Shown here: one piece after another, positions 1 through 64,000 of the stretch
How positions within the stretch are numbered: position 1 is the stretch's first letter
How the letters are laid out: every line of letters begins with the position of its first letter
NCBI GenBank assembly: GCA_003223215.1
Contig: QHYH01000106.1
Span: 1 to 64,000 of the forward strand
Length of the DNA stretch: 64,000 bases
Direction of reading: 5' to 3'
Origin: Acidobacteriota bacterium
Lineage (GTDB): Bacteria > Acidobacteriota > Terriglobia > Acidiferrales > UBA7541
The notes under the pieces: generated by a model
What the model was told of the DNA's origin: nothing
Seen by the model: only the letters and a program-made list of their open reading frames with translations
Database searches by the model: none
Program-made: the position numbers and the translations under genes

Positions 1-569
1 CCGAGCGCAGCCCAAACGCCCCGCAAAGAATGTCCCGCCGGGCCTTGCGTGGAAGAAGCGATGGCGAGAAGCGTGGCGCCCGCGCACATAACGAGCGCGC
101 CGCCGAGCACGCCGGTCCAGCGACGCCAGCCGGCCTGGCGAAGTTCGTTGAAGAAAAGAAAGCCCCAGAAAATGCCAAGCAGACTGTTGGAATTCCAGAG
201 CGGGAAAGCGATGCTAAGTCCGATATCGCGAATGGCAAGGATGGTCAGCGTGTTGGCAACTGCCCAGAGGCAGCCCGCGAGAACGGCCCAGATCATCAAA
301 TGCGGCGCACGGCGGACGTCCGCGCGAACGGACGAGGTCCCGAGTATCAACGCAGGAAGACTCCAGAGCGCGAGGAAAACGCCGATGACCATGATGAGGG
401 AAATCGCCATAGGGGAAATGCCGATGGAAACAAGTTTGGTGGGTGCCTCGGCGGCACCCAGCCATGCGCCCGCCGTGAAGCCGGAAAGGATGCCGAGGAG
501 CTGAAGTGTTTTGGAACGCGATCGCCCTTGCCCTTCGGCCGAGCTGGGAGGTTGCGCCGCAGATGTCAT
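1..569 (-). CDS. GRP/RhaT-type sugar transporter, C-terminus beyond the left edge
   Basis: Inner-membrane transporter of the drug/metabolite superfamily, GRP/L-rhamnose-H+ symporter branch, probably importing a sugar. The frame reads leftward out of the window, so only about 189 N-terminal residues are visible. After a polar N-terminus (MTSAAQPPSS) hydrophobic helices begin near residue 24 (LLGILSGFTAGAWLGAAEAP), followed by further helices and the short polar turn FFNELRQAGWRRW. The Ala-Pro-Thr-Lys pattern in helix 1 and the later TGVLGGALVMCAGA segment are typical of this family. ATG at 569 is the first possible start after an in-frame TAG. It lies 18 bp below the stop of a 41-residue ORF and the PQQ dehydrogenase gene, so the three are probably one operon. 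Substrate specificity cannot be read from the sequence. Confidence 0.75.
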   Translation of the reverse strand, partial: MTSAAQPPSSAEGQGRSRSKTLQLLGILSGFTAGAWLGAAEAPTKLVSIGISPMAISLIMVIGVFLALWSLPALILGTSSVRADVRRAPHLMIWAVLAGCLWAVANTLTILAIRDIGLSIAFPLWNSNSLLGIFWGFLFFNELRQAGWRRWTGVLGGALVMCAGATLLAIASSTQGPAGHSLRGVWAAL

Positions 570-587
570 CCTTATCTGATCCGCTTC

Positions 588-713
588 CTAATGCATGAAG
601 CTCAACAGCAGTAATCCTGCAAGGAGCACGGCAACCGGCACCCAAAAGTGGACATCGGTGAGCACACGGTCCAGCCGGCTCGAGTTTGCTTTCGGATTGT
701 CCATCGTTGCCAT
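588..713 (-). CDS. 41-residue single-pass membrane microprotein
   Basis: A small reading frame between the PQQ dehydrogenase and the sugar transporter, on the same strand. It encodes 41 residues: a polar N-terminus (MATMDNPKANSSRLDRVLTD) followed by one hydrophobic helix (WVPVAVLLAGLLLLSF) and MH at the end. The ATG at 713 has a good Shine-Dalgarno (GGGAG, 5 nt upstream). A second in-frame ATG at 704 is less well placed. The gene starts 57 bp after the dehydrogenase stop and ends 18 bp before the transporter start. I infer a real translated membrane peptide, perhaps a partner or anchor of the dehydrogenase or transporter. I do not recognise a named family. Confidence 0.6.
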   Translation of the reverse strand: MATMDNPKANSSRLDRVLTDVHFWVPVAVLLAGLLLLSFMH

Positions 714-770
714 CCCGACTCCCGGCAGGCGATCAGCTCAGGCCATGCCTTGGCCGCCTCAAGAAGGCGG

Positions 771-2876
771 CTAGTAGTTTTCGCGCGCGGACTGCGCGGC
801 GGTATGTTCGCCCTTGTAGGCTTTCCAGGCTTGCTCGATGACGTAAGCGTGAATGGCGTCGGCTTGCTGGACCGTCAAGTGGGCGTCGGGAAAGGCGAAT
901 TTTGGCGGATCGGCGAGGCCGGGCATGCCCTTCGACCAATGCGAGCCGCCCATCACGATTTGATACCAGTCTTTATGGACTTCCGGCGGCGCGTAGCGCA
1001 AATCCGGAACGGCGCCGTCTTCCACCCAGGCCCCGCTGCCGTCGATGCCCGGCGAGTGACAGCCCTCACAATAAAACGAGACGTAGAGTTTTTCGCCATT
1101 GCGAATCGTCTCCAAGCGGGCTTTTTGTCGCGGCGGTTTCGGCACAGGCGGAACTTCGATTTGCGGATAGGGGAATGGTACGCTGCCGCCAAGCTTGAAC
1201 GCATAGAGACGCGTGGGACCCCGCTTCGATTCGGGCGTGGCCATGGTGCGCGCGGGCGCGAACAAGCGCGAGCCGGAGCCCCAACCCACCGAAGTAATGA
1301 CGTATTGCTCACCCTTCGCCGAAAAAGTCACGGGAATAGAGTCGATCGCGGACTTCGTCTGGATGGACCAGAGTTTTTTCCCGGTGTCGGCGGCATAGGC
1401 GGCAAATTCGCCGGTTCCTTGCCCCTGAAAAACCAGGTTCCCGGCGGTCGACAGTACGCCGCCATTCACGGAGATGGCTTCTTCGGCCGACCAGCGCGCG
1501 GCCTCGGCAATAGGATCCCATGCGACAAGACGGCCAAAGAGGCCTTCACCACCTTCACCCGCCTCAGCGGGAGCCTTGGTGTCCGGGCGGTGATCGGTGG
1601 TGGGAATGTAAACAAGACCGGTGAGGGTGTCATAGCTCATGGGCCACCAGTTGTGCACGGTCCACTGGCGACCGCCGCCTTGCGAAGCGGGAATGAGGAT
1701 GGGCTTTTGTGTTTGCACGTCGTAAGCGGAAGCCCAAGTCGTTTGCACCAGCGGCTTGGCGGAAAGCACCTTTCCGGTTTTCGCGTCGAGAATGTAGAAG
1801 AATCCGTTCTTGGGGGCGGTCATCGCCACGTGGTGCCGTTCGCCGTTGATCGTCAAGTCGGCCATGACTATTTGATTGTTCTCGTTGTGCACGCCTTCGG
1901 TGCCGGTCGGAAAATGCCAGACGTATTTTCCCGTTTCCGCGTCGACGGCAATGATACATTGGGAGAAAAGCTTTTCGCCGGTGATTTGCGTGCCTGCCAA
2001 TTCTCCGTAACCGACGTCCGCGCCCGCAGTACCAAAAATCACCAAGCCCGTGGCGTCGTCATAGGTGATGGCGTGCCAGACATCGCCGCCGCCAATCTTC
2101 CATGCGCCTTCACCGTGCCAGGTTTTCGCGGCCATCTCGAGCTCTTTCGTTTCATACGGTTTGGAGGGATCGCCGGGGACGGTCCAGAAACGCCAAACTT
2201 CTTTGCCAGTCTCGGCGTCGTAAGCAGCGAGCGCGCCACGGACAGCATCGTCCGAACCGTTGTAGCCCATAAGGATTTTTCCTTTGGCGACACGAGGTGC
2301 TCCGGTGATCCCCGTTTGCGTGGGCTCGCAAACCGTGGCTTCCCAGATTTTGGCGGCCGTAGCGGCATCGATCGCGATGAGGCGGCAATCGCCCGTACCC
2401 ACGTAAACTTTCCCGTTCCAGACGGCCACGCCACCATTGGTTCGCGCGGAATAGGAGCCGTTCAAGGCCTGATCCAGCCGGATTTGCGGATCGTATTTCC
2501 AGATGAGCCCGCCCGTGGCAGCGTCCACGGCGTAAACCTTCGAGAGGGGCGCGCTGACGTAGATGACGCCATCCACGACGATGGGTTCGGAAACCACGCC
2601 CATTTGACCGTCGTAATCCAGATACCAGGCCAGGCCCAGATTGGCGACGTTCGACGAGTTGATTTGCTTGAGCGGGCTGAAGTGCTTGGAATCGTTGGTG
2701 CGGCCGTTTACGAGCCAGTTGACTCCCGTCGTGGCGTCGGCGGCAACGCGTTCGTCATTCACGTCTCCGGGCTTGATCGCGGCGGGAGCTGCGGCGGAGG
2801 GCGAAAAACGCAGCGCCAGCGCAGCCCCAATCGCCAGAAGAACCACCGTAAGACCCAAGATTCGCCGTGCTTCCAT
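771..2876 (-). CDS. PQQ-dependent quinohaemoprotein dehydrogenase with C-terminal cytochrome c domain
   Basis: Periplasmic oxidoreductase of 701 residues that would oxidise an alcohol or sugar with pyrroloquinoline quinone and pass electrons through its own haem c. An N-terminal hydrophobic segment (about residues 5-22) is a signal or anchor. The main body is the eight-bladed PQQ propeller, seen as repeated W-motifs such as AVDAATGGLIWKYDP, AYDAETGKEVWRF, AVDAETGKYVWHF and YAADTGKKLWSI. The C-terminal 100 residues are a class-I cytochrome c domain with CEGCH at residues 603-607 and a candidate Met ligand in WSKGMPGL. I do not see the vicinal Cys-Cys pair of classical methanol dehydrogenases, so substrate is open. 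ATG at 2876 has a GAGAGG ribosome site. It is first gene of the putative operon with the microprotein and the sugar transporter. Confidence 0.88.
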   Translation of the reverse strand: MEARRILGLTVVLLAIGAALALRFSPSAAAPAAIKPGDVNDERVAADATTGVNWLVNGRTNDSKHFSPLKQINSSNVANLGLAWYLDYDGQMGVVSEPIVVDGVIYVSAPLSKVYAVDAATGGLIWKYDPQIRLDQALNGSYSARTNGGVAVWNGKVYVGTGDCRLIAIDAATAAKIWEATVCEPTQTGITGAPRVAKGKILMGYNGSDDAVRGALAAYDAETGKEVWRFWTVPGDPSKPYETKELEMAAKTWHGEGAWKIGGGDVWHAITYDDATGLVIFGTAGADVGYGELAGTQITGEKLFSQCIIAVDAETGKYVWHFPTGTEGVHNENNQIVMADLTINGERHHVAMTAPKNGFFYILDAKTGKVLSAKPLVQTTWASAYDVQTQKPILIPASQGGGRQWTVHNWWPMSYDTLTGLVYIPTTDHRPDTKAPAEAGEGGEGLFGRLVAWDPIAEAARWSAEEAISVNGGVLSTAGNLVFQGQGTGEFAAYAADTGKKLWSIQTKSAIDSIPVTFSAKGEQYVITSVGWGSGSRLFAPARTMATPESKRGPTRLYAFKLGGSVPFPYPQIEVPPVPKPPRQKARLETIRNGEKLYVSFYCEGCHSPGIDGSGAWVEDGAVPDLRYAPPEVHKDWYQIVMGGSHWSKGMPGLADPPKFAFPDAHLTVQQADAIHAYVIEQAWKAYKGEHTAAQSARENY

Positions 2877-3049
2877 GCTGAAGCCTCTCTGTTGAACTGC
2901 GCCGCTTGCTCTCGAAGAGGGAAAGCCGGCGCGTTCCGGCTTCGCGCGGGATTACCGGATGTCATGTTAGGTGCGCGGCGGAAGGAAAGTCAAACAGGTA
3001 CCAACGGCGCGGGCTAGCTACCTGGGAGAAACCGGAAAAAAGTGGAAAA

Positions 3050-3090
3050 TGGCAGGCACTTGCTTGAACCGCAGACCTCATCCGTGTCAA
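3050..3090 (-). repeat. Degenerate 3' fragment of tRNA-Val (candidate distal attachment site)
   Basis: This stretch matches, in the same orientation, the 3' half of the tRNA-Val(GAC) gene at 15711-15787: CCA end, acceptor 3' strand, T-arm and anticodon arm down to the GAC anticodon. The best part (3063-3090) has 4 mismatches over about 27 bases; the acceptor region has lost about 4 bases. No 5' half follows, so it is not a tRNA gene. A tRNA 3' fragment repeated some 12.6 kb on the 3' side of an intact tRNA is the usual footprint of a tRNA-targeting integrative element. Confidence 0.6.
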
Positions 3091-3185
3091 CCTGCCACCG
3101 ATCGGAAAGAGAACAACTTAGACCGTATCGAGCATGGTCTCCACTCGGGCCATACCGCTATCACAGCTACGGATCGCAGGTAGCG
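3087..3185. repeat. Dispersed ~100-bp repeat, copy A
   Basis: First of three copies of a non-coding repeat (others at about 6943-7052 and 15440-15551). The common core begins CAACTTAGACCGTATCGA and runs through TCTCCA and a Ser/Thr-codon-free tail containing CAGGTAG. Copy A shares with C the upstream block CGGAAAGA-AACAACTTAGA, and with B the spacing of TCAACCT-CCAC ahead of the core. It begins exactly where the tRNA-Val fragment ends. The function is unknown; it may be an end sequence of an extinct mobile element. Confidence 0.6.
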
Positions 3186-3195
3186 GCCACGCTCG

Positions 3196-3948
3196 CTACA
3201 TTCCCCTGACTCGACAAGCCCTTGCCTTCTCTTGCCATTTCTCCGCGTTCACGCCTTTCACAAGAAGCCAAAGACACAGTGATGCCTCCCCAACAAAGGC
3301 AGGGACAACATCGGCGGGGAATAACCGATTGGCCCACGCCGGGGCTAGAACCAGCGCGAAGCTATTCGTCAGATAGCTCAAACCGGCGATCTGCATCAGG
3401 ACGCCGACCGTCTTCGGAAGGTATTCCGACTTGAAGATGAGGTACCCGATAACGAGACAAAAACAGCCGAAGAAGATGAGGCTCACGCCAAACCCGTAGC
3501 TATGCGATTTGAGCGATAGGCTGGCCATGGCATGGAGCTGCTCGGGCGCAAATGCTGTGAGGTATCCGGCATTTCCGAGCGGGAACAAGGCCTCAAGGAG
3601 ATACATCGTAATCGCGGCTTCCAGGCCGATCGATACCAAATTGAAGAATGCTGCCAGCAAAGCGAGCTCTCGATGGACGGGTTTTAGCAAGACGAACAAG
3701 ATCATGAGCAGAGCAACCGCGCAAATCAGCAGGAACAATTCGGCAGCAATATGGAAGCGCCACAGCGACTCCATTGATCTGATGTTGGTGGCGGTGGCCG
3801 CTGCATCGCCCGGTACGACCAGCCTGTCCCGGACGAATGCCTCGCCGAAGAGTCCGACGACAATGATGATGAGGTACAGCACGCCGCCAACCCTCGCGAA
3901 AAGTTGTGGCGAGGTTTCGACAGTACGGTCGGTCAACGCGTATTTCAT
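3196..3948 (-). CDS. DUF4386-family integral membrane protein
   Basis: Inner-membrane protein of 250 residues resembling the DUF4386 family, whose molecular role is unknown; relatives often sit next to TetR-type regulators. About six hydrophobic segments are visible, for example VLYLIIIVVGLFGEAFV, LFLLICAVALLMILFVLL and FGVSLIFFGCFCLVIGYLIF, together with the family-like PQLFARVGGVLYL beginning. The open frame extends upstream to 4050, but those extra codons encode an IS200 transposase relic. The ATG at 3948 has an AAGG ribosome site 9 nt upstream and gives a normal family N-terminus. A pair of candidate operators lies at 4208-4242 upstream, though no regulator gene is present. Confidence 0.8.
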   Translation of the reverse strand: MKYALTDRTVETSPQLFARVGGVLYLIIIVVGLFGEAFVRDRLVVPGDAAATATNIRSMESLWRFHIAAELFLLICAVALLMILFVLLKPVHRELALLAAFFNLVSIGLEAAITMYLLEALFPLGNAGYLTAFAPEQLHAMASLSLKSHSYGFGVSLIFFGCFCLVIGYLIFKSEYLPKTVGVLMQIAGLSYLTNSFALVLAPAWANRLFPADVVPAFVGEASLCLWLLVKGVNAEKWQEKARACRVRGM

Positions 3949-3956
3949 GACGTGAC

Positions 3957-4090
3957 ACCTTTCATGTAGGTCAAATTGCGGGTCCACCTCGACTAACAGA
4001 TGGACCTGGTCGGGCAGAATCTCCAAGGCTATGACCAAGTACCGCCGCAAAGTTCTCGCCGGCGGCGTGGAGAAACAGCTATCGCTCGGA
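3957..4090. mobile_element. IS200/IS605 TnpA relic, two fragments head to head
   Basis: Two pieces of an IS200-type Y1 transposase lie on opposite strands. On the plus strand at 4031-4090 the reading MTKYRRKVLAGGVEKQL resembles the TnpA N-terminal KYRRKVL region. On the minus strand at 4050-3960 the reading ALEILPDQVHLLVEVDPQF resembles the central HxH-containing PDHVHLLVE motif (here Q-V-H-L-L keeps the second His, the first is D-Q). Neither is long enough to be functional and the catalytic Tyr region is absent. The arrangement suggests an inversion or nested insertion followed by decay. Confidence 0.6.
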
Positions 4091-4207
4091 ACAACCTATC
4101 GCTTTGGCTACGTGCCCCAGGAGCGACGCTGCCGGCCGGCACCGACCGCTTGCCTCTCCTTCGCCGCATCCTTGTCCTCACAGTCTCCCCTGGCGAGCCC
4201 CAATGGT

Positions 4208-4242
4208 AACCATACGGTTTCCATTAATGTAACCGAATGGTT
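4208..4242. promoter_or_regulatory. Paired near-palindromic boxes, candidate TetR-type operator
   Basis: Two 12-bp boxes of form AACC-N4-GGTT occur at 4208-4219 (AACCATACGGTT) and 4231-4242 (AACCGAATGGTT), 23 bp apart start to start, so on nearly the same helix face. The box pair is also part of a longer imperfect inverted repeat, ACCATACGGTT against AACCGAATGGT. Such spacing is typical of dimeric repressor sites. It could act on the DUF4386 gene (minus strand) or the phosphoesterase gene (plus strand). The cognate regulator is not visible in the window. Confidence 0.4.
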
Positions 4243-4505
4243 TCCATGTGTCAGGCGTGCGGCTGTTTTTTTGAGGGCGCTTGATCCGCGGAAGCTCATG
4301 CCGTGCGAGGGACCGGGAAAGCGCAAGCCGCAAAGGTGTTGCAGGACTCGCCGAGATCAAAGCCAATTGGAGCTCTTTTTGCACCAGGGAATCGTAGGAA
4401 ATTTATTCAGTCTTTACCGGCGTTTAACGACTCGCGCTTTAGCGTGCCGTGACCTGCCCGTACGCAAATCACGAACATCTTCAACAAGGAAGGAAGGGAG
4501 TCTGT

Positions 4506-6674
4506 ATGAATCGCTCAAAAGAACGTCTGCTCGTGCGCTTCGTGAGCGGTGTGGTGGCGGCCTGTTTGACCCTTGTCGCATCCGGCCCGTCGCTCGACGC
4601 GCAATCGTTCCCGCAATATGACCACGTTTTCCTGCTCATCATGGAAAACGAGAACTACAACCAAGTCATCGGCAACCGATACGCACCGATCCTGAATGCC
4701 CTGGCGCAGGATTACGGTCTGGCCACGAACTACAGGGGCGTTGCCGACCCGAGCGAACCGAATTACGTCGCCATGCTCGGAGGCGACTTCTTTGGCATCA
4801 ACAGCGACGACCCGTACTGGTTTCCGGGGCACACGGTCAACGCCAACAATCTGATGTCCCAACTCGAGGGAGCGGGGAAAACCTGGAAAGGGTATTTCCA
4901 GAGCATGCCCTACGCCGGGTATCGCGGCTATTGCTATCCGGACAAATGCAACGGCATCCCTGATGCCGACACCCAGTACGTCACCAAGCACAACGGGATC
5001 GTGAACTTCGCCAACCTGCAGACGCCGACCGAGCTGGGAGAGATGTTTCCGTTCACGCAATTGTCAGCCGACCTGGCGGCGGCTACCGTTCCGAATCTCA
5101 GCTACATCGTTCCGAACGAGTGCAACGACATGCACGGCGCTCCACCCTGGTGCGTGGACTCAGACAACACGGGGACGGTGCAGCAGAGCTGGCTGATCGC
5201 GCAAGGCGACAGGTTTGTGGGCAGTGTTGTCAGCCTGATCATTTCGTCTTCGATGTGGGAGAGGGGAAACAACGCCATCGTCATCACTTTCGATGAGGGC
5301 AACACGGCTACCAGCCAGATCGCAACGATCGTCGTCACGAATCACGGGCCACGCGGTGTGACGGACAGCGCGAGCTACGATCATTACTCCCTGCTCGCTT
5401 CGCTGCAGCAGACCTTTGGGCTCGCTTGCCTGGTCAACAGCTGTTCCACGAGTCCGATGGCGAAGCTCTTTGCGATTACCGGCTCGACAGATATTCCAAC
5501 TCTGCCTCCGCCGTTCAACTTCCCAACGAGCTCCGACATGATTTCGGCACAGGGGCCGGGAAAACCAGCTGCCGCAGCGTCGCGCAACGGCACCGGCTGG
5601 ACGGTCGTACCGAGCTACAGCTTCGGGCCGCTCGACAACGTCCTCGCGGGCGTTTCGGCAGCCTCTTTCAATGATGCCTGGGCCGTGGGAGCGTATTATC
5701 CGTCTTCCTCGAACGTGCTGGCGACGCTGACACACCATTTTGACGGGACCCGCTGGACGGCGTACCCCTTGCCAAATGTCGGCGTCCAGGAGAACGCGCT
5801 TTACGCCGTATCCATGCCCACGACGGGAAAAGCCTGGGCGGTGGGTTATTACGTGAGTGGCAGGTTCGTGCAGCAAACGCTCATCGAGCACTTCGACGGC
5901 ACGGTCTGGTCGGTTGTTCCGAGCCCGAGCCCTGGTGCGCTCCAGAATATTCTGTTTGGGGTGGGCGCGATCACAGATTCCGATGTGTGGGCCGTGGGTG
6001 GCGAGCAAGATGCGAACGGCCTCTGGCACACACTCACGGAGCACTGGGATGGGCCGGCTTGGTCGGTCGTTAGTGCCGTTGACGCAGGATCGAGCGGCAA
6101 TCAACTCTATGCGGTCAAGGCCCTCGCCACCGACGATGTTTATGCCGTCGGGCAACAGGCTGGCGCCGGAGTCCCCAACCAAGCGCTTATCGAACACTGG
6201 AACGGAAAAAGCTGGAGCGTTGTCTCCAGCCCCGCCGATGCCTCAGCTTCGGTACTCCCTCTCGGTGTCACGGCGACGTCTTCGACCCTGACCCTGGTGG
6301 GCGAGCAAGAGACGGACATGGCGCCTTACACGAGCTATGTGGCTGCCGGAGCGCCGGGTGCCGAATCCATACAGACAACTCCTAACGCGGGCACGGGCGA
6401 AAACGACCTGTTTGCCGCTGCGACCGCGGCGGATGGCACGACCTGGGCAGTCGGTTGGGACATCAATACTTCGACGGGCAATCACGATCCGCTCGTCCTG
6501 CAAGGTAAGAACGGCATGTGGTCTCTGGTTTCGAGCCCGAGCCTCGGGACGGGGTCGGACACCGGCTTCGCAGCAATTGCAGCTATTCCCGGCGGTGCCA
6601 TGTGGGCGGTCGGCGAAACGGCGTCCGCGAAAGGCGGGGGCAACTACTCGACGCTCATTGAATATCATCCGTAA
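4506..6674 (+). CDS. Secreted phosphoesterase with C-terminal beta-propeller repeats
   Basis: Predicted exported protein of 722 residues. A signal peptide ends near SLDAQS (about residue 32). The N-terminal domain (about 38-330) looks like the phosphoesterase/phospholipase-C-type family: YDHVFLLIMENENYNQV carries the metal-site Glu-Asn, then SEPNYVAMLGGD, then FDEGN and VTNHGPRG late in the domain. Residues 365-720 consist of repeats ending in WAVG (for example NDAWAVGAYY, SDVWAVGGEQ, TTWAVGWDI, AMWAVGETA), which I read as a beta-propeller or adhesive domain. ATG at 4506 was chosen over 4449 because of the GGAAGGGAG ribosome site and the signal peptide. It is followed by a strong terminator. 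A second protein in this window (28933-31992) has the same two domains in reverse order. Confidence 0.82.
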   Translation: MNRSKERLLVRFVSGVVAACLTLVASGPSLDAQSFPQYDHVFLLIMENENYNQVIGNRYAPILNALAQDYGLATNYRGVADPSEPNYVAMLGGDFFGINSDDPYWFPGHTVNANNLMSQLEGAGKTWKGYFQSMPYAGYRGYCYPDKCNGIPDADTQYVTKHNGIVNFANLQTPTELGEMFPFTQLSADLAAATVPNLSYIVPNECNDMHGAPPWCVDSDNTGTVQQSWLIAQGDRFVGSVVSLIISSSMWERGNNAIVITFDEGNTATSQIATIVVTNHGPRGVTDSASYDHYSLLASLQQTFGLACLVNSCSTSPMAKLFAITGSTDIPTLPPPFNFPTSSDMISAQGPGKPAAAASRNGTGWTVVPSYSFGPLDNVLAGVSAASFNDAWAVGAYYPSSSNVLATLTHHFDGTRWTAYPLPNVGVQENALYAVSMPTTGKAWAVGYYVSGRFVQQTLIEHFDGTVWSVVPSPSPGALQNILFGVGAITDSDVWAVGGEQDANGLWHTLTEHWDGPAWSVVSAVDAGSSGNQLYAVKALATDDVYAVGQQAGAGVPNQALIEHWNGKSWSVVSSPADASASVLPLGVTATSSTLTLVGEQETDMAPYTSYVAAGAPGAESIQTTPNAGTGENDLFAAATAADGTTWAVGWDINTSTGNHDPLVLQGKNGMWSLVSSPSLGTGSDTGFAAIAAIPGGAMWAVGETASAKGGGNYSTLIEYHP

Positions 6675-6709
6675 CTGTTTGCTTGCTGGCTCGTCGTGGC
6701 GTAGTGGGG

Positions 6710-6741
6710 GGCTCGGGCGGGTGACTGCCCGAGCCTTTCTT
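6710..6741 (+). terminator. Rho-independent terminator after the phosphoesterase gene
   Basis: A perfect 9-bp stem GGCTCGGGC / GCCCGAGCC with an 8-nt loop is followed by TTTCTT, 35 bp after the stop codon. Confidence 0.85.
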
Positions 6742-6781
6742 GTTGGTGGTTTCAGCTTGTCGCGAGGTCGCATAGTTTAGG

Positions 6782-6979
6782 GCCGCGCCTTCGAGGTGGC
6801 CTCCGCGCGCACGCGAGCGCGATGCCGTCGCGGCCGAGCGGCGCCAGCTGCCCTGGGTCAAAGTCGAAAAGAACTACGTTTTCGATTCCACCAGCGGCAA
6901 GAAAGCGCTCGCCGATCTGTTCGGCGGCAAAAGCCTCTTCCGGTTCAACCTACCACGCAGGCAAAATACAGCAACTTAG
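6782..6979 (+). pseudogene. DUF899-family (thioredoxin-like) gene fragment
   Basis: A frame without start codon reads RERDAVAAERRQLPWVKVEK followed by NYVFDSTSGKKALADLFGGK. This resembles the N-terminal part of DUF899 proteins (AERRxLPWVxVEKxYxF and xLADLFxGxS), which are thioredoxin-fold proteins of about 220-250 residues. The first ~30 residues and everything after LADLF are missing. The frame enters the dispersed repeat copy B and stops in the conserved CAACTTAG block, so the repeat marks the break point. It is a truncated relic and not expected to be functional. Confidence 0.65.
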
Positions 6980-7052
6980 ACCGTATCGAACGACGTCTCC
7001 ACAATCGTTATGCCTGTTTCACAGGTAGAGATCCCAGGTAGGAATCGCAGGT
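6943..7052. repeat. Dispersed ~100-bp repeat, copy B
   Basis: Second copy of the repeat seen at 3087-3185 and 15440-15551. The core from 6972 (CAACTTAGACCGTATCGAAC) and the tail CCTGTTTCACAGGTAG, then CAGGTAGGAATC, match copy C at roughly 80 percent by eye. It truncates the DUF899 relic and lies 85 bp before the promoter of the SDR gene. Confidence 0.65.
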
Positions 7053-7135
7053 TGCGCCCGGCTTCGTTCCATGCTGGCGAATCAGTTCTTCTCGTCCAAC
7101 TCTTCTGAGGCCTTTCCGCGCGGACCATACTCCAG

Positions 7136-7165
7136 TTGATATGCACCGATTTATTCGCCTATGAT
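7136..7165 (+). promoter_or_regulatory. Sigma-70-type promoter of the SDR gene
   Basis: TTGATA at 7136-7141 and TATGAT at 7160-7165 are separated by 18 bp. The expected transcript would start near 7172, just including the GGGAGG ribosome site at 7173, which supports ATG 7186 over ATG 7180 as the start of the following gene. Confidence 0.6.
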
Positions 7166-7185
7166 CCGCATCGGGAGGTATGGCG

Positions 7186-8223
7186 ATGGCGGGACGGCCC
7201 AAGCAATCTCCAGACGCTGCTAGGTCGCGCACGCGCCCAGTCGCAGGAAGGAAACCACTCACTGGCCTGGTAGCGGTCGTAGCTGGCGCGACGCGCGGCG
7301 CAGGGCGAGGCATTGCGCGAGCGCTCGGAGAGGCGGGTGCTACGGTTTATTGCACTGGACGAAGTGTGCGTGGTAACCGCTCTCCGTACAATCGGCCTGA
7401 AACCGTAGACGAGACAGCCGAGATGATCAGTTCCGTCGGTGGTTCCGCCATCGCGCTTCGCGTCGATCACACCGTGGAAAGAGAAGTGGAGGAGGTCTTC
7501 GGACGCGTGGTTCGCGAGCGTGGCCGCCTCGATATACTCGTGAACAGCATCGCCGGTGAAGACCGACTGATGGCGCAGTGGTGCTCATTTTGGAAGACCG
7601 ATCTCAAGAACGCTGAGACGGCCCTCCGGCAGTCACTCGTCTCCCACATCATCACAGCCAAGCATGCGGCTCCCTATATGATTCGCAACCGCAGCGGTCT
7701 CATAGTGGAGGTCACGGAGAACGACGTCCTTAGCGCTGGAGGCAATCCAGTAACTCAGGCGGTGAAGCTGGCCCTCAAAGGATTAGCTCTGAACATGGCG
7801 GCGGAATTACGCCCATACGGTGTTTCAGCCGTTGCGATAACGCCCGGTTTTCTGCGATCAGAAACGATGCTGGAGCGGTTCGGCGTTACCGAGGAGACTT
7901 GGCGTGAGGGCACAAAGAAAGACAAGAACTTTCTGGAATCAGAATCCCCACTATTTGTCGGACGAGCGGTTGCCGCGCTCGCGGGAGATCCTGCGATATT
8001 AGAGCGGTCTGGACAGCTTTTGAGCTCCTGGGAGCTAGGCCGCGAGTATCGATTCACAGACGCCGACGGACGTCGGCCGGACTGGGGTGCAATCAAGATC
8101 GATTTCTCGAGGCACCCGGCGGAGTTGCTGCAGCTTCTGAGAACCGGTTCGGAGATCCAGCTTCGATGGTTGAGCCAACTGACGCGGAAGACGAAGCACT
8201 TCTTAGGCCAGTTACCACGTTAG
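7186..8223 (+). CDS. Short-chain dehydrogenase/reductase lacking the catalytic tyrosine
   Basis: Rossmann-fold protein of 345 residues from the SDR superfamily, in the subgroup with a long C-terminal extension (family marks TPGFLRSETMLERFGVTEETW and LSSWELGREYRFTDADGRRP). The cofactor-binding motif GATRGAGRGIA is at about residues 33-43 and the structural NAG motif appears as NSIAG. At the active site, however, the usual YxxxK reads TQAVK: the Tyr is Thr and the upstream catalytic Ser region (VTENDVLSAGG) is also unusual. It may still bind nucleotide but classical SDR catalysis looks impaired. ATG 7186 is preferred (GGAGG 7 nt upstream). It sits alone between repeats and is driven by the promoter at 7136-7165. 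Confidence 0.8.
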   Translation: MAGRPKQSPDAARSRTRPVAGRKPLTGLVAVVAGATRGAGRGIARALGEAGATVYCTGRSVRGNRSPYNRPETVDETAEMISSVGGSAIALRVDHTVEREVEEVFGRVVRERGRLDILVNSIAGEDRLMAQWCSFWKTDLKNAETALRQSLVSHIITAKHAAPYMIRNRSGLIVEVTENDVLSAGGNPVTQAVKLALKGLALNMAAELRPYGVSAVAITPGFLRSETMLERFGVTEETWREGTKKDKNFLESESPLFVGRAVAALAGDPAILERSGQLLSSWELGREYRFTDADGRRPDWGAIKIDFSRHPAELLQLLRTGSEIQLRWLSQLTRKTKHFLGQLPR

Positions 8224-8613
8224 GAGCCGTCTACGTACGCGGGCCCGGCTAGTTCGTGATCGAACGCCGTAGTGTCTACCCATCTTTCCGACCGGATCGT
8301 CGGCTAACCGGACATCTGCCGCACCATTACCCCCGTTCCCGATAAGCGCGGTAGGCTGCTTTTTGATGCCCGTTCGCGGCGGGTTTCTTACCTCTGAACC
8401 GAGATGGAGTCTGAGGACCGAGAGTCCTAGAACTTTTTCGAGAGTTCAAAGCCAAGAAAATTTGTTCTTGAAGCGCAACTCTCTTGGAAAAGCAGGGTTG
8501 CCAACGGACAACCGTGGGGATGTCCGTGTGTTCCCATGCGCATTAGGAACTCCCCAGCGGTGGGACGGCTCACTCCGCAGGCCGTTAAAGAGAACTACGA
8601 ATAGGAGGAAGCC
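8224..8613. other. 390-bp intergenic stretch with composite motif, copy 1
   Basis: No convincing gene. It contains the first copy of a two-part motif, ACCGGACATCTG at 8307-8318 and CCCGATAAGCGCG at 8338-8350, which recurs at 10057-10107 and 12746-12782. The last bases (AGGAGGAAGCC) are the ribosome site of the next gene. Confidence 0.5.
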
Positions 8614-9546
8614 ATGAAGCGACTCATCGTTAGTTTAGTAAGTGCCGCAGCGTCACTGGTGTTTGCAGCTCACGTCCGGGCACAGGAACTCCTGGTTCCT
8701 GCCGGTACGCTATTGCAATGCACGATGAACGAACCGAAATTCTCCTCGGCTACGGCAGCGGTGGGGGATCCGGTGCTATGCCATCTGAAGAGCTTTCAAG
8801 AGTTCGGCCGGACCGTGTTTCCACGGGGGAGCATGCTGGCGGGGCACCTGGAGGCGGACAAGGAGCCCGGGCACTTCTTCGGGAAAGGAGATCTAAAGAT
8901 TACTTTCGACAGAGTGATCCTCCCGACAGGCGATCTGCCGCTGCCGGCGAAAATCATTGCGGCGAAGGGCTACAAAGTAGACAAACAAGGGGACATCAAG
9001 GGCAACGGACATGCTACCCGCGACGCGGTGGAGTGGATGATTCCACCATTGTGGCCATGGAAGGTGGCGATGCTCCCCGCGCGCGGGCCACGTCCCACTT
9101 TGAAGGGAGAAGAGCCGATGCAGTTGCGGCTCATGGATGACATAGTGGTTCCGAAGACTCTGGCCGCACGGTTCGACCATTCGGACCGGCCACCCTACGC
9201 GTCCTCTTCAACGAGGCCGAGTAGCTTCTCCGACGTGCGGCCGCCGAATGCCATACAACAAGCGGTTGCGGAAGAGAAGTCGAAAGGAACGCTCGTGGCC
9301 GCTGCGCTGAATGGAAGAGATACAGGGAACGAACCAGCAGCGCGGGTGACCGTGCTGGCCTTGACGTCAAACCAAGTGCTGGAAGTAACGAAGTTCCGGA
9401 TTGACGGTGGAGTCGTGAGCTACCGGGCGTTGAGCGGGATGGAAGGCTCAGTGGATGAAGCACAGGTAGACTGGCGCAAGACCACGGAGATGACATCGCA
9501 GGTGCGGTCCGCGGATCGGCCAATGATGTCGAGCCAGACAAACTGA
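8614..9546 (+). CDS. Exported protein with VirB10/TrbI-like beta domain, hypothetical
   Basis: Secreted protein of 310 residues with a signal peptide ending around residue 22 (AAHVRAQ). Residues 25-120 show the pattern lPAGTLLQCTM, then SATAAVGDPVLCHL, then VFPRGSMLAG, then DLKITFDRVILP. Known VirB10/TrbI-type and similar envelope beta domains have this alternation of PaGt, V-A-L, fPaGs-l-G and F-l. A basic/aromatic segment (PPLWPWKVAMLPARGPRP) follows, then a separate C-terminal part ending DEAQVDWRKTTEM. I do not recognise the whole protein. The strongest ribosome site of the region (AGGAGG) precedes ATG 8614. The LssY_C protein at 10293-11843 has a comparable N-terminal pattern. Confidence 0.7.
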   Translation: MKRLIVSLVSAAASLVFAAHVRAQELLVPAGTLLQCTMNEPKFSSATAAVGDPVLCHLKSFQEFGRTVFPRGSMLAGHLEADKEPGHFFGKGDLKITFDRVILPTGDLPLPAKIIAAKGYKVDKQGDIKGNGHATRDAVEWMIPPLWPWKVAMLPARGPRPTLKGEEPMQLRLMDDIVVPKTLAARFDHSDRPPYASSSTRPSSFSDVRPPNAIQQAVAEEKSKGTLVAAALNGRDTGNEPAARVTVLALTSNQVLEVTKFRIDGGVVSYRALSGMEGSVDEAQVDWRKTTEMTSQVRSADRPMMSSQTN

Positions 9547-9714
9547 ACGAGCGGCTATTTGGGATTAAAGAAGCCTGACGACACCCGTGGACATGGGCCA
9601 CAGGGCGGTGACGGTGTCTCCAGACTGAGGCCTCGATGCCCGAGGCTCTCGCCCAGGAGAGTTAGCGGCTAAGTCTGATATCGAGTCAGACCCCCCCGCG
9701 GAGCGGGTGGCTTG

Positions 9715-10000
9715 ATGAGTGGGGCCGCCTCAAAGGCGGTTGACCGAGTAGTTTAGGCGTCGCGCTGAAGCGCGCCTTGGTGCACAACTTTAAGACTGGC
9801 CACCGTGGGCATCCGCGTCTTGTTGTTCGCGGATGTACTGGTGGACTTGCTCCAGTTCAAAACCCACCAGAAATGCTCGCCCGTAAAGTTCCGCTCTTTG
9901 CCGCACAGACGGGCCATGGCAAGGGCACTCTTCCCCTTGAGGAACCCGATCAACGAGGCCATGGTTCTCACCAAGCCGTGGGGAGGATGTTATGCCGGAA
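9715..10000 (-). mobile_element. Decayed IS200-type transposase (tnpA) relic
   Basis: On the minus strand the reading SLIGFLKGKSALAMARLCGK, then ERNFTGEHFW, resembles the second half of IS200/IS605 TnpA (GFLKGKSAvrihR, FTGxHFWARGY). After HFW a frameshift is needed to continue with GFELEQVHQYIREQQDADA, which resembles the family's catalytic-Tyr helix (YIREQ). The N-terminal half is missing. Near the right-end side a small hairpin CCGCCTCAAAGGCGG (9727-9741) could be the old terminal hairpin. The element is not functional. Confidence 0.65.
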
Positions 10001-10056
10001 CGGTCAAACCTCTTCGAGTCTCACTGGTCGAACCAGTGGCTTACCTAAAGTCTGAG

Positions 10057-10107
10057 TTACCGGACATCTGGCGTCCAGGCTAGTACGTCATTTGTCCGAT
10101 AAGCGCG
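10057..10107. repeat. Composite motif, copy 2, in the 9547-10292 intergenic region
   Basis: TTACCGGACATCTG at 10057-10070 and TGTCCGATAAGCGCG at 10093-10107 repeat the two-part motif of 8305-8350. Here the halves also form an imperfect inverted repeat (TTACCGGACA against TGTCCGATAA). Apart from this and the IS200 relic, I see no gene in 9547-10292. Confidence 0.5.
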
Positions 10108-10292
10108 TTCTATCGTTACCTACCCGGTGGTCAATAACCAGCGTCAGCAATACCCATCGGGTTGACGGACTAGGGGACTAGGGGATCTCCGACCCTTAAA
10201 TCTGGTACGCGATTTATCGCATCTCAATTACATGACTTTTGTTGGCCTTATGATCTTCCGCCGGAGCCCCCATGGGCTCAAGCCCTGCCCAC

Positions 10293-11843
10293 CTAGTACG
10301 GAGTTACTTGGCTTGGGAAACCAGGCCGCTCGGTGAATGTGAGTTGCGGGAAGAGCGTATCTGGCGAGACGGGGGACATGGGCAAGTCGTCGCAGCTGTC
10401 GTCATTCTGAGTAGAGTGACGGTGGCGCAGGGAACGAATGGTCATAAGTGACAGGTCGAATGCGCCGTAAATGATATTTCCGCGAATGACGTCGCTCTTG
10501 TAGAGGAGAACTTGGGTGCGGAGATAGCGCACGAAGCGATTGCGCGGGCGTACGGGGATGAGGGGGGCATTCCGCGGGTACTGCATCACGGGCCTGGCAC
10601 AACTCTTCAAGTGAACGACGGTAAGGTTGCCATCTGTGTGCATTTCGTCGCCGGTGGAGTTGAGCATGGTCTGCGGCAAGTTGGGGCGAGGGAGCTGGCG
10701 CACGGATTCCACACAACCCGTCAGCGCAAGGTCGCGCACGAGCATGTTGATGCCGTCATCGAGGTTGCGGTCGATGTGGTGGATGAACTTGTGATACTTC
10801 ACGGAAAGAGCCGCGCCAGCTTCACGAGTATAGGCACTCAACCAGGCTTGTTCTCCCTGAACCGTTTTTGACTGGGACCACAAACGAAGATGTTCACGCT
10901 TGCCGTAACTATTGAAACTCTTCTGCCAAGCCATGTCCTGCAGCTGGCCGGAGAGCAACTGGCGCGAGACAGGCATGTTGGGATAATTGGAAAACGTCAA
11001 AAAGGCCCCGAACTCCTTGAAGAAAGCGTTTTTGGAGTTGGCATCGGCGGTACGCCAGCCTGCGGCCGTAAACGCGTCCTCGACCTGTTCTTGAGAGCCG
11101 ACGAAAAGCAAGTTAACTACGTCCGAATCTTTACCGCTTCGGGTGGTGGTGCGGTCTGATTGACCTTGCAGAAGCATTTCCACGTCGCCGCGTTCGTGTT
11201 CATCCATAGCAAACGAAACGCTGGGTAGCTCCGGCTGATCGCCAACGTAAAGAGGCAGATTCAAGCGAAGGCGCAGGTCAGTGCCCGGTGGCAGGTAAAT
11301 TTCGGGTTCTGGAAGCACCGTGACGGCGCGATAGACAATCAGACCCGCGTCAGTATACGGATTGAACCTGGGCAGGTGAATCAGGCCGCTGGTGATGCGG
11401 CCTTGCGGCGCGTTGGTAGCGCGAATACCGCGGAAAACGCCGTGACGCACAGCTTCGCGTGCGTTGTCCACTTCCACGACTTCCGCGGTGAACGGAAGCG
11501 CCTGGCCAGCAGCGGTAAAAAGATGATTGAACTGGATTTCCACGTACGCAGAATCGTGGATGAAGCCGAGGCCGACTTTGCGAATTTTGGAGATTGTTCC
11601 GAGGACCTCGAGGCCGGCCGGGAAGACCGGACGGGAATCACACTCCGGCGACTGAATCAGGACGGCGCGTACGGTCGTGCCGAGTTTGGAACTGTAGGAA
11701 GCGACCGGATCGATCAGACGAATCCAAAACGATTTGCCAGCGATCACATACTCGCAGCTAGCGAAGGCCGGACTGGAGAACGCGGGAGAGAGGAACAAAC
11801 AAGCTAACGCGGCAAGGAGGCCGCGGCGGGCAACAAGTCGCAT
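10293..11843 (-). CDS. Exported LssY_C-domain protein
   Basis: Secreted protein of about 516 residues. The signal peptide RLVARRGLLAALACLFLS ends near AFAS. The N-terminal part (about 25-190) has a VirB10-like beta pattern (GKSFWIRLIDPVASYSSKLG, VRAVLI, VFPAGLEVLGTI). The segment starting VVNLLFVGSQEQVEDAFTAA, GWRTAD and extending over about 180 residues looks like the LssY_C domain, named after a protein of the Legionella lss type-I-secretion locus; its biochemical role is unknown. The C-terminal tail is low-similarity. ATG 11843 gives the signal peptide but has a poor ribosome site; ATG 11888 also fits the frame. It is downstream of, and probably cotranscribed with, the SYLF gene at 11928-12494. 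Confidence 0.72.
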   Translation of the reverse strand: MRLVARRGLLAALACLFLSPAFSSPAFASCEYVIAGKSFWIRLIDPVASYSSKLGTTVRAVLIQSPECDSRPVFPAGLEVLGTISKIRKVGLGFIHDSAYVEIQFNHLFTAAGQALPFTAEVVEVDNAREAVRHGVFRGIRATNAPQGRITSGLIHLPRFNPYTDAGLIVYRAVTVLPEPEIYLPPGTDLRLRLNLPLYVGDQPELPSVSFAMDEHERGDVEMLLQGQSDRTTTRSGKDSDVVNLLFVGSQEQVEDAFTAAGWRTADANSKNAFFKEFGAFLTFSNYPNMPVSRQLLSGQLQDMAWQKSFNSYGKREHLRLWSQSKTVQGEQAWLSAYTREAGAALSVKYHKFIHHIDRNLDDGINMLVRDLALTGCVESVRQLPRPNLPQTMLNSTGDEMHTDGNLTVVHLKSCARPVMQYPRNAPLIPVRPRNRFVRYLRTQVLLYKSDVIRGNIIYGAFDLSLMTIRSLRHRHSTQNDDSCDDLPMSPVSPDTLFPQLTFTERPGFPSQVTPY

Positions 11844-11886
11844 AGCGGAGATGCCGCGAAGCGGGCTAGTCAACCTACCATGACCC

Positions 11887-11939
11887 ATAGCTACTTTTTA
11901 TTCTAGTCGACCTATCGTGCCGGATAGCTACTTTTTATT
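11887..11939. repeat. Short direct repeat duplicating the end of the SYLF gene
   Basis: An identical 16-mer (ATAGCTACTTTTTATT) occurs at 11887-11902 and 11924-11939. The right copy contains the last codons and TAG stop of the SYLF gene (minus strand); the left copy is just upstream of the LssY_C gene. It looks like a local slippage duplication. Confidence 0.6.
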
Positions 11940-12494
11940 AAGGTCGTCGTCCTTGTAGTACTTCGTACCCTGCAGGGTTAACTGGAGGGCCAGGCCATTC
12001 TTGGTGATCTGGTAGACCCATACACCCGGTGCAACCTCAACCGCTCCCGAGTAAGCTGCGCCCGACTTGCCGGCCTTGGCGGCGGCGTCCGTCTGCGCTG
12101 AACCTGACCATCCGGAGTCGAGGAATTGCGCAAGGGCTTTATCGTTTTCAAACACAAAGATCACTCGATAGTCCTTCACTCCCACGCCCAAACCGGCGCC
12201 AGCGGAAATCATCTTCATGAAGGTCTCTTGCTTGCTCTGGGTGTTGACGGCGATTCCTGAGCCGCGCGCGGTGCTCAAAAGCAACAGGTTCGTCCCCATA
12301 TTATTGAAAACGGCATATCCTGCCGACTTCTGGACAGCCGTCTGAGCTGTGGCCTCCCTCTTGTACAAGTCCTGCAGGGTTTGGGCTGCCATCTTGCGGG
12401 ATTTCTCCCTCTTTTTCTCGTTATCATCGCCGCCGTACGCGACTGCGGACAGCAAAGCCACGGCGAGCATACATGCGATCACCTTGAATCTCAT
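11928..12494 (-). CDS. Exported SYLF (YSC84-like) domain protein
   Basis: Predicted secreted or periplasmic protein of 188 residues with signal peptide MRFKVIACMLAVALLSAVAYG. The remainder is a SYLF/YSC84 domain, a fold known to bind lipids such as phosphoinositides in eukaryotes; bacterial members are exported and of unknown role. Typical features are the early KSAGYAVFNNMG, the glycine-rich GAGLGVGVKDYRVIFVFEN and the end GVWVYQITKNGLALQLTLQG. ATG 12494 follows a good ribosome site (GGAGGA). The gene is divergent to nothing obvious and is followed by the LssY_C gene on the same strand. A second SYLF protein, of a different subtype, is encoded at 14391-15371. Confidence 0.85.
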   Translation of the reverse strand: MRFKVIACMLAVALLSAVAYGGDDNEKKREKSRKMAAQTLQDLYKREATAQTAVQKSAGYAVFNNMGTNLLLLSTARGSGIAVNTQSKQETFMKMISAGAGLGVGVKDYRVIFVFENDKALAQFLDSGWSGSAQTDAAAKAGKSGAAYSGAVEVAPGVWVYQITKNGLALQLTLQGTKYYKDDDLNKK

Positions 12495-12842
12495 AAGAGT
12501 CCTCCTCCAAAAAATGCACTCTTCTGCATTACGTCGAAATCACATATAGGGGTAAAGTTCGGTACATTCTAGGTTTGTTGCCGTTACTCAGTAGAGCCAC
12601 CATCTGTCAATGCTCTGCAGGTCAGAAATTCTCCACATCAAAGGTACCTGGAGCGATGCAATCCTTCGTCTCAGTATTTCTGATTGATGGATACTCTCAA
12701 CTGTCAAATTTGCTAGTCTCACGTCGGGTCCAAGTCGATGCGCAAACCGGACAAGCTCGTACTGGGGAGGTGCCCGATAAGCAGGAATTACCGGACAACA
12801 ATTACTCACAGGGCGGCGGGTAACACCTTGTTGCAGTGAGGC
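12495..12842. other. 348-bp intergenic stretch with composite motif, copy 3
   Basis: No gene recognised; a 73-codon minus frame at 12588-12809 has no family marks. It contains ACCGGACA at 12746-12753 and CCGATAAGC at 12774-12782, the third copy of the two-part motif, followed by an extra TTACCGGACA at 12788-12797. Confidence 0.45.
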
Positions 12843-13613
12843 TTAGAAATTGCGCCTTTGGTGTAGCTGGCTCCTATTTGAATCATTTGGCCGTGGCCTC
12901 GAGTTGAATGTTGCAGTTAAATTTGACCTAAGCGTCTTAATGTTAAGAAATCTGCACAAATGCCGAAGGGGAACAAAATTTGCGACGAAAATATATTCTG
13001 CGACTCGCAAACTTCCGTCCAGCCGCCTAATCCTGCAATTACCGCTCCTCTCCTCTTTGCTTATGAAAGGCGGACCGGTTCCGTCGAAATCTAGAATTTG
13101 ACCACATGGAACAAAAGCATCAATGGTGAATTTCCTCATGTTTGCTTCCGAGATTCCGAATAAGTCCAAGGCCTTTGGATTTGCGGCGACAAAACGGCGG
13201 TCACCGTTCGTCACAACGATTGCATCTAGAGAGCTTGCCAGTAACTCCCGCAAATCATCCTCTCTTGCGCGAAGTGCCTCCCGCAGTCTCCGGCGTTTTT
13301 CGGCAATACTCCTTGCCAGTCTCAAGAGCGTGTTCTGAGTTCGCTGAAGATATACCGTCGTTTGCCCGAAAGCGGCAAAGAGTTGCGATCTGAGTTTGGT
13401 GATTTTGCCGTTCGTCACAACAATTGCATCTAGAGAGCTTGCCAGTAACTTCCGCAAATCATTCTCTCTTGCGCGAAGTGCCTCCTGCAGTCTCCAGCGT
13501 TTTTCGGCGATACTCCTTGCCAGTCTCAAGAGCATGTTCTGAGTTCGCTGAAGATATACCGTCGTTTGCCCGAAAGCGGCAAAGCGTTGCGATCTGAACT
13601 TGGTGATTTCCAT
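12843..13613 (-). CDS. PAS-domain protein with a 68-residue tandem duplication
   Basis: Protein of 256 residues. Residues 1-68 and 69-136 are near-identical tandem copies (each with FAAFGQTTVYLQRTQN, LLRLARSIAEKRRRLREALR and DLRELLASSLDAIVVTNG). Each is an amphipathic helical linker leading into a PAS start. Only the second continues into a PAS-like domain (DRRFVAANPKALDLFGISEA, then RRLDGSLRVAEYIFVANFVP). There is no kinase, GGDEF or output domain: after the PAS core the last ~40 residues look like random or frameshifted sequence. It is likely a remnant or sensory fragment of a larger signalling protein. ATG 13613 starts within the duplicated unit. Confidence 0.7.
   Translation of the reverse strand: MEITKFRSQRFAAFGQTTVYLQRTQNMLLRLARSIAEKRWRLQEALRARENDLRKLLASSLDAIVVTNGKITKLRSQLFAAFGQTTVYLQRTQNTLLRLARSIAEKRRRLREALRAREDDLRELLASSLDAIVVTNGDRRFVAANPKALDLFGISEANMRKFTIDAFVPCGQILDFDGTGPPFISKEERSGNCRIRRLDGSLRVAEYIFVANFVPLRHLCRFLNIKTLRSNLTATFNSRPRPNDSNRSQLHQRRNF
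13206..13613. repeat. In-frame 204-bp tandem duplication inside the PAS gene
   Basis: Two adjacent copies with period 204 bp (13206-13409 and 13410-13613), differing at only about a dozen bases by eye. The period is exactly 68 codons, so the reading frame is kept. Confidence 0.85.
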
Positions 13614-14016
13614 CGCGCGGGCCGGGTGAAATTTCGATCTGAGTCTCAGAAATCCACATTCAATCCGCTCTCGGCGGAGTCACAGGGGATTAGGGCAGAG
13701 AATGAAACTGGCAGAACCTGTCAAGAATGACAGGCAAGGATTTCTAGCCTGAATCCCTACGTCACCAACGCGAATCTGCGAAAAGAAGTCACCAATTACC
13801 AATTTCGCATACCGTTTAGAGACGGGTTGGGCGGTAGAAGACCTCGGGTTAAAAGAGCGCTGCTCGAACTAAGGCGATGAGCGTGGCGTCAATCCTGTCG
13901 CTTTTGACAGTTCCCCCGCACGCCGAGCGAACTTAGTCTGACTCGGATCTAATCTTTGCGATTTCTTTCCCGAGTCGGACGGTTTGGACTGCTCCAGGAG
14001 GGTTGGGAGGTGCACC
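13614..14016. other. 403-bp intergenic stretch with inverted repeats
   Basis: No gene recognised. It holds a perfect 7-bp hairpin CCTGTCA-AGAA-TGACAGG (about 13717-13734) and a longer imperfect inverted repeat, GTCTGACTCGG with CCGAGTCGGAC, around 13937-13980. The block TGGCGTCAATCC occurs here (about 13884) and again at 14024 within the next gene's first codons. Confidence 0.45.
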
Positions 14017-14394
14017 ATGACATGGCGTCAATCCCGTCGGCTGAAGCTATTTTGGCTTCTATGGATCCCCGCGGCTTGCTTTGGCCAAAATAGTGGTGGT
14101 GGTTCGAGGATTGAGTCGAATCCCCTCAGCGTGTACGCCCCGCCTTGCATCTCTCAAGTTAAGGAGAACATCGGCGTGCAGTGCCAAGTCACACCGAAGG
14201 GGGGTATGCAACCGTACAGCTATGGGTTTACTGGAGGCTTCCCAACTGGCATGTCGATGTCCATTGGTTTGGGAGGTGGCTTGATCAATGGGACGCCCAC
14301 AGGGACAACTGGCGTGCAGGCCACCGTGACGGTAACGGATGCAAGGGGGGGGATCGCAGCGACTGCTTTCATGATCACGCCAGCAGGGTTATAG
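14017..14394 (+). pseudogene. N-terminal part of a secreted Ig-like/SYLF protein (frameshifted)
   Basis: This frame encodes a signal peptide (about residues 9-24, LKLFWLLWIPAACFGQ) and one Ig-like domain of the putative-Ig (He_PIG) type: GGMQPYSYGFTGGFPTGMSM, then GGLINGTPTGTTG and ATVTVTDARGG. It ends at a TAG immediately after the domain. The next frame continues at once with a second Ig-like domain and a SYLF domain. One extra G in the GGG at 14386-14388 would fuse PAG directly to VIVTGKGPC. I therefore read it as the first half of a single gene broken by a 1-base deletion, or a sequencing error. GGGAGG precedes the ATG at a suitable distance. Confidence 0.7.
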
Positions 14395-15371
14395 TAACGG
14401 GCAAAGGACCTTGCGACAGCGCCGTCTGCGTCACGGCAGCAGGTTACGCGATCAAAACAGACGCAGGTTATACGATCAAGACGTCCACCACACTGCAGAT
14501 GACAGCCACGGGCTATTGGAGTGATGGCACGAGCCTAGATCTAACTCCGATAGCGACATGGGACTGCACTCCGAGTCCGGTCTGCGGTTCGGTATCGGCA
14601 AATGGCTTTTATACGACTGGAAGTTCCGCCGGCAGCTACCATGTGGCGGCAACGTTCTACGGAGTGACGAATGATGGCGGGTCGGGCATCGCGGTTACTG
14701 CGGCCACAATCTCGGCGCAAAGCAAAGAGCACGACCGAGTCGCAAATTCTGGCACGGTGGTGAGGGAAGTCCTGCAGCTGCGGAGTGGGATTCCCGCGTC
14801 GTTGCTACAGAAGGCAGAATGCGTGATCGTAGTGCCTTCAACCCTGAAGTTCGCCGTTGGAGTTGGCGGAAGCTACGGGCGTGGAGTGATGACTTGCCGC
14901 GGAGGGACCAACTTTCAAGGGCCGTGGGGGGCGCCGTCAATGATCGCGCTGGGGGGTGGCAGCTTTGGTTTTCAGGCCGGCGGGCAAGCCACGGACTTCG
15001 TTTTTCTCCTGATGAATCAACGCGCCGCGAGCAGCATTCTCAAGAGTAAAGTGAAGCTCGGCGCTACTGCGTCGGTGGCAGCAGGGATCGTTGGACGCGA
15101 ACAAACTGTCGCAACGGATGCATTCCTACGTGCGGACATAATTTCGTACTCACGCGCTCGCGGACTCTTTGCTGGCGTGTCGGTTGAAGGCTCCACGCTA
15201 CGACCCGACAACAGGGCAAACCGAAAGCTTTACGGCAAAGCTGTGAGTGCGAAAGCAATTGTGCTGCTGGGTGAAGTTCCGCCGCCATCGTCCGCGCTGG
15301 AACTGCTGTCGGTACTGAACAGCAAGTCACCCGTCAACAAATCGGCGGGCAGTTCACCCCAGGGACGGTGA
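14391..15371 (+). CDS. Big-like Ig domain plus SYLF domain, C-terminal part of the frameshifted gene
   Basis: Continuation of the preceding gene in another frame. The open frame starts as far left as 14181, but its first ~70 codons are an out-of-frame reading of the Ig domain and are not real. From 14391 a bacterial Ig-like (Big2-type) domain is seen (SDGTSLDLTPIATWDC, NGFYTTGSSAGSYHVAATF). It is followed by a full SYLF/YSC84 domain of the classic type: ASLLQKAECVIVVPS, GGSYGRGVMTCR, APSMIALGGGSFGFQAGGQA, DFVFLLMN, LGATASVAAGIVGRE and ISYSRARGLFAGVSVEG. No start codon lies at the domain boundary. If the frameshift is genuine the SYLF part is not exported normally. The intact protein would be a secreted Ig-Ig-SYLF architecture. 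Confidence 0.72.
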   Translation: MVTGKGPCDSAVCVTAAGYAIKTDAGYTIKTSTTLQMTATGYWSDGTSLDLTPIATWDCTPSPVCGSVSANGFYTTGSSAGSYHVAATFYGVTNDGGSGIAVTAATISAQSKEHDRVANSGTVVREVLQLRSGIPASLLQKAECVIVVPSTLKFAVGVGGSYGRGVMTCRGGTNFQGPWGAPSMIALGGGSFGFQAGGQATDFVFLLMNQRAASSILKSKVKLGATASVAAGIVGREQTVATDAFLRADIISYSRARGLFAGVSVEGSTLRPDNRANRKLYGKAVSAKAIVLLGEVPPPSSALELLSVLNSKSPVNKSAGSSPQGR

Positions 15372-15439
15372 ATCACAGCAGCGAGATAACCGGGCGGTTG
15401 GTCGGCAAACCTTCCCTTGGGATAGAGTTGCCCGTCAGT

Positions 15440-15551
15440 CGCCAGGCTGTCACCGTGCGGAAAGATAACAACTTAGATCGTATCGAACGTCCTCTCCAGA
15501 CGCGTTATACCTGTTTCACATGTAAGAATCACAGGTAGGAATCACAAGTTG
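15440..15551. repeat. Dispersed ~100-bp repeat, copy C
   Basis: Third copy of the repeat of 3087-3185 and 6943-7052. The core starts at 15469 (CAACTTAGATCGTATCGAAC). The upstream CACCG-CGGAAAGA matches copy A and the tail (CCTGTTTCACATGTAAGAATC, ACAGGTAGGAATCACAAGTT) matches copy B. A short echo, AATCACAGGTAGAA, recurs at about 15678-15691 just before the tRNA 3' end. I see no gene in 15372-15710. Confidence 0.65.
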
Positions 15552-15710
15552 GTACTCGCTGCAATGGAACTATGTGTCCGAAGGCCGGGGAAGTCAAAAC
15601 CCTTCCGAAGGCGAAAATGCTACGGGACGGAAAGCGTAAGGTTGGAACGCCTACAGAAAACGACAACACCGATAGGAAATCACAGGTAGAAAATTTAGCG
15701 GGACGAAAAA

Positions 15711-15787
15711 TGGTAGGCCCGGGAGGACTCGAACCTCTGACCTCTTCCGTGTCAAGGAAGCGCTCTAACCAACTGAGCTACGGGCCT
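15711..15787 (-). tRNA. tRNA-Val(GAC)
   Basis: A 77-nt cloverleaf with encoded CCA. The acceptor stem AGGCCCG / CGGGCCT is perfect, the D-arm is GCTC-AGTTGGTTA-GAGC, the anticodon arm is CTTCC-TTGACAC-GGAAG with anticodon GAC, and the T-loop is TTCGAGT. One T-stem base pair (A-C) is mismatched. The 3' end faces left, towards the accessory region, and a partial copy of its 5' half lies at 15863-15901. Confidence 0.93.
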
Positions 15788-15862
15788 ATAGCCTATGGGG
15801 TCACATCAGCAACTCAAACGATTAGACCCCAAATTTCTAATCGCTAGGCCCACAGCGCTACG

Positions 15863-15901
15863 GTGTCAAGGAAGCGCTCTAACCAACTGAGCCACGGGCC
15901 T
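15863..15901 (-). repeat. Partial copy of tRNA-Val: 5' half only
   Basis: 39 bases identical, except one, to the 5' half of the neighbouring tRNA-Val from the acceptor 5' strand through the D-arm to the GAC anticodon. The T-arm and 3' acceptor are missing, so this is not a functional tRNA. It lies 75 bp upstream of the intact gene and looks like a recombination remnant. The rest of 15788-16126 shows no gene. Confidence 0.75.
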
Positions 15902-16126
15902 GTCGCTCTCTAACTCTAGCACACTTGCCTGGTCACTCCGGTGAGGAACGAAGCGTCCCCGCAAGTCAAATACGATTCCGCGATAAACCCAGAAACCACG
16001 GAGAAACCTCGATCATCCTTCCCGGCAGAACGCTCATAAACGGCATGAGGGCTCGCGAATCTTCGTTTCTCCGCGGTAGAATCGCCCTGCATCCAATACA
16101 ACGGATGAGGCCGCTTCACACGCAAA

Positions 16127-16786
16127 GTGAAAGTTCAAATTGACGCAGGTTTAAAGAAAAAATGCCCGCGCGCCGCTTTGGGCTGCCTGACAGCGCGCGT
16201 GAAAACGGGCCCGTCGCCGGAGGAGTTCCTCGCCGAGATGAAAGCGCGAGCGCTCGAAATCGAGCGCCTGCCTTTCCCGCGCAGCGTATTGGAATCGCCA
16301 CAAATCGAGATGACGCGCCGGGCCTACAAGGCGCTCGGGAAAGATCCCGCGCGTTATCGTGGCTCGGCCGAGGCGCTCCTGCGCCGGGCGGTTGCTGGCA
16401 AGGGCCTGCCGCAGATCAACGTCGTGGTGGACATCATCAATCTGGTTTCCGTTGAAAGCCGCCTTCCGGTGGGCTTGTATGACGCAGCGCATTTGCGGGG
16501 TGACGTCGTTTTTCGCGCGGGGGGAGCGGGCGAAACCTACAAGGGCATCGGCAAATATGATTTGAACCTCGAGGGCCTGCCGCTTTTCGCCGATGACCAG
16601 GGCCCGCATGGCAGCGCCACCAGCGATTCCGAGCGCACCATGGTCACGGCTAAAACCGAGGGGATTCTCGCCGTCATCGTCTCGTTCGGCGGGGCCGAAG
16701 GCCTGGACCGTTGGACCCAGCGCATGTCGACACTGCTCTCACAGCATGCCTCCGCGCAAAAGGTCGAAATTCGTATTGTCCAGTAG
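16127..16786 (+). CDS. B3/B4-domain protein (PheRS beta-like)
   Basis: Cytoplasmic protein of 219 residues made almost entirely of a B3/B4 domain, the fold found in the phenylalanyl-tRNA synthetase beta subunit; stand-alone members are uncharacterised and may edit or bind aminoacylated tRNA. Features seen are SPQIEMTRRAYKALGKDPARY, SAEALLRRAVAGKGLPQINV, VVDIINLVSVESRLPVGLYD and KYDLNLEGLPLFADDQGPHG, all typical of the family. The start is GTG at 16127 without a clear ribosome site. It lies just outside the tRNA-Val boundary and may be the first core gene to the right. Confidence 0.8.
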   Translation: MKVQIDAGLKKKCPRAALGCLTARVKTGPSPEEFLAEMKARALEIERLPFPRSVLESPQIEMTRRAYKALGKDPARYRGSAEALLRRAVAGKGLPQINVVVDIINLVSVESRLPVGLYDAAHLRGDVVFRAGGAGETYKGIGKYDLNLEGLPLFADDQGPHGSATSDSERTMVTAKTEGILAVIVSFGGAEGLDRWTQRMSTLLSQHASAQKVEIRIVQ

Positions 16787-17053
16787 ACGTGCACCCATGT
16801 TCATACGGCTAATCAGGCCGACCGCACCGCCACGTTTCGCCGGGCGTAGCGCCAGTTTTGAGACTGGGCTCGTTCGCCGACTCACTGCGCGAAAGACCAG
16901 TAGCGTTTCCGTCACAACCGAGCGGCAGTTCCATTGCTTGGGAGCGATTTTCGGCGGGACCATGAGCATGGTGGCCTATTTCCTTCGACGGGCCTAGCCC
17001 AAGCGAAACTTGCAAAAGCGGCTCGGACCCGCTCCGAAAGCGCGAAGACAAGC

Positions 17054-17818
17054 ATGGCTGCAACGCTAAATCGTGCGGAATTGGATCGGCTCGAAAAGCG
17101 GGAGCTGCAGCTCACCATCCTAGCCGTCGTGTTGGTGCTGGTACTGGCGGGCGGGCTCGCGGCGTTCATGTATCCGCTGGTCTTTCTTCACCCCATCGGC
17201 AACAAGTGGACCCTGCGGGTGGCGTTTTTCGGTTTCTGCGGATTAACGCTGCTCTTCGTTGGTTACCTGCTCGAGCGGCAGCGCACGGTGCGCCAGTTGA
17301 AGCAGCAATTGCTGGCGGAGCTCGAGCGCAATATGACGCTGCAGCATCAAGCCAGTGTCGATCTGCTCCACTCCATGCCGGACCAGAGTCATTTCTGGGA
17401 CCGCCTCACCATGGAGTTCCGCCGCGCCATGACCATGCAGAAGACACTTTCGCTCTTGCTGGTGAAGGCCAAGGCTGCCGGAGGTCCGGCAAAGCCGAAC
17501 CAGGATGACGACGCGGCGTGGAGCGATGCCGCCAAGGCCATGTCCCGGAAGCTGCGTCCCACGGATTCCATTTACCGCCTCGGCCCCGATATTTTCGCGC
17601 TGGTCCTGCCGGGAACGGATTCACTGAATGCCAAGCGCATTGCCTTTCGTCTCCAGGAGGAGCTGCAGGACGTCCGCGCGAAGTACGCCAAGGCGTTTGA
17701 CATCACCCCGCACAACTACCCGCAGGACGTTCAGAGCGCCCACGAACTGGAAGACATTGTGAAGTCGCTGCTGCCAGAAGCGCAAGAGTGGGAAAGGCCA
17801 GTTCCCGCCACGAATTAA
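17054..17818 (+). CDS. Membrane protein with degenerate GGDEF domain
   Basis: Protein of 254 residues with two transmembrane helices (about residues 20-42, LTILAVVLVLVLAGGLAAFM, and 58-75, VAFFGFCGLTLLFVGYLL), then a coiled-coil (QRTVRQLKQQLLAELERN) and a diguanylate-cyclase-like domain from about 105. The active-site loop reads YRLGPDIFALVLPGT where the consensus is RxGGDEFxxxLPxT: GGDEF has become GPDIF, with loss of the metal/substrate Glu. Catalysis is therefore unlikely. Such proteins may bind nucleotide or partner proteins. ATG 17054 is chosen because the upstream codons to 16934 are low-complexity and unlike the family. Confidence 0.75.
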   Translation: MAATLNRAELDRLEKRELQLTILAVVLVLVLAGGLAAFMYPLVFLHPIGNKWTLRVAFFGFCGLTLLFVGYLLERQRTVRQLKQQLLAELERNMTLQHQASVDLLHSMPDQSHFWDRLTMEFRRAMTMQKTLSLLLVKAKAAGGPAKPNQDDDAAWSDAAKAMSRKLRPTDSIYRLGPDIFALVLPGTDSLNAKRIAFRLQEELQDVRAKYAKAFDITPHNYPQDVQSAHELEDIVKSLLPEAQEWERPVPATN

Positions 17819-17859
17819 ATTCTCGACATAGATCGTCAAGTCACCCATCACGAGTCGCG

Positions 17860-19122
17860 TCATTCGAGCGCCTGCTTCAAATCCTCGATCAAATCCTCTT
17901 TGTCTTCCAATCCCAGCGAAACCCTTACCGTCCCCGGGCCGACGCCTGCGCGCTTCAACTCCTCGTCGCTCATGTCGTAGTGTGAGCTGTAAATCGGCAG
18001 AATCACCAGCGACTCGGCGCCGCCCAGGCTGGCCGCCATCAGAAAGAGCCGCACGCGATCGCACAAGCGCCGCGCCGCCGGCAAGCCGCCTTTCATATCA
18101 AACGCCAGCATCGAACTAAACCCGCGCATCTGCCTTTTTGCGAGCTCGTGATCCGGGTGCGACGGCAGCCCCGGATAATGCACACGCTCGACTTTCCGAT
18201 GCTTTTCCAAAAAGGTCGCCACGGCCATGGCGTTCTCGCATTGCCGAGCTACCCGCACGCCCAGCGTCTTGATGCCGCGAATCAGCAGATAGGCCGCGCC
18301 GGGATCCAGCGACCCACCCAGATAAATGATCATCTGGCGCACTTTGTCCATCCACGTTTGGCTGCCCACGGAGACGCCTGCGAGAATGTCCGAATGGCCT
18401 GCCAGCGCTTTCGTCGCGCTGTGCACCACCAGGTCGTAGCCCAGCCGAATGGGGTTCTGCAGGACGGGAGTGGCAAACGTGTTGTCGATCAGCGAGACGA
18501 GATGGTGCTTGTTGGCGAACGCCACGGCTTTTTCAATGTCCACCAAACGCAGCGTGGGATTGGTCGGCGTTTCGACGTACAGCGCGCGTGTGCGTGCGTT
18601 GACGAGCTTTTCGATGCCGCAAAGATCGGGCTGGACATGGTGAACAGTAATGCCCAGGTTGGGAAACACGTCGCGCATGAGCCGGTACGTGCCGCCGTAA
18701 AGTTGCGCCGTGGAGATCAGCTCGTCTCCAGCCTTCAGCACCGCCAGAAGCGAGGAGGAAATCGCCGCCATGCCCGAAGCGGCCACCACCGCGGCCTCCG
18801 CGCCTTCGAGCGCCGCAATTTTCTTTTCCGCCACGCTCAGCGTTGGATTCCCGTAGCGCGTGTAAATGTAGGCTTTGTTCTTGCCCTCGGCCCACTCCTT
18901 CATTTCTTCCGTGTTGGAAAAGGTGAAGGTCGAGGTGCGGATAATTTCGGTGACGACCGGACCGTTCACACCGTGGCGCTCCGGCTCCCCGCCATGAACG
19001 GCTCGGGTTTGCGGCCCGAGCTTGCTTTGCAAGCCTGAGTTGCCCCGCGTACCATCCGCGGTCCGGGCACCGGGCTTGGCTTGCGTGGCAGGCTTGGGCT
19101 GTTTTGCCCTGTTCATGACCAT
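17860..19122 (-). CDS. Trans-sulfuration-family PLP enzyme (cystathionine gamma-synthase/lyase type)
   Basis: Cytoplasmic PLP enzyme of 420 residues in the Cys/Met metabolism family, acting in cysteine/methionine/homocysteine interconversion. The family fingerprints are YTRYGNPTLSVAEKKIAALEG, SGMAAISSSLLAVLKAGDEL, YGGTYRLMRDVF, VETPTNPTLRLVDI, the PLP-lysine motif VHSATKALAGHSD and the C-terminal YSSHYDMSDEELKRAG. A non-conserved basic N-terminal extension of about 35 residues precedes the domain; ATG 19116 is an alternative start. I cannot separate gamma-synthase, gamma-lyase, beta-lyase and sulfhydrylase by eye. Confidence 0.88.
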   Translation of the reverse strand: MVMNRAKQPKPATQAKPGARTADGTRGNSGLQSKLGPQTRAVHGGEPERHGVNGPVVTEIIRTSTFTFSNTEEMKEWAEGKNKAYIYTRYGNPTLSVAEKKIAALEGAEAAVVAASGMAAISSSLLAVLKAGDELISTAQLYGGTYRLMRDVFPNLGITVHHVQPDLCGIEKLVNARTRALYVETPTNPTLRLVDIEKAVAFANKHHLVSLIDNTFATPVLQNPIRLGYDLVVHSATKALAGHSDILAGVSVGSQTWMDKVRQMIIYLGGSLDPGAAYLLIRGIKTLGVRVARQCENAMAVATFLEKHRKVERVHYPGLPSHPDHELAKRQMRGFSSMLAFDMKGGLPAARRLCDRVRLFLMAASLGGAESLVILPIYSSHYDMSDEELKRAGVGPGTVRVSLGLEDKEDLIEDLKQALE

Positions 19123-19209
19123 CAGTTTGCGCCCCCCCTCGAGAAAAAAGCATCTTCCAAATTGCCGCTTGGCTAGACAAATTGGGCGGCTCGCGAAATC
19201 CTGCTCTAC

Positions 19210-19850
19210 TTATGGCGAATTTTCCACCGGCGCGCGCGTGCGATCCAAGGGAAATACTTGGATTTGCCATCCCAGCGGAACCGAGGTGGGCCAGTAGCAA
19301 ATGGTCTGGTCACAGGCCTGGTATTCGAGCTTTCCGCGGAAATGGTGAAGGTTTTCCCTTCTTTTCCGAGTGATCCCCAAAACTCCGCTGCTGAACTGAC
19401 TTTCACATCCCGGCTGATGCGCAACGTTCCTTCAAAGGCGGGCACCTTCTCCTGGATCGCGGGCAAATAAAGAATTTTGGGCAGCGGATAGACGGTGGGC
19501 TTGCATTCCATTTGTGGCACCGGGTCGATCACGAGCTGGGTGGGATTGTAGCGTTTGACGCCCGGGCGCGCACGTTCGGAGGGGGGACCAATTGCCGCGG
19601 CCAACGTAATGCGCGCGCCGGGAACACCAGCGCCTTGTGGCGGTCGGAGAAAAATTTCAGGATTTCTTCCGAGTCATAGCTGATGGCCGCGAACTTGAGC
19701 CTTTGCTTCTGGAACCTTGGCATGGCGCTTTGCAACTCGACCAGTTGCCCTGTGCAGAAGGGTCACCCGTCCGCGGAACGGAAAAAGAGCAAAACCGTGC
19801 CGTTCTCGCCTTTCAGGGAGTCCAGAGTTTGCTTCCGTCGAGACCCCTAG
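19210..19850 (-). pseudogene. Broken redoxin / DsbD-N-like protein gene
   Basis: The coding sense is spread over three frames. The first part reads LDSLKGENGTVLLFFRSADG, then a TGA stop at about 19766 where the family has Trp, then PFCTGQLVELQ and RFQKQRLKFAAISYDSEEIL: a thioredoxin/AhpC-like domain. After a frameshift near 19600 comes KPTVYPLPKILYLPAIQEKV and PAFEGTLRISRDVKV, as in the N-terminal (DsbC-like) domain of DsbD. A second frameshift near 19340 is needed for GKLEYQACDQTICYWPTSVP, which restores the paired Cys and ends at TAA 19210. The N-terminus is missing against the neighbouring gene. At least three lesions indicate a pseudogene. Confidence 0.72.
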
Positions 19851-19851
19851 T

Positions 19852-21159
19852 TCAGATCTTCAGGAAGAGTTTGCGGCGGTACATCCAGAGCAGGATGAGC
19901 CAATAACACAGGAGAATGACGGCGCCGCGGAAGAAGGGTTCAAGCCCTACGCCCGCGAACTGAAAGAAATACCGACCCAGGTGGATGCGCAAGGTGCTGT
20001 CCAGAAACCCTTCCAAAAAGTGCGCGATGCAGTAGGCCACGATCGAGTTCATACCGATAACCACCAGCGGGAAAGCCCATTTCTTGAAGCCCTTTACTTC
20101 GACCACCCAACTGAATGCGGCGAGAAACAAAAAGCAGATGCCTCCGCTAAAGATGGTCCAGGACGGCGTCCAAATGCGCTTCACCACCGGGCAAACGTGC
20201 GAGTAATGCAGCGCCAGGCCCAGGACAATTCCCGACACGCCGGCAACGACCAATTTGCTCATTGGGACCATTGGCCGGTGCTCAAGAGATCGAGACTCCG
20301 AGGTCCGGGATCCAGCGGAGCGCGATTCACGCAGCCAGCGCCCGGCGATCAGGCCAAGGATCATGGTCCCCAGGGTGGGAATGAAACTCAGCGAGAGGTA
20401 GCCGCCTTCGTTGTACGCAAAGGGATGTTCGCGCGGGAACAGGTTCAGGAACCACTGGTCGAAGCGGTTTCCGAAATTGTAGTTTTTGTTCCAGTGCGCG
20501 GCGAATCCGGTGAAGTTGTGCTGTGTGTTCCACGCCGGGGAAACGCCCACGCTTTGCCAGTTGAAGTGGGCCGGCGCCGCGGGATACAAGGCCCAAGCCA
20601 GCCAATAGGCGAAGAGAATGCAGCCAAGCGACGTCCAAACCCACTTGAGCGACGGTGCTTTCGAGGAAGCGTATCCGAGCAGGAACAGAAACGGGTAGGC
20701 AAAGCCGATCTGCGAGAGCGTGTCTTCGAACGTGAAATAGGTCATGGAATGATCCATGGAGCGGAGAAATACGCCCAGAGCCGCCAGCGCGAAGGAACGC
20801 CACAGTGCATGCCAGAACAGATCCGCGAAGCGCACTCCCTTCGCCATGCGGCTGGCGATGGAGTACGGCAGCGCCACGCCAACCAGAAAAGAGAAGCCCG
20901 GCTGAATCGTGTCGTGCAGAGAGCAGCCAAACCATTCCACGTGCGTCTGGTTGTACGCCAGAATCTTCCAGAACAGGCTCGTCGGGTACGCCGCGGAGAC
21001 GCGCGAAAGCTCGAGAACCTCCGCCATCATCAACAACATGACCAGTCCGCGGTAAGCATCCACGGCGACGTTGCGCGGGGACACGGCAACGACCGGTGTG
21101 GCCTCGCTTACGGCTGATGTCATTTCGGTGATAGGAGTTGTCTCGGTCAAGGTCGCCAT
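19852..21159 (-). CDS. DUF5009 / HGSNAT-like membrane acyltransferase
   Basis: Integral membrane protein of 435 residues with roughly ten hydrophobic helices. The start of the domain, RNVAVDAYRGLVMLLMMAEV, resembles the conserved R-x-xx-D-x-x-RG first helix of the heparan-alpha-glucosaminide N-acetyltransferase/YeiB superfamily, and the long soluble loop with HNFTGFAAHWNKNYNFGNRF fits acidobacterial/planctomycete DUF5009 proteins. These may transfer acyl groups to extracytoplasmic sugars; the substrate is unknown. ATG 21159 is chosen (GTGAGG ribosome site); a GTG at 21174 is an in-frame alternative. It abuts the broken redoxin gene on the same strand. Confidence 0.8.
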   Translation of the reverse strand: MATLTETTPITEMTSAVSEATPVVAVSPRNVAVDAYRGLVMLLMMAEVLELSRVSAAYPTSLFWKILAYNQTHVEWFGCSLHDTIQPGFSFLVGVALPYSIASRMAKGVRFADLFWHALWRSFALAALGVFLRSMDHSMTYFTFEDTLSQIGFAYPFLFLLGYASSKAPSLKWVWTSLGCILFAYWLAWALYPAAPAHFNWQSVGVSPAWNTQHNFTGFAAHWNKNYNFGNRFDQWFLNLFPREHPFAYNEGGYLSLSFIPTLGTMILGLIAGRWLRESRSAGSRTSESRSLEHRPMVPMSKLVVAGVSGIVLGLALHYSHVCPVVKRIWTPSWTIFSGGICFLFLAAFSWVVEVKGFKKWAFPLVVIGMNSIVAYCIAHFLEGFLDSTLRIHLGRYFFQFAGVGLEPFFRGAVILLCYWLILLWMYRRKLFLKI

Positions 21160-21340
21160 AAACGCCTCACTCACCCGTGTAAAACCAAGAAAGCAAATCC
21201 CTTCCCCTTCAGCCGCGTCCGGAGGGCCGGGATGACCGTTTGGGTCGGCCCGGCGTTCCGGAGAAGGACCCGATCTAACCCACCCCTGCGAAGCGCGGCA
21301 AACAACGAAGCGAAGGGCGTTACCACTCGAACGAGAACGC

Positions 21341-23482
21341 TCAGGCCTCTTCTTCGACCAGGGCTTCCCCGTGGGCGGCTTTGTGGGCCGCGATCACTTT
21401 TTCCGCCAGTTCGTTGGGTACGTAGTCGTAGTGCGAAAACTCCATCGAATAGCTGGCGCGACCTTGCGTTTTGGAAGTTAGGTCGGTCGCGTAACTCAGC
21501 ATCTCGGCGAGCGGCACCTGGCCCTTGATGATGACGTTGTGACCGCGCGTTTCGCTACCGGAAATGCGGCCGCGCCGCGAGCTGAGGTCGCCCATCAGGT
21601 CGCCGGAGTATTGATCCGGCGCATAGACTTCCACGTTCATGATGGGCTCGAGCAACGCCGGCCGCGCCTGTTTCATGGCCTCCTTGAACGCCAGCGAGCC
21701 GGCAATCTTGAAAGCGATATCCGACGAATCCACGTCGTGATATTTGCCATCGTAGAGAATGGCCCGGAAATCCGTCACGGGAAATCCCGCGAGGTAGCCG
21801 CGCGCGGCGGAATCGCGAATGCCCTTCTCGACCGACGGAATCCAGTTTTTGGGGATCGCCCCGCCGAAAATATCGTCGACGAACTCGATGCCCTTGCCGC
21901 GCTCGACAGGCTCCATCTTGATGCGGCACACGCCGAACTGGCCGTGGCCGCCCGACTGTTTTTTGTGCTTGCCTTCGGCGTCAGCCTTGCCGCGAATCGT
22001 TTCGCGGTAGGGAACCTTGGGAGGCTTCAGCGTGAGATTGACATTGTAGCGCTTCTGAAGCTTGGCAACGACGACCTCGATGTGCTGCTGGCCGGAGCCG
22101 GCAAGCAAGAATTCTTTCGTTTGCGCGTCGCGCGAAAAACGCAGCGCGCCGTCTTCTTCGAGAATTTTGTGAATGGCCACGCCGATCTTGTCTTCGTCCG
22201 CGCGGCTCTTGGGCTCAATGGCAAAAGTGATGGACGGCTCCGGCAAGCGTGCCGGCGTGTAATAAATCGGCGCGGCCTTGTCCCCGAGTGTTTCGCCCGT
22301 GGTCGTTTCCTTCAGCTTGGCGATGGCACCGATGTCGCCGGCATGCAGCTCGCCGGTTTCGGTGAGCTGCTTTCCTTGCACAACTTGAATATGCTGAAGG
22401 CGTTCTGAAACATTGCGGTTGTAGTTCTGAAGCGTGGCGTCGTTCTTCAGCACCCCGCTCTTCACCTTGAAATAGTTGATGCGCCCGGCGAAGGGATCGG
22501 CGAGGGTTTTGAACACGAACAGAGAAACCGGCTGGGCGTCATCGTATTTGCGCTCGACGCGGTCGCCCTTTCCCCCGGGATCTTTATAACCGACCTGCGC
22601 GTGCTCGTCCGGATGAGGAAACGCATCGGCCAAGAACGTGAGCAGGCTCGCGGTGCCGATGTTGTGGAGCGCGGAAGTCATCAAGACGGGAAAGATTTTT
22701 TCAGCGACAATGGCTTTGCGCACGGCGGGAATCAAATCGTGGATGGGAATGGTACCCTCTCGGAAGAATTCCTCCATCATCGCGTCGTCGCCTTCGGCGA
22801 TCATTTCGACGAGCTTCTCGTGCGCTTCTTTGGCTTCGTCAGCGAGCGCGCCGGGGATCTCTTCGATCGTGGCCTTGCCATCGCCGTCCGGCTTGTAGGT
22901 GTGGGCCTTCATGGCCACCAGGTCGATGACGCCGCGAAATCCTTTTTCCGAACCAATCGGCAACTGCAGCGCGACAACATCGCGGCCAAAGACTTCCGTT
23001 AGCGAATCCAGCGAGCGCTCGAAGCTGGAAAGCTCGCGATCCATCCAGGTGAGCACAAATGCGCGGGGAATGTCATACTCGGTCGCGTAATCCCAGACTT
23101 TTTCCGTGGTGACCTGCACGCCCACGTGCGCGTCCACGGCGATCAGCGCGGCATCGGCGGCGATCAGCGAAGCTTTCGTTTCGGTGATGAAGGTGGAATA
23201 GCCGGGGAGGTCGATAAAATTGATTTTAACTTTGTCGGACGAGCCGGAGGGGCCGGTCGGCGTCGCGGGCCACTCGGCGTAAGCGAGGCCCGCCTGAATG
23301 GATATCTTTCGCGCCACCTCCTCGTCGTCCCAGTCGGTTGTGGCGCTGCCATCCGCAACTTTTCCCCACCGCGGCGTCATGCCCGCGGCATACAGCAACG
23401 ACGACACCAGTTGCGTCTTTCCGGTGCCGCCGTGACCTACAATGCCAACGTTTCGAATGTCCTTGGTGAGATAGCATTTCAT
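21341..23482 (-). CDS. Elongation factor G paralogue (EF-G-like GTPase) with altered G4 box
   Basis: Translational GTPase of 713 residues with the full EF-G domain order. G1 is GHGGTGKT (residues 16-23, the form seen in EF-G-like FusA2 paralogues and not AHIDAGKT of true EF-G), G3 is DLPGY (91-95), and G5 is TSALHNIGT. G4, which should read NKxD, is TWMD (145-148), so both guanine-specifying residues N and K are replaced. Domains III-V follow, with GSGQQHIEVVVAKL and SGGHGQFGVCRIKM. It is more likely an accessory ribosome-associated factor than the housekeeping EF-G, which I would expect beside rpsL/rpsG. ATG 23482 has a strong AAAGGAGAG ribosome site; the frame is open to 23551. Confidence 0.85.
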   Translation of the reverse strand: MKCYLTKDIRNVGIVGHGGTGKTQLVSSLLYAAGMTPRWGKVADGSATTDWDDEEVARKISIQAGLAYAEWPATPTGPSGSSDKVKINFIDLPGYSTFITETKASLIAADAALIAVDAHVGVQVTTEKVWDYATEYDIPRAFVLTWMDRELSSFERSLDSLTEVFGRDVVALQLPIGSEKGFRGVIDLVAMKAHTYKPDGDGKATIEEIPGALADEAKEAHEKLVEMIAEGDDAMMEEFFREGTIPIHDLIPAVRKAIVAEKIFPVLMTSALHNIGTASLLTFLADAFPHPDEHAQVGYKDPGGKGDRVERKYDDAQPVSLFVFKTLADPFAGRINYFKVKSGVLKNDATLQNYNRNVSERLQHIQVVQGKQLTETGELHAGDIGAIAKLKETTTGETLGDKAAPIYYTPARLPEPSITFAIEPKSRADEDKIGVAIHKILEEDGALRFSRDAQTKEFLLAGSGQQHIEVVVAKLQKRYNVNLTLKPPKVPYRETIRGKADAEGKHKKQSGGHGQFGVCRIKMEPVERGKGIEFVDDIFGGAIPKNWIPSVEKGIRDSAARGYLAGFPVTDFRAILYDGKYHDVDSSDIAFKIAGSLAFKEAMKQARPALLEPIMNVEVYAPDQYSGDLMGDLSSRRGRISGSETRGHNVIIKGQVPLAEMLSYATDLTSKTQGRASYSMEFSHYDYVPNELAEKVIAAHKAAHGEALVEEEA

Positions 23483-24061
23483 GCGAACTCTCCTTTTGCG
23501 ATCCGCGGATCGCGATCCCGCGATCCAGAGCAATCGGCGAAAGTCCGCCACCAGGTTTCAAGCGCGGGCTTGCGCCTGAACGAATTGTCGACTTAGGAGG
23601 AAGAGCGCGCCTTCGTTCACGGAACGTGGAACGGTTTCTTCCCCTTGGGTCTCCGAGCGGCGGAGGCGAAGGAGAATCGAAAGACTCCTGGAACGCTCTT
23701 CTTTCACGCGGATGCTAACACACGGGGTAAGCCCGCGGCAACGAAGACCGGGAAAAAGCGGCCAAACTGCGGCTCTCAAGTGGACTGTGGAAAGTCGCCT
23801 CAAACGAGGACAAATTTGCAGGGACTAGTACCGGGATATCCTTACATTCCGCGCTGTTCCACTTGTTAGTTATTGTCGGTGTGAGGGTTAGCCACAGGCG
23901 TGAATTACAGCTTTGGGCCACCCCATTGCAGTAAACCTTTCGGAAGCTTGGGGTGAAGCGCATTCTGCAGCGAGATGGAAGCAAAGCACGACTGCAAAAG
24001 GCGGACGCTCAGCCCGGATGCTGCGGCCTAAGAGAGGGTAGAAACCCAGGAGGAATTGAGG
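23483..24061. other. 579-bp intergenic region between divergent genes
   Basis: No gene recognised on either strand. A cluster of overlapping palindromes built from GATCCGCGGATC and CGCGATCCCGCGATC lies at about 23498-23526, just upstream of the EF-G-like gene. The right end provides the AGGAGG ribosome site of the next gene. Confidence 0.5.
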
Positions 24062-25015
24062 ATGGAAGAGAATCTAGAGAACCGAGAGTATCAAGAAACT
24101 CAGCCGGAGGCCGGATGGGAAGCCCGCCCTGCGGGCCTTAACCGCGGGCTGCTGCTTGGCGCGGTGGCACTATTGATCGTGGCGGGATTGGCGTTTGGCT
24201 ACGGTTACCGGCAGCAAATCGCGGTGGGGCATTTGACGGCGCAGCAGACCACCGCCAACTCCACGATCGACCAACTGCAGGGCCAGCTCAACAGCGTCAA
24301 CGCAAAGCTTAATGACATGGTCGCGGCGCAGCAGGCCGCCGCGCAAGCGGCCGCGGAAAAAAACACCAACCCGTCGCCGGGAGCCAAGCACGGCGCGCCG
24401 GTGGCGGACAAGCGCTACAAACAGTTGCAGGCGCAGCTGGAAAACCAAGAGAAACAGTTGAAGGAAACGCAGGACCAGGTAGCCAAGAACCGGACCGATC
24501 TCGAGACCAATCTCAATTCCACGAAAGACGAGCTCAGCGGCTCGATCGCCAAAACACATGATGAATTGGTCGTGCTGGAAAAACGCGGTGAGCGGAGCTA
24601 CTTTGAATTTGACCTCCGAAAGTCCAGGCAGTTCCAGCGCTTCGGACCGATCACGCTGTCGCTGCGGCGGACCGACGCGAAGCACATGAACTATGATCTG
24701 ATGATGGTTGTCGACGACAAGCAGCTCAGCAAAAAGAAAGTGAATCTCTACGAGCCCATCTGGATCCACACGGAGAGCGTCGGGCAGCCGGTGCAAATCG
24801 TGGTGAACAAGATCGGCAAGAATTCCGTTCAGGGGTACATCAGCGCGCCAAAGTACAAGGAGTCCGAGCTGGCCGCGGCCAGCGCTGGCGCGCCGACCTT
24901 GACGCCCGTCTCCGCCACGACGCCGGACCCGAACAGGCCGATTCCGCAGCCAGAACAACCGCAGCAGCCCTCACAGCAGCCACAGACCCAGCAGCCTCAA
25001 CCGCAGCAGCCGTAA
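24062..25015 (+). CDS. Membrane-anchored coiled-coil protein with Pro/Gln-rich tail, hypothetical
   Basis: Protein of 317 residues that I recognise only as an acidobacterial-type hypothetical. One transmembrane helix (about residues 28-46, GLLLGAVALLIVAGLAFGYG) is followed by a periplasmic coiled coil (TIDQLQGQLNSVNAKL and KQLQAQLENQEKQLKETQDQ). A globular beta-rich domain of about 110 residues follows (ERSYFEFDLRKSRQFQRFGP, ISLRRTD-like strands, LYEPIWIHTESVGQPVQIVV), then a tail of PQ repeats. It may be an envelope spacer or scaffold. ATG 24062 follows AGGAGG by 8 nt; a TTG 6 bp earlier is in frame but less likely. A strong terminator follows. Confidence 0.75.
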   Translation: MEENLENREYQETQPEAGWEARPAGLNRGLLLGAVALLIVAGLAFGYGYRQQIAVGHLTAQQTTANSTIDQLQGQLNSVNAKLNDMVAAQQAAAQAAAEKNTNPSPGAKHGAPVADKRYKQLQAQLENQEKQLKETQDQVAKNRTDLETNLNSTKDELSGSIAKTHDELVVLEKRGERSYFEFDLRKSRQFQRFGPITLSLRRTDAKHMNYDLMMVVDDKQLSKKKVNLYEPIWIHTESVGQPVQIVVNKIGKNSVQGYISAPKYKESELAAASAGAPTLTPVSATTPDPNRPIPQPEQPQQPSQQPQTQQPQPQQP

Positions 25016-25068
25016 CGAGCTAGCTGGCGCGTGCTCCTGAAATCTTCCATTTTTTGTCGGTTTGGCTG

Positions 25069-25100
25069 GCAGGGCGTCGTAGCGACGCCCTGCTTTTTTT
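25069..25100 (+). terminator. Rho-independent terminator
   Basis: A perfect 11-bp stem GCAGGGCGTCG / CGACGCCCTGC with a 3-nt loop is followed by seven T. It lies 54 bp after the coiled-coil protein gene. Confidence 0.92.
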
Positions 25101-25341
25101 CGCGCCGCGTCCGCACGTGGCCGCCCGGCGTGTTCCCCTGAAATTTTGGTCATCCACAAAGATTCCGGCGTCGTCCGGACCTGCCGGCGACGAGGGTACC
25201 GCTTTGCTTTGCCGCATCTGATCGGAAGATCCAGGATCGAACGGTTGGAGAGTGCAGAGTTGAGGAGCTAAGCGTGAGTTCGCGGATTGGCAAACCCGCT
25301 CCCTCGGGACGCGGAGGGTTGCAGCCAGGCTTAAGCTCGGC

Positions 25342-25575
25342 TCAGCCGCTGGCCTCCTTCTTCCGGTAGCCTTCGCAGGAGAGAACGGGAAGCCGCGGAT
25401 ATTTGGGAAACTTCGGATCGCGGGCAGAGAGTTCGCAGAAAAGAAACGTCGAACCGCGGTCGGATTGGACCGAACGGGCGTGGATACAATCGGCGCACAG
25501 GCCTGCGTTCGCAACTCTGTTGGTCGCTCGAGAGTTCTTGGCCACGGAAAAAGCATAGCAGCAGCCCCGGGGCAA
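25342..25575 (-). CDS. Small cysteine-rich conserved protein
   Basis: A 77-residue frame. The conserved-looking core reads NAGLCADCIHARSVQSDRGS, TFLFCELSARDPKFPKYPRL and PVLSCEGY. The four Cys (CxxC, then single Cys in FLFC and LSC) and the PKYPRLPVLxC ending suggest a small metal-binding protein of a type I have seen in acidobacterial genomes, without known function. The true start is uncertain: GTG at 25545 is closest to the core, ATG at 25575 is the longest option, and neither has a good ribosome site. Confidence 0.6.
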   Translation of the reverse strand: MPRGCCYAFSVAKNSRATNRVANAGLCADCIHARSVQSDRGSTFLFCELSARDPKFPKYPRLPVLSCEGYRKKEASG

Positions 25576-25628
25576 GGCAGTTGGAATTGCACGTCAGCAG
25601 CGAGTCTCAGGCCGGCCTCAAATTCCTA

Positions 25629-26332
25629 TCACGCCGCTAGGCGGCTCCGGGCTTCTTTGACTCGTGCGAGGAACCGGCGCACGAGCTCGTGAAATGGGTT
25701 CTTCCTGCTTGGCGCTCGAGCGCTTCGTTGGGAATCAGCTCACCGCCCACGCCCAGCGCCGACGCGCCGGCCAGGATGTAGTCGAGAGCCGTCCGTTGAT
25801 TCACTCCTCCCGCAGCTACCAAGGGAATTTGCGGGAACGGCGCTTTCAACGCCCGGATGTAATGGTCGCCGCCAAGTGCCGCACCGGGAAAAATCTTGAC
25901 GAAGTCCGCGCCGACTTTCGACACCTGGATGACCTCGCCGGGTGTCAAAGCGCCGGGAATGACGAGTATGCCTTTGCTGCGAGCAAACTCCACCACTTCG
26001 TGAATGAACCCGGTGCTCGTCAGGAATTTCGCTCGGGCAGCCACCGAGCGCTCGGCGGTTTCCAGGTCGAGGACCGTGCCGGCGCCGACAACCATTTCTG
26101 GAAGGCTTTCCAGCAATTCGGGAATTACCCCGAGCGCTCCCGGAACCGTCATGGTTATTTCGGCGATGGGGATTCCTGCGCGGTAGACGGCTTCCGCCGC
26201 CTAACGTGCCTGCTCGGCAGAAGTCACGTCGATCCCCATCTCCTCGATCCGCGCTCGGACCGCTTCCTTTTTCAATGATGCGACTCCCTGTTGCCGGGCA
26301 CCCTTTCCCTTCAAGGACTTCGTGTGAGCCAT
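25629..26332 (-). pseudogene. eda: Broken KDPG/KHG aldolase gene
   Basis: The sequence encodes a bifunctional 2-keto-3-deoxy-6-phosphogluconate / 4-hydroxy-2-oxoglutarate aldolase (Entner-Doudoroff), but with lesions. The start ATG 26332 gives MAHTKSLKGKGARQQGVASL, then KKEAVRARIEEMG, about five residues missing, and a TAG at about 26206 before AAEAVYRAGIPIAEITMTVP. The central part is normal: catalytic Glu in AEITMTVPGA, Schiff-base Lys in GADFVKIFPGA and GGVNQRTALDYILAGA. Near 25715 a frameshift is needed to reach the family ending, NPFHELVRRFLARVKEAR. A 171-codon frame from ATG 26152 is still open, but it lacks the first beta strand, so function is doubtful. It overlaps the end of the CzcA relic. 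Confidence 0.75.
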
Positions 26333-26758
26333 GACGAGCGGAGGCCGCGCATTTTATGCTGTTTCGTCAAATCCTGTTTCCACTTCCGGAGTTTGTCTCC
26401 CTCACCGGCGACCCAAACGTACAGCGTCGGAAGGAGGAACACGCTGAGGAGCCGAACACGGAGAACCGCGCCCGCAATGGCGGAGTCTTCGATGGAATGT
26501 CCCCGCGCGCGGAGTTGATTGATATATTCGAGCATGATTACGCCGACTTGTACAGACACTCCGAAAAGCGCCAGGAAGCCTATCCCGGAGGAAACGCTAA
26601 AGTGCGTCCCGCCGACTAACAGAGCAACAAGGCCGCCGAGGGGCGCCATCGCTGCGGTCCCGAGAATGAGCAAGGCCCACTTGTAGGAACGGAACATCGT
26701 GTAGAGGATGGCGAAAATGAACACAATGGTGAGGGGCACAATCAGAATAAGCCATGTT
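26311..26758 (-). pseudogene. C-terminal fragment of a CzcA-type RND efflux pump
   Basis: The frame reads TWLILIVPLTIVFIFAILYT, WALLILGTAAMAPLGGLVAL, SVSSGIGFLALFGVSVQVGV and IMLEYINQLRARG, which are transmembrane helices of the second half of heavy-metal RND pumps (CzcA/CusA). About 35-40 residues are missing between GAVLRVR and LLSVFLLPTLYVWV, so two helices are deleted. The other ~800 N-terminal residues are absent: the sequence joins directly to the CzcC relic. It is non-functional. Confidence 0.75.
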
Positions 26759-27232
26759 TTCTTTGGCCAGCGCGAGAATGGCCTTTTCTTCAAGCACCTG
26801 AATGAACGCGGTGCGCAAGTTGGAGATGAGCGTGCGGTGCAGGTCGCCCTCGGTCGAAACCGCAATGGCGGTGGCTTTCTGAGCGCTCTCAAGCCGCAAT
26901 TCCCGCTTGTGCCGCCGCTCATGCAGGTAGCTGATGTTTGGCGAAATCGTTGCGCCCCTGAGAGGCTGCCAGACTCCCTGATAAGGCGCGGCCTGGATCC
27001 CATCCGTTGTCACGGCGAGGTTCGGGTTGGGCCGCAAGTAGGCGGTAATTTCCGAAGCCTTGGACTCGTCAATGCCGATTAAGCCCGCTCGCAGAGTTGG
27101 ATTCAGAGCCTCGAATCTGTCACGAACTTCCTGCCACGTGAGGGCCTTCTGGGCCAACGCACTTGCGGCCAGAACCAGGTTCAGCAGGAGTCCCAAGCAA
27201 AGACCTTTTCTCAAGATTCCTAAAGCCCGCAT
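26756..27232 (-). pseudogene. N-terminal fragment of a CzcC/TolC-type outer-membrane efflux protein
   Basis: A signal peptide (LCLGLLLNLVLAASALAQ) is followed by LTWQEVRDRFEALNPTLRAG, NLAVTTDGIQ, SYLHERRHKRELRLESAQKA and FIQVLEEKAILALAKEN, the first ~159 residues of an outer-membrane factor of a metal-efflux system. At 26756 the homology stops and the CzcA relic begins in another frame. The rest of czcC, all of czcB and most of czcA are deleted. The neighbouring upstream gene (27372-27794) probably headed the operon. Confidence 0.78.
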
Positions 27233-27371
27233 TTCTTCTTCCTTTATCTATTCCGGGGGACCCCTGAACCCTCCCGAGGTTGTGCGCCAAAATGGAAAAT
27301 GGGCGAGCAAGGTCACCAGGCTCCTTGACCTTGTCCGGCAAACAGCTCTTGCAAGCGGGAATACGGACGGG

Positions 27372-27794
27372 TTACGAGAGCGACGGAGGAGGGGCTCTGC
27401 CGCAGAGGTTTTCGTGGGCGACCTCAGCAATGGGCAGAAACTTTGTGTTTTCGATTCCCCTTCTTGCGGCAGGCGCAGACGAGGAAAGCGCCAGGGGCGG
27501 GGAAAACAGGAGAAGGTGGGTAGGAAGGGGTCTGCAGGAGGCTGGATTCGCTGTGGTTGCCGCCGCAATTCGTGCACTCTTTCTGTCTTCGACCAGAACT
27601 TGCTGATTGTGCAGATCATCGGTCATCGAGATGACGAAAAAGAGGATCACCAGGGAGCAGCCCATGGCCATCAGTTTGCGGACATAACTCGCCGGGCGCC
27701 GCAAGGATGCAGCGCTGCCAGACAGCGTGAGGATCTGCGCGAGAATCGCAGCGATGGCCACGCCGACCCAGACCAGGTTGAGTGCCAGCTCCAT
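27372..27794 (-). CDS. Small membrane protein at the head of the former metal-efflux operon
   Basis: Protein of 140 residues with two hydrophobic segments (ELALNLVWVGVAIAAILAQI and MAMGCSLVILFFVISMTDDL), a polar middle with ISMTDDLHNQQVLVEDRKS, then LLLFSPPLALSSSAP and a Cys-containing end (VAHENLCGRAPPPSLS). Proteins of this make-up are found in front of czcCBA-type genes in acidobacteria, and the start-stop spacing to the czcC relic (139 bp) agrees. I infer a role linked to metal sensing or efflux without knowing it. ATG 27794 is preceded by GGAAAG; the open frame reaches 27899. Confidence 0.6.
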   Translation of the reverse strand: MELALNLVWVGVAIAAILAQILTLSGSAASLRRPASYVRKLMAMGCSLVILFFVISMTDDLHNQQVLVEDRKSARIAAATTANPASCRPLPTHLLLFSPPLALSSSAPAARRGIENTKFLPIAEVAHENLCGRAPPPSLS

Positions 27795-27936
27795 AATCTT
27801 TCCGATTATAGTATGCATGCCGGGGCGGCTAAGCAACAGAAAGGCGATTGCGGAGCTGGCGAAAGCACCCGCCGGGCGAGCCCTTATTTCCTTGAGCAAC
27901 CCGCGACAGAGGCTCTCGAGGCGTCAGCCTTAGTCC

Positions 27937-28716
27937 TTAGTAGGGCTTGCTTGCTGCGGGGCCAGTGGTGGACGTCGCCGCCTGAGCGGCAACGGGCTTG
28001 GCGAAGTGCGACTCGTCGATTTTAGGATTGATTTCGACTTTGTCGATCGTAAGAGTCTGTTGGTATTCCGTGCCGGGGCTGCCCTGATCAATTTTGAAGG
28101 GGAACTTCATTCGCTGGACTTCGCGGTAATCGGAGAGGACGCTCTCCCAGGGAAGCGGCTCGTTTCCGACCTTGCGAGTCCCTTCCCATTTGGTCGTCAA
28201 GAACGTGGCGCAGTCGATGAGATAAGAGCGGACTTCCCCGCTCTTGCTGGTTACCTTCAAACGATAAACTGCCTTGCCGTCTGAGTTTTCCTTCCCGACC
28301 AGTTCCACCTGCGACCCTTTGCTTTTGTAATCCACGAGCGGGCCGTCGAGGTCCGATTCATCAGGCATATCCTTCAGTTCATCGGCAGACATCTCGACCA
28401 CCCCCTTGTTCTCCGTGAAAGGATTCACCGTCCAGCCGGCGGATTTCCCGTCGTACGCGCGCAGAACCTTCTGCCCTTCTACGGTGATTTCGGAATACAG
28501 CTTGTGAGGGCGCTCGAGCTCCAGCACCACCGTGCCCTCGAGGCCCTGGGAAAAGGCGACTCGCCCGGTGATCCGCTCCGATTCGACCGCCTTGATCTTG
28601 TCGATTCCGCCGCGCGCTTCGATGGCCTTTTTTATAATTTCGTCGATGGTCTGCGCCGACGGTGAACTCCACGGTAAAAAACACAAAAAGGTGGCAAGCA
28701 AAAGTTTGATCTTCAT
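27937..28716 (-). CDS. LolA-like exported protein (outer-membrane lipoprotein-sorting type)
   Basis: Periplasmic protein of 259 residues with signal peptide MKIKLLLATFLCFLPWSSPS. The body looks like the LolA/LppX-type half-barrel: IDEIIKKAIEARGGIDKIKA, then alternating strands (GLEGTVVLELERPHKLYSEI, AYDGKSAGWTVNPFT, DLDGPLVDYKSKGSQVELVG, YRLKVTSKSGEVRSYLIDCA) and the end QQTLTIDKVEINPKIDESHF. Such proteins carry lipoproteins or lipids across the periplasm; in acidobacteria many paralogues exist and the cargo is unknown. It is divergent from the large propeller-phosphoesterase gene and has a candidate promoter at 28766-28795. Confidence 0.8.
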   Translation of the reverse strand: MKIKLLLATFLCFLPWSSPSAQTIDEIIKKAIEARGGIDKIKAVESERITGRVAFSQGLEGTVVLELERPHKLYSEITVEGQKVLRAYDGKSAGWTVNPFTENKGVVEMSADELKDMPDESDLDGPLVDYKSKGSQVELVGKENSDGKAVYRLKVTSKSGEVRSYLIDCATFLTTKWEGTRKVGNEPLPWESVLSDYREVQRMKFPFKIDQGSPGTEYQQTLTIDKVEINPKIDESHFAKPVAAQAATSTTGPAASKPY

Positions 28717-28765
28717 TCCGAGTCCGAGTGGCTTTTGTTTAGCGGCCGGGAACTACGCATTATTC

Positions 28766-28795
28766 ATGCTAAAGGGCAGGCGCGCTTCCGGTCAA
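28766..28795 (-). promoter_or_regulatory. Candidate sigma-70 promoter of the LolA-like gene
   Basis: On the minus strand TTGACC (28795-28790) and TAGCAT (28771-28766) are 18 bp apart, about 50 bp upstream of ATG 28716. Confidence 0.4.
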
Positions 28796-28932
28796 ATTTA
28801 TTCCGGCTCACCAGGGCGGCGTCGGCGTGTTTATGCGAGCGAAACAATTTTCCCTTAGGCTCGAATGCGCGTACATTTGGAACCGCACGAAAAACGATGC
28901 GACAAGAAATCTTAACTTCGGCAGGTGCATTC

Positions 28933-31900
28933 ATGACATTCCGCTTTTGCAGTGGGCTTTTCCTTACGACGACACTGTTTTCTGGAATCGCCGGCGGGCA
29001 GCAGGAGCCGGCGGGAGAAGGCCGGCCCATTACACCCGCAGGCTCGCTCGTGATGGATGCGGGAACAGAACTTCCGGCCGTGGGGGCCATGCCCATGACC
29101 ATGTTGCGGAGCCCGGACAAGCTCGGGCACGACGGAAAAGGCCGCTATCTGCTGGTTGTGAACAGCGGTTTTGGCGTGCAGTTTAGCGATGACACCAACA
29201 GGGCACAACAATCGATTGCGGTGATCGACCTGAACGCAACGCCCGAGCCACGAGTGACGCAAAACGTCTATTTCCCCACGCCGCAAAGCGCGAATGTCGG
29301 GCTGGCTTTTGCACCCGTGGCATCGGCGGAGCGCAGTTTTGCGATGTATGTTTCCGGCGGATTCGAAAACAAGGTGTGGATTTTCCGCTTCGATCCGAGA
29401 GCCGTCACTCCGGTCCAACCGGCTTCGCCCGGGCCGGGCACAAAAGTTACCGCGCCGTTTTTCCTGATCAGCAATCCCGGGGAAGTGTCGCCAAAGGACT
29501 ACAACCGAGGGAAAGCGGCACTCTACCCCACCGGCCTCGCGGTGACCAAGGACGGCCGCACGCTGGTTACTGCCAACAATCTGGGTGACAGCGTAACCAT
29601 TGTCCGCGACCTGAACGGCGCGCGAAAAATGCAGCGGGTCGATTTGCATCACCGAGGAAAGCTCAACGGGAACATCTATCCATACGGGGTTGTACTCCTC
29701 GAAAACGGGAAGAAGGCGCGGGCTTATGTTTCCTGCTGGAACGATTCTTCGGTCGCCGTGGTCTCGCTCGATGGCAAGGCCTTCGTGGAAAAATACATTA
29801 GCGTGGACAGACATCCGACCGCGATGGAGCCGAATGCCAAAGGCACGCGGCTGTTTGTGGCCAATTCAAACGCCGATAGCGTTTCCGTGATTGACACAGC
29901 CTCGGATCAGGACATCGAGCGAATTGACGTGCGTCTCGCGGAGAGCGCTCTGCCGGGATCGAGCCCAGAGGGAGTGGCGCTCAGCGAGGATGAAAAGACC
30001 CTTTATGTCGCGAACGCTCACAGCAACGCCGTCGCTGTCGTGGCGCTTTCCGAAAAGGCTCGCGGCGGAAAATCCCTGGAGAACGGAGGCGCGGCAAAGT
30101 CAAAGATTTTGGGATTTATTCCAACGGGTCAATACCCATCCGCGGTTGCGGTGGCGGACGGAAGACTTTTTATCGGAAATGGCAAAGGGACGGGATTCGA
30201 ACCCTCCTCGATGCGTGTAAGCAACTCCGGCTACACCCCGAACCCGCCAAACGCAGCGTTTCCTCCCCGCAAGGAAAACCATCGCCAGGGCGGCCAGTAC
30301 AGCGGCTCGATCGTCTCGGGAAATATCGGCTTCGTGGCGCTGCCGGATGACCCGACACTGGCGCACTACACCCAACAAACCATGCAGAACGATGGGCTCG
30401 TGGATTTTGCTCCGCCAAGGCTTTTTGCCGGCGAAAGCCCCATCAAGCACGTCATTTACATCATCAAGGAAAACCGCACCTACGACCAGGTGTTCGGCGA
30501 CGTGAAAAGTTCAGGTGACGGCCACGCTGCCGATGGCGACCCCGGCTTGGCGATTTTCGGCGAAGGCGACGCGGCGCGCCGTCCCGATGGCACCTCACAA
30601 GCGGTGACACCCAATCATCATGCGCTGGCCGATCGTTTCGGCCTCTTCGACCGCTTTTTCGTGAATTCCGAAGCGAGCCCCGACGGACACAACTGGGCGA
30701 CGGCCGCATTTTCGAACGATTACGTGGACAAGGCCTTTCGCTGGAACTATTCCGACCGCGGGCGCACGTATGACTTTGAAGGTTACAACCGCCTGCCGGA
30801 TTACGAACCACCTGGCGAGTTGCAACTCGATAAATTCCAGGGTGACGCCCTGGCAGCGTTGACCGATCTGTTAGAAAAGCATCTGCCCTATCGGCAAGGG
30901 TTCACGGACCTCGGCGAGCCGAAAACGCTTTACCTGTGGGACGCCGCCGCACGCGCAGGATTGAGTTACCGGAATTACGGGGAATTCATCACGGTGATTT
31001 CCGCGAATGACGTGGCGACAGCAAAGCAGAGGCGCCACAAGGGATATCCGGATATTTCGAAAGCCGTTCGCGACATTCCCAACAAGGCTTCTCTCGCGAA
31101 TCATCACAGCCCGAGCTTCCGCAGCTTCGACCTCACGGCGCCGGACATCATGACCGTGGATTGCTACAAAGCCGCGCTCGAAGCGCCGGGACGCCCGGAC
31201 GCCGCGGTGACCGAAGACCATGCCCATGCCAGCTGCCGGGGGAACTCGCGGTTTGGCGAATGGCTCGCGGAGTTTAAGGGATTCGTCGCCGAGCGCGAGG
31301 CAGGCAAACCGGATCCCATGCCGGCGCTCGTGGTGATGCGCTTTCCCAACGATCACACCACGGGAATCAAAGAAGGGTTTCCGACGCCGCAATTCATGGT
31401 TGCGGACAACGACTACGCCGTCGGGCGGCTGGTCGAAGCGGTTTCTTCGAGCGTGTATTGGAAAGACACCGCGATCTTCGCGGTCGAAGACGATGCGCAG
31501 TCCGGGCCGGATCATGTGGATTCACATCGCTCGGTGGGCCTGGCCATCAGCGCGTACAACAAGCGCGGCACGCTGATCCACAAATTTCACAGCACCGTGA
31601 GCATGATTCGAACCATCGAAATGCTGCTCGGGATTCGCGCGATGAACCAGCTGGATGCCTCCGCGATCCCCATGGACATCTTTCAGGACAAGCCGGATTT
31701 GACGCCCTACAAAGCAGCGCTGCCGACGATTGCCGCCGATAACCTAATGACGGGTAAGGCCAAGGACAAAGTCACTGCAGCATGGATGAAAAAAACGTTG
31801 CGGCAGGATTTGGAGCACGCGGACATGGCCGATCCACAAGCACTAAACGCCATTATCTGGTTTGCCTGCCGGGGAGACGGTTCGCACCTGCCGCCATCCG

Positions 31901-31992
31901 CGGTGCTGCCGGCCTATGAGGCAATGCGCCTGGGAGTTTTGGATACCGAAGAAGTCCCGGTCGATCACAAGAACAAAGACAACGACGATTGA
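28933..31992 (+). CDS. Secreted beta-propeller plus phosphoesterase protein
   Basis: Exported protein of 1019 residues. A signal peptide (CSGLFLTTTLFSGIAGG) leads to a YncE-like propeller (about 60-470), visible as repeated TLYVANAHSNAVAVVALSE, RLFVANSNADSVSVIDTAS and TLVTANNLGDSVTIVRDLNG blades. From about residue 510 a phosphoesterase domain follows: IKHVIYIIKENRTYDQVFGD (metal-site Glu-Asn-Arg-Thr), VTPNHHALADRF, FFVNSEASPDGHNWATAA, then AIFAVEDDAQSGPDHVDSHR late. The end (DHKNKDNDD) is charged. ATG 28933 is chosen for signal peptide and a weak GGCAGG site; ATG 28897 is in frame. It resembles the protein at 4506-6674 with the domain order reversed. Confidence 0.85.
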   Translation: MTFRFCSGLFLTTTLFSGIAGGQQEPAGEGRPITPAGSLVMDAGTELPAVGAMPMTMLRSPDKLGHDGKGRYLLVVNSGFGVQFSDDTNRAQQSIAVIDLNATPEPRVTQNVYFPTPQSANVGLAFAPVASAERSFAMYVSGGFENKVWIFRFDPRAVTPVQPASPGPGTKVTAPFFLISNPGEVSPKDYNRGKAALYPTGLAVTKDGRTLVTANNLGDSVTIVRDLNGARKMQRVDLHHRGKLNGNIYPYGVVLLENGKKARAYVSCWNDSSVAVVSLDGKAFVEKYISVDRHPTAMEPNAKGTRLFVANSNADSVSVIDTASDQDIERIDVRLAESALPGSSPEGVALSEDEKTLYVANAHSNAVAVVALSEKARGGKSLENGGAAKSKILGFIPTGQYPSAVAVADGRLFIGNGKGTGFEPSSMRVSNSGYTPNPPNAAFPPRKENHRQGGQYSGSIVSGNIGFVALPDDPTLAHYTQQTMQNDGLVDFAPPRLFAGESPIKHVIYIIKENRTYDQVFGDVKSSGDGHAADGDPGLAIFGEGDAARRPDGTSQAVTPNHHALADRFGLFDRFFVNSEASPDGHNWATAAFSNDYVDKAFRWNYSDRGRTYDFEGYNRLPDYEPPGELQLDKFQGDALAALTDLLEKHLPYRQGFTDLGEPKTLYLWDAAARAGLSYRNYGEFITVISANDVATAKQRRHKGYPDISKAVRDIPNKASLANHHSPSFRSFDLTAPDIMTVDCYKAALEAPGRPDAAVTEDHAHASCRGNSRFGEWLAEFKGFVAEREAGKPDPMPALVVMRFPNDHTTGIKEGFPTPQFMVADNDYAVGRLVEAVSSSVYWKDTAIFAVEDDAQSGPDHVDSHRSVGLAISAYNKRGTLIHKFHSTVSMIRTIEMLLGIRAMNQLDASAIPMDIFQDKPDLTPYKAALPTIAADNLMTGKAKDKVTAAWMKKTLRQDLEHADMADPQALNAIIWFACRGDGSHLPPSAVLPAYEAMRLGVLDTEEVPVDHKNKDNDD

Positions 31993-32024
31993 TGGATACA
32001 GATAGAGGGGGTTTGGGGGCGGCG

Positions 32025-32960
32025 CTAAACAGCGGTGACGAGATTTCCGTCAAGGGCCACGTAGCCGTAGGCCATGCGCGGAGTGTTGAATGCGAAACCA
32101 GGATGGCCATGGCAATCGAGGAGGATCAGGCCGCCGGTGGCATGGGTACGTTTCGCGAGCAGATGCACAGCTTCACGAGCGGCCAGTTGCCCGGAGGAAA
32201 CGCCGCAGGGTTCGCCGGCCCCAGTAGCCATGCAGATCGCCGATTCACGCAGGAGGTCGACGGCAGTTTTGGCCATCACGATTTTCATGATGGCTTCGCC
32301 GTAGCCGGTACAGGAGACCCCGCCGGCTTCGGAATCGGCGTAACACCCACAGCCGATCAGCGGGGAATCGCCGACGCGTCCCGGAAGTTTGCAGCAAGTG
32401 CCGCCGGTGGAAGTCGCTGCAAACAGATTTCCTTCCCGATCGATGGCCACGGCTCCTACGGTTCCCTGTTCGTGACCGCGATGATGCTCGGCCGCGTGCT
32501 TGTCGTTTCTGCACCTAAGCCAAGCTTCTTGCCCCGCATCGCTGATCAGCTCCTCCGGATCGCACAGCGCGATTCCTTGTTCTCTCGCAAATCGTTCCGC
32601 GCCCTCCCCAACCAGCATCATGTGCGGGCATTTCTCGAGGATCGCGCGAGCCACCAGAATGGGATTCTTCACCCGCTGCAGCGTGGAAGCCGCGCCAGCA
32701 CGCAGCGTCGCGCCGTTCATCACAATGGCGTCGCACTCCACGCGGCCGTCCCGGTTCAGGTGCGAGCCGTAGCCCGCGTCGAAAACAGGATCGTCTTCCA
32801 ATACCATGACTGCGGCTTCGATGGCCTCGAGAGCATTGCCACCTTTTGAAAGGATCGACCAACCGGCAGCAAGAGCGCGCCGACAACCGGACTTACAGGC
32901 ATCGACGGCCTCGTCAGGAATGTCCCAGGCGCCGCCGTGAACGATCAGAGCGGGTTTCAT
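32025..32960 (-). CDS. iaaA: Isoaspartyl peptidase / plant-type L-asparaginase
   Basis: N-terminal-nucleophile hydrolase of 311 residues that cleaves beta-aspartyl peptides and asparagine; the precursor self-cleaves into two subunits. It begins PALIVHGGAWDIPDEAVDAC, with later GNALEAIEAAVMVLEDDPVF, DAGYGSHLNRDGRVECDAIV, and the autocleavage site EQGTVGAVAIDREGNLFAAT with Thr as nucleophile, followed by TSTGGTCCKLPGRVGDSPLI and GCGCYAD. The open frame continues upstream to 33365, but the conserved N-terminus begins at ATG 32960. The ribosome site is weak. Its stop lies 32 bp from the stop of the convergent propeller-phosphoesterase gene. Confidence 0.88.
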   Translation of the reverse strand: MKPALIVHGGAWDIPDEAVDACKSGCRRALAAGWSILSKGGNALEAIEAAVMVLEDDPVFDAGYGSHLNRDGRVECDAIVMNGATLRAGAASTLQRVKNPILVARAILEKCPHMMLVGEGAERFAREQGIALCDPEELISDAGQEAWLRCRNDKHAAEHHRGHEQGTVGAVAIDREGNLFAATSTGGTCCKLPGRVGDSPLIGCGCYADSEAGGVSCTGYGEAIMKIVMAKTAVDLLRESAICMATGAGEPCGVSSGQLAAREAVHLLAKRTHATGGLILLDCHGHPGFAFNTPRMAYGYVALDGNLVTAV

Positions 32961-33085
32961 CGAAATGAGGATCGCAAAGCGAGTTCGATTTGTCCACTGA
33001 GGCGCGAAAATCGAGTGGTGACGAAGACTGCGGAGCGCGCGGAAAAGCAGGGCGTAACCTCGTGAATAAAGAACAACGGGAAAAA

Positions 33086-33406
33086 TCAGATGTAAAAATC
33101 CAACAGAAAAAGCAGCAGGCCGACGAGGAGGAGCACAGCGCCGCCATTGATGCGCGTCTCGGAAAGCCGCGAAAGCGAATTCAGGAGGTAATGCGGAACG
33201 GATTTGAAGCGGGAATCCGAGCGGGGGATATAGAAAGGGCCGGCGGGAGTGTAACGTGAAAAGCTGCGCTGGAAAAAGGAAATCTCGTCCTGGATCCACA
33301 GCAAGAAGTTGTTCCGGTTGCGCCACACAAGGACGGCGCCAAAAAGAAAAAGCAAATAACCGCAAAACGTAAGAAGCCCGAGCGTCGGGCCGGCTCCCCA
33401 GAACAT
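33086..33406 (-). CDS. Two-helix membrane protein, hypothetical
   Basis: Protein of 106 residues: an N-terminal helix (TLGLLTFCGYLLFLFGAVLV), a polar middle with RNRNNFLLWIQDEISFFQRS and YTPAGPFYIPRSDSRFK, and a C-terminal helix (NGGAVLLLVGLLLFLLDFYI). The composition and hydrophobic ends argue for a real membrane protein, but I know no family. It lies between greA and iaaA on the same strand, 49 bp below the greA stop. Confidence 0.55.
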   Translation of the reverse strand: MFWGAGPTLGLLTFCGYLLFLFGAVLVWRNRNNFLLWIQDEISFFQRSFSRYTPAGPFYIPRSDSRFKSVPHYLLNSLSRLSETRINGGAVLLLVGLLLFLLDFYI

Positions 33407-33455
33407 AAGGCCCCCAGTGCTGGCGGGACGAGAAACAAGACCAACAGAAAGAAGG

Positions 33456-33941
33456 TTACTCGCCGTCGTGAATGGTTACAAGCTCAACGATCTCAAATTC
33501 CTTCTTGCCCGCAGGCGTGGCAACTTCGATCTCATCGCCGACCCTGCGGTTGAGCAGGGCACGGCCGATCGGCGAGGTCGTAGAGATGAGGCCTTTTTCG
33601 GCGTCGACCTCTTCGCTACTGACCAGCTTATATTCCACCTTCACGTCGCGAGCGACGTCGAGAACCACGACGCGCGAGCCGTACCCGGAGCGGTCTTTGG
33701 GGATATTGTTGAGGTTGAGCATGCCGAGGTCGCCCATACGCTTCTTGAGTTGTGCAATCTTGGCGTTGACGTAGGTCTGGCGCTCCTTGGCGAATTTGTA
33801 TTCTGCGTTTTCGGATAGGTCGCCGTGCGCGCGAGCGACGGCGATTTCCTTGGGAAGCTCGATGTTGAGCTCGTGGGAGAGCTGCTCGATTTCTTCCTGG
33901 AGTTTTCTCTTAATTTTTGCCAGTGGATCAGACATGGTCAT
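33456..33941 (-). CDS. greA: Transcription elongation factor GreA/GreB family
   Basis: Cytoplasmic protein of 161 residues that rescues backtracked RNA polymerase by stimulating transcript cleavage. The N-terminal coiled coil carries the acidic tip motif ARAHGDLSENAEYKFAKERQ, and the C-terminal FKBP-like domain shows GSRVVVLD, YKLVSSEEVDAEKGLISTTS, PIGRALLNRRVGDEIEVATP and GKKEFEIVEL. ATG 33941 or 33935 (MTMSDP) is the natural start; the frame extends to 34154 with unrelated codons. The extended spacer IPKDRSGYG is typical of GreA-like proteins outside the enterobacteria. Confidence 0.9.
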   Translation of the reverse strand: MTMSDPLAKIKRKLQEEIEQLSHELNIELPKEIAVARAHGDLSENAEYKFAKERQTYVNAKIAQLKKRMGDLGMLNLNNIPKDRSGYGSRVVVLDVARDVKVEYKLVSSEEVDAEKGLISTTSPIGRALLNRRVGDEIEVATPAGKKEFEIVELVTIHDGE

Positions 33942-34391
33942 GTGCTTGCCGCGGACGCGCATCCCGGCGGCCGATTCAAACCCCTTGAAAAAGACCGCGG
34001 AGTCCGGATAGCACGGAAGGTGCCCCAGGACTCCGCTCAAATAAACATTATAGATGTGAAAAGGGGATGCCACAAGAGGAGACGACAAAACAAAGCGTGA
34101 ACAGGAGTAAGGAGCCGAACAGGCAAGGAATTCGGAGGTATAGCCAACCCTCATTGCGCTCAGGGATCGGTTTGCCTAGCTTCTAGGTATCACCAGCAGA
34201 AGAAACGGTTGCCTGACAACGGTCTCCGCATCCGATACCGAATTGAACATTTCCTGCTACGCGCCTGTGTCATTCCGCCGACTTCGGATAAAATCGCGTG
34301 CTGCGAGCGGCTCGCCGCCGGCAGTGCCAGCCGACTTGCCACTCCCCTTGCACCGGGGGAGGAAGAATCCGCGCAGGGTTGAGGTGAAAGT

Positions 34392-36230
34392 ATGAGTGGT
34401 CGACCGTGGGCAGTCGCAGCGGTTGTTTTTTTGAGCTTGAGCGCACAACGGGTCGAAGCACAGCAGCGCCGCGAACGCGAACCGAACAGCGTCTACGCCG
34501 AGCGCCGCGCGAAGCTGGCTTCCCAGGTTGACGCGCCCATCATCCTCTGGGGCTTCACGGGCCGAGAAGAAATCTCTCAGGATTACGTTTTTGCGCAGGA
34601 AGAGAATTTCTATTACTTGACCGGGCACAACGAAGAAGGCGCGGGCCTCATCTTGCTCCCGCCGGCTCAGGGCAACCACGCGGCACCGGCAGACGCGTCC
34701 TTGAACGGGCAGCGGGGAATCCTTTTTCTTCCGCCGAAGAGCCCCGATAAAGAAAAATGGAACGGCGTCCGTATGTCGTCTTCGGATCCCGGCATCGAGG
34801 CGCGCACAGGGTTCCCGAGCGTAAAGTCGTTCCCCGAGATGCGCGCCACGGTAGAAAACCTCGCCAAGCTCTATCCGACCCTCTACACCATTCTTCCTTA
34901 CAACACAGAACTCGGTGGATATCCACATGAAAAGGCGGTCGTCGATTGGCTTCAGCTTGCCGCGCCGCAGGCCAAGCTCAAAGACGTTCGCGGGCAGATC
35001 GCAGCGATGCGCCCGATCAAGTCTCCCGGAGAAATTGCGTTCCTGAAGCGGGCCATCGATTTGTCGCTGGATGCGCAGCTCGAAGCCATGAAAATGATGC
35101 GCCCGGGCCTGTACGAATATCAGGTGTCGGCAAAAATGGTGGAAGTACACGCCATGGGCGGATCGGAAAGAGAAGGATACGCACCGATTGTCGGCGCGGG
35201 GCCGAATTCGACCGCGCTGCACTACGACAATCTTTCGCGCAAGATTGAAAATGGCGAGATCGTCGTCCTCGATGTCGGAGCGCAATATTCCGGCTATTCC
35301 GCGGACATCACCCGCACGCTTCCCGCGGGCGGCAGGTTCACAGCGCGCCAGCGTGAAATCTACGAAATCGTTCTTGGCGCGCAAAACGCGGCGCTCGCAG
35401 CTCTCAAGCCCGGCGCGCATTTTTCTTGCAGCGGCAAGAAAGATGGGCTGATGAACATCGCCTACGACTATATCAACTCGCACGGGAAAGACCGCGAGGG
35501 CAGGCCGCTCGGCCAATATTTCATTCATGGCCTGGGCCACCATATCGGCCTCAACGTACACGATCCGGGCGACCATTGCAGCCCGCTGCAGCCGGGAATG
35601 GTGGTCACCGTCGAACCGGGCATCTACATTCCCGAAGAGAATCTGGGCGTGCGCATTGAAGACGACGTGCTCGTCACCGACTCCGGCTACCAGCTGCTCA
35701 GCGAGCGACTGCCACGCGATCCAGACGAAATCGAAAGAATCATGGCGGAAGGGGCGAAGCCCCATGCCACCGGAGAGCACGCTTCTGCCGGCTGCGATTT
35801 AAACGCTTCTGAGGGCACCGAGACGGCTGAGGAAATCAAGAACCTCATTGCGAAATATGCGACATCGGTTAGCGACGCCGATGCCGCCCTGGCCTCCCAG
35901 ATTTGGTGGAATTCCCCTGAGGCCTCGTTCATTCATCCTTTGGGGCATGAACAGGGATTCGAGCAGATCAAACAAAATGTGTACACGCGGCTGATGGGCG
36001 GGATGTTCTCCGAGCGGAAGCTCAGCGTTCACGACGTCGCGGTGCAGATGCTCGGCGACGCTGCCGTGGCGGAGTTCTATTGGGATTTCACCGCCAAGCT
36101 TCGCAAGGATGGTTCTCCGGTAACGACGCGCGGCCGGGAAACGCAGGTATATCGAAAAATGCCTGACGGCTGGCGGCTCGTCCACGTGCATTATTCGGGA
36201 ATGCCCGTCACTGAGGACCGCGGCTTTTGA
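34392..36230 (+). CDS. Exported aminopeptidase P family protein fused to a SnoaL-like domain
   Basis: Secreted M24 metallopeptidase of 612 residues, expected to remove N-terminal residues ahead of proline. A signal peptide (WAVAAVVFLSLSAQRVEA) precedes the AMP-N domain (about 35-215) and the pita-bread domain. Metal ligands read as Asp294 and Asp305 (DVGAQYSGYSADITRT), His383 (GLGHHIGLNVHD), Glu408 (VEPGIY) and Glu423 (RIEDD). From about residue 475 a second domain begins (AEEIKNLIAKYATSVSDADA, then AVAEFYWDFTAK and RGRETQVYRKMPDGWRLVHV), which is the cone-shaped SnoaL/DUF4440-like fold. Stop TGA 36228-36230 lies inside the insertion target of an IS605-like relic. GAGGTGAAAG precedes the ATG. 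Confidence 0.87.
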   Translation: MSGRPWAVAAVVFLSLSAQRVEAQQRREREPNSVYAERRAKLASQVDAPIILWGFTGREEISQDYVFAQEENFYYLTGHNEEGAGLILLPPAQGNHAAPADASLNGQRGILFLPPKSPDKEKWNGVRMSSSDPGIEARTGFPSVKSFPEMRATVENLAKLYPTLYTILPYNTELGGYPHEKAVVDWLQLAAPQAKLKDVRGQIAAMRPIKSPGEIAFLKRAIDLSLDAQLEAMKMMRPGLYEYQVSAKMVEVHAMGGSEREGYAPIVGAGPNSTALHYDNLSRKIENGEIVVLDVGAQYSGYSADITRTLPAGGRFTARQREIYEIVLGAQNAALAALKPGAHFSCSGKKDGLMNIAYDYINSHGKDREGRPLGQYFIHGLGHHIGLNVHDPGDHCSPLQPGMVVTVEPGIYIPEENLGVRIEDDVLVTDSGYQLLSERLPRDPDEIERIMAEGAKPHATGEHASAGCDLNASEGTETAEEIKNLIAKYATSVSDADAALASQIWWNSPEASFIHPLGHEQGFEQIKQNVYTRLMGGMFSERKLSVHDVAVQMLGDAAVAEFYWDFTAKLRKDGSPVTTRGRETQVYRKMPDGWRLVHVHYSGMPVTEDRGF

Positions 36231-36457
36231 CATTCTCCCCGCCCTTAAAAAAGGGCGAGGATTCCTACGAAGCCTGGTTTGGTTTCAACCAGAGCACTTT
36301 CGGCGGGTTCCTGTTTCATCGATGGGCCTTGCTGCGCCGCATCTCCGCAGGCTTCACATCGGGCCTGCCCGGCCCTAGCTAGGTCTTGCGACAAAAGAAC
36401 GATACACCAAAACCTGCGCCTTATATCCCCATTCTCAAGAACGGAGCCTTACGGCGC
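36231..36457. mobile_element. Non-autonomous IS605-like relic, copy 1
   Basis: It starts with TTGAC followed by ATTCTCCCCGCC, a hairpin (CGCCCTTAAAAAAGGGCG) and GAGGATTCCTACG, and ends around CCTTATATCC and a decayed hairpin before TTACGGC. These are the known kinds of left and right end of IS605-family elements (palindromic subterminal hairpins, TTGAC-type target, no inverted repeats). There is no tnpA or tnpB. A related copy lies at 61383-61612. The insertion abuts the stop codon of the aminopeptidase gene. Confidence 0.65.
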
Positions 36458-36670
36458 ATCTGCTATTATAAAGGGGAGGGTGGTCTGGGGGCTCGTTGCG
36501 GGGACGAAAATCAGGAAGGTTTGCGCCTGGGCTTCAGGAAAAGCCAACCTCGCAATAGATATAGGAAATCTGGGGAATCGGCGATGGCCGCCATACCGGG
36601 CCAAAGCAGTCGAAAGCAATACGGTGCCGAAGCCAGCGACGAAAGCGCGACAAAGCGAAGAAGGCGGTGA

Positions 36671-36700
36671 TTGACCGCGCGGAATCGAGCCATTTATACT
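36671..36700 (+). promoter_or_regulatory. Sigma-70 promoter of efp
   Basis: TTGACC at 36671-36676 and TATACT at 36695-36700, 18 bp apart. It would give a leader of about 140 nt containing a perfect hairpin CCCTGCT-TCG-AGCAGGG (36748-36764). I see no gene between the IS605-like relic and efp. Confidence 0.65.
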
Positions 36701-36848
36701 GTTGCTTCGCGCTGGAGCTTACAAGGCGCCGGCGTGCCTCGCGCCTGCCCTGCTTCGAGCAGGGAAGCTGCGGCAGGCAGGTCATTCCGGATGAGGCCAC
36801 CATCCTGGCCCGCCTGAATTTCCGAAACCGAAACTTCTCAGGGAGCCT

Positions 36849-37418
36849 ATGAGCAGCGTCAAGGCCACACAACTTCGCCCCGGCATGGTCATCCAGCACG
36901 AGGGCCAGCTTTTCACCGTGTTCAGCACGGAGCACCGCACGCCCGGAAACAAGCGCGGGTCCATGCAGACGCGCATGAAGAATCTCAAAACCGGGGCGAT
37001 TATCGATTACCGCTTCCGCGCCGAAGAATTTATCGAACGCGCCATTCTCGATGAAATTGAGTTTGAGTATCTCTACAACGATGGTGACAACTTTCACTTC
37101 ATGAACACGCAGACGTACGAGCAGATGCACCTCACGCGCGAGCAGCTCGGCGAAACGGTCTACTATCTGATTCCCAACACGGTTGTTAGCGTCGAATTCT
37201 TCGACAACAAACCCATCGGTGTGGCCCTGCCGGACACCATGGACCTAAAGGTCACACAGACTGAGCCAACGTTGCAAAAGGCCACCGCCAGCGCAGTGAT
37301 GAAGCCTGCGACACTCGAAACCGGCCTGGTCGTGCAAGTTCCGCCGTTCGTGAATGAAGGCGACAAGATCAAAGTGGATACTTCGGAAGCTCGCTACGTG
37401 CAGCGCGTGGAGTCATGA
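36849..37418 (+). CDS. efp: Elongation factor P
   Basis: Translation factor of 189 residues that enters the ribosomal E site and rescues stalling at polyproline. All three beta domains are present: ATQLRPGMVIQHEGQLFTVF, then the tip loop, IERAILDEIEFEYLYNDGDN, FMNTQTYEQMHL, and the C-terminal signature PATLETGLVVQVPPFVNEGD. The domain-I tip reads RTPGNKRGSM: Asn34 stands where many bacteria have a modified Lys or Arg, with Lys35-Arg36 next to it. ATG 36849 has GGGAG 3 nt upstream. It is a single-gene unit between its own promoter and a strong terminator. Confidence 0.95.
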   Translation: MSSVKATQLRPGMVIQHEGQLFTVFSTEHRTPGNKRGSMQTRMKNLKTGAIIDYRFRAEEFIERAILDEIEFEYLYNDGDNFHFMNTQTYEQMHLTREQLGETVYYLIPNTVVSVEFFDNKPIGVALPDTMDLKVTQTEPTLQKATASAVMKPATLETGLVVQVPPFVNEGDKIKVDTSEARYVQRVES

Positions 37419-37518
37419 ATTTTTCCGTTCCTTAAACGGAAGACCAAGAACTGACGCTTTTGAACCTTTCCGCCTCCGCAGCTAATTTCGGCGTAAGCGG
37501 GAATTAGATGAGGCTGAA

Positions 37519-37553
37519 GGCGCCCCGGTGAAAACCGGGGCGCCCTTTTTTTT
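37519..37553. terminator. Terminator between convergent efp and purB
   Basis: A perfect 11-bp stem GGCGCCCCGGT / ACCGGGGCGCC with loop GAAA is followed by C and eight T on the plus strand. Its symmetry may also serve purB from the other side. Confidence 0.92.
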
Positions 37554-37615
37554 GCCTCGAAACTTTGTGGAATCTTGGTCTCTCCCGGCGGGCAAGCTCT
37601 TGACGCGCCTCAAGT

Positions 37616-38956
37616 CTAGTTGCCAGATCCCGCAGCCGACTTTTCGCCGGGAGGATGCGGACCGAATACACGGTCGAAGATGGCGTCCACGTAACGAAGC
37701 TGGCGATGGAGATCGAATGTGTGCGCCAGAGCTTTCGCATCGAGGTATTTTGCAATTCGCTTATCGGCGGCAATGCGCTCGCGAAAGCTCGTGTCTGTTT
37801 CCCAAGCCGCCATGGCGTTTTCCTGCACGGCCTTATAGGCATCGTCGCGCGGCATGCCGCCTTCCACGAGGTCTTGCAGCAACTGGCCCGAAAAAACGAG
37901 GCCGTGCGTGGATTCCAGGTTTCGCAACATGCGCTCGGGGAACACGCGCATCTGGCCCACGATGGTGATCATCTTCGAAAGCATGTAATCCACGAGGATC
38001 GTGGAGTCGGGAAGAATCACGCGCTCGACGGAGCTGTGCGAAATGTCGCGCTCGTGCCACAACGCCACGTTTTCGAACGCGGCGAGCATGTTCGAACGCA
38101 CCAGCCTCGCCAAACCGCAGATTTGCTCGCAACTCACGGGATTGCGCTTGTGGGGCATGGCGGAGCTGCCGCGCTGCCCTTCGCTGAAAGGCTCTTCCGC
38201 TTCGCGGACTTCCGTGCGCTGCAAATGCCGGATTTCAAGCGCGATTCGTTCGAGGGCTGCGCCGACGTGCGCCAGCGCGCTGAGATATTGCGCATGGCGG
38301 TCGCGCTGAATCACCTGTGATGCCACGGGGGCGACGCCGAGGCCCAGCCGCTTGCAGATTCGCTCTTCGATTTCCGGGCCGAGATGCGAAGCTGTGCCCA
38401 CGGCACCGGAGATTTTTCCCACGGCCATCTGTGCCGCGGCATTGCGGAAACGCTCGATGTTACGCTGGTTTTCAGAGAACCAGTTAGCGATCTTCAAGCC
38501 AAAGGTGATGGGTTCCGCGTGGATGCCGTGCGTGCGGCCGATTTGCGGCGTGTGGCGGAATTCGTGCGCGCGGAGGTCGAGAATTTCTCCGAACATCACC
38601 AGGCCCCGCTCGATCAATTTCGAGGCATCGCGAACCTGCAGCGCCTGCGCGGTGTCCACCACGTCGTTCGAGGTCATGCCGTAGTGCAGCCAGCGGGCCA
38701 CGGCAGGATCGCCGATCGATTCACCCACAGCCATGGTGAAGGCGATGACGTCGTGCTTCACACGCGCTTCAAGTTCATGGATGCGCGCGACATCTATCTT
38801 GGCCCGCGTGCGGATCGCTGCGGCCGCTTCTTTTGGCACCTGGCCCGTTTCCGCGAGAGTTTCGGCAGCGGCGATTTCTACCTCAAGCCACCTGGCGAAG
38901 CGGTTCGCGTCACTCCAGACATGGCCCATCTCCGGGCGCGTGTAGCGTGGTAGCAA
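37616..38956 (-). CDS. purB: Adenylosuccinate lyase
   Basis: Cytoplasmic enzyme of 446 residues that releases fumarate in two steps of purine synthesis (SAICAR to AICAR and adenylosuccinate to AMP). The superfamily signature GSSAMPHKRNP is at residues 263-273, with MTSNDVVDTA and GRTHGIHAEPITFG (His143) upstream. Length is normal for the short bacterial type. The start codon is TTG at 38956, supported by AGGAG 6 nt upstream and by the conserved beginning LPRYTRPEMGHVWSDANRF. It converges on efp across the shared terminator. Confidence 0.95.
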   Translation of the reverse strand: MLPRYTRPEMGHVWSDANRFARWLEVEIAAAETLAETGQVPKEAAAAIRTRAKIDVARIHELEARVKHDVIAFTMAVGESIGDPAVARWLHYGMTSNDVVDTAQALQVRDASKLIERGLVMFGEILDLRAHEFRHTPQIGRTHGIHAEPITFGLKIANWFSENQRNIERFRNAAAQMAVGKISGAVGTASHLGPEIEERICKRLGLGVAPVASQVIQRDRHAQYLSALAHVGAALERIALEIRHLQRTEVREAEEPFSEGQRGSSAMPHKRNPVSCEQICGLARLVRSNMLAAFENVALWHERDISHSSVERVILPDSTILVDYMLSKMITIVGQMRVFPERMLRNLESTHGLVFSGQLLQDLVEGGMPRDDAYKAVQENAMAAWETDTSFRERIAADKRIAKYLDAKALAHTFDLHRQLRYVDAIFDRVFGPHPPGEKSAAGSGN

Positions 38957-39335
38957 GTCCCTCTCCTAAACGGAAAACAAGAGAATGTGGATGCCTGACA
39001 GAATTTCCCAATACTCCATGATACCTCAGATGGCCCCGGGGGCCGCGCCCGAGGGTTAAAAGGGCTGTCCGAATTTGGGATGAAAGAATCGCGCAAGCGG
39101 GCATCGGGGAACCTGTGCCGGGACGCAAAACAAGCCAGGCCCATGAAGACAAAGGGGTTGCAGGTCGTTGGCAAGGGGCACGCCGGCTGCTCCGAAACAA
39201 GGATGTAGGATGTCTACAGGGCATGGGGGTAGAATGTCGACGGCCTGAAGGTGACGAAAAAGGGATGGCCGCGTCTGAAAGAAACATAAGACCCTCGGGA
39301 CGGGTCGCTCGCGAATGAATCGAGGTGAATCGAGG
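38957..39335. other. Intergenic region between purB and padR
   Basis: No gene recognised. The right half contains the tandem boxes at 39205-39241 described separately and the leader of padR. Confidence 0.5.
39205..39241. promoter_or_regulatory. Tandem boxes upstream of padR, candidate autoregulatory operator
   Basis: GTAGGATGTCTAC (39205-39217) and GTAGAATGTCGAC (39229-39241) share 11 of 13 bases and are 24 bp apart, about two helical turns. Each has dyad symmetry: the first, extended by one base on each side, is TGTAG-N5-CTACA. They lie about 95 bp before the padR start, where a dimeric PadR or BlaI-like repressor could bind. Confidence 0.45.
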
Positions 39336-39692
39336 ATGCCAGAGAAAAAGGAACGGTATCAGAACCGGATTGAACTGCTGCAGGGCACACTGGACCTTTT
39401 GATTTTGCAGACACTGCAATGGGGGCCGCAGCACGGCTACGGCATTAGCGTGGCCATTCGCAACCGCTCCGGCGAGATTCTGCAGGTGGACACGGGCTCA
39501 CTCTATCCGGCCCTGCACCGGCTGGAGAAACAGAGGTGGATCAAGGCGGAATGGAAGGTTTCGGAGAACAAGCAGCGGGCGAAATACTACCGGCTCACCG
39601 CAGCCGGAAAGAAGCAGTTGAGCCGGGAACTTTCGAAGTGGTCGCAGCTCTCGGATGCCATGGCCGGCGTGCTAAACCCGGACGAGACTTAA
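39336..39692 (+). CDS. PadR-family transcriptional regulator
   Basis: Winged-helix DNA-binding protein of 118 residues. It shows the usual PadR core: [60 protein letters not shown], and a C-terminal dimerisation helix after [18 protein letters not shown]. This is the short PadR subtype that precedes ADOP permease genes in acidobacteria. It lies 43 bp upstream of the first permease on the same strand and probably represses the cluster. ATG 39336 is preferred over 39315 because the conserved part starts there with GAGG upstream. Confidence 0.9.
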
Positions 39693-39735
39693 GCCGATTA
39701 GCCATTGGCAAAAGAAACGATTTGGTGAGAACTCG

Positions 39736-42387
39736 ATGATCTTCTGGCGCAGGAAAACCCACGAGACGGAGCTCGACGAGGAACTGCGGACGCACTTGAG
39801 CATGGCCGCACAGACTCGCATGGAGCGCGGCGTAGACCCGGAAGAGGCGGAACGCGCGGCACGGGGGGAGTTCGGAAACGTGGGTTTGGTGAAAGAAGCG
39901 ACGCGCGACGCATGGGGAGGGAGATGGCTCGGGGACTTACTCGACGACACGCGGTACGGCTTGCGGATGCTAGGGAAGAATCCGGGATTTACCGCCGTGG
40001 CCATGCTGACTCTGGCGCTGGGGATTGGCTCCAACACGGCAGTCTTCTCTTTGATTGACGCTTTGCTGCTGCGCAGCCTTGCGGTTCCGGCGCCTCGGGA
40101 GCTCGTGCACATCTCCTTCGGTCCCCCCGGGACGAAAGGACCTCTCTCTGGTCCGATGTTCGACCGCCTCCGCGAACGGCAAAGCGCGTTCACTGACCTT
40201 TTCGCCTGGAAGAATGGCCCCATGGTTCTGACAGAGAAAGATGCTGCGCGTCCCATTACAGGCGCGTACGCAACCGGCTCAGCGTTCCCTACTTTGAAAC
40301 TCAAGCCGCGCCTTGGCCGCTTGCTAAATTGGCAGGACGATGAGCCCGACGCCAGCTCGAACGGAATTGCTGCAGTGATCAGCGAAGCCTTCTGGATCGA
40401 ACATTTTGGCGGAGACCCCCGCGTGCTGGGGCAACCGATCACTGTTGACGGAGGAACGGCCACCATCGTTGGCGTCATGCCACGCTCGTTCAACGGCATT
40501 ACCGTCGATTATGCCCCGCAAGTGGTGCTGCCTTTCGCCTTTGATGTAGCGCTCCGCGGAAAATCTTCGTGTCGTTTTCGAGCCAGCTGCTGGTTTCATG
40601 CCATGGGGCGCCTCAAACCCGGCCTCGGCTTTGCGCAAGCCAGAGCGAACCTCTCGACCATTGCCGGCGACGTACTGAAGGAATCCCTCCCGTCGAATTA
40701 CGAGCGCGTGGACTATTTGCGCAAAGGAATACTGTCCCTTACCCCGGGCCGTACCGGCAATTCTCCTTTGGGAGAAGTTTACGGCCGAGAACTCTGGACG
40801 CTGCAGGCACTGGTCGGTTTGCTGATGATCATTTGTTGCGCCAATTTGGCGAGCCTCGAGCTGTCACGCACGCTGAACCGGCAGCACGAACTTGTTGTAC
40901 GGAGCGCGCTCGGCGCTGGGCGGTTGCGGCTGGTGCGACAGCTCGTTGCCGAGAGCGCCATCCTCGCCTTTGCTGGTGCAACAGCCGGGATCGTGCTGTC
41001 GCAGTGGATGAGCGCGCTGCTCGTCGGTTATATCGAGCAGTCGGACTTTCCCGTGTTCCTCGATTTGCGCCCCGATACGGCCACTCTTGCCGCAACCATT
41101 GCTCTTGCCACGCTCACCGTGATTCTTACGGGAGCCTTGCCGGCGCTCACCCTGACGCGCGTGCACACGGAAGAGATGTTGCGTTCGGGAGCACAGCGAA
41201 CCGTTGCGCGCAAAAGGCATCCCTTTGCCGCAAGCCTGCTGCCCGTTCAGGTTGCGCTTTCGCTCCTGCTCGCGTCGCTTGCGCTGCTTTTCGCCATCAG
41301 CACGGGAAAGCTTCTCCGCATGGACCCCGGCTTTCGGGTCAAGGGTATAACCCTATTCGGCGTCGATTTCGAGCGTCGTCCCGAAAAAAGCGAAGCGCGG
41401 CTCGACTTGCATCGCCGGATGCTTGAGGCGCTCCGGCAAGCCCCTGGCGTAGAAGCCGCGAGCGTGATTGCGGCTCGTCCCTTGGGAGACGGCGGGATGG
41501 ATGAAAGTGCCGCCCCGGTTGAAGGAAACGGGCCGGAATCCAGGCATTTGTTCGAGAATGTCGTGGGACCGGGGTACTTTCAAACGGCAGGGACACAGGT
41601 TCTCGCAGGCCGGGAATTCTCGCAGTTCGACCGCCTCGGCGCAACTCCGGTGTGTATCTTGAATGAGGCCGCGGCGAGCTTTTTCTTCCCGCGGCAAAGC
41701 GCGCTCGGCAAACACGTTCGTTCTACCGAGCCCAACGCGGCACGAGCTACTTGCGAAGTCATTGCTGTTGTGGCCGATGCCAAATATCTATCTCTTCGCG
41801 AGCCCGCGCCCCCGACGATTTACTACCCCTACGAGCAACTTCCGAGCTTTAATTGGGTAGGATTCATAACCCGTAGCCACGATACTTCCGCCGCCGTCGC
41901 TGCCTTCAAGAATGCATTGAGCCGCTTAGCTCCGGACACGCCGCTGTTGCCGCCCATCACCATGCAACGTCAGCTGGAAGATTCGATCGGTAAAGAGCGG
42001 CTGACCGCGGCATTGTCCCTCTTCTTCGGAGGTTTAGCTTTGTTGCTGACTTCGATAGGGCTTTACGGGCTGGAAAGCCAACGTGTGGCACAGCGCACCG
42101 CGGAGATTGGGCTGCGCATGGCTCTAGGGGCGCAGGGGAAAGACATGCTTTGGTTCATTCTGCGTGAAGCCGGCGTGGTTTTCGCCATCGGCGTGCCCAT
42201 CGGCCTGGCGCTAACCTTTGCGGCATCGCATTTCATTGGCGCCTTGTTATATGAGATCTCGCCCCTCGATCCGCGAATTCATTTTGTCACCGTCTTGATT
42301 TTGCTCGGCGCAGGATTCCTCGCCTCGTTCATCCCCGCGCGGCGGGCGATGAGTGTCGATCCCATGGTCGCGCTGAGATACGAGTAA
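39736..42387 (+). CDS. ADOP-type MacB-like ABC permease 1
   Basis: Integral membrane protein of 883 residues of the acidobacterial duplicated orphan permease type, without its own ATPase gene. The N-terminal motif [20 protein letters not shown], then [16 protein letters not shown], is the ADOP-specific soluble region. [20 protein letters not shown] with [20 protein letters not shown] marks the first transmembrane helix, then comes the MacB-like periplasmic core, FtsX-like helices around [20 protein letters not shown] and again at the C-terminus ([20 protein letters not shown]), ending [11 protein letters not shown]. It may act in envelope export or mechanotransmission with an ATPase encoded elsewhere. 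Its last codons lie in a 53-bp block repeated exactly at the end of permease 2. Confidence 0.9.
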
Positions 42388-42539
42388 CCCATGGCTCTCG
42401 GAGAGCCACAACGAAGGATGAAAATGGACCCAGGCACCTATGCTTTGTTTTCAACGCGATAGGCAGCTATTTTCATAGGAGTGAGGAGAAATGCCAAGAA
42501 AGTCACGAGGAAAGAGCATGCTCCTGCTGAGGTGACGGA
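42373..42539 (+). repeat. Duplicated gene end and spacer, copy 1
   Basis: The 53 bases 42373-42425 are identical to 45138-45190. They cover the last codons of the permease gene, a small hairpin GGCTCTC-GGA-GAGCC and GAAGGATGAAAAT. Further homologous blocks are AGCTATTTTCATAGGAGTGAG and the region before the next start codon. The two spacers therefore arose by duplication of a permease-plus-spacer unit. Confidence 0.8.
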
Positions 42540-45152
42540 ATGAGGCCGTGGTTTTGGCGCCGGAAAGCACGCGAAGCAGAACTCGACGAGGAAGTGCGGG
42601 CCCATTTGGACATGGCCGCGCAGACAGCCATCGAGAGGGGTGCAGCTCAGAAAGAAGCGGAACGCGCGGCGCGGCGGGAGTTTGGAAATATGGGTTTGAT
42701 GAAAGAGGTGACGCGCGACGTTTGGGGATGGAGGTGGCTAGAAGATGTAGTTGAGGACGTGCTGTATGGGCTGCGCATGCTGCGCAAGAATCCGGGTTTT
42801 GCGGCCACCGCCATTTTGACTCTGGCGCTGGGCATAGGCGCAAACACGGCCATCTTCAGTGTGGTTGACGCTATTCTTCTGCGTCCCTTGCCTTACCGGG
42901 AGCCTGATCGGCTCGTGCGCATCTGGGAATCGTCCCCGAAGCGCGACGTTGTGCGGAACTCGGTGAACCCTCGCAATTTTCTGGACTGGCATGACCACGC
43001 GGACTCCTTTGAATCCATGGCTGCTATTGCCTCCCTGATGACTAACCTCAGCATCCATGGTCAGCCGATTGCCGTTCCGGGAATGCTGGTTACGCCGGAG
43101 TTCTTCTCCGTTCTGCGGGTTCAACCGCTTCTCGGCCGCACGTTCAATGCCGCCGACGGAATTCCGGGGCACGACCATGGTGTCATCCTCAGCTACGAAC
43201 TTTGGCAAAGTCAGTTCGGCGCGGATCCGGGGATCGTCGGCGAAAAGACAGACGTCAATGGCGGACCCGGCGACGTTATCGGCGTCATGCCTAAAGGGTT
43301 TTCCTTTCCTGGAATCAAGGCGGAGGTATGGACGCCGCTGGCGCTAACAGCGCCAGAATGGAGAGAAGGAGGGCGTTTTCTGACCGCGGTTGCGCGGCTC
43401 AAAGCCGGCATCACGCTCGAGCAAGCGCGCCAGGACATGCTCCGTGTCGCGAACTTCACGGCGCAGGCGCGTCCCGAGGGCAACAAGGATTGGAGCGCCA
43501 GCGTTTTCCCCATGCTTGAAGACACGACAGAAGGGGTTCGGCGTCCTCTTTGGGTGTTGCTCGCCGCCGTCGGCTTTCTTCTCCTGATCGCCTGCGCCAA
43601 CGTAGCAAACCTTCTTTTGATGCGCGGCGCCGGTCGCGTGCGTGAAATCGCCGTGCGTTCCGCGCTCGGCGCCGCACGCTCGCGCATCATTCAGCAATTG
43701 CTTGTTGAGAGCGTGCTCTTTTCGCTTGCCGGCATGATCCTAGGGTTGCCTTTGGCTCACGCAGGTCTAGGCAGCCTCCTCGCGCTCCTCCCCCAGGGCG
43801 CCCCGCTGCCTCGCAGCGAGCCCATCTCCATTGACGAACCCGTGCTGGTGCTCACTTTCTTAGCTTCTCTCTTCACCGCGATAGTTTTCGGTCTTGTTCC
43901 CGCAATGCGTCTTTCTCGCGTGGACCTCCAGAAGGCGCTGAAACAAGGCGGCCTCCGCGGCGGCGCGGGTGGACATCAGACTCTGCGTCGCTCTTTTGTC
44001 GTAGCCGAAGTCTCCCTCGCTCTCGTCCTCTCCGTCGGTGCAGGTCTAATGCTTCGCAGCTTCGCCCGACTCGTCTCGGTTGATCCTGGCTTTAGCCGCG
44101 AACACCTGCTCACGATGCACATTTGGACTTCCCCTGCGCGCTATCACGACGATCTCGCGCGGTCGCAGTATTTCGCCCGTATTCTCGCGGAAATTCGTCA
44201 CTCACCCGGAGTTCACGCAGCCGGCTCGACTCACATCCTGCCCCTGACAAACAGTACCTCCGGCTCCTGCTTCTGGCCAGCCGACCAGCCTGCCCCGACG
44301 CCCGCGGAGGCCCCTTCTGCCCAATTCCTCATCATCAGCGCCGGCTACTTTCAGGCCATGGGGATACCCATCCTGTCCGGCCGTGATTTTGAAGATCACG
44401 ACACTTTCCATTCTTCTCCCGCTGCCATCGTCAACCACGCCTTTGTTAGTCGTTTTTTCCCCGGACAAGACATTCTCGGAAAGCGGCTCCGTGTGTGCTG
44501 GACGATTGAAACGCCGGTAGAAATCGTTGGCATCGTCGCCGATGCCCGCCAGGCAGACTTGCGTGGGGCTCCTGAGCCCACCATCTTCTTGTCCAACTCT
44601 CAGGCCCCCATGTATTTCGCCACGCTGGTCGTCCGCGCCGTTGGCGACCCGCGTCAGATCGCGAACTCCGTCCAAGCCGCTGTTCACCGCGCGGATCCTG
44701 ACCAGGCAGTCTCCGATATAAGAACGATGGAGACAGTATTTTCCGATTCTGTAGCGAGTCCGCGTTTTCAGTCGATTTTATTGCTGGCGTTCGCGGGGCT
44801 CGCTCTCGCACTCTCCTTGACTGGTGTCTACGGAGTCGTTTCGTACTCCGTGAGCGAGCGGACTAACGAAATGGGGATCCGGGTTGCCCTAGGTGCTCTT
44901 TCCGCGGACGTTGTTCGCTTGGTTCTCCGGGAGGCGCTTGCCCTCGGGGCGATCGCTCTGGCTGTTGGCCTGGCCGGTTCTCTGGCGCTAACTCGCGTCC
45001 TCAAAACGCTGCTCTTCGAGATTACGCCGACAGACCCGATTACTCTCGCCGCGGCCTGTAGCGTGATTCTAGGAGTGTCGGTTCTAGCCGCCGTTTTGCC
45101 AGCACGCCGCGCTTCGCGGATCGATCCGATGGTGGCCCTGAGATACGAGTAA
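42540..45152 (+). CDS. ADOP-type MacB-like ABC permease 2
   Basis: Paralogue of the preceding gene, 870 residues. It begins MRPWFWRRKAREAELDEEVR, with RREFGNMGLMKEVTRDVWGW, LRMLRKNPGFAATAILTLAL and GIGANTAIFSVVDAILLRPL. The periplasmic MacB-like core (PDRLVRIWESSP to about residue 400) is followed by FtsX helices (LLLIACANVANLLLMRGAGR, REIAVRSALGAARSRIIQQL), a second periplasmic half and the C-terminal FtsX domain (NEMGIRVALGALSADVVRLV), ending [11 protein letters not shown] like permease 1. The periplasmic cores of the two differ clearly, so they probably handle different clients. GAGGTGACGGA precedes the ATG. Confidence 0.9.
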   Translation: MRPWFWRRKAREAELDEEVRAHLDMAAQTAIERGAAQKEAERAARREFGNMGLMKEVTRDVWGWRWLEDVVEDVLYGLRMLRKNPGFAATAILTLALGIGANTAIFSVVDAILLRPLPYREPDRLVRIWESSPKRDVVRNSVNPRNFLDWHDHADSFESMAAIASLMTNLSIHGQPIAVPGMLVTPEFFSVLRVQPLLGRTFNAADGIPGHDHGVILSYELWQSQFGADPGIVGEKTDVNGGPGDVIGVMPKGFSFPGIKAEVWTPLALTAPEWREGGRFLTAVARLKAGITLEQARQDMLRVANFTAQARPEGNKDWSASVFPMLEDTTEGVRRPLWVLLAAVGFLLLIACANVANLLLMRGAGRVREIAVRSALGAARSRIIQQLLVESVLFSLAGMILGLPLAHAGLGSLLALLPQGAPLPRSEPISIDEPVLVLTFLASLFTAIVFGLVPAMRLSRVDLQKALKQGGLRGGAGGHQTLRRSFVVAEVSLALVLSVGAGLMLRSFARLVSVDPGFSREHLLTMHIWTSPARYHDDLARSQYFARILAEIRHSPGVHAAGSTHILPLTNSTSGSCFWPADQPAPTPAEAPSAQFLIISAGYFQAMGIPILSGRDFEDHDTFHSSPAAIVNHAFVSRFFPGQDILGKRLRVCWTIETPVEIVGIVADARQADLRGAPEPTIFLSNSQAPMYFATLVVRAVGDPRQIANSVQAAVHRADPDQAVSDIRTMETVFSDSVASPRFQSILLLAFAGLALALSLTGVYGVVSYSVSERTNEMGIRVALGALSADVVRLVLREALALGAIALAVGLAGSLALTRVLKTLLFEITPTDPITLAAACSVILGVSVLAAVLPARRASRIDPMVALRYE

Positions 45153-45327
45153 CCCATGGCTCTCGGAGAGCCACAACGAAGGATGAAAATAGCCGCTCAC
45201 TGTTGAGCCAATCTTTTCAATGAGATACGCGGCTATTTTCATAGGAGATACGCGGCTATTTTCATAGGAGTGAGAAAAAACGCTAGAAAGCTGCAAGGGA
45301 AAAGACTGGTGTTGGTGAGGTGAATGA
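45138..45327 (+). repeat. Duplicated gene end and spacer, copy 2, with hairpin and tandem unit
   Basis: It carries the 53-bp block of copy 1, then ATGAAAATAGCCGC (45183-45196) and its exact inverse GCGGCTATTTTCAT (45229-45242), able to form a 14-bp stem. The unit GAGATACGCGGCTATTTTCA plus TAG is repeated in tandem with period 23 (45222-45267). In copy 1 the corresponding inverted arms are decayed except ATGAAAAT and ATTTTCAT. Confidence 0.8.
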
Positions 45328-45678
45328 ATGAAGCTCTGGGTTTGGCGGCGTGCTAACGCGCAATGCGGAACTTGACGAAGAAATGGGTACTCCTTTGGAT
45401 ATGGTCACGGAGGCGCATGTGGAGCGCGGTGCGAGCCGGAGAAACGCGGAGAGCACGGCGCGCGTTCGGAAACGTCGAACTGGCAAAGCAAAACGGCGCG
45501 CGATCAAGAGGCTGTCGGCAGACTGCTCGCCAAGGAACTATCTGGTGTAACCGCCACTGATCCCGTAACGTTTTCTGCGGTCTCCGTTCTGCTCACAGCC
45601 GTGGCCTTGTTCGCTTGCTACCTTCCCGCGCACCGGGCGATGCGCCCGGCTCCCCTGGCCGCGCTGCGGTATGAATAA
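45328..45678 (+). pseudogene. ADOP permease 3, internally deleted relic
   Basis: The N-terminal part reads, in two frames, MKLWVWRRA then NAELDEEMGTPLDMVTEAHV and ERGASRRNAESTA, which is the ADOP start. Then the sequence jumps to an ADOP C-terminus: TATDPVTFSAVSVLLTAVAL, FACYLPAHRAMRPAPLAALR, YE, stop at 45678. About 750 internal codons are gone, plus at least one frameshift. The spacing and upstream repeat match the intact genes, so the cluster originally had three permeases. Confidence 0.8.
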
Positions 45679-45801
45679 CACAAGGAAACAGGGGTAATTC
45701 AGATCCTCATTTGAACGCTTCCAGGCCCGCCAATTTGAGGCTATCTGATTGAGGCATAAGGTGCTACGGTCAACCTAACCGCAAGGGCAGATTCCTGTCT
45801 A

Positions 45802-46455
45802 ATGATTCGAATGCAGCCGAGCGATGAGAACACCCGGGCCATCGCGGAAAGCGACGCCGTCGCCGTGGAGCGCACGCTGGCGGGCGACCGGGATGCCTTT
45901 CGCGTTCTCGTCGAGCGCCACAGCCACAATGTTTTCCGGCTGGCTTATCGCATGACGGGGAACAGGCAGGATGCGGAAGAGGTGGTTCAGGAGGCGTTTT
46001 TGCGCGCGTACCAAAAGCTTGGACAGTTTGCCGCGCGAGCCAATTTTGGGACCTGGGTTTATCGCATTGCCGCGAATTATGCGATCGACCGCATGCGGCA
46101 GCGCAAAAAAGAAGACACGCGAAAACTCGAGCCTGCTGTCCATGAAGAAGGAACGGAAAACGATCCTGTGACGCTGGTGCACGACGCGGCACCGACCCCG
46201 GAACGCCTGGCTCACAACATCGAGCTCCGAGAGCACATGGAGATGGCCCTTGCCGCGCTCTCTCATTCCGAAAGGACCGCCTTTGTGATGCGGCATTGGG
46301 AAGGATGCGCCATCGAGGAGATTGCGCAAGTCCTGAAATCGAGCTCAGGCGCAGCGAAGAACACCGTTTTTCGCGCGGTGCAGAAATTGCGCCTGGCTTT
46401 GCAGCCCTTCGTGGGGAGAGGGACGCAAGCCAGAGCGATAGGAACGGAATCATGA
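45802..46455 (+). CDS. ECF-type RNA polymerase sigma factor
   Basis: Sigma factor of 217 residues of the extracytoplasmic-function class. Region 2 reads FRVLVERHSHNVFRLAYRMT, GNRQDAEEVVQEAFLRAYQK, with -10 recognition ANFGTWVYRIAANYAIDRMR; region 4 is MALAALSHSERTAFVMRHWE, GCAIEEIAQVLKSSSGAAKN, TVFRAVQKLRLAL. The end is a short basic tail. Its stop codon overlaps the start of the anti-sigma gene (ATGA at 46452-46455), so both are translationally coupled. A downstream anti-sigma and two HEAT proteins imply control of an envelope-related response. Confidence 0.92.
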   Translation: MIRMQPSDENTRAIAESDAVAVERTLAGDRDAFRVLVERHSHNVFRLAYRMTGNRQDAEEVVQEAFLRAYQKLGQFAARANFGTWVYRIAANYAIDRMRQRKKEDTRKLEPAVHEEGTENDPVTLVHDAAPTPERLAHNIELREHMEMALAALSHSERTAFVMRHWEGCAIEEIAQVLKSSSGAAKNTVFRAVQKLRLALQPFVGRGTQARAIGTES

Positions 46456-47246
46456 AACACATGACGGAAGAAGAGTTGATTGCCTACCGCGAAGGAGTGA
46501 CCGCCGAGCGGGCTGGAATGGCGCGGCACCTGTCGGTTTGCGAAGAGTGCCGCGCGGAATTGGAACGAATCGAAGCTGTACTCGCGGCACTCGATACGTT
46601 GCCCGTGCCATACCCGGGTGATGACTATGGACAACGCGTATGGCAGCAGATTGCCCCGCGCTTGCCGGAGAAACCTGCCGAGTGGTGGCAGTCTTGGTTC
46701 GAACCCAAGAGGCTGGGAGCATTGGCAGCCGTGGCCGCGATGCTGGTCATAGCTTTCCTTGCAGGTCGCATTAGCAGACACGATCGCCCAGGCAATGATG
46801 TTGTTGCCAATAAAGAGCAAATCCGCGAACGCGTCCTGGTTGTGGCTGTTGGCGAGCATCTCGGCCGCTCAGAGATGATGCTCGTCGAGCTTTCGAATGC
46901 CGCGCCTCGCGATCCCGCGCAAAAGCACGTGAACATCTCCACTGAGCAGCGCCGTGCCGAAGATCTGCTCGATGAAAACCGCCTGTACCGCCAAACCGCT
47001 CTGCAGGAAGGCGACGCCGCACTTGCCAGTGTCCTGGATGAGTTGGAGCGCGTGCTTCTGGATGTTGCACACAGTCCCGAAGAGGTCACGCCGGCGCAGC
47101 TCGACAAGATTCGCCAGAAGATTGAGGCACAGGGAATTCTGTTCAAAGTTCGCGTGGTTGGCAGGGAGCTCCAGGAACGGCAAAAGGCTACCACGCCTCC
47201 GACCGAGCACAACAGCTCTCGAGAGAGCGAAAGGAACAAAGCATGA
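46452..47246 (+). CDS. Membrane anti-sigma factor with zinc-finger (zf-HC2-like) domain
   Basis: Protein of 264 residues. The N-terminal anti-sigma domain has the zinc motif H-x3-C-x2-C (ARHLSVCEECRAEL), a transmembrane helix lies at about 98-117 (LAAVAAMLVIAFLAGRIS), and a periplasmic helical part follows (LSNAAPRDPAQKHVNISTEQ, RRAEDLLDENRLYRQTALQE, LDELERVLLDVAHSPEEVTP). It should hold the ECF sigma at the membrane and release it on an envelope signal. ATG 46452 overlaps the sigma stop, and its own stop overlaps the next gene by 4 bp. Confidence 0.88.
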   Translation: MKHMTEEELIAYREGVTAERAGMARHLSVCEECRAELERIEAVLAALDTLPVPYPGDDYGQRVWQQIAPRLPEKPAEWWQSWFEPKRLGALAAVAAMLVIAFLAGRISRHDRPGNDVVANKEQIRERVLVVAVGEHLGRSEMMLVELSNAAPRDPAQKHVNISTEQRRAEDLLDENRLYRQTALQEGDAALASVLDELERVLLDVAHSPEEVTPAQLDKIRQKIEAQGILFKVRVVGRELQERQKATTPPTEHNSSRESERNKA

Positions 47247-48616
47247 CCCTTCGGAACGCAGTGTGCAGAACGAGCACCGTGTGGATTGCAGTGGCGGCGT
47301 TATTGCTGTCACCGGCACGCACGTGGGCGGCACGGCTCGCCACAGCCAGTTTATCCGCCGACAATTTCCTCCAAGACAGCCAGGATGCTCAGGACAAAGA
47401 ACAGGAGCGGCGCGATCGCGAGCAAGAGGCTCGCGACAGGGAGCAGGAAAAACGCGATCGGGAACAGGAAGCCCACGACCGCGCGCAGGAAAAGGCCGAT
47501 CGGCTGGAAGAGCTCTACGAGGACGGCCGAGAGGCACTCGATGAAGACCGCTACGACAAAGCGGAGGCGAAATTCGATCAACTCGCCCAGCTGAAGGGCC
47601 CGCAGACCGACGCGGCGCTCTACTGGAAGGCCTATGCGGCCAACAAACTCGGAAAGCGCGATGCAGCCTTGGCCACACTGGCGGACATGAAGAAACGGTT
47701 TGCACAAAGCCGCTGGCTGAAGGACGCAAACGTCCTGGAACTGGAAGTCAAACAATCGACCGGGCAACAGGTCAAGCCCGCAGACCAGAGCAACGAAGAA
47801 CTGAAGATGCTCGCGATTCAGGGACTCATGAACAGCGACCCGGAGCGCGCCATGCCCCTGCTCGAGAAGGTGATTAATGGCACAGGCACGCCTCGCGAAA
47901 AGTCGCGCGCGCTGTTCGTCTTGGCGCAAAGCGGCTCGGCGCAGGGCCGGGAGATCATTGGAAGAATCGCCAAGGGCCAAAGCAATCCGGAACTACAGCG
48001 TGAGGCGATCAAATACCTCGGTCTTTTCGGCGGAGCGCAGTCCCGGCAAATCATGGCGGAAGTATATGCCACGAATCCCGACCCTTCCGTGAAGCGCGCC
48101 ATCTTGCGCGCTTACATGCTGGGAGGCGATCGCGAACACCTGTTTGCCGCTGCCAAAAGCGAAAAGGACGAATCGCTCCGCCGCGAAGCCATTCGCCAGC
48201 TTGGCCTGGTTCACGGAGTCGACGAACTCGAGCAGCTCTATCAGACAGAAACTTCAACGGACGTTCGCCGCGAGATTTTGCAGGCGTTCTTTCTTGCGGG
48301 CGAATCTGAAAAACTCGTCCAGGCAGCGCAATCGGAAAAGGATCCCGAGCTGCGGCGGGCGGCCATTCGGAACCTGGGCCTTATCCATTCCGATGGATCG
48401 TCCAAGGCGCTTCAGACCATTTACAGCCGCGAGACCGACCGCAGTTTGAAGGAAGAGGTGCTGAACGCCTTTTTCCTGCAAGGGAACGCCGTGGCCCTTG
48501 TGGCCATTGCCCGCGGCGAAAAGGACCCGGAGCTCAAGAAAGCCGCGGTCTCCAAGCTTTCGTTGATGCATTCCAAGGAAGCAACCGATTACTTGATGGA
48601 ACTTTTGCAAAAATGA
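47243..48616 (+). CDS. Exported HEAT-repeat protein with charged coiled coil
   Basis: Protein of 457 residues. A signal peptide ends near TWAA (residue 30). Residues 48-90 are a highly charged DREQE-type heptad repeat (for example KEQERRDREQEARDREQEKR). A TPR-like unit (AEAKFDQLAQLKGPQTDAAL, YWKAYAANKLGKRDAALATL) follows, then 7-8 HEAT-like repeats: PELQREAIKYLGLFGG, ESLRREAIRQLGLVHG, TDVRREILQAFFLAGE, PELRRAAIRNLGLIHS and PELKKAAVSKLSLMHS. It is a periplasmic scaffold with unknown ligand. It is coupled to the anti-sigma gene by ATGA and to the next HEAT gene in the same manner, so it is likely part of the sensing device. Confidence 0.85.
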   Translation: MTLRNAVCRTSTVWIAVAALLLSPARTWAARLATASLSADNFLQDSQDAQDKEQERRDREQEARDREQEKRDREQEAHDRAQEKADRLEELYEDGREALDEDRYDKAEAKFDQLAQLKGPQTDAALYWKAYAANKLGKRDAALATLADMKKRFAQSRWLKDANVLELEVKQSTGQQVKPADQSNEELKMLAIQGLMNSDPERAMPLLEKVINGTGTPREKSRALFVLAQSGSAQGREIIGRIAKGQSNPELQREAIKYLGLFGGAQSRQIMAEVYATNPDPSVKRAILRAYMLGGDREHLFAAAKSEKDESLRREAIRQLGLVHGVDELEQLYQTETSTDVRREILQAFFLAGESEKLVQAAQSEKDPELRRAAIRNLGLIHSDGSSKALQTIYSRETDRSLKEEVLNAFFLQGNAVALVAIARGEKDPELKKAAVSKLSLMHSKEATDYLMELLQK

Positions 48617-48624
48617 GGTGGCCG

Positions 48625-49803
48625 ATGCACGTGAACGACATTCTGACAATGGGGCGCCGAATTCTTGGCCTGGCGATGATTCTCATGGGCATCTTTGGCA
48701 CAGTGGCACAGCTCGCTAAGGGCTACACGCTTCGGACGGATTTTGTCGAGAGCTTGGCCTATGCGGCAGCTCCGCAAGCAGGAACCGAGATGCCGCGAAT
48801 CGAGAGCGCTCGCGCCGAAACAAGGGCCGTCTCGGGAACCCTGGAATCCACTTTCCACAGCATCCTCGCGCAGGCGGAAAAGCCGCAATGGGTTGGCTAC
48901 AGCGTCGATGAAATTCCCGGCGAGAGAAATGTGTGCTGTGGCAATTGGAATGACGGAGAAGGCTGTGGAACTTGCCGCCTGGAAAAGGGCCATGACGCAA
49001 CTGGTGGCGCTGGGCACGCCGACTCGAGCATCAAGCTGGAAGGCGCGCGACGGCTCGTTGTGCTCCTTCGATTGGAAGCCAAGCTAGTCGCACGCATTCG
49101 CGTCGCATCGGAAGATTGCACGCTGGATGCAGGGGGGCTCCCGTTTCTTTGGCTGAGCGGTGTGAAGCCTGAGGAAAGTGTCGCGCTGCTCTCCACCTAT
49201 GTGCAAGGAGCGGAATTCGACCGGCACGAGCATCATCACATCGCTAGCGGGGCGCTGACGGCGATTGCCTTGCATGCCGACGCCTCCGCCGACCGGGCGA
49301 TGGAATCCTTCGTTTTGCCGGAACAGCGCGAAGAGTTGCGCAAGCAAGCCGCGTTCTGGCTCGGCGCGGCGCGCGGGAAAGAGGGTTTGAACACGCTTGA
49401 GCGCATGGCGAAGAACGATCCCAGCTCCGACGTTCGCGCCCACGTAACGTTTGCTTTGTCGGTCAGCCACGAGCCCGGTGCCATCCAGGAGATGATTCGC
49501 ATGGCGCACGACGACAGCAGCTCCCGGGTGCGCGGGCAGGCCCTTTTCTGGCTGGCGCAAAAAGCCGGAAAGAAGGCGGTAAGCACGATCACCGGGGCGA
49601 TTGAAAACGATCCCGACACGGAGGTAAAGAAGAAAGCGGTCTTCGCGCTGAGCCAGTTGCCGAAAGACGAAGGCGTTCCCAAGCTGATTGAAGTCGCACA
49701 AACCAACCGAAATCCCGAAGTGCGCAAGCAGGCCATGTTCTGGCTCGGCCAATCCAACGATCCCCGCGCTCTCCAATTCTTCGAACAGATACTTCTGAAG
49801 TGA
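48625..49803 (+). CDS. Second HEAT-repeat protein of the sigma operon
   Basis: Protein of about 392 residues from ATG 48625 (GAGGTGG 5 nt upstream); ATG 48613, overlapping the previous stop, is also in frame. A signal or anchor helix (LGLAMILMGIFGTVAQLA) is followed by a Cys cluster (NVCCGNWNDGEGCGTCRLEK) that may bind metal or form disulfides. A middle part (RLVVLLRLEAKLVARIRVAS, LDAGGLPFLWLSGVKPEESV) follows, then HEAT repeats from residue ~240: REELRKQAAFWLGAARG, SDVRAHVTFALSVSHE, SRVRGQALFWLAQKAG, TEVKKKAVFALSQLPK and PEVRKQAMFWLGQSND. It completes the coupled operon. Confidence 0.83.
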   Translation: MHVNDILTMGRRILGLAMILMGIFGTVAQLAKGYTLRTDFVESLAYAAAPQAGTEMPRIESARAETRAVSGTLESTFHSILAQAEKPQWVGYSVDEIPGERNVCCGNWNDGEGCGTCRLEKGHDATGGAGHADSSIKLEGARRLVVLLRLEAKLVARIRVASEDCTLDAGGLPFLWLSGVKPEESVALLSTYVQGAEFDRHEHHHIASGALTAIALHADASADRAMESFVLPEQREELRKQAAFWLGAARGKEGLNTLERMAKNDPSSDVRAHVTFALSVSHEPGAIQEMIRMAHDDSSSRVRGQALFWLAQKAGKKAVSTITGAIENDPDTEVKKKAVFALSQLPKDEGVPKLIEVAQTNRNPEVRKQAMFWLGQSNDPRALQFFEQILLK

Positions 49804-49818
49804 GGTAGCTCCTCGTAA

Positions 49819-49977
49819 AAACCCGTCGATTTTAAAGTTGAGAATATTGTATGCCGAGTCCTGTCTCTCGACGGACTTTACCGAGCCAAATCCGCAGCCG
49901 GACGCGACAAAGATGTAAAAGCGTTGAAAGAAATCAGGGGCCTCAAGGAGTTGAAGCAACGTCTCGGAGAGGAATGA
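49819..49977 (+). pseudogene. C-terminal fragment of a small nucleotidyltransferase-like protein
   Basis: A frame without start codon reads VDFKVENIVCRVLSLDGLYR, AKSAAGRDKDVKALKEIRGL, KELKQRLGEE and stop. The LDxLxRAKxAAGRxKDxxALxEL pattern is the usual ending of stand-alone nucleotidyltransferase-fold (MNT-like toxin or hypothetical) proteins. The catalytic N-terminal part is missing because the HEAT gene precedes directly. It is a decayed fragment left between two operons. Confidence 0.5.
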
Positions 49978-49995
49978 CCGCCGCGGTATTTCAGG

Positions 49996-50835
49996 CTAGC
50001 GAAGAAGATCCTCCAGCTGGACCCGTGCATCCGTCTTGGCATCGCGATATTTCACGATGACAGCAGCCTGTAGCGACAGGCCCCATTTCGCACCCACAGG
50101 ATGCGACACCGCGCGCGAACCTGGAACAACGATGGCTTCTTCGGGAATGGCGAGCGGCTCGGTGTCCGTCGCCGAGTAAACCGCTTCACGGACCAGGTCG
50201 TAGACCGGAATCGAACGATTGAGAATCGTACCTGTGCCAAGCACGGCCCGGCGCCGTACCACGGTTCCTTCGTATACCCCGCAATTCCCGCCAACCAGCA
50301 CCTCATCTTCGACAATCACGGGCAGCGCTCCGGCGGGCTCCAGGACACCGCCAATTTGCGCCCCCGCCGAAATGTGGCAGCTCTTCCCCACCTGCGCGCA
50401 ACTGCCAACGAGCGCGTGCGAATCAATCATCGTGCCTTCGCCCACATACGCCCCCACGTTCACGAACATCGGCGGCATGCAAATCACGCCGCGGCCAATG
50501 TAGGTTCCGTCGCGAATGCTCGAGCCCCCAGGAACGATGCGCACTTCATCGGAAGCCGTGAAAGTCCGAACAGGATAAGTGGATTTGTCGAAGAACGGCT
50601 GTTTGGCGGCGTCAATGGACATGTCCGCGATGGCACCCATGCGAAAGCCAAGAAGGATTCCCTTCTTCACCCAGGCGTTGACGCGCCAACCGGCTTTCGC
50701 CGAGGCGTCGGGCTCCGCCGCGCGAATTTCGCCGCGGTTCAGTGCCGCCTTGAAATCACGGAACAGCCGGTGATGTTCCTCTTCGTAGTGCTGCGGCGCC
50801 TCGTCGAAAAGTCTTTCAATGAGCGATGGCTGCAT
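49996..50835 (-). CDS. dapD: Tetrahydrodipicolinate N-succinyltransferase
   Basis: Enzyme of 279 residues that succinylates tetrahydrodipicolinate, committing the lysine/meso-diaminopimelate route to the succinylase branch. After a helical N-terminal domain (EEHHRLFRDFKAALNRGEIR) it forms a left-handed beta helix with hexapeptide repeats: RDGTYIGRGVICMPPMFVNV, GAYVGEGTMIDSHALVGSCA, QVGKSCHISAGAQIGGVLEP and VEDEVLVGGNCGVYEGTVV. The ending VGAKWGLSLQAAVIVKYRDA is typical. It is last in the dapE-dapB-dapA-dapD order and its start overlaps the dapA end by 20 bp. Confidence 0.93.
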   Translation of the reverse strand: MQPSLIERLFDEAPQHYEEEHHRLFRDFKAALNRGEIRAAEPDASAKAGWRVNAWVKKGILLGFRMGAIADMSIDAAKQPFFDKSTYPVRTFTASDEVRIVPGGSSIRDGTYIGRGVICMPPMFVNVGAYVGEGTMIDSHALVGSCAQVGKSCHISAGAQIGGVLEPAGALPVIVEDEVLVGGNCGVYEGTVVRRRAVLGTGTILNRSIPVYDLVREAVYSATDTEPLAIPEEAIVVPGSRAVSHPVGAKWGLSLQAAVIVKYRDAKTDARVQLEDLLR

Positions 50836-51760
50836 GCGATCTCTCGCGGGCAGGCGCCGCGGTCGCGCGTTGGACCAGCCCCAGCGACTCCAGTACCGCG
50901 CGGATGCGCGCGCGATTTTCCGCTTTTGGCGGCACCAGGGGCAGGCGCCACACCGGCTCGAGCAACCCCATTTCCGCCAGCGCCGCTTTCACCGGAATGG
51001 GATTCGATTCGACGAAGTTGACCTCCATCAGCGGCTGATAGCGCCGGTGAATCGCGCGCGCCCCGGCGCAGTCACCTCTCAGCGCAAGCCTCGTGAGCTC
51101 GGTCATTTCTGCCGGGATCTCATTTGAAACAACGGAAATCACGCCACGCCCGCCAAGCGCCACGAGCGGCAGCGTAATCGCATCGTCGCCGGATAGCACG
51201 ATGAAATCTTCGGGCACCAAATTCAGAATCGCGGCCATCTGCGAAATGTTGCCGGAGGCTTCCTTGATGCCCACAATATTTTCGATTTCCGCGAGGCGCT
51301 TCACCGTGGCAGGCTCGATGTTCACGCCCGTGCGGCCTTGCACGCTGTAAAGAATGACGGGCAGCGGCACCGCATCGGCGATTAGGCGAAAGTGCTGATA
51401 CAGGCCCTCTTGCGTGGGCTTGTTGTAGTAAGGCGTTACAGAAAGAATCCCATCCACGCCGATCTCCGCAAGCTCTCGAGCGCGAACGATGACCTCCCTC
51501 GTATTGTAGCCGCCAGCACCGGCAAGGACGGGAACTTTCCCCTTCACAACGTTGACCGTTATCTCGACGACGCGCAGATGTTCTTCGTGTGTAAGCGTCG
51601 GGCTTTCTCCGGTTGTTCCGCAAGGAACCAGAAAGTCGATTCCTCGATCGATCTGGCGTTGGATCAGTTCCTCTAGCGCCAACTCATCCAGCGCACCATC
51701 GTTCCGGAAGGGTGTGACCAGCGCTGTCCCCGTGCCAGTAAAACGAGTTCCTTTCAGCAT
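50816..51760 (-). CDS. dapA: 4-hydroxy-tetrahydrodipicolinate synthase
   Basis: Class-I aldolase of 314 residues condensing pyruvate with aspartate semialdehyde. Typical segments are FTGTGTALVTPFRNDG, LVPCGTTGESPTLTHEEHLR, VLAGAGGYNTREVIVRARE, SVTPYYNKPTQEGLYQHFR, the Tyr in PVILYSVQGRTGVN and the Schiff-base Lys in IVGIKEASGNISQ, then VLSGDDAITLPLVALGGRGV. The start ATG 51760 has GGAGG 6 nt upstream; the frame is open to 51817. It lies 84 bp downstream of dapB. Confidence 0.94.
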   Translation of the reverse strand: MLKGTRFTGTGTALVTPFRNDGALDELALEELIQRQIDRGIDFLVPCGTTGESPTLTHEEHLRVVEITVNVVKGKVPVLAGAGGYNTREVIVRARELAEIGVDGILSVTPYYNKPTQEGLYQHFRLIADAVPLPVILYSVQGRTGVNIEPATVKRLAEIENIVGIKEASGNISQMAAILNLVPEDFIVLSGDDAITLPLVALGGRGVISVVSNEIPAEMTELTRLALRGDCAGARAIHRRYQPLMEVNFVESNPIPVKAALAEMGLLEPVWRLPLVPPKAENRARIRAVLESLGLVQRATAAPARERSHAAIAH

Positions 51761-51844
51761 GTTGTTCCTCCCCCTGGATTCCCTAGATTTCACTACTACG
51801 GGCTGGTTTCTTTTCATGGCTCGCGATTCCGTTTCGGAAAGACC

Positions 51845-52546
51845 TCAGCTCAATTCGCCGAGGATCTCTCGAAACTCGAAAACCCCCTGCTTGCCGGCAA
51901 GCCACCGCGCCGCGCGCAAGGCGCCGCGCGCAAAGCCTTCACGGCTCCGCGCCGTGTGCCGCAGCGTGATGGTATCGTCCGCCGAATCGAAACCGATTTC
52001 ATGCGTTCCGGGATGTGCCCCGGCGCGATTTGCCGTCAGCGTGAGCGCTCGGTTATAGCCGGAAGCGCGGATTTCCTGGGCAAGTTTCTTCAGCGTTCCG
52101 GAAGGCGCATCTTTTTTCGCCGAATGGTGAATCTCCCAGCCCCACGCTTCGTATTCCGGATATTTCGCAAAGAAGCATGCCGCGTGCGCCACCGCCCGCA
52201 TAAATACGTTCACGCCAACAGAAAAATTCGGGCTGTACACCAGTCCGGTTCCCGCCGCGAGCACCGCTTCGTGAATCGCCGGCAGATGCTCGTACCAACC
52301 CGTCGTGCCGCAAACCGCGTTGATGCCCAGGGAAACCAGACGGCGCAAATTAGCCGGCGCGGCATCGGGAGTGGTGAATTCCACGGCCGCATCGACGCCT
52401 TGCAGGAATTCCGGAACGATCGCCGCATCATGGAGGTTGTTTCCGCGCGTGAATTTGGCGCGCACATCAAAGCCATATTGGGGCGCAAGCTCGGCAATCA
52501 GTCGCCCCATCTTTCCGTTGCCTACGATGGCGAGCCCAAGGCTCAT
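51845..52546 (-). CDS. dapB: 4-hydroxy-tetrahydrodipicolinate reductase
   Basis: NAD(P)H-dependent reductase of 233 residues that makes tetrahydrodipicolinate from the DapA product. It shows the Rossmann start LAIVGNGKMGRLIAELAPQ, VEFTTPDAAPANLRRLVSLG, VCGTTGWYEHL, and the family motifs SPNFSVGVNVF and EIHHSAKKDAPSGTLKKLA, then ITLRHTARSREGFARGALRA. GNGKMG replaces the commoner GxxGRMG, which is seen in shorter DapB forms. ATG 52546 follows GGGGAGGAG and overlaps the dapE stop (ATGA). Confidence 0.92.
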   Translation of the reverse strand: MSLGLAIVGNGKMGRLIAELAPQYGFDVRAKFTRGNNLHDAAIVPEFLQGVDAAVEFTTPDAAPANLRRLVSLGINAVCGTTGWYEHLPAIHEAVLAAGTGLVYSPNFSVGVNVFMRAVAHAACFFAKYPEYEAWGWEIHHSAKKDAPSGTLKKLAQEIRASGYNRALTLTANRAGAHPGTHEIGFDSADDTITLRHTARSREGFARGALRAARWLAGKQGVFEFREILGELS

Positions 52547-53565
52547 GCCGCGCTCCTCCCCGTAGTCAGCAATTGCGTGGTCATGCGCGTGTAAATCTCC
52601 ACCGCGTCGCACAGCTCTTTTTTCGCCACGCGTTCTTCGGCGGTGTGCGCCACGTGAATGCTTCCCGGCCCGATCAGGAATGGCTCACCCCACGCCCCCC
52701 TGAACGTCGGGATGTCCGTCGTAAACGCGACCACCGTCGTCGGCAGCCCGTCAAGCTTGTTCAAGCGAATCGCGGGCGTATAAAGAACTTCGCTCGCCTC
52801 GGCGCGGCCTGCCACCGCGGAAGCCACGGCTTGCCGCAAAGCCGATGGATCGCCCACGGTCCGGAACATCACCTCTGCCTCCGCCTGATCCGCCACAACA
52901 TTGGGTGCGCGCCCGCCGCTGATCGTGCCAATGTTCAGCGTGCTGCGGCCCAGCAAGGGATCTTCGGGCAGCGCAATGCCTCGAATCTCCTCGAGAACGT
53001 CTAGCAGGGTATGAATCGCCGAGTGGCCCAGCTCGGGGTATGCGGAATGCGCCAGTCTGCCCTTGGCTGTAATTTCGTAGCGCAGGGCGCCCTTCGATCC
53101 CAGGGCCAACTGATTCTCCGTCGGCTCGCCGTTGATCAGAAACCGCGCCCCGCGCGGCGAAGCCGCGGCGGCCTTCGCGCCTGCACTGTTGCGCTCTTCG
53201 CCAACCACCAGCAGCAAACCGAAATTGCGCGTGCCGGCAGCGAGCAGTCTCTCCGTGGCCGTCACCATTGCCGCGATGATGCCTTTGGCGTCGCATGCCC
53301 CGCGACCAAAAATGAATTGCTCATCTTCGCCTGAGGCAAAATACGGCGGAACCGTGTCCATGTGCGTCGAAAGCGTGACGACCGGCTCGCCCCACGACGC
53401 AAAAAGATTGTCGCGGCCGGGCTCGGCCGAGATCCGCTGAATCTGCCCGTTGCTCTTCCCCGCCAGCTCGGACAAACGCGCAAAAAGGTAGTCCGTCACG
53501 TTTTTCTCATGGTTCGTAGTGGACTCGATGTCCACAAGTGCGCGCGTCAATTCGAAAAGGTGCAT
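52543..53565 (-). CDS. dapE: M20 deacylase, probable succinyl-diaminopimelate desuccinylase
   Basis: Zinc peptidase-family deacylase of 340 residues. Metal-site motifs are LSTHMDTVPPYFASGEDEQF (His-x-Asp), GRGACDAKGIIAAMV (Asp bridging), VVGEERNSAGAKAAA (Glu-Glu) and the dimerisation domain RYEITAKGRLAHSAYPELGH; near the end GPGSIHVAHTAEERVAKKEL carries the last His. M20 sequences of acetylornithine deacetylase and DapE are hard to separate, but the coupled dapB-dapA-dapD genes support desuccinylation of N-succinyl-LL-diaminopimelate. The start ATG 53565 gives the family N-terminus HLFELTRALVDIESTT; the frame is open to 53787. Confidence 0.85.
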   Translation of the reverse strand: MHLFELTRALVDIESTTNHEKNVTDYLFARLSELAGKSNGQIQRISAEPGRDNLFASWGEPVVTLSTHMDTVPPYFASGEDEQFIFGRGACDAKGIIAAMVTATERLLAAGTRNFGLLLVVGEERNSAGAKAAAASPRGARFLINGEPTENQLALGSKGALRYEITAKGRLAHSAYPELGHSAIHTLLDVLEEIRGIALPEDPLLGRSTLNIGTISGGRAPNVVADQAEAEVMFRTVGDPSALRQAVASAVAGRAEASEVLYTPAIRLNKLDGLPTTVVAFTTDIPTFRGAWGEPFLIGPGSIHVAHTAEERVAKKELCDAVEIYTRMTTQLLTTGRSAA

Positions 53566-53894
53566 CCGCGGTCTCTTCTGCCCTGTTTTTCTTTTGTCGT
53601 CTTTTTCGGAGAAGCGAAACGAAAGGAAGGACCCGCGAAGATGGCTCGGGGCTGCCGCCTCTCGATAGCGCTCCATCCGTTTCTGCGCGGCCAAAAGGCC
53701 GCTCACATAGACGGACGACAGCGGACAGGCCTTAGACCTGCCCTCCAACCGCCGCGCTCCAGCTATCGCGGCAGTTTCGGCGGACAACCAACTGGAAAAA
53801 GTTGCCTCGGCCTCATCGGTCGAGAAGCCCCTTTCGCTCAGGCGTCCGAAGCGGATCGGAACCGCGCGCCCGGCTACTCATGGCCTCCGCACCT

Positions 53895-54056
53895 CTACCA
53901 AGAAAGACCCAGTCTAGAGCATTCGACCGGCAAAAGCCAACGAAATTTCTTTTCCCCGAATTTAAGAATCGGGCGGATACCCTTGTTGATGAACTCCATT
54001 GGCAAGTCTCCGGGCAGAAGTTCTTGCAGCTCGGCGGCTTTGCCGCGCCCTTTCAC
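53895..54056 (-). CDS. Possible 53-residue protein, unassigned
   Basis: A GTG-initiated minus-strand frame reads VKGRGKAAELQELLPGDLPM, EFINKGIRPILKFGEKKFRW, LLPVECSRLGLSW. It follows the hydrolase gene (stop at 54082) by 25 bp on the same strand. There is no clear ribosome site and I know no relatives. It may be real or random; the rest of 53566-54081 shows no other gene. Confidence 0.25.
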   Translation of the reverse strand: MKGRGKAAELQELLPGDLPMEFINKGIRPILKFGEKKFRWLLPVECSRLGLSW

Positions 54057-54081
54057 GTTTCAAGAACGGTTGTTGTGGGCG

Positions 54082-54909
54082 TCAGAGTTCCAGCGGCTTG
54101 AGCGGAACGTGCTGTGAGGCAACCAGAAGCTCCCCGGCAAACGCGGCTTCCGCGGGACGGCGGTCGAGCGCTTCCTGGGCGCAGATTTCCGCGGTGAACG
54201 GGTTGTTATTCTCTTCGGAGAGATGCGCGAGTACCAGGTAGCGCGCCGCGGCATCGAAGCCATCGGGGTCGGAAAGATACTCGCTCACCGCGTGATTCGA
54301 AAGATGCCCAGTGCGGCTCAGGATGCGCTGCTTCACCACCCACGGATACGGACCGACTTTCAGCATCTCGAGATCGTGATTCGATTCCAGGATCAGGCAC
54401 TCGGCGCCGCGCAGATGCACTTTCACCAGTTCCGGCATGTAGCCAAGGTCCGTCACCAGCGCCACTTTCGTCCCGTTGGTCCGAAACGTGAAACCAACCG
54501 GGTCGGCCGCATCGTGCGGGATGGCAAAAGCGTGCACCTCGATGTCGCCCACCGCAAAAGGCTGCCCCGCATGAATCATCTCCACGCCGCGCAGCCGCTT
54601 CTGGAAAGTCTCGGGAAGGATGTGCTTCATGGCGTCCATGGTCGGCTCCGTGACGTACAGCGGCGCCTTCCACAAGCCCAGCATTTGCGGCAATCCGTTG
54701 CAATGATCGGTGTGTTCGTGGGTGATTAGGATGCCGTCGATTTGCTTGACGTTGCTTTCGACGGCGGCAAGCCGCGCGAGCGTCTCGCGTTTGCCAAGCC
54801 CGGCGTCCACAAGGAGGCGGGTGCGCCCCGTCTCGAGCAACGTGATGTTGCCCGAGCTGCCGGACGCCAGAATGGAGACCCGCAAGCTGATCGTGTAGCT
54901 CCTTGCCAC
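54082..54909 (-). CDS. Metallo-beta-lactamase-fold hydrolase, WalJ/YycJ-like
   Basis: Protein of 275 residues. The fold marks are VSILASGSSGNITLLETGRT at the start, LVDAGLGKRET, the metal motif THEHTDH (residues 63-69), IPHDAADPVGFTF, ALVTDLG, and GAECLILESNHDLEML, followed by TGHLSNHAVSEYL and LVLAHLSEENNNP. The order matches the YycJ/WalJ group, implicated in cell-wall or DNA-related exonuclease functions in Firmicutes; its role here is not known. The annotated start is GTG 54909, with AAGGAG inside the first codons; a start further downstream is possible. Confidence 0.85.
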   Translation of the reverse strand: MARSYTISLRVSILASGSSGNITLLETGRTRLLVDAGLGKRETLARLAAVESNVKQIDGILITHEHTDHCNGLPQMLGLWKAPLYVTEPTMDAMKHILPETFQKRLRGVEMIHAGQPFAVGDIEVHAFAIPHDAADPVGFTFRTNGTKVALVTDLGYMPELVKVHLRGAECLILESNHDLEMLKVGPYPWVVKQRILSRTGHLSNHAVSEYLSDPDGFDAAARYLVLAHLSEENNNPFTAEICAQEALDRRPAEAAFAGELLVASQHVPLKPLEL

Positions 54910-55164
54910 AACTCAGGTCGGCGCTCTTCCCGACTCCGTCGGGGAGACCTGAGAACTGCCCCTTCACGACAGCTCCAACGAATTTTCCGCAATCATGGCA
55001 GAGCGCCGCCATGCCGTCAACAGGTCTCGCTCCAAATTTGCGGGAGCAACCACTCGGCGTACACCAGGGCAAGATCATCGGAAAGGGCTCGCCTCTCACG
55101 GTGAACCGCGTTTCGGGTTGGATGCGTCTCCCCTCTGCCGTTTGATATACTCGCGCCGCGAAAC

Positions 55165-56553
55165 ATGGAAAGGTACGATCTCATCGTCGTGGGTTCCGGA
55201 CCCGCAGGCCAGCGCGCCGCCATCCAGGCCGCAAAATTCGGCAAGCGCGCCGCTTTGATTGAAAAATTCGAAGTCGTCGGCGGCACCGCCATCAACACCG
55301 GCACCATTCCCAGCAAGACCATTCGCGAAGCCGTCCTGCATCTTTCCGGCTATCAATACCAGAGCATTTATGGCGTCAACTACCGGGTGAAGGAACCCAT
55401 CACCATGTCCGATCTCTCCTTCCGCGCGCTCAACGTCATCAAAACAGAAATCGACGTGATTCGCGCCCAGCTCTCGCGCAACGGCATCGACGTCATCACC
55501 GGCACCGCGAGCTTTCTCGATCCTCGCCGCGTCCAGGTCAGCAGCGCGCGAGGCCAGCAGGAATACGAAGCCCAGCACATCATCCTCGCGACCGGCACCA
55601 AGCCTGCCGTCTCTCCGCTGGTGCCGTTCAACAACCGCACCATCATCAACAGCGATCAAATCCTCAGCATGCCGGAAATTCCCAAGGCCATGATTGTAGT
55701 TGGCGGCGGCGTGATTGGCGTTGAGTACACCTGCATGTTCGCCGTTCTGGGCGTGCGCGTCACGCTCATCGAAAAGCGTCCCCGGCTGCTCGAATTTGCC
55801 GATCAGGAACTGGTCGAAGCGCTTTGCTACCACCTCCGCGACCGACGCGTCACCCTGCGGCTCAACGAAGAGGTCGAAAGCGTCGAGGAAACTCCCGATC
55901 ACACCGTCGTCGCCAACTTGAAGAGCAAGAAAAAAATCTCCGGCGAAGCTCTTCTCTACGCCGTGGGCCGCCAGGGCAACATCGATGACCTAAATCTCGC
56001 TGCCGCCGGACTCGACGCCGACGCGCGCGGGCGGATTTCCGTTGATGAACAGTACCGAACCAAGCAGCTGCACATTTTCGCCGTGGGCGACGTCATTGGT
56101 TTTCCCAGCCTCGGCTCGGTTTCCATGGAACAGGGCCGCATCGCCGCCGCCAGCGCCTTCGGCATGCCCGTCCATTCCAACCGCGCGAATTACCCGTACG
56201 GGATTTACAGCATTCCCGAAATCTCCTTCATTGGCAAAACGGAAGAGCAACTCACGGACGAAGGAATTCCCTACGAAGTGGGCATGGCCTATTTTCGCGA
56301 GATCGCGCGCGGCCAGATTCGCGGTGACACCACCGGCCGATTGAAGTTGCTTTTCGATCCTGCCTCGAAGGAACTGCTCGGCGTGCACATCATTGGTGAA
56401 GGTGCGTCGGAGTTGCTGCACATTGGCCAGGCGGTTTTCGCGCTGAAGGGTACGGTCGAATATTTCGTGGACACCGTTTTCAATTATCCGACCCTGGCGG
56501 AGTGCTACAAGGCCGCGGCGTTCAACGGGCTCAACAAACTGACCAAGGGTTGA
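55165..56553 (+). CDS. sthA: Soluble NAD(P)+ transhydrogenase
   Basis: FAD-dependent flavoprotein of 462 residues that balances NADPH and NADH. It begins with the FAD-binding DLIVVGSGPAGQRAAIQAAK, and the disulfide region reads GGTAINTGTIPSKTIREAV, with no redox Cys pair, as expected for SthA as opposed to lipoamide dehydrogenase. It then shows ATGTKPAVSP, the NAD-binding VVGGGVIGVEYTCMFAVLG, VGRQGNIDDLNL, FAVGDVIGFPSL and the dimerisation domain with GVHIIGEGASELLHIGQ. A -10-like TATACT at 55146-55151 lies only ~14 bp before ATG 55165 and there is no ribosome site, suggesting a very short leader. I see no gene in 54910-55164. Confidence 0.92.
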   Translation: MERYDLIVVGSGPAGQRAAIQAAKFGKRAALIEKFEVVGGTAINTGTIPSKTIREAVLHLSGYQYQSIYGVNYRVKEPITMSDLSFRALNVIKTEIDVIRAQLSRNGIDVITGTASFLDPRRVQVSSARGQQEYEAQHIILATGTKPAVSPLVPFNNRTIINSDQILSMPEIPKAMIVVGGGVIGVEYTCMFAVLGVRVTLIEKRPRLLEFADQELVEALCYHLRDRRVTLRLNEEVESVEETPDHTVVANLKSKKKISGEALLYAVGRQGNIDDLNLAAAGLDADARGRISVDEQYRTKQLHIFAVGDVIGFPSLGSVSMEQGRIAAASAFGMPVHSNRANYPYGIYSIPEISFIGKTEEQLTDEGIPYEVGMAYFREIARGQIRGDTTGRLKLLFDPASKELLGVHIIGEGASELLHIGQAVFALKGTVEYFVDTVFNYPTLAECYKAAAFNGLNKLTKG

Positions 56554-56712
56554 TGGCGACATGGAGGCAAAGGGCGTTTCATGGTCTCGAGCAAGGATTC
56601 CGGAGGGCACGACATGTCGTGCCCGTCTTGCATACAAAGGCTCGGGAAGCCAAGGAAGAAGTAATAAGATGATTTCAGCAAATTGGTTTGGCACGAGATG
56701 GGCAGGCGAGCG

Positions 56713-57603
56713 ATGAGCAGGACAGTTGGCGTTTTGGTGATGGAGCATATCGCGGCGGGCCTGGTCGAGGGCAACCAGGTCACTGGCCAGCTCAAGCTTT
56801 TCCCGGAGTCGCCGCAATCGCTCGATCCCTTGCAGTCCATGCACTCCGAGGATGTGGTGGGAGCCATCCGGGAGCTGGTCGAAAAAGTCGCCGGAGCACA
56901 AAAGATCGAAGCCATTGGCGTCGGCTTCCCCGGAATTATTCGCAGCGGCGTGGTCGAAGAATCCCCCAACTTGCAGCAGGTGAAGGGGTTCGCGCTACAA
57001 GCCGCGCTTTCTGCTTCGCTCAAGGGCAAAGCCGCCGGCGTTCCCGTTCGCGTCTTCAATGACGCCGACGCCATGGCGGCGGGCATCGCCGCGACGCACG
57101 GCAAATTGCACCAGCTCACGCGCGTGTGGACGCTCGGCAACGGCATCGGCTTCGGCCGGTATCCCGCGAGCGAAGGGGTGTGGGAAGGCGGGCACACCGT
57201 GGTCACACTGGACCCGAAAGAGAGTTTCTGCGGCTGCGGCGGCAAAGGCCATCTCGAAGGAATTCTTGGCCGCCGCTCGATGCGCATGCGCTTCCTTGAT
57301 CTCGAACCGGAAGAAGTGTTTGAAAACGCGCGCGCCGGCGATGCACGCTGTGCGGAATTTCTGCAGTTGTGCCATCGCGCGCTGGCCGCGGCCACGGCCG
57401 ACAGCATCCACATGGAAGGCCCGGGCGTCTTCTTCATCACCGGTTTGGACACCCATTTCATCGATACCGGCCTGCTCGACCGGCTGGTGCATGAAATGGT
57501 GAAAATGAGCCCGCTACAAGGCAGCCGCTTTGAAGTCCTCGCCGCTTCGGACGAACTGGGCATCCTCGGCGCCGCCGTCAACGCCTCCCACGCCACGAAA
57601 TAG
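56713..57603 (+). CDS. ROK-family protein with degenerate phosphate-binding motif
   Basis: Protein of 296 residues resembling ROK sugar kinases. The catalytic-Asp region is VRVFNDADAMAAGIAAT and the zinc motif reads ESFCGCGGKGHLEGILG (the usual CxCGxxGCxE with His for the third Cys). GEGVWEGGHTV-like EGGHT, and FFITGLDTHFIDTGLLDRLV near the end, also fit. However the N-terminal phosphate-1 motif (DxGGTxxxxG) appears as VGVLVMEHIAAGLVEG, without Asp or the Gly pair. ATP-dependent kinase activity is thus uncertain. ATG 56713 is chosen because the ROK-like part begins there; 56698 and 56683 are in frame. The transcription-regulator HTH is absent. Confidence 0.8.
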   Translation: MSRTVGVLVMEHIAAGLVEGNQVTGQLKLFPESPQSLDPLQSMHSEDVVGAIRELVEKVAGAQKIEAIGVGFPGIIRSGVVEESPNLQQVKGFALQAALSASLKGKAAGVPVRVFNDADAMAAGIAATHGKLHQLTRVWTLGNGIGFGRYPASEGVWEGGHTVVTLDPKESFCGCGGKGHLEGILGRRSMRMRFLDLEPEEVFENARAGDARCAEFLQLCHRALAAATADSIHMEGPGVFFITGLDTHFIDTGLLDRLVHEMVKMSPLQGSRFEVLAASDELGILGAAVNASHATK

Positions 57604-57931
57604 GCCTGAAGAACGATCGAGCCACATTGAACTCGGTCGAGGAGACAAAAACGGCAAGGATTCGCTGTTGCCCCTGACGCGCTGCAGCGGAACGAGATCG
57701 ACCGGCTGCTTCTCGACTTGAGCTGCGTGGATCTGCCTCGCCGCAGAGTTGGGGTGCGGCATGCGATGTGGATTCCGGCGGTTGCGGAGACTGCTGGCAG
57801 AGGGTCGGTGAAGGAAGGCGCGCATTATGCGCACGCTCGAGCGAGCGTGCTCGAACAAGTGATGGCGCTACAAGTTCACGACCTTGCCAGGGACCATGTC
57901 AAGCGCTAACTACGCCTGGCGAGGGGAGCCC
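57604..57931. other. 328-bp intergenic stretch with a perfect hairpin
   Basis: No gene recognised. A 9-bp inverted repeat GCACGCTCG-AG-CGAGCGTGC is present at 57831-57850. It lacks a T tract, so it is not an obvious intrinsic terminator. Confidence 0.5.
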
Positions 57932-59209
57932 TCAGCATGCTAAGCGGGAGCGGTCGAGGGCGAAGCCGTCGAGCGGGCCGAGGACGGTGACGGCGATCTG
58001 GTCGGTCCGGAAATAGCGCTGGGCGAGCGACTGCAGCTGCTCGGCGGTGACGGCTTCGATGGCTTGGAGGATTTCGTCGAGCGAGAAGAAGCGGCCGAAG
58101 TACAGCTCCTGGCGCGCGAGATTGGACATGCGCGAGCTCGTGGACTCCAGCGAGAGCATCAGCGAACCTTTGAGATGATTCTTCGATCGGCGCAGCTCCT
58201 CTTCGCTGACCAGCGTTTCTTTGAGCGAGCGAAACTCCTGAATGGTGAGATCGATGACCTGGCCAATGGCATCCGTGGCGGTGCCGGCATAGACCGTCAT
58301 CATGCCAGCATCGGAGTAAGGTGTGAGCTCGCTGAAAACCGCGTAGGCCAGGCCGCGCTTTTCGCGAATGTTCTGGAACAGCCGCGAAGACATGCCGCCC
58401 CCCAGCAGATTATTGAGGACAGCGAAACTGAAGCGGTCCTGGTGATTAAGCGGAACCGACGGAACCCCGATGCAAATATGCGCTTGCTCGAGATCGCGCT
58501 TTTTTTCGAGCAGGATGGGCGCTTGCGTGTTGGGCGCGCCGCCATCGTCGGCAGTCCCGGCCGGCCCGAGCGCACCGAACTCACGCCGCACCAACTCCAA
58601 CACCCGGTCGTGGGTCACGTTCCCGGCGGCGGTGATGACCAGATGGTCAGGCGCAAACCAATTGCGAAAACGTGAGCAAAGCGCGTCGCGATTGAATTTC
58701 TTAACCGTTTCCGGCGTGCCCAGAATCGGCCGGCCCAGCGAGTGTCCGGGCCAGAAACCGCGCGTAAAAATCTCGTGGAGAAGATATTCGGGATTGTCCA
58801 GGTCCATCTTGATTTCTTCGAGGACCACCTTGCGCTCTTTTTTCACGTCTTCGGAATCGAATTTCGGACGGAGGACCAGGTCGGCAATCACGTCGAAGGC
58901 AATGGGGAGATGCTCGTCAAGCACTTTGGCGTTGAAGCAGATCTGTTCTTTGGAGGTAAAGGCGTCGAGCATGCCGCCGACAGAATCCATTTCGCGGGCG
59001 ATGGCCTCGGCGGAGCGGCGCTCCGTGCCCTTGAAAACCATGTGCTCGATGAAGTGGGCGAGGCCGTTCTCTTCCGGGATTTCGCGGCGGGAGCCGTTGC
59101 GCACCCAGAGGCCCACGGAGACCGAGCGGACGTGCGACATGGTCTCGGTAATGGCCACCAGGCCGTTCGGCAGCACCTTCTTCTGGATGTCGCGAATTTC
59201 GGGAGCCAT
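57932..59209 (-). CDS. M16-family zinc peptidase (processing-protease-like)
   Basis: Metallopeptidase of 425 residues of the pitrilysin/mitochondrial-processing-peptidase family. The N-terminal active half has VLPNGLVAITETMSHVRSVS, VGLWVRNGSRRE, the inverted zinc motif HFIEH (residues 52-56) and the downstream metal Glu in KKERKVVLEEIKMD. The C-terminal half has LNNLLGGGMSSRLFQNIREK, RGLAYAVFSELTPYSDAGMM. Length and single-subunit form match the bacterial PqqL/YmxG-like type. Its target is unknown; peptide or signal-peptide degradation is typical. ATG 59209 gives the family start MAPEIRDIQKKVLPNG. Confidence 0.9.
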   Translation of the reverse strand: MAPEIRDIQKKVLPNGLVAITETMSHVRSVSVGLWVRNGSRREIPEENGLAHFIEHMVFKGTERRSAEAIAREMDSVGGMLDAFTSKEQICFNAKVLDEHLPIAFDVIADLVLRPKFDSEDVKKERKVVLEEIKMDLDNPEYLLHEIFTRGFWPGHSLGRPILGTPETVKKFNRDALCSRFRNWFAPDHLVITAAGNVTHDRVLELVRREFGALGPAGTADDGGAPNTQAPILLEKKRDLEQAHICIGVPSVPLNHQDRFSFAVLNNLLGGGMSSRLFQNIREKRGLAYAVFSELTPYSDAGMMTVYAGTATDAIGQVIDLTIQEFRSLKETLVSEEELRRSKNHLKGSLMLSLESTSSRMSNLARQELYFGRFFSLDEILQAIEAVTAEQLQSLAQRYFRTDQIAVTVLGPLDGFALDRSRLAC

Positions 59210-59357
59210 TTACCAATTGTGACATAAGTGCGATGGAAAGGAAAAAGGGAATGGCGACTTCTGTCAAACCCTTTGATTCTTTCTCTTAAGCTCAATGGGA
59301 GCAAGGGCTTACAGGATGAGGCCGGACGCCGAAACGGCACGGCATCGGAGGAGTTCC

Positions 59358-59954
59358 CTACAAAAGCTTTTCCGAGGGATTCAGCTTGCCGTATTCGCTC
59401 GTGAAAAAGAGCGGTACATCTAGGTAAGCGCCTTTATCGCGGTAGTACACTTCGCAGGTGTTGAAGGGCTTCGAATAGATGTGGATGCTGACGGCGCGCT
59501 GGTGGAACTCTCGAAGATTCATGACTTCGTGGACCGGCTCCATAGGATTGACGTAGGTGGGATGGGCGGCATCGAGGTCGTAAAGTTCGGTGGGGACAAT
59601 GTGGCAAGTGCCCTTGGAGGCGTCGCGGTTGTCCACGCGATAATTCTGGATGCGCAGGCGGCCGATGGGCGCGGACATCCAGCAATTCTGGTCGCGATGA
59701 TTGTGGATGCGGCTGTGCTGGCCGATGTCCCAGCAAAGCGTCATGCATTCAAACAGATCGTTGCGGAAAACGAGATTGCGCGTGTAATTTCCCTTGGAGA
59801 AGAAGCAGTATTTCTCGAGGCTCTCGGGGTGCACGGCGTGGCGGATGACGTAGTCCTGGACGTTTTGCAACGTGAATGCGGATTCGGGGATGGCGGCGAG
59901 GCCCTTGACCCAATCTTCAATGCTGAGTTTTTCCGTTGCGACGGATTGTGCCAT
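59358..59954 (-). CDS. Cysteine dioxygenase family protein
   Basis: Iron-dependent thiol dioxygenase of 198 residues expected to oxidise cysteine (or a related thiol) to its sulfinic acid. The cupin iron site is IGQHSRIHNHRDQNCWMSAP (two His in HNH, then Cys in the position of the Cys-Tyr crosslink), and the late His is in RAVSIHIYSKPFNTCEVY. It also has FSKGNYTRNLVFRNDLFECM. ATG 59954 is preceded by GGGAGG at good spacing; the upstream open frame to 60104 is low-complexity. Confidence 0.87.
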   Translation of the reverse strand: MAQSVATEKLSIEDWVKGLAAIPESAFTLQNVQDYVIRHAVHPESLEKYCFFSKGNYTRNLVFRNDLFECMTLCWDIGQHSRIHNHRDQNCWMSAPIGRLRIQNYRVDNRDASKGTCHIVPTELYDLDAAHPTYVNPMEPVHEVMNLREFHQRAVSIHIYSKPFNTCEVYYRDKGAYLDVPLFFTSEYGKLNPSEKLL

Positions 59955-60163
59955 GCGATGCCTCCCAACCCTGGTTTGGGACTCGCAGGATTGCGAGAGA
60001 ATTATAGCGCAGTGCGACGGAGAGGCAGCAACAGCGGTGGAGGAGGTAGATGACGTAAGGGAAGTAGAGGAGCGGACCCTGGGCTGTCTCGGCGACAGCA
60101 TCACCCCTGGTCATGCTTTCAGCTTGATAGGATGAGGAGGGATGCGAATCGCGCAGGAATAGC

Positions 60164-61357
60164 ATGGTCGAGCTGCTGGGAAAATCGAAAGAGGAATTGC
60201 GAGCGCTCTGTATGGCGCTGGGAGAACCTGCTTATCGCGGCGGACAGGTTTACCACGCTCTGTACGCGGAGAGGACATTTGAATTTGCGCGGATGACCAA
60301 TCTGCCGGTCACGGTTCGTGAAAGGCTCGAAAAGGAAGCGCGCATCACCCTGCCCGAGGTCCAGCAGCGATTTGTTTCGAGCGATGGCTCGGTGCGCTAT
60401 TTGTTCGGGCTCAGCGGCTCAGAAGAAAAAACATTTAACGCTGAGGACACAGAGAAGCGAGAGAGCACAAAGAAGAGCGGCGAGAAATCGGCGCGGGCAA
60501 AGCCAGCCGTCGCGGTCGAGACGGTTTTCATGCCGAGCGAGGGGAGGCAGACGATTTGTATTTCGACGCAGGCGGGGTGCGCGGTGGATTGCCACTTTTG
60601 CCTGACGGCACAGTTGGGGTTGCTTCGAAACTTGACGGCGGGAGAGATCGTGGCGCAAGTGCTGGTGGCGCTGGAAGCACAAGGAGACAAGGAAAATGCG
60701 TCGCGGCTAAAGCCCGGGCAAACCCGCAACGCCGTGCAAACGAACGTCGTGTTGATGGGGCAGGGCGAGCCGCTGCTGAACTTCGAGCCGGTGATGGCGG
60801 CGCTGCGAATTCTACTGGACCCCGGAGGGCTGGGACTTTCGCCAAAGCATGTGACGCTTTCGACGAGCGGGATCGTGCCGGGAATCGAACGGCTGGCGCG
60901 GGAGCAAGTACGGCCCAAGCTGGCGATTTCGCTCAATGCATCGAATGATAAAGAGCGCGACGCGCTCATGCCCATCAACAAAAAGTACCCGCTGAAAATC
61001 TTGCTGGAGGCTTGCAAAAATTATCCGCTGCGGCCCTGGGAGCATTTGACATTTGAATACGTGATGCTGGGAGACGTGAATGATTCGCCGGACGACGCGC
61101 GCCGTATCGTGCAGCTGCTTGCGCCGTTGAAGCGCGTGAAAGTGAACTTAATTCCGTGGAATCCGGGCGAACTTCCCTACCGCGAATCCTCGCCGGAACA
61201 CATCGAGGAATTCCGGCGCATTTTGACTGACAAAGGCGTCCCGGCGTTTGTGCGCTATTCCCGCGGCCGGGACGTCATGGCCGCCTGCGGACAACTGGCG
61301 CTCAAGGAGGTTCACCGTTCACCGTTGCCCGTTCTCGGGAACAATCTCCAAGCATAG
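60164..61357 (+). CDS. rlmN: 23S rRNA/tRNA adenine-C2 methyltransferase, with insertion
   Basis: Radical-SAM enzyme of 397 residues that methylates A2503 of 23S rRNA and A37 of some tRNAs. The cluster motif CxxxCxxC is Cys139-Cys143-Cys146 (STQAGCAVDCHFCLTAQLG), GEP is in LMGQGEPLLNFEPVMAALRI, and the second catalytic Cys is in GRDVMAACGQLALKEV. Residues ~88-116 (EEKTFNAEDTEKRESTKKSG, EKSARAKPAV) are not in the family: this charged insertion sits between the N-terminal helical domain and VETVFMPSEGRQTICIST. An additional small insert (DKENASRLKPGQTRNAVQ) occurs after the cluster. The reading frame is intact. ATG 60164 has GGAAT-type weak ribosome site. Confidence 0.93.
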   Translation: MVELLGKSKEELRALCMALGEPAYRGGQVYHALYAERTFEFARMTNLPVTVRERLEKEARITLPEVQQRFVSSDGSVRYLFGLSGSEEKTFNAEDTEKRESTKKSGEKSARAKPAVAVETVFMPSEGRQTICISTQAGCAVDCHFCLTAQLGLLRNLTAGEIVAQVLVALEAQGDKENASRLKPGQTRNAVQTNVVLMGQGEPLLNFEPVMAALRILLDPGGLGLSPKHVTLSTSGIVPGIERLAREQVRPKLAISLNASNDKERDALMPINKKYPLKILLEACKNYPLRPWEHLTFEYVMLGDVNDSPDDARRIVQLLAPLKRVKVNLIPWNPGELPYRESSPEHIEEFRRILTDKGVPAFVRYSRGRDVMAACGQLALKEVHRSPLPVLGNNLQA

Positions 61358-61382
61358 TGAAGACTCATCTTCGGTCTTTGAC

Positions 61383-61612
61383 ATCCTCCCCGCCGCAAGC
61401 GGCGAGGATTCCTACGGCCTCTCGGTTTGTTTTCCCGAGATGGCTTCGGTGGGTTCCTCCCACAACCGCCCTACTTCAGCGGAGGACCACGAAGAGGCTT
61501 TACTTTTGGGCTGCCCGCCCATAGGTCGTTCTGCGGAGAAATAGAGAGCAGTTCGGGAGGAAAAGAAAGAGGGGCCTTATATCCTCGGCCTAAAACGCCG
61601 AGGCTCTACGGC
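61383..61612. mobile_element. Non-autonomous IS605-like relic, copy 2
   Basis: It starts after TTGAC with ATCCTCCCCGCC, a hairpin (CGCCGCAAGCGGCG) and GAGGATTCCTACGGCCT, has GCTTCGGTGGGTTCCT inside, and ends with CCTTATATCC, a second hairpin (CCTCGGCCTAAAACGCCGAGG) and CTCTACGG. The layout and the first and last blocks match the copy at 36231-36457. There is no transposase. It lies 25 bp after the rlmN stop. Confidence 0.7.
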
Positions 61613-61659
61613 CCACATGGGTAAGGGCTGCCAAAATATCCTGCGGGCCAAGCGAAGGC

Positions 61660-62586
61660 TCAGGCGCGGAGGCCGATGACGGACATGAGGCGGCCGGTCG
61701 TGCCGGCGTCCTTGCGATAGCTGAAGAGTAGATCGCGGCGGCAGGCAGTGCACAAATCGCTGACGGATATGTTTTGCGGGAGCAGGCCGGCTTCCAAAAG
61801 CTGGGCTCGATTAGCTTTGCGCAGGTCGAGGAGAACGTTCTTCGGCGCAGGCTGATGACCAGGCGGCGACATATTCAACCATTGTAAGGGATTGGGCTCG
61901 TCGCCGGTGCGCAGCTCGTCGAACCACTCTGAAGCGTTTGGGAATTGCGAGCGGAATTCCGCAGCGACTTCCGTGCCCACTTCGTAGCAACAGCCGCCGA
62001 TGGAGGGACCGATGGCGGCAAGCAAATCCGCAGGTTTGGTGCCGAACTGCATCTGCATTTTGCCGATGGTTTTTGTCACGATGCGTCCGAGCGTGCCGCG
62101 CCACCCGGCGTGAACCGCGGCGACTGTGCGATTTTTGGAATCAACAAACAGAATCGGAACACAGTCTGCAGTTTGAACGGCAAGGAGCAGGTCCGCACGA
62201 TTGGTGGCGGAAGCATCTCCGCGGCAAGGCACGGCCGGTCGAGCTTCAAAGACATGAACGACATCGGAATGAATCTGGCTGAGCCCACAAAGCATCATGT
62301 CACGGGCGTCGATAGCAGACTGGAAGCGGCGGCGGTTTTCGAGAACATTTTCCTTCCTGTCCCACCGGGCAAAACCAAGATTCAAGACTTTTTCACCAGC
62401 AAGATCGCTTACGCCGCCGGGCCGCGTGCTGAATCCATGAATGAGCCAGGGGATTCTTGCGAGCGCGGAGGCTTCGAGAATGCGCAAGGCGCCATCCTTG
62501 CGCTCCCTCCAGCCTCCTGCGGCAGGGGCACGCGTTGCTGCGTTGCGGGCGGCCCGGCGGCGAGTTTTGATGCGGTTCGTGGGCAT
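61660..62586 (-). CDS. pgeF: Multicopper-type polyphenol oxidase / peptidoglycan-editing factor family (YfiH, PgeF)
   Basis: Protein of 308 residues of the DUF152/YfiH family. Members act on purine nucleosides and/or hydrolyse mis-incorporated residues from UDP-MurNAc, hence the name PgeF. The metal-site segments are PWLIHGFSTRPGGVSDLAGE, LSQIHSDVVHVFEA, LLLAVQTADCVPILFVDSKN (Asp-Cys) and VAAVHAGWRGTLGRIV (His), followed by GPSIGGCCYEVGTEV and DLCTACRRDLLFSYRKDAGT. A basic N-terminal extension of about 30 residues is unusual. ATG 62586 is the nearest start to the domain; the frame is open to 62985. It is divergent from acpS. Confidence 0.88.
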   Translation of the reverse strand: MPTNRIKTRRRAARNAATRAPAAGGWRERKDGALRILEASALARIPWLIHGFSTRPGGVSDLAGEKVLNLGFARWDRKENVLENRRRFQSAIDARDMMLCGLSQIHSDVVHVFEARPAVPCRGDASATNRADLLLAVQTADCVPILFVDSKNRTVAAVHAGWRGTLGRIVTKTIGKMQMQFGTKPADLLAAIGPSIGGCCYEVGTEVAAEFRSQFPNASEWFDELRTGDEPNPLQWLNMSPPGHQPAPKNVLLDLRKANRAQLLEAGLLPQNISVSDLCTACRRDLLFSYRKDAGTTGRLMSVIGLRA

Positions 62587-62670
62587 GCCGACGCTACCAG
62601 TATAATCGGAGCAGGTCGGCCAGGGTTGCATGGCGTGGAACCGGAACGAGCGCGGGCCGGTGGAGGCCTC

Positions 62671-63048
62671 TTGATCATTGGGATGGGCGTGGACATTGCC
62701 GAAGTGGACCGCATCCGGAAGGCTATCGAGCGGCATGGGGAAACGCTTTTGCGGCGGCTGTACACGGAGAAAGAGCGCGATTACTGCGAGCAGTTCCGGA
62801 ACAAATATGAGCGCTATGCCGGGCGGTTCGCGGCGAAAGAAGCAGGGATGAAAGCGCTCGGAACGGGCTGGCGGCGCGGCGTGCGTTGGGTGGATCTGGA
62901 AGTGGTGCGCGAGAAAAGCGGCCGACCGACGCTGAAGCTCGCCGGTGAGGCGGAAAAAATCGCCAAGCAACTCGGCGTAAAGCACATCGCCTTAAGCATC
63001 ACGCACACCGAGGAGCAAGCGCTTGCGCAAGTCATCTTCGAGGCGTGA
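62671..63048 (+). CDS. acpS: Holo-[acyl-carrier-protein] synthase
   Basis: Phosphopantetheinyl transferase of 125 residues that activates ACP for fatty-acid synthesis. It begins IIGMGVDIAEVDRIRKAIER (metal Asp in GVDIAEVDR), with FRNKYERYAGRFAAKEAGMK (the W/RFAAKEA motif with catalytic Glu-Ala-Lys), RWVDLEVVREKSGRPTLKLA, and the end HIALSITHTEEQALAQVIFE. The preferred start is TTG at 62671, with GGAGG 4-5 nt upstream, which gives the usual MIIGxGxD beginning; ATG 62683 is the fallback. Upstream codons of the long frame from 61945 are antisense to pgeF. Confidence 0.93.
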   Translation: MIIGMGVDIAEVDRIRKAIERHGETLLRRLYTEKERDYCEQFRNKYERYAGRFAAKEAGMKALGTGWRRGVRWVDLEVVREKSGRPTLKLAGEAEKIAKQLGVKHIALSITHTEEQALAQVIFEA

Positions 63049-63152
63049 ACAGTTCCGGAGTAACAGGCGAATACAACGAAGTGGGAACCGCCCGAACCCG
63101 ACTGCAAGAGCCAAACAGAATTCAGAATTGAACTTCACGGCCGCTTCAACGG

Positions 63153-64000
63153 CTACTTCACGATAAAGAAGTCGCCGATGGCGAGGGCGTCGATGCCGGC
63201 GCAATAAAAACTGCGGATGGCTTCGCGCGGGTCGGAGACCAGCGGCTCCCCAAAAAGATTGAAGGAGGTATTGAAGAGCACGGGAGCAGCAGCGCGCTCG
63301 CCGAACTTGTGCAGCAGGCGCCAGAAGCGCGGGTTGGCATCACGGCCGACAGTGTGAACGCGCACCTGGCCGTCCTCGAAAGAAAAGCGCTCTAAGCCCG
63401 GCGGGGCCTCGGGTTTGAGCCTGCCAAGCGAGGCCATGAACCGGCAATTCGCGGAGCAGTCGAAGAAGCGCGAGGCGACCTCCCCGGGCACGGAGAACGC
63501 GAACGGGTGAAAATCCTCGCGATGCTTGATGTAGTGGTTCACGTTTTCGATGACGTATTCAGAAAACGGAGAGGCCAGGATGCTGCGGTTGCCAAGCGCG
63601 CGATGACCGAACTCCGTGCGGCCGTGGAACCAGGCCACAATTTTGTCGCGCGAGAGCACCTGAGCCGCCTCGGCGAGAAGCTGTTCGTCGCCAGAAGGAT
63701 ACCTGTAAATGATCTTGCAGTTGTCGAGGACCGCCTTGATCTCCCCGGAGGAGAAACCAGGGCCAAGGTAAAGATGATCTAGGGGCTGGCGGGCGGGACG
63801 GCCAAGCCGTTTGCGGGCAAGGAGCGCGGCACCCACGGCGGTTCCAGAATTGCCCGCTACGGGCTGCACGTACACTTGCTTGAAGCTGCTGCGCGTTTCG
63901 AGCGCGCGAACAAGAAAAACATTCAGGAACAACCCGCCGGCGACGCATAGGCAATCGACGGAATGCCGCTTGCGATAGCGTTCCGCGATGGTGAGAACGA
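63153..64000 (-). CDS. NodU/CmcH-family carbamoyltransferase, C-terminal part (N-terminus beyond the right edge)
   Basis: The visible 282 residues run off the right end of the window. They show CLCVAGGLFLNVFLVRALE, VQPVAGNSGTAVGAALLARK, and the C-terminal domain with HGRTEFGHRALGNRSILASP, HYIKHREDFHPFAFSVPGEV and ALAAPVLFNTSFNLFGEPLV-like APVLFNTSFN, ending IDALAIGDFFIVK. This is the family that carbamoylates sugars, antibiotics or nodulation factors using carbamoyl phosphate. The substrate cannot be named. GxRAL-type motif GRTEFGHRAL has His where GPRAL is common. It lies convergent to acpS with a 104-bp gap. Confidence 0.88.
   Translation of the reverse strand, partial: VLTIAERYRKRHSVDCLCVAGGLFLNVFLVRALETRSSFKQVYVQPVAGNSGTAVGAALLARKRLGRPARQPLDHLYLGPGFSSGEIKAVLDNCKIIYRYPSGDEQLLAEAAQVLSRDKIVAWFHGRTEFGHRALGNRSILASPFSEYVIENVNHYIKHREDFHPFAFSVPGEVASRFFDCSANCRFMASLGRLKPEAPPGLERFSFEDGQVRVHTVGRDANPRFWRLLHKFGERAAAPVLFNTSFNLFGEPLVSDPREAIRSFYCAGIDALAIGDFFIVK

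Follow-up and report, generated by a model that had tools for sequence, protein, structure and literature searches.

Organisation of the tRNA-Val(GAC) locus

The window (the whole stretch of 64,000 nucleotides analysed here) carries an intact tRNA-Val(GAC) gene that is separated from a PQQ dehydrogenase gene by eight cargo genes, by 3' halves of the same tRNA gene and by three copies of a repeat designated D2 (Table 1). The position given to the intact gene in the first-pass annotation, which had been made from the letters alone, was confirmed, on the minus strand, as was the identification of a 3' half with CCA in the same orientation. The short deletion described for this half is also present (a 4-nt gap), but in place of the four mismatches counted at that time we found eight, next to 33 identities, against the window's own tRNA-Val gene. 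The contact between D2 and the outer half, the nearly erased second half (6948-6908) and the 5' half (15901-15863) had been overlooked.

Table 1. Features of the tRNA-Val(GAC) locus in the window.
Feature	Position	Strand	Remarks
Host left flank: PQQ dehydrogenase with region upstream of it	771..2995	-	Pfam
Displaced tRNA-Val 3' half, outer boundary	3050..3090	-	alignment to tRNA positions 33-77
D2 copy a, putative element end adjoining outer half	3091..3183	-	repeat span 3076-3183
DUF4386 protein, cargo	3196..4050	-	Pfam
Phosphoesterase-family protein, cargo	4449..6674	+	Pfam; same locus in G024 and G030
Nearly erased 3' half, inner boundary, beside D2 copy b	6908..6948	-	
D2 copy b, putative element end adjoining inner half	6949..7054	-	repeat span 6934-7041
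SDR oxidoreductase, cargo	7180..8223	+	Pfam
Protein without family match, cargo	8614..9546	+	
LssY_C protein, cargo	10293..11888	-	Pfam
SYLF/Ysc84 protein (first), cargo	11928..12494	-	Pfam
Orphan PAS protein with internal duplication, cargo	12843..13613	-	Pfam
SYLF/Ysc84 protein (second), cargo	14181..15371	+	Pfam
D2 copy c, putative element end without recognisable half	15431..15550	-	repeat span 15431-15538
Candidate C-terminal integrase relic, into antisense of tRNA 3' half	15572..15757	+	weak
Intact tRNA-Val(GAC), attachment gene	15711..15787	-	no second full-length GAC copy found in assembly
tRNA-Val 5' half (positions 1-39, 97%)	15863..15901	-	75 bp upstream of intact gene
B3/4-domain protein, host right flank	16127..16786	+	Pfam

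Taken alone the outer half is moderately significant (E 0.052 with blastn-short and 0.001 with +1/-1 scoring, the next unrelated match being at 0.17). It is nevertheless mostly beyond doubt, because clean halves of positions 33-77 occur in genus mates, that of genome G030 beside the same repeat D2; a chance match was dropped in view of these halves. The outer half starts in the anticodon loop (tRNA position 33), a known place of crossover in tRNA genes. In the inner half 13 of the first 15 nucleotides match and, while it scores near nothing and would be insufficient by itself, G030 has a clean half at the corresponding position.

The three-copy repeat reported at first pass was recovered with a length of about 108 bp and 69-71% identity between copies. 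Judging from its placement, D2 behaves as an element end: copies a and b each adjoin a tRNA half, and a stretch of about 280 bp takes in both copy c and the tRNA-side end. We rejected the idea of a common dispersed repeat, as the genome of the window has only four matches, three of them in the window; the fourth (on C232) adjoins a bare GTGTCAA core without a tRNA half. An arm-site motif, TACCTGTGATTC, occurs 11 times in the window where 2.15 sites would be expected, a count that is descriptive only since the motif was picked from these repeats and only 6 of the 11 fall within D2 or the tRNA-side end.

Cargo, flanks and composition

Pfam supports the phosphoesterase, the LssY_C protein, both SYLF proteins and the PAS protein that had been annotated as cargo, together with the DUF4386 and SDR proteins inside the region and the PQQ and B3/4 proteins outside it. 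The protein formerly called VirB10-like (8614-9546) has no Pfam match, and the DUF899 and IS200 relics found no match either among the small ORFs scanned, which were a subset of the reading frames. No phage structural or conjugation genes were detected among the eight cargo proteins with Pfam and NCBIfam, and the region was accordingly not classed as a prophage or ICE.

The suggested composition check proved favourable to an island. Within the same contig, its tetranucleotide distance is 0.207, compared with a range of 0.098-0.138 for 36 overlapping segments of its own length, and its GC content is 56.8% compared with 59.2% in the rest. On the PQQ side host homology ends at 2993-2995 against each of the five relatives compared.

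The locus in related genomes

Displaced 3' halves were found in 9 of the 36 genomes of the genus, eight by a pattern search (reversed control: 0) and the ninth being the window's own, with its decayed half. Position 33 is the first in 14 of 17 halves, while two begin at 31 and one at 16 (these are BLAST ends, except that the half at 6908 was set by hand). In G030 (locus L027) the tRNA gene (13249-13325) is followed outward by D2 (10080-9985) abutting a half (9984-9939), the phosphoesterase gene (8540-9693), a further half (7522-7478) and the PQQ gene (2540-4642), which is the same order as in the window. G034 has a series of three halves, one of them interrupted, and G024 contains D2 pieces and no half. 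Assemblies are fragmented, and a number of contigs break off close to halves.

The insert-free relatives G008, G012, G013 and G026 have about 20-100 bp between lysC and tRNA-Val. It had been predicted that the gene at 16127 would sit close to PQQ where the island is absent, and G012 shows nearly that arrangement: tRNA-Val adjoins the B3/4 gene and is separated only by lysC from PQQ, which is 1.7 kb off. In the window's genome the left flank lacks lysC, which sits on another contig.

Of the eight island proteins, the phosphoesterase alone turned up at this locus in related genomes, namely G024 and G030. Its DNA is 77% identical to both, close to the roughly 80% of the PQQ gene in the flank, and the age of the phosphoesterase unit should therefore be similar to that of the species split. 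In G034 and G035 a 64% homologue of the second SYLF protein lies some 2 kb away from halves, and the other six had no match at E 1e-8 in 49 retrieved stretches.

Integrases

The earlier statement that no integrase remains holds for an intact one: none was found in the window, either by tblastn with three integrases, which returned a weak tail only, or among the matches listed in a genome search with PF00589. It has to be amended for a candidate C-terminal relic adjoining the tRNA gene. The ORF at the tRNA has no PF00589 match, and we grade the relic as weak because comparison with the integrase tail of G014 supports it (8 of 5000 shuffles) and comparison with that of G028 does not (942 of 5000).

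Five PF00589 integrases lie beside the tRNA gene or a half in three of the nine half-bearing genomes, namely G014 (L038), G028 (L035, L036) and G034 (L091, L092), and the integrase frame enters the tRNA 3' half in antisense in G014, G028 (L036) and G034 (L092). A scan of genome contigs for the integrase gave two loci, G014 itself (JABCZG010000006.1, an Acidobacteria MAG) and, in a deltaproteobacterium, a match of 25 residues.

Origin of the island

We consider it very probable that two or more integrative elements entered serially at the anticodon loop of tRNA-Val(GAC) and that the region from 3.05 to 15.7 kb is what erosion has left of them. The first-pass proposal of an old island at this gene is supported by the geometry of the attachment site, by the insert-free relatives and by composition. 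Its assumption of one element throughout is disfavoured by the inner D2 copy with its half and by the layout of G030, which point to a composite of at least two integrations; the two outer ends consequently need not come from one element.

A tyrosine integrase would exchange strands within the 7-bp loop TTGACAC, whereby the incoming element would bring a new 3' half completing the tRNA-Val gene and the old half would be displaced to the far end, next to the other end of the element (D2). Repeated rounds would stack elements and halves outward in the order tRNA, 7.1-15.7 kb segment, D2 with the decayed half (6.9 kb), phosphoesterase unit, D2 with the half at 3.05 kb and PQQ gene, and the integrases would have been lost by decay. 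One point against this stacking is that an additional rearrangement has to be assumed to explain why lysC was lost from the left flank. Other observations on the same side are the lack of an intact integrase, the absence of a recognised one beside the D2-type ends of G024 and G030 (by eye, in a subset of ORFs), the weakness of the half at 6908, the missing halves at copy c and in G024, and the fragmented state of the assemblies.

A single eroded element from 3050 to 15711, with the inner D2 copies as ordinary dispersed repeats, would agree with the fact that the outer half alone is readily recognisable, the inner one being close to nothing, and with the presence of a fourth D2 copy elsewhere in the genome. 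We regard it as very improbable, since G030 has a clean half by D2 at the homologous inner place plus a half outside the phosphoesterase, which comes near to a phosphoesterase unit enclosed by halves of its own where the 7.1-15.7 kb part is lacking, and copies a and b, that of G030 and even the distant C232 copy all begin at the core sequence. That tRNA-Val was duplicated in tandem and decayed, with unrelated insertions later separating the copies, is hardly credible, given that the 3' halves of the relatives mostly begin at the anticodon loop, a breakpoint that duplication does not predict, and adjoin integrases and a shared element end. What speaks for duplication is the upstream 5' half, which looks to Rfam like a decayed second gene (24.5 bits, under the 29-bit cut-off) and has a counterpart in a 25-nt 5' piece likewise upstream of tRNA-Val in G014; it is either a tandem copy in decay or the scar of a second attachment.

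A stronger competitor, although still an unlikely one, is that units of the D2 type were never self-mobile and were non-autonomous passengers with attachment ends only, moved by the integrases of other elements sharing tRNA-Val. No integrase was recognised beside the D2-type ends of G000, G024 and G030 in the subset of ORFs scanned (in G024 and G030 by eye), while integrases do accompany other element families there, and the short distance from copy c to the tRNA-side end leaves no room for a gene set. However, decay would explain the same absence, the ORFs were scanned in part, and the frame beside the tRNA may be the tail of an integrase.

Comparison with known islands

Islands of mobile elements targeted to tRNA genes are well known. 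The serially stacked remains proposed here resemble the anticodon-loop class described for Islander (PMC4383910) in the intact tRNA gene with a same-orientation 3' fragment reaching the gene end, in the putative anticodon-loop crossover and in the tyrosine integrases present at the site in relatives, and differ from it in the lack of an intact integrase and in the at least two stacked units. The window has the gene and fragment geometry, and the 12.6 kb from gene to outer half fall inside the Islander length range of 2-200 kb; it also has insert-free related chromosomes, a deviating composition and a fragment starting in the anticodon loop. With no intact integrase found between gene and fragment, we file it as a remnant and not as an intact island. 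As Islander counts 3919 islands with 125 tandems of at least two and only four of at least three (PMC4383910), the three-half series of G034 is uncommon. The integrase frames that run into the tRNA gene in relatives appear similar to the SSV-type integrase gene across its attachment site, named in the same paper, the difference being that these belong to bacterial elements, which would recombine at tRNA-Val.

Literature searches, judged by titles and abstract openings, found no published account of this tRNA-Val locus, which documents an integration hotspot in an uncultured soil acidobacterial genus. It also suggests that decayed islands can be dissected by means of tRNA halves long after the integrase has been lost.

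T-stem versions of the tRNA gene

The intact gene of G030 has a T-stem of type C, the next half out is of type B and the outer half of type A. Type A is the commonest intact type, and type B is seen in the intact genes of G000, G018 and G024. In the window the intact gene is of type B and the outer half best fits types D and E, type D being that of the intact gene of G008, a genome without an insert on that side. Displaced halves differ in T-stem type from the intact gene in G030, and probably in the window too.

A tree of the PQQ, LysC and B3/4 proteins (18 taxa, of which 10 contributed all three proteins, 3 contributed two and 5 only B3/4) places G000, G012, G018, G024, G030 and G032 apart from the rest with a support of 100; inside this group support is 41-62, and the tree therefore gives no polarity to the order of swaps. 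On balance we lean slightly towards the view that serial integrations repeatedly rewrote the 3' half of tRNA-Val(GAC) in the genus, T-stem included, and that the displaced halves are a record of earlier versions. If so, the sequence of the apparently sole tRNA-Val(GAC) of the cell would have been shaped by mobile elements, and a single locus would reveal in which order earlier integrations took place.

In the tRNA fragments from integrated elements described in PMC9897764, as at this locus, a partial tRNA copy marks the distal end of the element; the difference here lies in partial copies with T-stem versions probably unlike that of the host's intact gene. Islands of such a kind being known, what is distinctive here are half-genes that seem to record a rewriting of the tRNA at each entry.

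The tRNA-Val gene and its partial copies

The tRNA-Val(GAC) gene is the only tRNA called by ARAGORN in the window, and a DNA search of the same assembly (G000) found no second full-length match to it, the next best being a tRNA-Val(CAC). The first-pass annotation had recognised a fragment of its 3' half at 3050-3090. This identity stands, while the degree of decay was understated: in the alignment of 3090-3050 with tRNA positions 33-77, 33 positions are identical, 8 are mismatched instead of the 4 first counted, and 4 nt form a gap. A 5' half (positions 1-39, 97%) was found upstream, 75 bp from the intact gene, and the 7-nt anticodon loop TTGACAC is shared, starting the 3' half and ending the 5' half. 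Since the Rfam tRNA match of this 5' copy is below threshold (24.5 bits, cut-off 29) and contains an internal gap, this copy can be read equally well as a decayed tandem tRNA and as an attachment scar. A 25-nt 5' piece also lies upstream of the tRNA-Val gene in the Acidobacteria MAG G014, at a distance of about 115 bp.

Features at the tRNA-Val locus of the window and of related genomes
Feature	Genome	Location	Remark
tRNA-Val(GAC)	window	15711-15787	minus strand
Outer 3' half	window	3050-3090	
Inner 3' half, nearly erased	window	6908-6948	
5' half	window	15901-15863	
D2 copy a	window	3076	
D2 copy b	window	6934	
D2 copy c	window	15431	
tRNA-Val	G030	13249-13325	
D2 and half	G030	10080-9939	
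Phosphoesterase	G030	8540-9693	79% protein identity; truncated, frame interrupted
Outer half	G030	7522-7478	
PQQ dehydrogenase	G030	2540-4642	
PF00589 protein	G014	L038:10320-11606	at intact tRNA
PF00589 protein	G028	L035:4737-5774	~300 bp from tRNA
PF00589 protein, partial	G028	L036:250-828	at half
PF00589 protein	G034	L091:6944-7756	at half
PF00589 protein	G034	L092:670-2073	at half

The locus in the genus

In a search of 36 genomes of the genus, that of the window included, the genes for PQQ dehydrogenase, lysC and tRNA-Val were found in this order in G008, G012 and G013, with the tRNA about 20-100 bp from lysC. In G026 lysC is equally close to the tRNA and PQQ lies beyond the fetched stretch. 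In G008 and some others additional DNA lies beyond the tRNA, away from lysC, or separates lysC from PQQ.

Displaced 3' halves were detected by pattern search in eight of the 36 genomes (G011, G014, G017, G028, G029, G030, G034 and G035) and in none with a reversed control pattern; adding the window's decayed half, which the pattern missed, makes nine. Of 17 halves laid out, 14 start at position 33, two at 31 and one at 16. G029 has a half and no intact copy was found in its assembly (74% complete). In G034 the tRNA is followed by a series of three halves, one of them interrupted, and two of its pattern matches differ in the acceptor stem (3 mismatches).

Islands with a crossover in the anticodon loop and 3' fragments in the same orientation are a standard kind (PMC4383910, PMC8371274, PMC9897764). 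Islander requires an integrase gene between tRNA gene and fragment; tblastn with three integrases found only a weak candidate tail in the window, and its island is therefore classed as a remnant. Two features are unusual, namely that units are stacked and that halves and intact genes differ in T-stem type.

Composition, probable element ends and stacked units

The composition check proposed for about 3.1-15.7 kb showed a deviation: the tetranucleotide distance of 3091-15710 to the rest of the window is 0.207, whereas 36 overlapping windows of the same length, taken from 16 kb onward, gave 0.098-0.138; its GC content is 56.8 vs 59.2%. With 4-kb windows the contrast is weaker (0.204-0.255 within 2001-16000, 0.152-0.199 for others).

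The repeat D2 (about 108 bp), read as an element end, occurs three times in the window. Copy a adjoins the 3' half directly and copy b adjoins sequence matching the half at 13 of its first 15 nt; no recognisable half was found beside copy c, which is separated from the tRNA by about 170 bp. A fourth match in the assembly (contig C232, L072:7163-7270) adjoins a bare GTGTCAA core that lacks a tRNA half, which resembles insertion at a secondary site. Among 49 fetched stretches of relatives, D2 was matched (E 0.001) only in G024 and G030, in the latter at the tRNA locus and on contig C135. The 281-bp region 15431-15711 is matched in four of the 36 genomes, G000, G024, G030 and G003, the match in G003 spanning only 30 bp. 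Units like TACCTGTGATTC lie on one strand at both ends and account for 6 of the 11 sites in the window; we infer a resemblance to integrase arm sites. On C135 of G030 (L090:3331-3422) the element end known from its tRNA locus follows a type C-like 3' half; no intact tRNA was found in that stretch, which has the appearance of an attachment-site or tandem junction outside the tRNA locus.

G030 has the same order as the window, namely tRNA, D2 with half, phosphoesterase, half and PQQ, with lysC in G030 placed between the outer half and PQQ. G024 contains the phosphoesterase (80%) and pieces of D2, with no half at E 0.01. Because at the DNA level the phosphoesterase is 77% identical to its counterparts in both genomes, close to the value of roughly 80% for the PQQ region, this unit was probably already present in the common ancestor of the three genomes. 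In the remaining genomes of the genus only remote phosphoesterases (26-42% identity) were found. Only two of the eight island proteins were matched at E 1e-8 in the 49 stretches, which are often cut by contig ends: the phosphoesterase in G024, G030 and, at 27%, G011, and the second SYLF protein at 64% in G034 and G035, where halves lie about 2 kb away.

T-stem types and the left flank

Types A-E designate T-stem versions of the 3' half. The outer half of the window fits types D and E best (score 27.5); type A gives 23.5 and B, the type of its own intact gene, 21.5. Intact type D occurs in G008 and intact type B in G000, G018 and G024. In G030, whose intact gene is type C, the half at 7478 is best matched by type A (41; next 37) and that at 9939 by type B (39; next 29). 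Such a pattern would be expected if every integration replaced the 3' half. Against this, base 30 of the 5' half varies in step with the 3' type, which shows that compensatory changes occur as well; moreover the window's typed half is decayed, and the tree gives low support inside the group. The scores assign no type to the inner half at 6908, and most displaced halves of other genomes match intact type A and are thus uninformative on replacement.

Host homology on the PQQ side ends at 2993-2995 in comparison with G008, G012, G018, G024 and G030. The lysC gene, situated in relatives between PQQ and the tRNA, is missing from the window and was found on contig C41 of the same assembly (L071:8099-9990), near a contig end, beside two short PQQ-like fragments and ORFs judged by eye to be transposase-like. 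For this displacement a deletion or rearrangement is needed besides integration, or it may be a mis-assembly; the window begins at base 1 of its contig.

Integrases and minor repeats

Five PF00589 proteins were found at tRNA-Val or its halves, in three genomes, and the frames of those in L038, L036 and L092 extend antisense into the tRNA 3' half. The G034 integrases adjoin the halves with the different acceptor stem (L091:7764-7808, L092:713-757), which perhaps originate from another host lineage. In the window, a frame at 15572-15847 running into the tRNA has a match in the tail of the G014 integrase (E 4e-5 for the first 24 kb, 8e-4 in the larger set), although the tRNA itself codes for about 15 of the 53 residues in that alignment. 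With these removed, the score against G014 was reached by 8 of 5000 shuffles and that against G028 by 942 of 5000, and the frame has no Pfam match. This candidate integrase relic is thus a lead, not a finding.

The inner insert of G030 contains an incomplete copy (L027:10360-12445) of the metB region; in the window that region lies beyond the B3/4-domain gene. A tandem 37-bp repeat (11866-11939, 84% identical) is placed where the LssY_C and SYLF genes meet. Inside the PAS protein gene, two 202-bp copies (13204-13609, spacing 204 bp, 95% identical) are a recent in-frame duplication.
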